Source: Xanthobacteraceae bacterium
GTDB taxonomy: Bacteria; Pseudomonadota; Alphaproteobacteria; Rhizobiales; Xanthobacteraceae
Assembly: GCA_030037105.1 (NCBI GenBank)
Contig: JASHRY010000247.1
Coordinates: forward strand, 1 to 24,211
DNA: 24,211 bases
Direction: 5' to 3'
Made by a program: the position numbers and the translations under genes. Positions 1 to 24,211 of the stretch are shown here, in pieces (within the stretch, counting starts at the first letter, position 1; every line of letters begins with the position of its first letter). Under the pieces are notes generated by a model. The model ran no database searches and had not been told where the DNA came from. It was given only the letters and a program-made list of their open reading frames with translations.

Positions 1-1
1 G

Positions 2-37
2 TTCCGCTACCGGCCGCTGGAAGCAACCCGGCGATGA
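2..37 (+). CDS. Possible C-terminal tail of an upstream gene (perhaps a LivM-type permease), partial
   Basis: One frame is open from the window edge to a TGA at 35-37, four bases before the ATG of the LivF-like gene, and reads FRYRPLEATRR. A second frame, ending at 43-45, is also open, so the assignment is uncertain. A permease gene directly upstream of the ATPases would be normal for a Liv-type operon, but nothing in eleven residues identifies the family. Confidence 0.3.
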   Translation, partial: FRYRPLEATRR

Positions 38-41
38 GGGC

Positions 42-836
42 ATGAGCGGGTCCAACCTTCTCGAAGTGCGTCAGCTCGAGGTGGTCTATCACCGGGTCGC
101 GACGGCGATCCAGGGCGTATCGCTCGATGTGCCGGACGGTTCGATCGTGGCGCTCGTCGGCACGAATGGGGCCGGCAAGACGACTACGCTGCGCGCCATC
201 TCCGGCTTCCTGCCGTCGGAAGATGTCGAGATCACCGACGGCGATGTCCGCTTTTGCGGAGCGCGAATCAATGGCCGCCTGCCGGATCAGCTCGCGCGGC
301 AGGGGGTCATCCTCGTGCCCGAGCGCGACAAGGTCTTTGCCACGCTGAGCGTCGAAGACAATCTGGACTTTGCCGGTCGCGGCGACGGACCGATCACACG
401 TGCGCGCGTTCTCGAATACTTTCCCCGGCTGGCGGAACGATCTGGTCAGCTCGCCGGCTATCTGAGCGGCGGCGAAAAGCAGATGTTGGCAATCGGCATG
501 GCCCTGCTCTGCCGCCCGAGGCTGCTTCTGGTCGATGAGCTATCCCTCGGTCTCGCTCCCATTGTCGTCGACGACCTGATGGAAACGCTCAAGCTGATCA
601 ACAAAGAGTTTGGCCTTTCGATCTTGCTCGTCGAGCAGAACGCGAATGCGGCACTCGCCATCGCGAACTACGGCTACGTCATGGAGAGCGGGCGGGTGGT
701 CTTCTACGGGAGCGCGACAGAACTGCGCTCGCATCCCGACGTCCAGGAATTCTACCTTGGCGGCGCCAGCCAGGAGGCGTCGAGGAGCTACCGCGACATC
801 AAGCAATATCGGCGCAAGCGCCGCTGGTGGAGCTGA
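42..836 (+). CDS. Branched-chain amino acid/aromatic acid-type ABC transporter ATP-binding protein (LivF-like)
   Basis: This 264-aa cytoplasmic ATPase powers a HAAT-family (Liv-type) importer. Visible motifs are Walker A GTNGAGKTT (residues 40-48), signature LSGGEKQ (141-147), Walker B LLLVDEL (161-167) and LVEQN around 196-200, where Gln replaces the H-loop His as is usual in LivF. The proline of the common DEPSLG is Leu here (DELSLG). The C-terminus carries a basic tail (RDIKQYRRKRRWWS), which I recall from LivF paralogues encoded near acyl-CoA ligases for aromatic acids; that is recollection, not proof. The ATG at 42 follows GAGGG. The next gene begins within a few bases of its stop, so the two are co-transcribed. 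LivF and LivG type are clear; the substrate is unknown. Confidence 0.9.
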   Translation: MSGSNLLEVRQLEVVYHRVATAIQGVSLDVPDGSIVALVGTNGAGKTTTLRAISGFLPSEDVEITDGDVRFCGARINGRLPDQLARQGVILVPERDKVFATLSVEDNLDFAGRGDGPITRARVLEYFPRLAERSGQLAGYLSGGEKQMLAIGMALLCRPRLLLVDELSLGLAPIVVDDLMETLKLINKEFGLSILLVEQNANAALAIANYGYVMESGRVVFYGSATELRSHPDVQEFYLGGASQEASRSYRDIKQYRRKRRWWS

Positions 837-838
837 CC

Positions 839-1603
839 ATGTCGCTGGAGATCAGGAACGTCACCCTCGTGTTCGGCGGCTTGACCGCGCTCGACGATGT
901 CACCTTCGGCGTCGGCGACGGACAATTGTGCGCCGTGGTCGGCCCCAACGGAGCCGGAAAGACGGCTTTGCTGAACTGTATCAACGGAGTCTACCGGCCG
1001 GCCAAAGGTGCGATCATCGTCGGTGGCCGAGACATTACGTCGACGCCGATCCACAGAATTGCGCTTGCCAGGGTCGGCCGTGCCTTTCAGCACAGCGAGC
1101 TGTTTCCGCATATGACGGTTACCGAGAATCTGCTGGTCGGCCGCCACCTACTCATGCATACCGGAATATTCTCAGGGGCTGTGTATTTTGGGCGGGCGCG
1201 CCGGGAGGAAAACAAGCAACGCGAGATCATCGAGAAGATCATCGATTTTTTCGAACTTTACCGATATCGCAATGTCGCCGTCGCCGATTTGCCCTACGGC
1301 GTGCAAAAACTTGTCGGCGTGGCGCGGGCATTGGCGCTGGACCCGAAGCTTCTGCTCCTCGACGAACCGTCGACCGGCTTGATGCGCGAGGAAAAGGAGA
1401 ACTTTGCGCGGTTTCTCCTGCGAATACATCACGAGATCACCGCAACAATCCTGTGGGTCGAACACGACATGCAAATGGTGACCGACCTTGCCGAAAAGAT
1501 CGTTGTGCTTGATTACGGCCACGTCATCGCGGAGGGAGTACCCGAAGTGGTGCGCAATGATCCCCGCGTTGTCGCGGCTTTTCTCGGTACGCACACAAGG
1601 TAG
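839..1603 (+). CDS. Branched-chain amino acid-type ABC transporter ATP-binding protein (LivG-like)
   Basis: This 254-aa ATPase pairs with the preceding LivF-like protein. It shows Walker A GPNGAGKT (35-42), the LivG-type signature LPYGVQK (151-157), Walker B LLLLDEP (171-177) and the H-loop WVEHD with His209. The LivG-specific insertion after the Q-loop (about residues 100-130, containing FGRARREE) is present. I chose the ATG at 839, two bases after the upstream stop, with GGTGGAG ahead of it. An in-frame GTG at 827 would add four residues and overlap the upstream gene. Gene order is F then G, the reverse of the Escherichia coli livGF order. No permease or binding protein follows, so those partners must lie upstream of the window. 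Confidence 0.9.
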   Translation: MSLEIRNVTLVFGGLTALDDVTFGVGDGQLCAVVGPNGAGKTALLNCINGVYRPAKGAIIVGGRDITSTPIHRIALARVGRAFQHSELFPHMTVTENLLVGRHLLMHTGIFSGAVYFGRARREENKQREIIEKIIDFFELYRYRNVAVADLPYGVQKLVGVARALALDPKLLLLDEPSTGLMREEKENFARFLLRIHHEITATILWVEHDMQMVTDLAEKIVVLDYGHVIAEGVPEVVRNDPRVVAAFLGTHTR

Positions 1604-1667
1604 CCGAGGAGCGGATAATTGCCGCGGCCAAATAGACGCCAGAAACCTTCGGCTACGGTGTGAACCT

Positions 1668-2609
1668 TCAGCTCGGGCGCTCAAGGCGACGATTGAATAT
1701 CAGGAAGATGACGAGGATACAGCCGAACACGATCTGACGTCCGGCTTCGCCGATCTGCATCGTGCCCAGCAGGCTGGTCAGCACCGTGATCAGAATGGCC
1801 GCGGCGGCGACGCCTATATAAGACCCCTGGCCGCCGGCGAGCGACAGGCCGCCGATCACGGCGACGACGATACTCGACAGCACATAGGCGTCGCCCAGGC
1901 CGAGAAAGGCGGCGCCGACATAGCCGATGAGGCAAAAGCCGCTCAAAGCCGCCACCATCCCGCTGATTGCGTAGACTGATATCTTCACCAGCGTGACGTG
2001 AGTCCCCGACAGCAGCGCCACCTTGGCGTTGGCGCCGGTGGCGAAGATCCTGCGACCCCAGGCGGTGGCGGTGAGAAACCACACCGCGATCGCCCCGATC
2101 ATGATCCAAAGCAGAAAGATATTGGGCAGTCCCAAGGTCGTGCGGCCGGCGAGCTGCGCCAGGAAAGGGCTCGCGGCGATTGCTGGCTGCGCGATCGATT
2201 CGAAAATGATCAGCCCACCATTGACGATGCTGGCGATCGCCAACGTCATCACCAGCGGCGGTACGCCGAACAGCGCCACGCCCAGCCCGCTGATCGTGCC
2301 AACCACGGCGCCCGCCAGTGCCATCAGAATGGCCACCGGCAGGACCGCGCTGTCGTGACCGTGGATCAGCGCCGCGCCGACGATGCCGCCGAGCGAGCCG
2401 TTGGCGCCGACAGAGAGATCGACGCCTTCACCGCCGGCGATGAGCACGAAAGTCTGGCATAGCGCGAACAAGCCGAGGAACGCGCTGATCTTGAGTTGCG
2501 TGCTGACTTGCGTGAGGCTGAGAAATCCGGGCGTGATGAAATTTCCCAGCACCATCAAGAGAACGCTCAAGGCCAGCAACAGTCCGCCCGTGCGCAGCGC
2601 CACGCTCAT
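1668..2609 (-). CDS. CUT2-type (RbsC/YtfT-like) ABC transporter permease
   Basis: This 313-aa polytopic inner-membrane protein belongs to the BPD_transp_2 permease family that carries sugars, AI-2 and polyols. It has many hydrophobic segments, the family motif GVDLSVG (62-68) after the second membrane block, and the cytoplasmic coupling segment GGLSLAGGQGS (253-263). It is the last gene of a four-gene operon. Its ATG at 2609 overlaps the stop of the upstream permease by four bases (ATGA), indicating translational coupling. It would pair with that second permease as a heterodimer. It converges on the LivG-like gene with only 64 bp between them. The transported compound cannot be deduced from the permease. 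Confidence 0.9.
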   Translation of the reverse strand: MSVALRTGGLLLALSVLLMVLGNFITPGFLSLTQVSTQLKISAFLGLFALCQTFVLIAGGEGVDLSVGANGSLGGIVGAALIHGHDSAVLPVAILMALAGAVVGTISGLGVALFGVPPLVMTLAIASIVNGGLIIFESIAQPAIAASPFLAQLAGRTTLGLPNIFLLWIMIGAIAVWFLTATAWGRRIFATGANAKVALLSGTHVTLVKISVYAISGMVAALSGFCLIGYVGAAFLGLGDAYVLSSIVVAVIGGLSLAGGQGSYIGVAAAAILITVLTSLLGTMQIGEAGRQIVFGCILVIFLIFNRRLERPS

Positions 2610-3541
2610 GCGGTTCTCCGTCGCCCGACGATGAAGGTGAAGCTCAAGGCGATGCAGATCACGATGCCTTTGAAAAACTCCTGATAGATGCTGGGGATGC
2701 CGGCAAAGTAGATGACGTTGGCGACGAGCCCCAGTGCAATCGCACCGAACGCCGCACCCCAGACCGAGCCGCGGCCGCCGGCGAGCGAAATGCCGCCGAT
2801 CACAACAGCCGCCACCGACGTCAAGGTGTAGGGAAGGCCGAGCCGGGAATCACCCGACAAGGTCTGCGCCGAGATGGCGAGTGCGCCGAGATAGACGAAA
2901 CACCAGCCGATGCAGTAGCCGCAGAACTTGATCCAGCGCACGTCGATGCCGGCGTGGAAACTGGCCACAGGGTTGCCGCCGACGGCGAGCAATTGCCGCC
3001 CCAACGGATAGCGTTGCAGCGCTGACCAGAGACCGAGGGCGACAAGGATGAGCAGCAGCGCGATCGGGACGCCCCAGACGCTGCTGGCGTAGAAGTCACC
3101 GAACGCGCCATCGATGCTGCCGCCCGGCTGCGGCCGGAAGATCAGCGCCACGCCGAACCAGATCGCGCTGGTTGCGAATGTGACTATGAGCGACGGCAGC
3201 CGCAGATAGGCGACGAGAACGCCGTTGGCCGCGCCGGCGACCAGGGTGATCGCGAAGGTTGCGACAAGAGTCGGCCACAGGCCCCAGCCGGTGAGCTCGG
3301 GCAGCGTTGCCAATGCGCAATTGAGCATCGATACGCCGGTGCCGACCGAGAGGTCGAGTTCACCGGTCAACACGATGATGGCCTGCGCCGCGGAAACCAG
3401 AACGGTCGGGGCGAACGTGGCGATATTGCTGGACAGCGAGCCGCGGGTCAGCAGGTCGGGCTGAAGCACGGCATTGATCGCGAACACGACGATCAGCATC
3501 CCCAGGCTCGGCAGCAGGCCGGCGTGGCGAAGAGCCCTCAT
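2606..3541 (-). CDS. CUT2-type (RbsC-like) ABC transporter permease
   Basis: This 311-aa membrane permease of the BPD_transp_2 family is the partner of the downstream permease. It has ELDLSVG at 61-67 and the GGISLAGGRGS coupling motif near the C-terminus. The ATG at 3541 overlaps the ATPase stop by four bases and its own stop overlaps the next permease start by four bases, so three genes are tightly coupled. Two different permease genes occur in AI-2 (lsrC/lsrD) and galactofuranose (ytfT/yjfF) type systems rather than in the classic ribose operon, which has one. This is a real structural difference, but it does not identify the cargo. Confidence 0.9.
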   Translation of the reverse strand: MRALRHAGLLPSLGMLIVVFAINAVLQPDLLTRGSLSSNIATFAPTVLVSAAQAIIVLTGELDLSVGTGVSMLNCALATLPELTGWGLWPTLVATFAITLVAGAANGVLVAYLRLPSLIVTFATSAIWFGVALIFRPQPGGSIDGAFGDFYASSVWGVPIALLLILVALGLWSALQRYPLGRQLLAVGGNPVASFHAGIDVRWIKFCGYCIGWCFVYLGALAISAQTLSGDSRLGLPYTLTSVAAVVIGGISLAGGRGSVWGAAFGAIALGLVANVIYFAGIPSIYQEFFKGIVICIALSFTFIVGRRRTA

Positions 3542-5028
3542 GCCGTGTGTCCGAAGGAGGCTGCAAGCAGGTTGTATTCGGTCATCGTCTCGCCGGCGAA
3601 CTCGTCGACGATGCGGCCGTCATAGACGACCAGCACGCGATCGCATAGGCCAAGCAGTTCATCGAAGTCGGACGCGTAGAGCAGCACGCCGGCACCGGCG
3701 GCGGCAAGCCGCTCGACCGCGGCGAAGATCTCGCTCTTAGCGTGGACGTCGACCCCTTTCGCAGGGTCGCTCAGCAGCAGCACCTTGGTCGCCAGCGGCA
3801 GCCATTTGCCGATGACCACCTTTTGCTGGTTGCCGCCGCTCAGCGCGCCGACCGTCTGCGTCGGTCCGCTGGACTTGATGTCCAGCCATCTGATGATTTC
3901 AAGCGCGCGGCGGCGGATTTCGGCGAAGGGCAGCATCCAGGGCCGGCGGCGAACGCACGCCGAGGGATAGTCGAGATTCTCTTCTATGGACTGACTGATA
4001 AACAGACCTTGGCGATGGCGGTCGCCGGGCACCAGGCACACGCCGTGGCGGATCATATCGCTAGGCCGGCGCGGCTGCAGCTCGTCACCCTCGACCCGCA
4101 GATGGCCGGCCGCAATGCGGCGGCCGCCAGCAAGTGCTTCGAGAATCTCTTCCTGGCCCTGGCCTTGGAGACCAGCGAGCCCAACAATCTCCCCGCGTCG
4201 CAGCGCGAACGTCGCTCCTTCATGCCGCGGCGTGACAGCAAGACCGTCCGCCTCCAATACGACCGGGCCCACATCGCGGACCTGCCGCTCGTGCATGGCG
4301 ACTTCGGCTTCGCCCAACATCAGCGATAGCAGCCGGTCGTTGTCGAGCTTGGCGCCGATGGACCAGCTGCCGACGGTCTGCCCGTTGCGCAGCACCACGA
4401 CATCGTCGCAGATCTCCTTCACCTCGGGCAGGCGGTGCGAGATAAAAACAGTTGCAACGCCTTCGGCGGCGAGCTTGCGGATTTCTCCGAATAGACGCTC
4501 GACTTCGGCATGGGCCAGGCTCGCGGTCGGCTCGTCGAGGATGAGGACCCGCGGCTTCCGCAGCAGCGCGCGCGCAATCTCGACCAACTGCTGCTCTGCG
4601 CTCGACAGCTCGCCGGCAAGACGATCGACATCGAATTCCGGCGACAGCCGAGCTAGTGCTTCCGCCGCGATCTTGCGGCTGCCCTCCCGGTCAATGATTC
4701 CGAACCGGCCACGGCGCTCGGCGCCGAGAAACAGATTTTCCCAGACCGGGACGTCCGCCACCAGGCTTGCGTGTTGATGGGCGATGACAATGCCTCGACC
4801 GCGCGCGGCGCGCGGCGAGGGATGCGAAACCGGCTGGCCGTCGAAGGTCATCTCGCCTTCGTCGGGTTTGATCTCGCCGGCAAGAATCGCGGAGAGGACC
4901 GATTTGCCCGCGCCGTTGGCGCCGAGCAGGCCGCCAACGCGGCCGGCCTCCAACGATATCTCGGCTCCGTTTAGCGCGACGACTCCGCCGAACCGCTTAA
5001 CAATGCCACGCGCGGTCAGGATCGACAC
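3538..5028 (-). CDS. CUT2-type sugar ABC transporter ATP-binding protein (RbsA/MglA-like, double ATPase)
   Basis: This 496-aa protein carries two fused nucleotide-binding domains, the normal architecture of RbsA/MglA. The N-terminal half has Walker A GANGAGKS (36-43), signature LSSAEQQ (141-147), Walker B VLILDEP (161-167) and FISHR (195-199) with the H-loop His. The C-terminal half lacks a P-loop lysine (GLQGQGQEE, 286-294) and has LSGGNQQ (396-402) and an altered Walker B LLLSDP (417-422). Its catalytic site is therefore probably degenerate, as in many members. A 66-bp gap with a strong hairpin separates it from the binding-protein gene upstream. The downstream permease overlaps it by four bases. 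Confidence 0.93.
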   Translation of the reverse strand: MSILTARGIVKRFGGVVALNGAEISLEAGRVGGLLGANGAGKSVLSAILAGEIKPDEGEMTFDGQPVSHPSPRAARGRGIVIAHQHASLVADVPVWENLFLGAERRGRFGIIDREGSRKIAAEALARLSPEFDVDRLAGELSSAEQQLVEIARALLRKPRVLILDEPTASLAHAEVERLFGEIRKLAAEGVATVFISHRLPEVKEICDDVVVLRNGQTVGSWSIGAKLDNDRLLSLMLGEAEVAMHERQVRDVGPVVLEADGLAVTPRHEGATFALRRGEIVGLAGLQGQGQEEILEALAGGRRIAAGHLRVEGDELQPRRPSDMIRHGVCLVPGDRHRQGLFISQSIEENLDYPSACVRRRPWMLPFAEIRRRALEIIRWLDIKSSGPTQTVGALSGGNQQKVVIGKWLPLATKVLLLSDPAKGVDVHAKSEIFAAVERLAAAGAGVLLYASDFDELLGLCDRVLVVYDGRIVDEFAGETMTEYNLLAASFGHTA

Positions 5029-5055
5029 TGCCGCTCTTTCGTTGCCGTTAGACCG

Positions 5056-5082
5056 TCGAGGCGCGCGTATCGCGCGCCTCGA
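5056..5082. repeat. Perfect 12-bp inverted repeat with 3-nt loop between binding-protein and ATPase genes
   Basis: Positions 5056-5067 (TCGAGGCGCGCG) pair perfectly with 5071-5082 around the loop TAT. It lies 13 bp past the binding-protein stop and about 27 bp before the ATPase start, read on the minus strand. No T-run follows on the minus strand, so it is not a standard intrinsic terminator. A stable hairpin here would protect the 3' end of the binding-protein mRNA or attenuate the downstream genes, as REP elements do in malE-malF. That role is inferred from position and shape. Confidence 0.6.
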
Positions 5083-5094
5083 TAGTCATCTCAT

Positions 5095-6120
5095 TTATTG
5101 GAACAGCGCGTCAAGCTGGTCTTCACTCAGCCAGGCGGCGAGGAAGTAGCCATTCGGCTTATCCTTCATCTTGGCCAACGTCGCGTCGAGATCCGCCGAA
5201 GTGACGAAGGTCGTGATCGGATAATAGTAGGTGTTGTTCTTCAGCGGCTTGAGCTTCTTGCCGGCCGCGATACGCACCGCAATACCGAGGGCGGTGCGGC
5301 TGATGTCAGGCGGGTTCACCTGGGCGAATATCTTGAGGTCCGGCTGCTTGACCAGAACCTTCTTCCATTCTTCCAGGAACGCCTTCTGCGTCTCGCCGGT
5401 CATGGTCGGAATCGGGCGGCCTGCGTTCTCGAATGCCCGCATGACGCCGAGCGCCATTGAATCCTCGACGAACACGCCGTCGATATGCGGCTGCGAGGCG
5501 AGCACCGTCGACATCGCCGCCTGAGCTTTCGCCTGATCCCACAAACCATATCCCTTCCAGACGATGTCCAGGCCGGGATCCTTGGCAAACGTATCGAGCG
5601 CGGCCTTACGCCGGGCTTCGGCCGCCGGGTGACCGGGGATGCCGTCCATGACGACGATCTTGCCCTTGCCATCGAGCGCCTTGGCGAGCCATTCCGCATA
5701 GCGCTTGCCCCAGGAATAGTGATCCACGGTCACGTTGATTGCGTAGGGGCTGGTCACTGCCTGGTCGAATGAGACGACCGGAATGTTGGCGCGATGTGCT
5801 TCGGCGAAGACGCCATTAAGCGCGGTCGCCGAATTGGCGTTCACCATGATGACCGAAACATGCTGCTGAATCATGTTCCGGATATCTTGAATTTGCTGAT
5901 TGGTGTCGGCGCCGGCCTGCTGCACGACGAGCTTGCCAGCCATTCCCTTCGATTTATAGAACTCGAACTGTTCCTTAGCGCCGTCGACCATCTGATTGCG
6001 CCACTCCGTGCCGAAATAGCCGTTCGACAGCCCGACGACGATCTTCGAGCCGTCTTCGGCGTAGGCCGACACGGACCATAGGGCGAGCGCTGCAACGCCA
6101 GCAGCAAAGAACTTGTTCAT
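5095..6120 (-). CDS. Periplasmic substrate-binding protein of a CUT2-type ABC importer
   Basis: This 341-aa secreted binding protein is first in the minus-strand importer operon. A signal peptide occupies residues 1-21 (hydrophobic core AAGVAALALWSVS, likely cleavage after AYA, before EDGSK). The mature part has the type I periplasmic-binding fold of the ribose/galactose family: an initial strand KIVVGLSN, the IIMVNANSATAL-like region near 90-100, and IPVVSFDQ near the hinge, where D119 resembles the sugar-contacting Asp of RbsB-like proteins. The start at 6120 is preceded on the minus strand by GGAGGA about 10 bp upstream. No sugar kinase, isomerase or aldolase lies nearby, so calling it a sugar-binding protein would be based on family alone. 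Confidence 0.9.
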   Translation of the reverse strand: MNKFFAAGVAALALWSVSAYAEDGSKIVVGLSNGYFGTEWRNQMVDGAKEQFEFYKSKGMAGKLVVQQAGADTNQQIQDIRNMIQQHVSVIMVNANSATALNGVFAEAHRANIPVVSFDQAVTSPYAINVTVDHYSWGKRYAEWLAKALDGKGKIVVMDGIPGHPAAEARRKAALDTFAKDPGLDIVWKGYGLWDQAKAQAAMSTVLASQPHIDGVFVEDSMALGVMRAFENAGRPIPTMTGETQKAFLEEWKKVLVKQPDLKIFAQVNPPDISRTALGIAVRIAAGKKLKPLKNNTYYYPITTFVTSADLDATLAKMKDKPNGYFLAAWLSEDQLDALFQ

Positions 6121-6412
6121 AGCGCGTATCCTCCGCTCATGTGATTGTCAGGTCAGGATGCGGTCAGCCGTCAATATCGAGAGCAGCGGAAACGCCCACT
6201 CGATCAAAGAAGAACGGAAACCGCACGCGATACCTTCCCCAATCCCCTGTAGTTGTCTGCCAATCTGGTGATTTCTTTGGCAGTTAAGCCGATTCATAAC
6301 TGGTGCTTCCCGGGGGGCACAAGAGTTCCCTCGCAAGTATCAGACGGCAGGATAATCCTGTCGCACGCCCGCCACGATGAGGCCTGTGGCGCAAAAAGGG
6401 CCGGCCAGACCG
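6121..6412. other. Intergenic region upstream of the CUT2 importer operon
   Basis: This 292-bp stretch separates the end of the Mo-hydroxylase operon from the start of the importer operon, both on the minus strand. I see no coding frame with a sensible start. It must hold the importer promoter. No strong -35/-10 pair was found on the minus strand; the best pair (TTGTGC and TATGAA, 18 bp apart, just upstream of the dyad at 6257-6283) is weak. A GGCCGGCC followed by five T on the minus strand, just after the hydroxylase stop, is only a poor terminator candidate. Confidence 0.5.
6257..6283. promoter_or_regulatory. Candidate operator: 7-bp inverted repeat CTGCCAA-N13-TTGGCAG
   Basis: Arms at 6257-6263 and 6277-6283 are exact reverse complements with a 13-bp spacer. 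The element lies about 140 bp upstream of the binding-protein start on the minus strand, just downstream of a weak TTGTGC/TATGAA promoter candidate. A 7-bp dyad in 300 bp can arise by chance, so this is tentative. The spacing does not fit a LacI-family operator, which is normally a compact palindrome. Confidence 0.25.
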
Positions 6413-7426
6413 TTATGCCGCCGCCGGGGTGCCTTTCGACAGAAGCGCCGCCAGAATTTTCTCAGGAGTAAGCGGCAAGCTGTCAATGCGGACGCCGACG
6501 GCGTCGAAGATCGCGTTGGCAATGGCCGGAATCGGCGAATTCGCGCACATCTCGCCGAGGCCCTTGGCCCCGTAAGGACCGTCCGGTGCCGGCCGTTCGA
6601 TAACGCGGATCTCGATCTTGGGCAGATTACCGAGGCCGAGCATGAGATATTCGCTGAAGCCCGTGCCGCCGTGATCGCGATTGGGATAATAGGGCTCCGT
6701 GGTTTCGTAGAGCGCGTGGCTGATACCCATCCAAGCACCGCCCACTAGCTGCTGCTCGACCATCTTCGGATTTAACGCGCGGCCAACCTCGTACACGCTC
6801 TTGAGCGACAGCACGTCGACCTCGCCGGTTTCGGTGTCGACCTCGACCTCCGCGATCGTGCAGGCGTGGGCGTAGCAGGTCGAGGGTTTCATTGCTCCGT
6901 CCGCGGTCGAAGGATACGAGCGCGGTATGAAGAACATCCCGCGCCCGGAAATGGATCGGCCTTTTTCAAAGTGCGCGGCCAAAGCAACGTCGGTTACCGA
7001 GACCGCCATGGTTGGGGCGCCGGCGACGTGGATGCGCCCGGTGCCGTCCGTCACCAGGTCGCGCGGATCGACTTCGAGCATGTCGGCGGCGACCTCCATC
7101 ATCACCGCGCGCGCCTCCTTGGCGGCGGCGATCACGGCATTGCCGGCGCGATGCGTTCCGCGCGATGCGAATGTTCCCATGCAGTGCGGCCCGGTATCGG
7201 AATCCGCGGTATCGACAATGACGCGTTCGCTCGGCACACCCAGCGTCTCGGCGCAAATTTGTGCGATGATCGACTTCAATCCCTGGCCGAGATCGACGCT
7301 GGAAAGCGAGACGATGAAATTACCGGTCGGCGTGGAGTGAACCAGCGCTTGCGTCGGATCGCCGCCAAGATTCATGCCGGTTGGATAGTTGACTGCGGCG
7401 ACGCCGCGTCCGCGTTTCTTGGCCAC
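6413..7426 (-). CDS. Molybdopterin-binding subunit, C-terminal half (NdhM-like), of a split xanthine-dehydrogenase-family hydroxylase
   Basis: This 337-aa protein corresponds to the second half of the molybdopterin-binding domain of xanthine dehydrogenases. It holds the dithiolene-binding motif with GQG (47-49), the GRALNP segment near 215-220, and YGAKGLGE, in which Glu292 aligns with the invariant catalytic glutamate. A normal large subunit is about 750-800 aa. Here the first half is encoded separately just upstream, with three bases between the TAG and the GTG at 7426 and its own GGGGAGGA site. The split is therefore a designed gene boundary, not a frameshift. Sizes match the medium subunit (37 kDa) of nicotinate dehydrogenase from Eubacterium barkeri. 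The substrate is unknown; a nicotinate-like N-heterocycle is only a suggestion. Confidence 0.88.
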   Translation of the reverse strand: MAKKRGRGVAAVNYPTGMNLGGDPTQALVHSTPTGNFIVSLSSVDLGQGLKSIIAQICAETLGVPSERVIVDTADSDTGPHCMGTFASRGTHRAGNAVIAAAKEARAVMMEVAADMLEVDPRDLVTDGTGRIHVAGAPTMAVSVTDVALAAHFEKGRSISGRGMFFIPRSYPSTADGAMKPSTCYAHACTIAEVEVDTETGEVDVLSLKSVYEVGRALNPKMVEQQLVGGAWMGISHALYETTEPYYPNRDHGGTGFSEYLMLGLGNLPKIEIRVIERPAPDGPYGAKGLGEMCANSPIPAIANAIFDAVGVRIDSLPLTPEKILAALLSKGTPAAA

Positions 7427-7429
7427 GGC

Positions 7430-8797
7430 CTATCCTCCCCGGCGCGACGAAAGTTTGAGGAAGCGGGGATCGACCGGCCAATCGGCCCAGATTGACGCCT
7501 CCTGCATGCACTCGATCAACGCGGCTCCTTCCGTGAGCTGGCGATGCGCCTTCATGTCGCCGTCGCGATAAGCGTTGATGAAACGAAACTCCAGCGGGTC
7601 CATTCCGATATGGCGCGCGAGCTTATCCATCTGCACCTCGAGAGCAAAATCCCCGATGGTGACGCCGAATCCGCGCATGGCGCTTGAGGGCGTCCGGTTG
7701 GTGTAGACGCAGTAGCAATCGATCTCGACGTTGGGAATCGTGTACGGTCCGGGAAAATGCGCCGCCGCTTTCTGCGCGCCATAGGGCGAATGCCGCGAAT
7801 AGGCACCGGAATCGACATAGCAGCGGACCTGACGGGCCACGATCCGCCCGTCTTTCATCAAGCCGTCCTTGATGTAGATGCGCTCAGCTCCGCGCGGCGA
7901 AGAGATCTGCATCTCTTCGTAACGATTGTAGATGAAGGCGACGGGCCGGCCGGTGAGCATGGCGGCGAGCAGCGTGATCGGTTCGACCGTGCAGTCGACC
8001 TTGCCGCCGAAGCCGCCGCCCGCCGTCCCGCCGATGAAATGCAGGCGCTGGCCAGGTAGGTCGAGGATGATGGAGGCATTGTCGAGGGTGAAGAAGATCG
8101 CTTGCGTTCCGGTGTAGCAGATGAGACGGTTGTTCTGATCCGGCACCACGATGCAGCCCGTCGTCTCCGTGGGAGCATGCTCGATCGGACTGGAATCGTA
8201 ACGCTCCTCGAGGACGTAATCGGCTTCGCGGAAGCCGGCCTGCACGTCCCCAAGCTTCACCTTGCGGCTCGCGCCGCTGTCGTAGCGATAATAGTTTTGC
8301 CCGTGATATTCGTTGACCAGCGGTGCGTCGGGTTTCAACGCCTCCTCTACATCGAAGACTGCCGGCAGCTCCTCATAGTCGACCTGCACCAGAGCAGCCG
8401 CTTCGTAGGCGGTCCGCTCGCTGTCGGCGACGACGGCGGCAACGGGCTCGCCCAGCCAGCGCACCTTGTCGAACGCGAGCACCGGTTCGTCTTCCGGTCC
8501 GATATTGATGAGGCTCAGCACGGTGTAGACGTTGTGTGGAACGTCTTTTGCGGTCATGACCCGCTTGACGCCCGGATACCGCTGCGCCGCGCTGGTATCC
8601 ATCCGTAGGATACGCGCGTGATGGTGCGGACTACGGACCATGCGCAGATGGAGAAGCCCCGGCAGGCGCCGATCGGCATAGAATGGCGTGATGCCTCTGA
8701 CATGGCCGGAAGTATCGACACGCGGTCGTGATTGGCCGACCTCCTGAAAATCATCGGGGCGCTCGTCGGCGAAATAATTTTTGCATATTTTCATCAT
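7430..8797 (-). CDS. Molybdopterin-binding subunit, N-terminal half (NdhL-like), of a split xanthine-dehydrogenase-family hydroxylase
   Basis: This 455-aa protein contains the a/b-hammerhead domain (about residues 27-155) and the first half of the molybdopterin-binding domain. Visible motifs are GGGFGGK (260-266) and RGFG (375-378), both contacts to the molybdopterin cofactor in this family. It ends at SRRGG, just where the homologous large subunits continue. The missing half is the next gene. The ATG at 8797 overlaps the stop of the iron-sulfur subunit (ATGATGA), so the operon is translationally coupled. A 50-kDa plus 37-kDa pair is the arrangement described for nicotinate dehydrogenase of Eubacterium barkeri. 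The enzyme would act in the cytoplasm, hydroxylating its substrate with water-derived oxygen. Confidence 0.88.
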   Translation of the reverse strand: MMKICKNYFADERPDDFQEVGQSRPRVDTSGHVRGITPFYADRRLPGLLHLRMVRSPHHHARILRMDTSAAQRYPGVKRVMTAKDVPHNVYTVLSLINIGPEDEPVLAFDKVRWLGEPVAAVVADSERTAYEAAALVQVDYEELPAVFDVEEALKPDAPLVNEYHGQNYYRYDSGASRKVKLGDVQAGFREADYVLEERYDSSPIEHAPTETTGCIVVPDQNNRLICYTGTQAIFFTLDNASIILDLPGQRLHFIGGTAGGGFGGKVDCTVEPITLLAAMLTGRPVAFIYNRYEEMQISSPRGAERIYIKDGLMKDGRIVARQVRCYVDSGAYSRHSPYGAQKAAAHFPGPYTIPNVEIDCYCVYTNRTPSSAMRGFGVTIGDFALEVQMDKLARHIGMDPLEFRFINAYRDGDMKAHRQLTEGAALIECMQEASIWADWPVDPRFLKLSSRRGG

Positions 8798-9294
8798 GCC
8801 GCTCCCCGCTTCCCGGTGTCGCCCGGAGTGCCGCTGCGGGAAGCGGCGAGGATGGCTCTGATGATGGGCTCATAGCCGGTGCATCGGCAGATGTTCCCGC
8901 TGAGTGCATCTTCCACCTCGCGCCGATCGGGATGCGGGTTTGCATCAAGCAGCGCCTTCGCCGCCATAAGCATGCCTGGCGTGCAGAAGCCGCATTGGGC
9001 CGCGAAGTGGTCGAGCAGGGCTTGCTGCAACGGATGTAATTCGCCGTTGGGCGAGAGTCCCACGACCGTTTCGACTGACGTGCTGCAACAGTCCTCGACC
9101 AGCGTAATGCAGGCGAGGCGAGGCTCGCCGTCGACCAGCACCGTGCAGGTGCCGCATGTTCCCTGGAGACAGCCGCCCTTGACGCTGAGGTCGCCGATCT
9201 TGTCGCGCAGGAACTTGAGGAGAGTCATTCCGCTGTCGGCGAACTCCGCCCGCTCTTCGCCGTTCAAAATCATTTGCACCGGTACTTTCGTCAT
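8794..9294 (-). CDS. [2Fe-2S] iron-sulfur subunit of the split molybdenum hydroxylase
   Basis: This 166-aa electron-transfer subunit has the two cluster domains of the xanthine dehydrogenase small subunit. The N-terminal plant-ferredoxin-type cluster uses Cys42, Cys47, Cys50 and Cys62. The C-terminal helical domain has CGFC (Cys101, Cys104) and CRC (Cys136, Cys138), with Q100 just before, the residue that contacts molybdopterin. No cluster ligand is missing. Length is typical (about 155-175 aa). There is an extra CC pair (69-70) that is not a ligand. Electrons would pass from Mo through these clusters to the FAD subunit encoded just upstream. Confidence 0.94.
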   Translation of the reverse strand: MTKVPVQMILNGEERAEFADSGMTLLKFLRDKIGDLSVKGGCLQGTCGTCTVLVDGEPRLACITLVEDCCSTSVETVVGLSPNGELHPLQQALLDHFAAQCGFCTPGMLMAAKALLDANPHPDRREVEDALSGNICRCTGYEPIIRAILAASRSGTPGDTGKRGAA

Positions 9295-9321
9295 GACGCG
9301 GCTCGTGGAAAATCGAGAAAT

Positions 9322-10134
9322 TCAGGTCGAGAGCAATCGGCGCAAATGAACCGGGAGCACGGTCTCGCGGTACCATTCGCTTGCAATCGCATCCGACGCC
9401 GGCGATACATCCGCGGTGGCCGAGGCGACCGCTCGCCCGATCTCATGCGGCGCAGAAGACGCTCCCTTGAGAGCCTGTTCCAAATTGTGCGCCCGCACCG
9501 GCGTTTTTGCCATCGCGCCGAGGGCAACTCGCGCCGTCGAAATGCGGCCTTTCATTGTTGCAAGCACCGCCGCCATCGACAGCACGGCAGCGCCATTCGG
9601 CTTGACACGGGTGACTTTGACGAAGCGAAAATCGTCCGGTGCCGGGCGCGGGAAGCGCACCGCCGTGACAATAGATCCGGCGGCGAGCCGCGCGCGCGAC
9701 TTGAAGAACGCTTCTAGGTCGAGTTCGCTGAGCCCGTCAGGAGTTTCGATTGCCACGACCGCATCGAGCGCAAGCAGCGCGACACCGAAATCGCCATAGG
9801 GGCACGGCGCGAAAAGATTCCCACCAACCGTCGCGGCCGACCGCACGGCCGGCCCGCCGATCGACCTGGCAACCGGAGCGATAAATGCAAGGGCCGGAAC
9901 CTTGGCAATGGCCGACATGGTCACGCCGGCGCCAAGGTGGATCATTTCGCCGGACGTATTGATTTGCCTGAAATGCGGTGCAAGCAGGCGAACATAAGTG
10001 CTTATCGAGATGTCGCCTTCGTTGACGCGCCGCACCAGCAGCGTTCCGCCGCCCAAAAGATGCGCTTCCCGCCGCTCGGCCAAGAAACGTGACGCGGCCT
10101 GCACATCGTCAAAACTTTGATAAGCGAGCGTCAT
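9322..10134 (-). CDS. FAD-binding subunit of the split molybdenum hydroxylase (CoxM/NdhF-type)
   Basis: This 270-aa protein of the PCMH-type FAD-binding family passes electrons from the iron-sulfur subunit to an acceptor. Motifs are LLGGGTLL (26-33; AGGTDL is usual) and the segment from IGGPAVRS to PYGD (92-115), which carries the TVGGN loop that wraps the flavin. I chose the ATG at 10134, with AGGG seven bases upstream. The frame is open further, to 10305, but the added stretch is arginine-rich, matches nothing in the family and enters the regulator's promoter. It is the first gene of the operon FAD, FeS, Mo-large, Mo-medium, and is divergent from the AraC regulator. It is slightly shorter than the usual 285-290 aa. 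Confidence 0.87.
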   Translation of the reverse strand: MTLAYQSFDDVQAASRFLAERREAHLLGGGTLLVRRVNEGDISISTYVRLLAPHFRQINTSGEMIHLGAGVTMSAIAKVPALAFIAPVARSIGGPAVRSAATVGGNLFAPCPYGDFGVALLALDAVVAIETPDGLSELDLEAFFKSRARLAAGSIVTAVRFPRPAPDDFRFVKVTRVKPNGAAVLSMAAVLATMKGRISTARVALGAMAKTPVRAHNLEQALKGASSAPHEIGRAVASATADVSPASDAIASEWYRETVLPVHLRRLLST

Positions 10135-10304
10135 CGGTTGCCCTATTGCCGCCGACCATGAGCGCGGTCTCCGCCGCAGATACCGCATGGGCCGGGACCA
10201 GAGCCCCGGTACCGCAGCTCGTAAGGCAAGCGTAGCGAGGGCGTGGTCGGCGCGCTTATCAATCCATCTAATTTTGCCGGGGCCTGGGAGCCCAAAAGGC
10301 CACA

Positions 10305-10333
10305 TTGACGACGCTCGCGGGCGGATTTCTAAT
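10305..10333 (+). promoter_or_regulatory. Sigma70-like promoter of the AraC-type regulator gene
   Basis: A -35 element TTGACG (10305-10310) and a -10 element TCTAAT (10328-10333) are separated by exactly 17 bp, and each matches consensus at five of six positions. The predicted start lies near 10340, leaving a leader of about 58 nt before the regulator's ATG at 10399. This is the best promoter match I found in the window. Confidence 0.6.
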
Positions 10334-10335
10334 CA

Positions 10336-10351
10336 TGGCCAAATGGCCAAA
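10336..10351. promoter_or_regulatory. Tandem octamer TGGCCAAA x2 at the predicted transcription start: candidate autoregulatory operator
   Basis: Two identical copies of TGGCCAAA abut at 10336-10343 and 10344-10351. They begin two bases after the -10 element and cover the predicted start point. Each copy contains the palindrome TGGCCA. A protein bound here would block the promoter, so negative autoregulation by the regulator or control by another repressor is plausible. An 8-bp period is shorter than usual AraC half-site spacing, which argues for caution. Confidence 0.35.
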
Positions 10352-10398
10352 GACGCCGGATGCGGCGTCGCAGAAGCCGTGGTTTCGGGTGGAAACCA

Positions 10399-11241
10399 AT
10401 GTCGAAGATATTGCGGCTTCACCACGGTTCGTTCGGTCACGTCACCGTCCTCGAACTGACGACCGAACTTGTGACCCACGCCCATTCGAGCGCAAATGTG
10501 AGCTTTTGGTTGCGGGGAGCCCCGGCGCATGTCCTGATCGACGGGACGCCGGTCGGCCACGACGCACGGAAGGCCGCGATAATCGATCGCTTCGTGCCGC
10601 ATTGCCTGAAAATCGAGGCCGGCTCGGGCGCGGCGCAAAGCCTATCATTCTATCTTGACCCGGACTGGCTGTCGCGGATGTTGCCGCCGCATTTGCCCAA
10701 GAGCTTCGCTCATCTCGACGTCGCCATATCGACCTCCTTGCGGGAAGAGCTGTGGACCCTGCGAGATATGCTGCTCGACGACACGAGCGACGAAGTCGAG
10801 CTTGATTGCGCGCTCATTGCTTTCCTCAGGCGGGCGTTGCTAGTGTCCCGAGAGGTGGCGACCGCGGATGCAAGGCGCGACCATAGCGCACGCGATTTCC
10901 GGATCCGCAAGGCGTTGGCGCTGATGCGCAGCAATATGGCGCGGAATCTCGACATGGAAATGGTGGCCCGCGAGTCCGGCCTGTCCCGCCCGCACTTTTT
11001 TTCGATGTTCCGCGACGAACTCGGACTTACGCCGAGCATATTCTGGAACTCGCTGCGGCTGGAAGAGGCGATGCAGCAGATGAGCAGCTCGCAAGCAAGC
11101 CTAACTTCGGTTGCCAGCCGCCTTGGATTCGATGCGCAATGCAACTTCACCCGCTTCTTCCGTCAGCACACCGGCGTGGCTCCGAGCGAATATCGCCATG
11201 CGCTGATGCGGTATGCCGATGGGCCGGCGGCGCGGGCCTGA
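10399..11241 (+). CDS. AraC-family transcriptional regulator
   Basis: This 280-aa regulator has a cupin-like N-terminal sensing domain (THAHSSANVSFWLRG near 26-40) and a C-terminal double helix-turn-helix AraC domain (about 168-267). The first helix-turn-helix spans about 184-205 and the second 234-257, followed by the family's P-x-x-Y-R ending (APSEYR). I start at the ATG at 10399, preceded by GGTGGA at good spacing and downstream of the predicted transcription start. An in-frame ATG at 10360 adds 13 arginine-rich residues. It lies between the two hydroxylase clusters, divergent from one and upstream of the other, so it probably controls both. An inducer, perhaps the pathway substrate, would bind the N-terminal domain. 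Confidence 0.9.
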   Translation: MSKILRLHHGSFGHVTVLELTTELVTHAHSSANVSFWLRGAPAHVLIDGTPVGHDARKAAIIDRFVPHCLKIEAGSGAAQSLSFYLDPDWLSRMLPPHLPKSFAHLDVAISTSLREELWTLRDMLLDDTSDEVELDCALIAFLRRALLVSREVATADARRDHSARDFRIRKALALMRSNMARNLDMEMVARESGLSRPHFFSMFRDELGLTPSIFWNSLRLEEAMQQMSSSQASLTSVASRLGFDAQCNFTRFFRQHTGVAPSEYRHALMRYADGPAARA

Positions 11242-11301
11242 GGCGGGCGCGCAATCGGTTCTTGCGATGGCGCTTCTCAGCATAACTGCGCCGGCACGGC
11301 G

Positions 11302-11330
11302 TTGTCATCGCCGCGACGCGCGAATAGTGT
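11302..11330 (+). promoter_or_regulatory. Candidate promoter of the catabolic operon
   Basis: TTGTCA (11302-11307, five of six to the -35 consensus) is followed after 17 bp by TAGTGT (11325-11330, only three of six to the -10 consensus). The predicted start near 11337 leaves a short leader with the strong AAGGAGGAG site (11352-11360) before the GTG at 11366. A weak -10 is normal for an activator-dependent promoter, which would fit control by the adjacent AraC protein. Confidence 0.35.
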
Positions 11331-11336
11331 TCGCGC
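11318..11336. promoter_or_regulatory. Inverted repeat GCGCGAA-N5-TTCGCGC overlapping the candidate -10 element
   Basis: Arms at 11318-11324 and 11330-11336 are perfect reverse complements around TAGTG. The dyad is centred on the candidate -10 of the catabolic operon, about 30 bp before the first gene. It could be an operator, or it could form a small hairpin at the start of the leader. It differs from the TGGCCAAA repeat upstream of the regulator, so a second protein may be involved. Confidence 0.35.
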
Positions 11337-11365
11337 AAATCCATCTGCAATAAGGAGGAGAGCGC

Positions 11366-12052
11366 GTGAGGATCGTGGATTTGAGCCGGGAACTCTACCA
11401 CCGCACGCCGGCTTATCCGGGCCAACCGCCTATTATCCACGGCGTGTGGAAGACGCACGAGGAAGCGTTCATCGATTCCGGCAATATACAGGGCAACGCA
11501 GTGATGTACTTCTCGATGCCGGACCACGGCGGCACCCACATCGACGCCCCGCGCCATTTCGGTAAGAGCGGTACGCCGATCGACGAATATCCGCTGGAGA
11601 ATTGCATCGTCAAAGGCATCTGTATCGACCTGCGTCACAGTCCGCCGCGTGCGGAGATCACCCCGGCCGATCTCGAGGCAGCGGTGAGCAAGGCCGGCGT
11701 GCCAATCCCGAAAAAGGGCACTGTGCTGCTCTGCACTGGTCATCATGCGCGCACGTTCCCGACGCCGGCCTACGCAACGGACAATCCCGGCGTCAACGTC
11801 GCGGCCACCGAATGGCTGGCGCGACAGGGCATCGTGCATTTCGGCATAGACGCCATGCGGCCGGGGCCGGAAGGGAGAATAAACTCGCTGGTGCACAAAG
11901 CCTGTCTTGAACTCGACATCACGCACATGGAGAGCCTGTGCAATCTCGAGGCCCTGCTTGGTCAGGGCGAGTTTCAGTTCATCGGTTTGCCGCTCAAGTG
12001 GCGTGGGGGTACCGCTTCGCCGATCCGTGCGGTGGCCGTGTTCAACGATTGA
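11366..12052 (+). CDS. Cyclase-family metal-dependent hydrolase (kynurenine formamidase/isatin hydrolase fold)
   Basis: This 228-aa protein belongs to the cyclase family (PF04199), whose members include kynurenine formamidase KynB and isatin hydrolase. The defining motif HGGTHIDAPRHF lies at 54-65 and supplies His and Asp metal ligands; HHARTF further on fits the family's second metal-site region. Members open amide or lactam bonds with Zn or Mn in the cytoplasm. The GTG start at 11366 follows AAGGAGGAG with five bases spacing, a very strong site. It is the first gene of the plus-strand catabolic operon, beside two Mo hydroxylases that typically oxidise N-heterocycles, so opening of a hydroxylated ring is a reasonable inferred role. 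It lacks other kynurenine-pathway neighbours. Confidence 0.88.
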   Translation: MRIVDLSRELYHRTPAYPGQPPIIHGVWKTHEEAFIDSGNIQGNAVMYFSMPDHGGTHIDAPRHFGKSGTPIDEYPLENCIVKGICIDLRHSPPRAEITPADLEAAVSKAGVPIPKKGTVLLCTGHHARTFPTPAYATDNPGVNVAATEWLARQGIVHFGIDAMRPGPEGRINSLVHKACLELDITHMESLCNLEALLGQGEFQFIGLPLKWRGGTASPIRAVAVFND

Positions 12053-12128
12053 TGCCTTGTTCGGATGTCGAAGGGATAACGAGTAGACCGCGGCGACATA
12101 AAATAACTAAGCCTTACACGAGAGACAC

Positions 12129-12983
12129 ATGGGACATCGATACACGCGGGAGGAGGTTGCCACGCGGCTGCGCGCCACCATCGCAGCGGGCCGGCCGATC
12201 ATGGTCGCCGGAGCCGGAAACGGGCTTTCAGCAAAATGTGAAGAGCTTGGCGGAATCGATCTAATCGTTGTCTTCAACAGCGGCAAATTTCGCACCGATG
12301 GCTTGCCGTCCATTTGCAGCTTGATGCCATACGGAAATGCTAACGAAATCGTGCTGGATCTCGGCGGGAATCATGTGCTTCCCGCGGTGAAGAAAACGCC
12401 CGTGATCGCCGGCGTCTGCGGTACCGACCCGACGCGCAATATGCACAAGTTCCTTGAGCAGCTTCGCGAGGTGGGATTTTCCGGCGTCATCAACTATCCG
12501 ACCGTATCGCGGTTCGATGGCGATATTCGCCGGGACTTCGAATCGGTCGGCTTGGGCTTCGCCCGCGAAGTCGAAATGATCGCCGCGGCTCGGGAAGTCG
12601 GCCTCTACAGCGGCTGCTATGTCTGCACCGCCGAGGAATGCGTCCAGATGGCCGAGGCGGGCGTCGACATGATCGTTCCTCATATAGGATTGACCAGCGG
12701 CGGGACGATCGGCTCGAAGAAAGCCATGTCGCTCGACGAGGCGGTAAAGGCGACGCAGGAGCTGATCGATGCGGCGCGCACCGTGAAAGCGGACGTGATC
12801 GCCTTGGCGCACGGCGGACCGATGGAGAGCCCGCAAGATGTCGCTTATGTGCTTCAACGCACCACGGCGCAGGGTTTCGTCGGGGCGTCGAGCATGGAGC
12901 GGTTGCCGGTCGAGACCGCTATCGTTAGCACGGTAAAAGCGTTCAAACAGCTGTCGCTGCCGGGAAGCAAATATCGCGGCTGA
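12129..12983 (+). CDS. TIM-barrel 'phosphoenolpyruvate hydrolase' family protein
   Basis: This 284-aa protein resembles the TIM-barrel family annotated as phosphoenolpyruvate hydrolase or TIM-barrel signal transduction protein (PF09370), related to the C-terminal part of plant Tm-1-like proteins. Conserved-looking stretches at barrel strand ends are VAGAGNGLSAK (26-36), the FNSGKFR strand (49-55), VCGTDP (96-101), GVINYPTV (119-126), the HIGLTSGGTIG segment (185-195) and AHGGP (227-231). These look like phosphate-binding glycine loops. No member has a firm biochemical role that I can cite. It precedes genes resembling PEP-synthase modules, and the PEP-binding barrel missing from those could be supplied by this protein; that is inference. 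Only a weak ribosome site (GAGAG) precedes the ATG. Confidence 0.82.
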   Translation: MGHRYTREEVATRLRATIAAGRPIMVAGAGNGLSAKCEELGGIDLIVVFNSGKFRTDGLPSICSLMPYGNANEIVLDLGGNHVLPAVKKTPVIAGVCGTDPTRNMHKFLEQLREVGFSGVINYPTVSRFDGDIRRDFESVGLGFAREVEMIAAAREVGLYSGCYVCTAEECVQMAEAGVDMIVPHIGLTSGGTIGSKKAMSLDEAVKATQELIDAARTVKADVIALAHGGPMESPQDVAYVLQRTTAQGFVGASSMERLPVETAIVSTVKAFKQLSLPGSKYRG

Positions 12984-13048
12984 TTTCGAGAAGAGCGGTC
13001 GGACTCGCGGTCGCGGCGGCCTTTGCGCCGGCGGCCGCGCAAGAGTGA
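12980..13048 (+). pseudogene. Possible signal-peptide remnant of a lost secreted or binding protein gene
   Basis: Directly after the TIM-barrel gene, the +2 frame reads ISRRAVGLAVAAAFAPAAAQE and then stops at TGA (13046-13048). The pattern of two arginines, a hydrophobic alanine-rich core and AAAQE is a typical alphaproteobacterial signal peptide with its cleavage site, but there is no ATG and no mature protein. It could be the surviving N-terminus of a deleted substrate-binding protein gene, or chance in GC-rich DNA. Confidence 0.2.
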
Positions 13049-13187
13049 AAATGCGATCCAACGGACGAAGCTCGATGGTCGATCATTCGGTCGCGCTTGC
13101 AGATGTTTTCCCTGTTCAATAATCTTCGATTGGCGACACGACCGTTCAATGAAGAACGCTCGGGAATGCCGAGGCGGGGAAACGAGC
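12984..13187. other. Intergenic region before the phosphohistidine-domain gene
   Basis: This 204-bp gap inside the operon holds the possible signal-peptide remnant and little else. An AT-richer patch at about 13097-13125 (TTGCAG, then AATAAT or TAATCT) gives no good -35/-10 spacing, so an internal promoter is not supported. No terminator hairpin with a T-run was seen, so read-through from the upstream genes is likely. Confidence 0.4.
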
Positions 13188-14957
13188 ATGAAGGCCACCT
13201 TCTTTGGCGACGAAGAATTCCCCATCGAGTGGGAGGAAGGGCAGAAGGAGCTGTTCTGGGTCTACGACGATTTGCACATCCCGAACCCGGTTTCCCCGAT
13301 GTATGCGGACATCGGCGGCTGGTGGTTGAGCTGCGACTACATGTTCCGCCGGTTCGGCACTCCGTTCGCCTGCGACTGGCTGGTCAAGGTCATCAACGGA
13401 TACGTGTACACCGCCGCCATTCCGGCGAAACCCGACATTCGCGCGATCGGTTCCGAGTACGGATCGCACTATATGGCGCGCACGCCGGTCGATGCCGGAT
13501 ACTCGGCGCAAATCGGCGCCTACCTTGGCTGGACGCTCCCCTGTTACGCCGACAAGTTCCTCGACTGGTGGCGCGAGCGATTCCGTCCGGAAATGGAGCG
13601 CAACTTTCTCCGTTTCGACACCTATGATTATGACGGCGCGAGCCTGCTTGATCTGGCGATTCTTCTCGAGGACGTCATCGACGTCCACGACCGGCACTGG
13701 AAAATTCACTGGCAGCTCAATTTTTCGCAATTCTCCGCCACCATGGCCCTCAACGGGGCAATCGCCGCTATCAAGGGCGAGAGCGGGTCCCGGGAACTCA
13801 TGGGGCGCTTGCAAGCCTCGACCGAGAACCGCAACTGGGATTCGATCAGAGGGCTGTGGGTGATGAAGGAGTTCGTCAAGGCGGACCGCGGAGACGTCGC
13901 CAAGGCGTTTGCCAAGCCGACCGCCGCCGACGCGCTCGCAGCCCTAAGGCAGAGCGCGGCCGGGCGGGCGTTCATTGCCGATCGGATCGATCCCTATCTG
14001 AACGTATTCGGCTGGAAATCCATGTGGGCGCACGAATTCTCCTTCAAGACCTGGAAGGAGAACCCGGCCGCGGCCATCGAGGCGATTCGCGGCTACCTCG
14101 AGACCGACTACGACTTCAATGCCGAGATCGGGCGGGTGGCGCGCGATCTCGAAGCGGCCAAGAAGGAAGTCATGGAAGGGGTTCCTCCCGGTGAAGACCG
14201 CGACCAGCTTGCGCGCGCGCTGGAGCTCAGCCTGAAAATGAACCCGCTCACGCCGGACCATCACTTCTACATCGACCAGGGGACCAACGCCCGTGTTCGC
14301 CTGGTCCTGATCGCCATTGGCAAGAAGTTGGCCGCCCAGGGCGTGCTGCTCGATGCCGAAGACGTCATGTATCTGCGCTACAATGAATTGCGCGCCGTAA
14401 TGGCAGGCAGCTTCCCCGGCGACGTGCAGGAGTTGGTTTCCGACCGCCGCGACCAGCGCGAAGACGCTTACAAGCTTCGCCCACGCGATTGGGTGGGGAC
14501 CGCTACTGACGAAGCGCTCGCTTTCCCTTATCTGACCAACTGGGGCTTTCCTGAGAAATTCCACCGTAAGCGCGCCGAGATCGAGAGTGTCATTAACGGA
14601 CTGCCGGCGTCGAGCGGCATTGTCGAGGGAACAGCGAGAGTGCTGCTATCCGCAGATGAATTCGAGAAAGTTCAGAAGGGAGACATCGCGGTCTGCCGCA
14701 TGACTAGCCCGGCCTGGGTCGTCCTCTTTACCCGTATCGGCGGCCTGGTGACGGATGCCGGCGGAATGGCTTCTCATCCGGCCGTTGCCTCTCGTGAGTT
14801 CGCCATTCCGGCCGTCGTCGGCACTTCCGATGCGACGCGGCGTATCAAGACCGGTGACCGGATTCGGGTGAACGGCTCAACCGGGCAGGTGGATATCCTC
14901 GCCGACAGCGGAACGCCGGCGCGGAAGGCTGGCCAAGGATCGCTCCTGCACAGCTGA
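13188..14957 (+). CDS. PEP-utilising enzyme with C-terminal phosphohistidine swivel domain (phenylphosphate synthase alpha-like)
   Basis: This 589-aa protein ends in the mobile phosphohistidine domain of PEP synthase/PPDK-type enzymes (about 480-580). The motif TDAGGMASH is at 522-530 and His530 is the predicted phospho-carrier, followed by REFAIPAVVG. The first 470 residues are not a PEP-binding barrel; they open with EEFPIEWEEG and a Trp/Tyr-rich region (LFWVYDDLHIPNPVSPMY). I recall a similar opening in large PEP-utilising proteins of unassigned substrate. Phenylphosphate synthase of Thauera aromatica has the same plan: a 70-kDa subunit with a conserved His and a separate ATP-binding subunit. 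I start at the ATG at 13188 behind GGGGAAA; the frame extends upstream without a convincing site. The likely role is transfer of a phosphoryl group from His530 to a small organic acceptor. Confidence 0.85.
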   Translation: MKATFFGDEEFPIEWEEGQKELFWVYDDLHIPNPVSPMYADIGGWWLSCDYMFRRFGTPFACDWLVKVINGYVYTAAIPAKPDIRAIGSEYGSHYMARTPVDAGYSAQIGAYLGWTLPCYADKFLDWWRERFRPEMERNFLRFDTYDYDGASLLDLAILLEDVIDVHDRHWKIHWQLNFSQFSATMALNGAIAAIKGESGSRELMGRLQASTENRNWDSIRGLWVMKEFVKADRGDVAKAFAKPTAADALAALRQSAAGRAFIADRIDPYLNVFGWKSMWAHEFSFKTWKENPAAAIEAIRGYLETDYDFNAEIGRVARDLEAAKKEVMEGVPPGEDRDQLARALELSLKMNPLTPDHHFYIDQGTNARVRLVLIAIGKKLAAQGVLLDAEDVMYLRYNELRAVMAGSFPGDVQELVSDRRDQREDAYKLRPRDWVGTATDEALAFPYLTNWGFPEKFHRKRAEIESVINGLPASSGIVEGTARVLLSADEFEKVQKGDIAVCRMTSPAWVVLFTRIGGLVTDAGGMASHPAVASREFAIPAVVGTSDATRRIKTGDRIRVNGSTGQVDILADSGTPARKAGQGSLLHS

Positions 14958-14972
14958 TTGGAATGGCAAGAA

Positions 14973-15797
14973 ATGACCAACTCGCACCTTGTGCTCTCAT
15001 TCGGCGACCCCCGGTGCCGCGCGGTGGGCCTCAGTGGAGGAAAGGGCGCGAGCCTCGCGGCCATGATGCAGGAGGGTATGCCGGTCCCTCCTGGGTTCGT
15101 CGTAACCTCGACGGCGTTTGTCGCGGGGGTTGACGAGGCACGGCTGCACGAATGCTGTCGTGCCGGCGACATGTCTGGCGCTCGACGGATCGTCGCGGCC
15201 GCGAAGCCTCCGGCGGCCATGGTTGCCGAGCACTATGCTGTGCTCTGCGGCCCTGTCGCGGTGCGATCGTCGGCCTGCGCAGAAGATTCCGAGGCGGCGA
15301 GCTATGCCGGCCAGCAGGCGACCTATCTTAATGTCAATGGACTTTCCGCCGTCCTTGAAAAAATCGTCGAGTGCTGGCTGTCGTTCTTCTCCGACCGCGC
15401 GATCTTCTATCGCGCCGAGAAGGGCTCCATGGACGACATCGCCATGGCCGTCATCGTCCAGCAGATGATCGATTCGAAGAAATCCGGTGTGCTTTTCACC
15501 ATTGACCCGGTGCACGGCCGCAAAGACCGGATCGTCGTCGAAGCAACATTCGGTCTCGGCGAGAACGTTGTCGATGGCGGGCATACGCCCGACCACTACG
15601 CATTGGATCGCAAAGGGACGATCAAGCGCAGCAACATCGTCGGCACGCAGGTCCTCAACGAGAGCGAGTTGAAGCGACTGGCGGAGATGGGGCGGAAGCT
15701 CGAGGAGATGCACGGCTGTCCGCAGGATATCGAATGGACGTTCGACCAGAACGGCGACCTTTTCTTCCTGCAGTCCCGCCCAATCACCACTATCTAA
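14973..15797 (+). CDS. PEP/pyruvate-binding ATP-grasp protein (PEP synthase N-terminal domain alone; phenylphosphate synthase beta-like)
   Basis: This 274-aa protein is the ATP-grasp domain (PPDK_N) of PEP synthase as a free-standing polypeptide. Motifs are VGLSGGKGASLA (18-29), VAVRSSACAEDS (95-106), the metal/ATP strand SGVLFTIDP (171-179) and the terminal IEWTF with LQSRPIT (253-272). It would phosphorylate His530 of the preceding protein, using ATP and releasing AMP and phosphate. Canonical domains are about 330-350 aa; here the helical insert between the first and second motifs (about 50-93) is shortened. I chose the ATG at 14973; a TTG at 14958, directly after the upstream stop, would add five residues. 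The gap to its partner is 15 bp, so the two are clearly co-translated. Confidence 0.88.
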   Translation: MTNSHLVLSFGDPRCRAVGLSGGKGASLAAMMQEGMPVPPGFVVTSTAFVAGVDEARLHECCRAGDMSGARRIVAAAKPPAAMVAEHYAVLCGPVAVRSSACAEDSEAASYAGQQATYLNVNGLSAVLEKIVECWLSFFSDRAIFYRAEKGSMDDIAMAVIVQQMIDSKKSGVLFTIDPVHGRKDRIVVEATFGLGENVVDGGHTPDHYALDRKGTIKRSNIVGTQVLNESELKRLAEMGRKLEEMHGCPQDIEWTFDQNGDLFFLQSRPITTI

Positions 15798-15861
15798 AAA
15801 CCGCCTACGCTTGACTCTGCTGGCGGGTCCGGCGCAAACCAACCGAAGGCATGGAACAAAG

Positions 15862-16731
15862 GTGCCACCGCTTCGCTACGTAAGACCGACCGGACTTCAG
15901 GAGGCGATCGCATTCCTTCAGGAAGACGGCGCCGCTGCCGTGTTGCTCGCGGGCGGCACCGACCTGGTCGTGGGACTGCGCAACGGCACCGTCACTCCAC
16001 GCGTGATCGTTGACGTGAAGCGCACCAAAGACCTGCCGCCGGTCATTGCCAAAGCGGATCGCTTCCTCACAATCAGCGCGACGGTGGCAATGCGCGATGT
16101 CGAGAAGAACGAGATCGTGCGTGCGCACTTTCCGGCGCTGGCCGAGGCCGCGGCCGTAGTGGGCTCCATCCAAATTCGCAATCGCGCCACCTTGGTCGGG
16201 AATGTCTGCAATGCTTCTCCGGCCGCGGACACCGTCCCGGTCCTGGCGGTGTATGGCGCGCTGGTGAAGGTGCTTGGCCCGCGCGGCGAGCGGTTCGTCC
16301 CGGTCGTCGATTTCATACAGGGCAACAGGCGCATCGCGCTTGCTTCCGGCGAGATTGCCACCGCTTTGCACATTCCGTTCCCGGATCGGCCCTTCGGCGC
16401 CGCGTTTGCCCGAATTACCCGGCGGCGCGGCGTTGATTTGGCCACCGTGAATCTTTGTTGCGGCATCGACGATGACGGCGTGACGACATTTGCATTCGGC
16501 GCAGTGTCGCCGCGGCCCCTGCTGTTGAGCGACACCGACGGCGTACTCGCCGATCCGTCCGCGCGAGCCGAGGCCAAGGCGATCGCGCTCGACGCAATGA
16601 TCGCGAGTGCCTCTCCCATCACCGACGTGCGTGGGAGCGCGGAATATCGCCTGGCGATGCTCGGCGTGTTGGCAAAGCGCGCGCAACGCTGCGCTGCCGC
16701 AAGACTTGCAAACGGAAGGACGCATGGTTGA
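15862..16731 (+). CDS. FAD-binding subunit of a second molybdenum hydroxylase
   Basis: This 289-aa PCMH-type FAD-binding subunit has LLAGGTDLV (28-36) and IQIRNRATLVGN followed by NASPAAD (103-123), the two flavin loops of the xanthine dehydrogenase/CO dehydrogenase medium subunit. I start at the GTG at 15862, which gives the usual family N-terminus (PLRYVRPTGLQEA) and length. A TTG at 15811 would add 17 unrelated residues and has no ribosome site. It follows the ATP-grasp gene after 64 bp and overlaps the next subunit by eight bases. It is closer to the family consensus than the FAD subunit at 9322-10134, so the two hydroxylases are not recent duplicates. Confidence 0.92.
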   Translation: MPPLRYVRPTGLQEAIAFLQEDGAAAVLLAGGTDLVVGLRNGTVTPRVIVDVKRTKDLPPVIAKADRFLTISATVAMRDVEKNEIVRAHFPALAEAAAVVGSIQIRNRATLVGNVCNASPAADTVPVLAVYGALVKVLGPRGERFVPVVDFIQGNRRIALASGEIATALHIPFPDRPFGAAFARITRRRGVDLATVNLCCGIDDDGVTTFAFGAVSPRPLLLSDTDGVLADPSARAEAKAIALDAMIASASPITDVRGSAEYRLAMLGVLAKRAQRCAAARLANGRTHG

Positions 16732-19537
16732 CGCGCGTACAGTCAACATAACTGTCAATGAGCGCCGCCATTCGTTGACTGTTGGTTCGAACACCATGTT
16801 GCTGGACCTGCTCCGCGACACCTTGCGGCTGTGCGGTCCGAAAGAATGCTGCAGCGTGGGCGAGTGCGGTGCTTGCACGGTGTCCGTGAACGGCCGCACT
16901 GTAAACTCATGCCTCATGCTGGCCGTGGAAGCGGACGGCGCCGAAATCGTCACCATCGAGGGGCTCGGCAATGGCGGGCTAGACCCGCTGCAACAGGCCT
17001 TCATCGATGAAGGTGCGGTGCAATGCGGGTTTTGCATCCCGGGCATGCTGATGTCGGCCCAGGCGATACTCGACGAAGACGCCGATCCTGGCGAAGAGAA
17101 GATTCGCGAGGGCCTGTCAGGCAATCTTTGCCGCTGCGGCGGCTACAATCGGATCGTCAAGGCTGTCCGCTCGGCGGCGAAAGCCGGCGCAAGCGGCGCG
17201 CGCGCGAAAAAGTTCGCCGGCAGCGATGGCAGGCGCAGCCCCCATCCGTCTGACGATGTGGTCAGACGCGATGGAAGAAACGCCAGAACCTGGGTCGGTG
17301 CTGATGTCGGGCGTTTCGGCGGCCGGGAACGGGTGACCGGGCTGCAGCAGTTCCTTGCAGACATTTCTCTTAAAGACATGCTTTACGTTAAACTTGTCAC
17401 TCTCGACGTGGCTCGAGCGCGTATCATCTCTATCGATACTGCCGCGGCTTATGCTCTGCCCGGTGTGGTCGACGTCATAACCGCTGACGATTTACCGAAG
17501 CCGATGCCGCGGTTCGGGCCGGTCTACAAGGACAGGCCGATCCTCGCCGCAGGCGAAACAAAATACCACGGCGAGCCGGTAGCGGCCGTGGCGGCGGAGG
17601 CGAAAGAGACGGCGGAACTGGCGGTTTCGCTGGTGCGTGTCGAATACGAGACGTTACCTGCTGTTTTCTCGGTGGCGGGAGCGCTGGCGCCGGACGCGCC
17701 GTTGGTGCAGGAGCCGGCGCTGCGCGCCGGCGATCCGCTGGCCGGCACCAACATCCTGAAAGAGCGGCGATTCGGCTGGGGCGACGTTGCCGCCGGGCGT
17801 GCAGATCTTGTCGTTGAGAATTCCTATTCATTCCCGATGGTCACGCATTTCGCGATCGAGCCTCACGGCTTTATTTCCTGGGCCGACAAAGACGGTTTGA
17901 AAATTTGGAGTCCGGTCCAGCATCCGTTCCTGCTGCAGAGGATCATGGCGGAACTCTTCGATCTGCCTTTGACGCAGGTGCGCGTGTTTGCTCCGGACCC
18001 GGGCGGTGGTTTCGGCGGCAAGCAGAATCCCAAGCTCGAGCCCCTGGTGACGCACCTGTCGCTGCGCACCGGCCGTCCTTGCCGGCTGGTGCTCAGCTTG
18101 GAGCAGACGTTCCAGGCGGTTCGGCGCGCGGCGGCGGAGATTCACGTCCGTACCGGCTTCACGCGATCCGGCGATCTGCTCTTTCAGGATGTCAAGTCCG
18201 ACTTTCTGATCGGAGCCTACGCCGACATTGCCGAACGGGTCATGACCAAGTCGAACTACCTGGCTTGCGGCCCATATCGGACCCCCAACGCGAGAATTCA
18301 TGCGCGGGCGATTCTCTCGCACACGACGCCGAGCTGCGCGTTTCGCGGCTTCGGCGCACCGCAAATTGCTTGGGCGGTGGAGTCGCAGATGGATGCAGCC
18401 GCCCGCGAGCTCGGCCTCGACGGATTGCAGATCCGCATGCGCAACCTTGCGGGCAAGGGCGACGAAATCGTGCGCGGCGACGTCCCGGCGGACGGCGACT
18501 GGCCGGAATCGGTGCGGCGCGCCGCGGAAGCGATTGGCTGGAACGCCCCGCTTGCTTCGGGGCGTGGTCGCGGCATCGCCGTCGGCATCAAATCGGGCGC
18601 CACGCAAGGTCTGTCCAACGCGATAGTGCGGCTGCTCGCCGACGGCAGCGTCATCATCTATGCCGGAACGTCTGACATGGGACAGGGGGCGCGGACGATC
18701 TTTGCTCAGCTCGCGGCGGACGAGCTTGGCGCGCCATTGGCGAAAGTATCGGTGGTGATGGGGGACACTTCAGTCGTGCCCTTCGATCTGCAAACATCTG
18801 CAAGCCGATCGACGGTTTTCATGGGCACCGCCATCTTTCGCGCATGCGAGGATATCCGCGAGCAACTGCGCGAGATGGCCGCCGAACTGCTCGGGCTTGC
18901 CAAGACCGATGTGCGTGTGGCCGGCGGCATGGTCGAACTTCCGCACCGGACGGTGTCGATTGCCGAATTTATTGCGGGCAAGCTTGGCGGCTGGAACGGC
19001 GAACTGATCGGCCGCGGCCGCATGCGAAAACCGGTCGTGCCCGACCATCCGCTGGGCGGGACGGCGGCCTTTTTTGAGTTCAACTGCACCGCGTTTGAGG
19101 TCGAGGTGGACGCTGACACCGGCGAAATTCTCATCCACAAGCACGTCACCGTCGGCGACGTCGGCAAGGCGCTCAACCCGCTCCAGGTGGAAGCGCAGGA
19201 TGAGGGCGCAGCCATTATGGGGCTCGGTCACAGCCTTATGGAACATATCATTCTTGATGACGAGGGACGCATCCGCAATCTTGGCGCGTTGGACTATCGG
19301 ATCCCGACGACCAAAGATGTGCCGCTGGCGCTGAAGGCGCTGAGCGTTGAGAACGAGGACGGCCCGGGGCCGTACGGATCAAAAGGAGTGAGCGAGGGTG
19401 CGTTGCTCTGCACGGCCCCGGCGCTTGCTGCGGCTGTGACCCAGGCGACCGGCGTCGTCATCAGGGATCTGCCGCTGACGCCGGAGCGCGTGTGGAGGGC
19501 CATACAGGGGAGTCGGCGAGCGAAGAGCAGTCCGTAG
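16724..19537 (+). CDS. Fused [2Fe-2S]-molybdopterin subunit of a second molybdenum hydroxylase
   Basis: This 937-aa fusion joins the iron-sulfur subunit (about 1-155) to a complete molybdopterin subunit (about 195-937), the arrangement of Desulfovibrio aldehyde oxidoreductase. Cluster ligands are Cys43, Cys48, Cys51 and Cys63, and then Cys101, Cys104, Cys136 and Cys138. The Mo part has GGGFGGK (427-433), RGFG (541-544), GQG (653-655) and GSKGVSE with catalytic Glu891. The linker at 156-195 is Ala/Arg-rich and polar. The start at ATG 16724 follows GGAAGGA and overlaps the FAD gene; an upstream extension to 16607 is a shadow of that gene. The substrate is unknown, and purines, N-heterocycles and aldehydes are all possible for the family. 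Confidence 0.93.
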   Translation: MVDARTVNITVNERRHSLTVGSNTMLLDLLRDTLRLCGPKECCSVGECGACTVSVNGRTVNSCLMLAVEADGAEIVTIEGLGNGGLDPLQQAFIDEGAVQCGFCIPGMLMSAQAILDEDADPGEEKIREGLSGNLCRCGGYNRIVKAVRSAAKAGASGARAKKFAGSDGRRSPHPSDDVVRRDGRNARTWVGADVGRFGGRERVTGLQQFLADISLKDMLYVKLVTLDVARARIISIDTAAAYALPGVVDVITADDLPKPMPRFGPVYKDRPILAAGETKYHGEPVAAVAAEAKETAELAVSLVRVEYETLPAVFSVAGALAPDAPLVQEPALRAGDPLAGTNILKERRFGWGDVAAGRADLVVENSYSFPMVTHFAIEPHGFISWADKDGLKIWSPVQHPFLLQRIMAELFDLPLTQVRVFAPDPGGGFGGKQNPKLEPLVTHLSLRTGRPCRLVLSLEQTFQAVRRAAAEIHVRTGFTRSGDLLFQDVKSDFLIGAYADIAERVMTKSNYLACGPYRTPNARIHARAILSHTTPSCAFRGFGAPQIAWAVESQMDAAARELGLDGLQIRMRNLAGKGDEIVRGDVPADGDWPESVRRAAEAIGWNAPLASGRGRGIAVGIKSGATQGLSNAIVRLLADGSVIIYAGTSDMGQGARTIFAQLAADELGAPLAKVSVVMGDTSVVPFDLQTSASRSTVFMGTAIFRACEDIREQLREMAAELLGLAKTDVRVAGGMVELPHRTVSIAEFIAGKLGGWNGELIGRGRMRKPVVPDHPLGGTAAFFEFNCTAFEVEVDADTGEILIHKHVTVGDVGKALNPLQVEAQDEGAAIMGLGHSLMEHIILDDEGRIRNLGALDYRIPTTKDVPLALKALSVENEDGPGPYGSKGVSEGALLCTAPALAAAVTQATGVVIRDLPLTPERVWRAIQGSRRAKSSP

Positions 19538-19741
19538 ACGCCGCCCAGCGCCGGCGACTGACGAAATCGGAGGTACGGCAGGAACAGAGGCTTCACCAGC
19601 CTGCTTACGACCATACAAATCGGCGAAGCAGGGCGACAGAGATTATGTTCGGTTGCATTCTCATTATTTTTTGTTGCCCAATCGGCGTCTCGAGGGCACG
19701 GCCGAACGCTCGCGCATGCCGGCAGACGGAGGGAGGCTTTC
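19538..19741. other. Intergenic region before the Gfo/Idh/MocA gene
   Basis: This 204-bp gap contains an AT-rich patch at about 19641-19675 but no -35/-10 pair with acceptable spacing and no hairpin before the T-run. A 35-codon frame from ATG 19645 overlaps the next gene and lacks a ribosome site, so I do not call it. The strong GGAGGGAGG just before 19742 belongs to the dehydrogenase. Confidence 0.4.
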
Positions 19742-20986
19742 GTGAAAGATGATGCATCAATCGCCCAGCTGCGACTCGGGCTGATCGGCAGCGGATTCAT
19801 AGCCAATTTTCACCTCCAGGCGCTGGTCGCGGTCCGCCACGTCACTGTCGCGGGTGTGTATAGTCCGACCGCTGCGCATCGTGAGGCGCTGGCCGTCACG
19901 GCCAATGCGCTGGAGCTCGGTCCTTGCCGGCCGTTCCCCTCGCTGGAGGCCATGCTGGTCTCCGGCGCGATCGACGCCGTTTGGATCACCGTGCCGAACT
20001 TTGCCCGCCTCGACACGATGCGGGAGATCAACCATCTGGTGAAATCGGGACGGGCGAAGATTGTCGGCGTGGCCTGCGAAAAGCCCCTGGCGCGCACGCT
20101 CGCCGAAGCACGGGAAATGCTGCGGCTTGCCGAGGACGCCGCCCTTCTCCACGGCTATCTGGAGAACCAGGTGTTCTCCAGCGCGGTCCAACGCGGCAAG
20201 GACATTGTCTGGCGTCGGGCCGTCCCGATCAGCGGCCGGCCTTATCTGGCCCGCGCGGCCGAAGAGCATAGCGGCCCGCACATGCCCTGGTTCTGGCAAG
20301 CCCGGCAGCAAGGCGGCGGTGTTCTTTCCGACATGACCTGTCACAGCGTTGAGGTCGGGCGTTTCCTGCTGACCAAACCCGACGCGCCGCGCGACGACCT
20401 CAAGCTCGTCAGCGCCAGCGCCACGGTGGGTAATCTGAAATGGACGCGGCCGAAATATGTGGCGAAGCTCAAGCGCATGATGGGGATGGAAGTCGACTAC
20501 GGCAAACGGCCGGCGGAGGATTTCGCCCGTGGCGCGCTGGTCTTCCGCGATTCCGAGGGGCATGAAGTCATGGTAGAGGCAACCAATTCCTGGGCCTATG
20601 TCGGCGCCGGACTGCGCATTCTGATCGAGCTCCTCGGCCCCGAATATTCGATGGAGTTCAGTTCTCTGAGCACAGGGCTAAAGGTATTTTTCTCGCGCGA
20701 CGTGACCGGCGGCCAAGGTGAGGATTTGGTTGAGAAGCAGAATGCCGAGCAAGGCTTGATGCCAGTAGTCGAAAACGAGCCGGACATTTACGGCTATATC
20801 GGCGAGGACCGCCACATGGTCGATGCATTTCGTCACCGCCGCCGTCCGCTGGAGACTTTCGAGAACGGTGTAGCGGTAGCTGAAATGCTGATGGCACTCT
20901 ATCGTTCGGCAGAAATAGGCCGAGTCATCACCTTGCCGGCGCCAGAATTGGAGACCTACGTACCGTTCATTGCCCGGGCACAGTAA
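19742..20986 (+). CDS. Gfo/Idh/MocA-family NAD(P)-dependent oxidoreductase
   Basis: This 414-aa dehydrogenase has the N-terminal Rossmann fold GLIGSGFIAN (13-22) and the family signature CEKPLA (112-117), with the catalytic-type Lys in EKP. The C-terminal domain holds GGGVLSDMTCHSVE, matching the G-x-x-x-D-x-x-x-H region of the family with a likely catalytic His. Members usually oxidise or reduce sugar and cyclitol hydroxyls, or reduce imines and pyrrole-type rings (biliverdin reductase). The GTG at 19742 follows GGAGGGAGG. It is longer than the usual 330-390 aa. It is the last gene of the catabolic operon before tRNA-Gln. Membership in the same pathway is inferred from orientation, since a 204-bp gap precedes it. 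Confidence 0.9.
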   Translation: MKDDASIAQLRLGLIGSGFIANFHLQALVAVRHVTVAGVYSPTAAHREALAVTANALELGPCRPFPSLEAMLVSGAIDAVWITVPNFARLDTMREINHLVKSGRAKIVGVACEKPLARTLAEAREMLRLAEDAALLHGYLENQVFSSAVQRGKDIVWRRAVPISGRPYLARAAEEHSGPHMPWFWQARQQGGGVLSDMTCHSVEVGRFLLTKPDAPRDDLKLVSASATVGNLKWTRPKYVAKLKRMMGMEVDYGKRPAEDFARGALVFRDSEGHEVMVEATNSWAYVGAGLRILIELLGPEYSMEFSSLSTGLKVFFSRDVTGGQGEDLVEKQNAEQGLMPVVENEPDIYGYIGEDRHMVDAFRHRRRPLETFENGVAVAEMLMALYRSAEIGRVITLPAPELETYVPFIARAQ

Positions 20987-21104
20987 AATCCAAACCTGAA
21001 AGTCCGGAATTTGCCGACCAGAAACTCGGGCGTGCCAACATACCCCGCGGAAATGTCGGCGGTTCTCACACACCACGAAATCGCATAGCAGAGACTGCAT
21101 TCGC

Positions 21105-21179
21105 TGGCTGGGGCGGGAGGATTCGAACCTCCGCATGGCGGAATCAAAATCCGCTGCCTTACCACTTGGCTACGCCCCA
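21105..21179 (-). tRNA. tRNA-Gln (anticodon TTG)
   Basis: On the minus strand a complete cloverleaf is visible. The acceptor stem TGGGGCG pairs with CGCCCCA (21173-21179 with 21109-21115), and the anticodon stem GCGGA/TCCGC encloses the loop TTTTGAT with anticodon TTG. The T-arm carries GGTTCGAATCC, and the 3' CCA is encoded (21105-21107). The 75-nt length and TGGGGCG start are typical of alphaproteobacterial tRNA-Gln. Its 3' end points toward the catabolic operon. Confidence 0.96.
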
Positions 21180-21279
21180 ACGCGCCCGCACGTGTCGCGA
21201 GGCGACGCAAGCGGAACATAGCGAGGCGACCGTCGCCGATCAATGCTGGCCATGCGCTGACGGCAATCTCTCGCCCTGT

Positions 21280-22878
21280 TCAGCGATCCCGCTTGACCCC
21301 GTCTCGGCTCTCCACTTCCCGCTTTCGCGGATTAGCCGACGGAAACGGCGCCAGCAGCTTTCTTGCAAGAAAGATACGCAAATTGATTTCATGCATTCCG
21401 GAGCGACCGAACGAAAACGACGGCAGTTCCTCGACGGATGCGAAAATTCTCCGCACGCGCGACTCCATATCCGCCGGGATGTTGCGGCCGATGACGAGTG
21501 CGTCCCGGCCCAGCAGCGACTTTCCCGCAATTTGAAAGTTGAAATTCTTGCCGTTTCCGATCACCACGACCGGCAGCGCGCCGTCGAGCGCCGCATCGAT
21601 TCTGCCGGCGTAAAGCCAGTTCGGGGCAACAATGAACATATCCTTGCGATCGAGATAACCGCGGGCCTTGAGCTCGGCATAGAGCGGAGTCCACTCTACC
21701 GATTCGAGCGTCGGGTCGCCGTACCTGAAGGCGCCGGGAAACAAGAGCTTGCCGAAACCGGTCGCCGCCTGGCCGACCACGATCGCCGCCAACACGACGA
21801 ACAACGCGGCGGAGGCGATCGCCCAACGACGCGGCCATACATCCGCGCTCGCCGCACGATCGAGACGGGCGCCGAGGATCGGGTAGAGCATCATCCAGCC
21901 CGGCATCGACCAATGCGGCAGAGGCTTATCGCCCCAAAGCGGAATAACGGTGAAAAGCACGATCGTGGGCAGGCCCAGGCACAGGCAATACCAGGACCGC
22001 TCCTGCTTGCGTCCCGCCCGCAAAGCATGCCACGCCGCGACGATCAGCGGCACGAAGATCCAAGGCAGTATCCAAACCGCTTGGCCGGCGGCATTGGCAA
22101 GCGCATTGCCGACGTGAAGGCCGCCCTGAGGGATGCCGCGGCCGCCCTGATACATGAAAGAGGCCCATGCGTGCCGCGCGTTCCAGATCAAAACCGGTGT
22201 AAACACAGCGAGCGCGATGAACGCTCCCACCCACGGCGCCGGATGGAGCAGGACACGCCGGCGTGCAGGTACACTGACGAGATACAAAAGGAGACCGAAC
22301 GCGAACAGCACGGCGTGATACTTCGACAGGCCTGCAAGCCCGATGCAAAATCCGGCGACAATCCACGTCCGCCATGGCGAAGGCGCGGCGGCGACGGCAA
22401 AGAACGCATTCGCCAGGACCAGCGCCGCAGCAAGCAGAAAAAAAACGAGCGGTCCGTCCGGAACTATGAAACCGCCGACGGATACCGTGAAGAATGCCGA
22501 CAGGTTGAGCGCCAATACCGCCCACATCCCTGCCCAGTCACCAAACAGCCGACGCGTGAGAAGATAAAGGAGCCACGACGAGCCGGCGAATAAAACGATG
22601 AACGGCAAGCGCAGCGCATGACCGTGGCCAAGAATCGGCATGAACGCATGCACGATCCAATAATGCAGCGGCGGGTGATCGAAATAGGAGAGTTGCAGGT
22701 GCCGCGCGTTGGCGATCGTGTAGCTTTCATCGACGGCAAAGCCGAGCGTAGCCGCCAGGATGAGCCGGAAGGCAAGGCAAACAACGATAATGCCCAACAC
22801 CGCCGCATCGGGGTTGTGACGAAAAGAGAGAAGATACTTGCGCCCGAGCCCGTTTTGCCAAAAGTGCCGACCCATCAT
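21280..22878 (-). CDS. GT-C family membrane glycosyltransferase (ArnT/PMT-like, glycosyltransferase family 39)
   Basis: This 532-aa inner-membrane protein has about ten or more hydrophobic helices in its first 390 residues and a C-terminal soluble domain. The first extracytoplasmic loop carries the GT-C acidic motif DESYT (Asp50-Glu51), then YFDHPPLHYW (65-74), typical of ArnT/RgtA-like enzymes that use polyprenyl-phosphate sugars. It would transfer a sugar to a lipid or envelope glycan on the periplasmic side. Two ATGs in tandem (22878 and 22875) are possible starts. It stands alone, divergent from the acyl-CoA dehydrogenase. The acceptor is unknown. A long open frame on the opposite strand is a GC-skew shadow. 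Confidence 0.88.
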   Translation of the reverse strand: MMGRHFWQNGLGRKYLLSFRHNPDAAVLGIIVVCLAFRLILAATLGFAVDESYTIANARHLQLSYFDHPPLHYWIVHAFMPILGHGHALRLPFIVLFAGSSWLLYLLTRRLFGDWAGMWAVLALNLSAFFTVSVGGFIVPDGPLVFFLLAAALVLANAFFAVAAAPSPWRTWIVAGFCIGLAGLSKYHAVLFAFGLLLYLVSVPARRRVLLHPAPWVGAFIALAVFTPVLIWNARHAWASFMYQGGRGIPQGGLHVGNALANAAGQAVWILPWIFVPLIVAAWHALRAGRKQERSWYCLCLGLPTIVLFTVIPLWGDKPLPHWSMPGWMMLYPILGARLDRAASADVWPRRWAIASAALFVVLAAIVVGQAATGFGKLLFPGAFRYGDPTLESVEWTPLYAELKARGYLDRKDMFIVAPNWLYAGRIDAALDGALPVVVIGNGKNFNFQIAGKSLLGRDALVIGRNIPADMESRVRRIFASVEELPSFSFGRSGMHEINLRIFLARKLLAPFPSANPRKREVESRDGVKRDR

Positions 22879-23141
22879 TCATTCCGGTAATCGAGCGTCC
22901 GATCCTTGTAAAGCTGCGCTCGGAATTGGTCGCCTGCGGACAACAAGGTTCCGCCCCGCTTGTCGGCCGGCGCCGCACCAGCGGCGCTTGGCTTGCGGCT
23001 GACCGCCAAGCCCCATAGGCAGAGCGGCCGGCACCATATATTGATGTCCGATGGCCTCGACCCCGCGCCGGCCCGGTACCGGGTCGGACGGTCGCCGCCC
23101 TACCGGACCGGCGCGGAGCGTTCAATCTACGGAGGAGACCC
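22879..23141. other. Divergent intergenic region
   Basis: This 263-bp region separates the glycosyltransferase and acyl-CoA dehydrogenase starts and must contain both promoters. It is GC-rich, contains the 12-bp palindrome CCCGGTACCGGG (23072-23083) and ends with GGAGGAG (23131-23137), the ribosome site of the dehydrogenase. Open frames on both strands here lack family-like sequence. No convincing promoter pair was found. Confidence 0.4.
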
Positions 23142-24211
23142 GTGACCTATCGTGCCCCCCTCGCCAACATCGTCGGCGCGCTCAAATTCGGGGCCGCGCT
23201 CGCGCCGGCGCTTGACGAAGGACTGTTCGGCGACCTCACCATGGACGTCGTCGAGGCAGTGCTGGCACAGGCCGACCGTTTCGCCGGCGAGGTCCTTGCG
23301 CCGCTCAACCGCGTCGGCGACCGCTACGGCACAACCTTCAAGGACGGGGTCGTAACCACGGCGCCGGGCTGGAAAGAGGCGTATCAGGCGTGGCGCAAGG
23401 GCGGCTGGAACGGGCTCGTCGCGCCAAGCAAATGGGGCGGCCAGGAACTGCCGCAGGTGCTCAACGCAGCTTGCGTCGAAATGTGGAACGCAGCCGCGAT
23501 GGCCTTTGCCGTCGGCCCGCTGGTCGGCATGGCGGCAATCGATGCGTTCGTCGCCCACGGCAGCGAGGCGCTCAAGCGCGCCTATCTGGGCAAACTTGTC
23601 TCCGGCGAATGGACGGCGACGATGCAGCTCACCGAGCCGCAAGCCGGCTCCGACGTCGGCGCGTTGCGCACGCGCGCCGAGCGCGCCGCAGACGGGACTT
23701 ATCGCATCTCCGGCCAGAAAATCTTCATCACCTATGGCGAGCACGATCTCACCGACAACATCATCCATTTCGTGCTGGCGCGCCTGCCGGATGCCCCTCC
23801 CGGCACGCGCGGTATTTCGCTGTTTCTGGTGCCCAAATTCCTGCTCAACGCCGACGGCTCGCCCGGCGCGCGCAACGACCTGCGCGCCCATTCGATCGAG
23901 CACAAGCTCGGCATCCATGGCTCGCCGACTTGCACCATGATTTACGGCGATCACGGCGGCGCGACTGGTTTTCTCATCGGCGAAGAGAATGCCGGCATGG
24001 CTTGCATGTTCACCATGATGAATCGCGCGCGGCTTGCGGTCGGTCTGCAAGGCGTCGGCATCGCCGAGCGCGCCACGCAACAGGCGCTAGCCTACGCGCG
24101 CGAACGCCGGCAGGGCCGCAGCGCCGGGATGCCGGCGACGGCGTCGACGCCGATCATCGCGCATCCCGACGTGAAGCGCATGCTGCTCTCCATGCGCGCG
24201 CTCACCCAGGC
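23142..24211 (+). CDS. Acyl-CoA dehydrogenase (DmdC/long N-terminal-extension type), 3' partial
   Basis: The frame from GTG 23142, four bases after GGAGGAG, stays open to the window end and gives 356 residues. The FAD-binding signature LTEPQAGSD is at 163-171, followed by SGQKIFIT (the second family signature region) and an N-terminal helical domain with WGG. The N-terminal part (MTYRAPLANI and about 80 residues before the first helical core) fits the roughly 590-aa acyl-CoA dehydrogenases that include 3-methylmercaptopropionyl-CoA dehydrogenase DmdC. The catalytic glutamate and C-terminal domain lie beyond the window. It would oxidise an acyl-CoA to the enoyl-CoA using an electron-transferring flavoprotein. 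The chain-length or substrate preference cannot be told. Confidence 0.9.
   Translation, partial: MTYRAPLANIVGALKFGAALAPALDEGLFGDLTMDVVEAVLAQADRFAGEVLAPLNRVGDRYGTTFKDGVVTTAPGWKEAYQAWRKGGWNGLVAPSKWGGQELPQVLNAACVEMWNAAAMAFAVGPLVGMAAIDAFVAHGSEALKRAYLGKLVSGEWTATMQLTEPQAGSDVGALRTRAERAADGTYRISGQKIFITYGEHDLTDNIIHFVLARLPDAPPGTRGISLFLVPKFLLNADGSPGARNDLRAHSIEHKLGIHGSPTCTMIYGDHGGATGFLIGEENAGMACMFTMMNRARLAVGLQGVGIAERATQQALAYARERRQGRSAGMPATASTPIIAHPDVKRMLLSMRALTQ

Follow-up and report, generated by a model that had tools for sequence, protein, structure and literature searches.

A 24,211-nucleotide contig of a Xanthobacteraceae bacterium (JASHRY010000247.1, hereafter the window) carries two adjacent genes that appear to encode a two-part, ATP-driven kinase of a small molecule. 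They make up a new branch within an enzyme class described only recently, and belong to a molybdenum-hydroxylase pathway. In 2025 a subfamily of two-part small-molecule dikinases was defined, its substrates being of phenol type (PMC12167813). The pair described here, K589 and a separate ATP-grasp protein, is a real and conserved enzyme pair whose function had not previously been characterised, and no description of its gene cluster was found in the open-licence literature searched, which leaves most subscription papers outside. As the branch is separate and tied to molybdenum hydroxylases, the locus marks a catabolic route that would pass through a phosphorylated intermediate and an oxidation; kinase pair and molybdenum-enzyme neighbours point to a breakdown pathway not yet worked out. 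The cluster is also present in Thermomicrobium roseum DSM 5159, a named species in culture, whose genes could help to find the substrate, the phosphorylated intermediate and the oxidation chemistry.

The kinase pair and its neighbours

Six co-directional genes extend from 11366 to 19537, encoding a cyclase, a PEP-hydrolase-like protein, K589, the ATP-grasp protein, a CoxM-type FAD subunit and a fused CoxS-CoxL protein. The features below come mainly from a Pfam scan of 20 of the 81 listed ORFs, those taken for genes.

1668..6120, minus strand: ABC importer with two permeases, an ATPase and a Peripla_BP_4 binding protein (PF02653 twice, PF00005, PF13407)
6413..7426, minus strand: second molybdenum hydroxylase, split large subunit, second half, 337 aa (PF20256)
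7430..8797, minus strand: second molybdenum hydroxylase, split large subunit, first half, 455 aa (PF02738, PF01315)
8794..9294, minus strand: second molybdenum hydroxylase, [2Fe-2S] subunit (PF01799)
9322..10305, minus strand: second molybdenum hydroxylase, FAD subunit (PF00941, PF03450)
10360..11241, plus strand: AraC-family regulator (PF12833, PF00165)
11366..12052, plus strand: cyclase-family metal hydrolase, ring-opening candidate (PF04199; PDB matches include kynurenine formamidase and isatin hydrolase)
12129..12983, plus strand: PEP-hydrolase-like TIM barrel (PF09370, 4.8e-108), also present in the T. roseum cluster
13188..14957, plus strand: alpha component K589, acceptor-binding domain (about residues 1-465) and phosphohistidine swivel (about 466-572)
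14256..14279, plus strand: acceptor-site motif DHHFYIDQ, residues 357-364, aligned where rifampin phosphotransferase (RPH) has its catalytic Arg666-Glu667-x-x-Lys670
14775..14777, plus strand: codon of His530, the predicted phosphorylated histidine (TDAGGMASH, residues 522-530)
14958..15797, plus strand: beta component, a small ATP-grasp protein (PPDK_N) that probably starts at ATG 14973
15811..16731, plus strand: molybdenum hydroxylase FAD subunit, CoxM type (PF00941, PF03450)
16607..19537, plus strand: CoxS-CoxL fusion of the [2Fe-2S] and molybdopterin subunits of a molybdenum hydroxylase, with a possible start near 16724 (PF01799, PF00111, PF01315, PF02738, PF20256)
19742..20986, plus strand: GFO/IDH/MocA oxidoreductase, downstream (PF01408, PF22725)

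Both kinase ORFs lie at the coordinates first given for them. That of K589 (589 aa) opens with an ATG preceded by GGGGA; that of the beta component (279 aa) opens with a TTG, and its gene probably starts at the first ATG, at 14973, 15 bp past the preceding stop. The sole Pfam match in K589 is the mobile domain PF00391 (residues 496-566, 6.5e-23), just past which the chain stops, and PPDK_N is the sole match in the beta ORF (4.4e-72). A PEP/pyruvate barrel, which the original prediction had held to be absent, has no Pfam match in either ORF, and in a comparison of K589 with pyruvate phosphate-transfer enzymes the swivel alone matched. The some 470 N-terminal residues described as unassigned are so in the Pfam copy used, but profile and structure comparison gives them the fold of the RPH acceptor domain: residues 8-465 follow RPH, not PPDK, in predicted fold, and the predicted structure matches the RIF-binding and swivel domains of RPH. 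A newer Pfam domain, PF27448, is precomputed on the 120 listed homologues but went unreported in K589 with the Pfam copy used for this analysis.

Catalytic residues are conserved in both components. The swivel motif T/SxxGGxxxH is present as TDAGGMASH with the catalytic histidine in place, and His530, correctly identified as the phosphohistidine, is invariant across 60 aligned sequences (the window, 18 of the 120 listed database homologues and 41 of the 80 loci described below). Alignment of the beta component shows that the Lys, Arg, Thr and Glu of the ATP site are retained. This protein is compact, with 279 aa against 323 aa in T. roseum; about 25 of the absent residues follow the TPDHY motif and the remainder fall mostly in the N-terminal lobe. 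A separate ATP-grasp protein encoded together with an acceptor-plus-swivel protein is the architecture of the class that comprises HpeHI, CreHI and PpsAB, and the proposal of a two-part PEP-synthase-like phosphotransferase on the phenylphosphate-synthase plan, distinct from PEP synthase, is thus supported.

Pfam likewise bore out the molybdenum hydroxylases and cyclase-type hydrolase named as neighbours, and neither a CBS-domain nor a UbiD protein, both reported missing at the outset, was found among the 20 window ORFs scanned. Searches of the window with tblastn gave no match to FAA, ABM, GntR, phosphatase, SDR or metallo-beta-lactamase proteins, and the window may end short of the cluster. 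The AraC-family gene possibly regulates the cluster, the importer may take up the pathway substrate, and the place of the GFO/IDH/MocA oxidoreductase in the pathway is uncertain.

Several neighbours have features of their own. The fused iron-sulfur and molybdopterin protein (16607-19537, plus strand) stands alone among the 33 frames that a motif search recovered, none of the others being a fusion. The large subunit at 6413-8797 is split in the manner of nicotinate dehydrogenase in the PDB (3hrd, 425 and 330 aa), and in one related locus (L002) its first half is likewise a separate frame, of 468 aa. The few named relatives of the window cyclase come from Bradyrhizobium, Hyphomicrobiaceae and a Nitrospinota bacterium, a hint of a Hyphomicrobiales host, whereas the few of the kinase are actinobacterial.

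Loci of relatives

Homologues of K589 number 4354 at E <= 1e-3 among 7996 candidates scored (120 listed), and 175 genomic stretches encode a relative, so the gene pair is not a chance pattern. The best 80 of these 175 stretches, 53-74% identical, were kept as loci; in bacteria from soil and in thermophiles, relatives often neighbour molybdenum enzymes. A molybdenum-hydroxylase large subunit is encoded in 55 of the 80 loci, which are related to each other and hence not independent counts, and in 41 of the 47 with a length of 15 kb or more; the six long loci without one are L004, L006, L007, L008, L009 and L013. Chance would place one in 1.75 of 80 loci, a figure that derives from 99 domain matches (a few genes being counted twice, as two fragments) in 71.3 Mb from 15 host genomes, and that is rough because these genomes were hand-picked, 13 with and two without a molybdenum hydroxylase at the locus. 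From locus to locus the hydroxylases vary in subfamily, a pattern that favours a functional link over simple common descent of the block.

The molybdenum hydroxylase was the only neighbour tested against chance, and the figures for other recurrent genes are raw frequencies. They were taken from tblastn against DNA, since gene calls in the 80 loci came from a home-made GC-weighted script, and 19 representatives of neighbour gene clusters were scanned with Pfam. Among 82 records (the window, the 80 loci and T. roseum), GntR regulators occur in 67, SDR proteins in 31, ABM proteins in 28, metallo-beta-lactamases in 27, FAA hydrolases in 24 and histidine phosphatases in 22. The RefSeq run of T. roseum comprises a Liv-type importer, a Tm-1-like protein, the PEP-hydrolase-like protein, GntR, cyclase, the ATP-grasp protein and a hypothetical protein, then the FAD subunit, FAA hydrolase, ABM protein, K589 counterpart, molybdenum subunit and 2Fe-2S subunit; its alpha and beta genes are TRD_RS09590 and TRD_RS09615, and the tblastn search found no histidine phosphatase in this cluster. 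Between the window cyclase and the type most often seen in these clusters, identity is only about 31%. One locus has a second swivel protein (L005:4446-5870), 30% identical to K589 and encoded some 4 kb upstream of its main counterpart.

A mainly Chloroflexota branch departs from this plan: the ATP-grasp partner is absent from the locus, a protein of PEPCK/HPr-kinase fold usually stands in its place, and a PPDK-like ATP-grasp-swivel protein without pyruvate barrel is often present as well. This fold is the predicted one for a protein of about 295 aa, without Pfam match and with a Walker-A-like GGESNHGKS, at L063:9195-10079 and in 25 other loci; its gene immediately follows that of alpha in 24 of the 26 cases. 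It was never found to share a record with the ATP-grasp partner. It is conceivable, though rather unlikely, that phosphoryl donors are interchangeable, the Chloroflexota swivel receiving its phosphate from a P-loop kinase (ATP to ADP) and the window form from an ATP-grasp dikinase (ATP to AMP), which would make two energetically different entry points for ATP; if the swap is real, one swivel-histidine family could be charged by unrelated kinase folds. The PPDK-like protein at L061:2917-5088 (minus strand), with ATP-grasp and swivel and no pyruvate-barrel match, ends in about 250 residues without assigned domain, a part found in 18 of the 82 records.

Proposed pathway and its acceptor

We give slightly better than even weight to the reading that the pair belongs to a new subfamily of two-component, ATP-dependent small-molecule dikinases, with a charge-and-mask role in its pathway and a hydroxylated aromatic or N-heterocyclic acceptor. 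It builds on the two-part make-up, predicted fold, conserved catalytic residues and conserved linkage observed here, and takes its dikinase chemistry from relatives. HpeHI is described as an AMP-forming two-component dikinase made of an ATP-grasp protein and an RPH-like acceptor/swivel protein, whose activity is lost on replacement of the swivel histidine (PMC12167813). By analogy, the 279-aa protein would present ATP, His530 would accept the beta-phosphate with release of AMP and phosphate, and the swivel would then move to the RPH-like acceptor domain of K589 itself and phosphorylate a hydroxyl of the small substrate.

The steps that follow, and the class of acceptor, are read from gene content alone. 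Most likely the adjacent molybdenum hydroxylase would oxidise the phosphorylated substrate, after which the histidine phosphatase found in relatives would remove the phosphate and the cyclase, FAA hydrolase and ABM protein would open the product hydrolytically. This order is modelled on the Hpe pattern of kinase, carboxylase and phosphatase, in which the carboxylase is reported to take phosphorylated compounds only (PMC9618137). Counting against this reading are the lack of a histidine phosphatase match in T. roseum and of FAA, ABM, GntR and phosphatase matches in the window, the six of 47 long loci without a molybdenum hydroxylase, the differing hydroxylase subfamilies and the low identity of the window cyclase to the commonest one. 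The cyclase family includes isatin hydrolase and dihydrophloroglucinol cyclohydrolase, the latter described as opening a carbocycle by retro-Claisen cleavage (PMC10470551).

The acceptor site differs from that of RPH, in which transfer to rifampin is reported to depend critically on Arg666 and Glu667, Lys670 belonging to their network (PMC4844700). In two alignments H359, F360 and D363 of K589 occupy these positions, so that the catalytic Arg-Glu and Lys are missing. The DHHFYIDQ motif recurs in 79 of the 82 locus sequences and 116 of the 120 listed database homologues, and none of H358, H359, D363 and Q364 varies across the alignment of 60. References on the side of the NCBIfam family NF006153, discussed below, carry xH[KN]FYxEH at this position in 12 of 14 cases, L083 and L094 having no match. 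These patterns suggest that the acceptor hydroxyl is activated or positioned differently than in RPH and in a manner common to the phenolic kinases, with His358 as candidate activating residue.

Together, acceptor motif, molybdenum hydroxylase and ring-opening-type neighbours make a hydroxylated ring acceptor plausible, and we lean with some confidence to a hydroxylated aromatic or N-heterocycle, enol and polyol acceptors being a weaker prospect. The strongest competitor of the ring reading is a two-component dikinase acting on the hydroxyl of a non-aromatic enol, lactone or polyol, in which case the molybdenum hydroxylase would serve as an aldehyde or aldose oxidase; we regard it as possible but distinctly less probable. 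It draws on the Peripla_BP_4 binding protein of the window's own importer, the GFO/IDH/MocA gene, transaldolase-like (26 of 82 records) and IolE-like (5 of 82) neighbours of relatives, and the ABM protein of T. roseum, for which NCBIfam at E <= 1e-5 gives an LsrG-type isomerase and nothing else, at 29.6 bits where the cut-off is 135. The C21 hydroxyl of rifampin, moreover, is aliphatic. It is the group that RPH is reported to phosphorylate (PMC4844700). Against a non-aromatic acceptor stand the likeness of the acceptor motif to that of phenolic kinases and the occurrence of ring-opening enzymes within the cyclase and FAA families.

Two attempts to name the substrate were set aside. Kinship of the molybdopterin subunit gave mixed best PDB matches (aldehyde oxidoreductase 313.9 bits, 4-hydroxybenzoyl-CoA reductase 308.0 bits), and the FAA, ABM and cyclase families proved too generic.

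Relation to known kinases

Phenylphosphate synthase, or a close phenol or alkylphenol kinase in a reshuffled locus, shares the split plan, and K589 is colinear with NF006153 over its full length; yet this reading is improbable. K589 scores 180 bits against an NF006153 cut-off of 578, and membership in phenylphosphate synthase was rejected on this score together with the tree. There, relatives of K589 form their own clade (support 100/99), apart from an NF006153-type clade (100/100); the tree holds 34 of the sequences left after a length filter, and the placing of RPH and PigC on it is unsure because of long branches. Six sequences shorter than 480 aa as extracted (the L005 paralogue, L083, L085, L087, L093 and L094) were left out of both tree and identity table. 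Aligned with eight NF006153-matching sequences, K589 is 23.6-26.0% identical, and at about 24% identity to characterised types the acceptor class cannot be read from kinship. By contrast, the alpha protein of a Rhizobium leguminosarum Hpe-type operon (L097, with biotin carboxylase, HAD hydrolase and CoA ligase genes) is 45-56% identical to the same eight and 24% to K589; it was set on the NF006153 side by gene context, identity and tree, and L094 falls under the NF006153 cut-off at 459 bits. T. roseum, finally, carries both types, each in a cluster of its own.

The missing CBS subunit and UbiD, among the 20 window ORFs scanned, also count against a phenylphosphate synthase, but had been taken more broadly as the sign of a non-phenol kinase, and there they fail as a discriminator. 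HpeHI and CreHI are among the nearest two-part relatives to have been characterised, and their kinase activity is described as requiring both components, two in all, so this absence does not separate the locus from known phenolic kinases (PMC12167813). By membership the window pair is not a phenylphosphate synthase, though it likely works in the manner of one.

Compared one by one, HpeHI, the hydroxyphenylethanone dikinase of Rhodococcus rhodochrous GD02, shares with the window pair an RPH-like alpha component with acceptor domain and swivel, an ATP-grasp beta component, the T/SxxGGxxxH motif and a place in a catabolic gene cluster, as described (PMC12167813, PMC9618137). It differs in clade, with L097 standing in for the HpeH sequence, in its neighbours (biotin carboxylase and HAD phosphatase, against molybdenum hydroxylases) and in the length of beta (354 aa in L097, 279 aa in the window). 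CreHI, the 4-methylbenzyl phosphate synthase of Corynebacterium glutamicum, is likewise reported as a two-component kinase that starts a catabolic route, and HpeH, CreH and PpsA are given as about 45% identical to one another (PMC12167813). CreH probably lies within NF006153, outside which K589 falls, C. glutamicum being the one control genome above the cut-off. The oxidising partner in the CreHI route is presumably a P450, against the molybdenum hydroxylase of the window locus. PpsAB, the phenylphosphate synthase of Thauera aromatica, has the same split plan and probably similar chemistry; its difference in clade is read from proxy sequences. The PigC/RedH prodigiosin ligases have homologous ATP-grasp, central and swivel regions but are single-chain and biosynthetic, and K589 is about 24% identical to a Pseudoalteromonas PigC-type protein, which falls in a separate clade.

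A detoxifying antibiotic phosphotransferase like RPH would fit the shared fold but is very improbable: RPH, an antibiotic-resistance enzyme, is a single chain with an N-terminal ATP-grasp where the window has two ORFs, its catalytic Arg666, Glu667 and Lys670 have no counterpart in K589, and the conserved neighbourhood is of catabolic type. A split PEP synthase or PPDK, suggested by the ATP-grasp and swivel families, can practically be dismissed on the unmatched barrel and the RPH-like, not PPDK-like, residues 8-465.

The NF006153-type alpha and beta pair of T. roseum (L082:1-14647) lies near another molybdenum hydroxylase, a sugar-type ABC importer and biotin-dependent carboxyltransferase genes, and is a second neighbourhood of kinase and molybdenum hydroxylase, of a different type.
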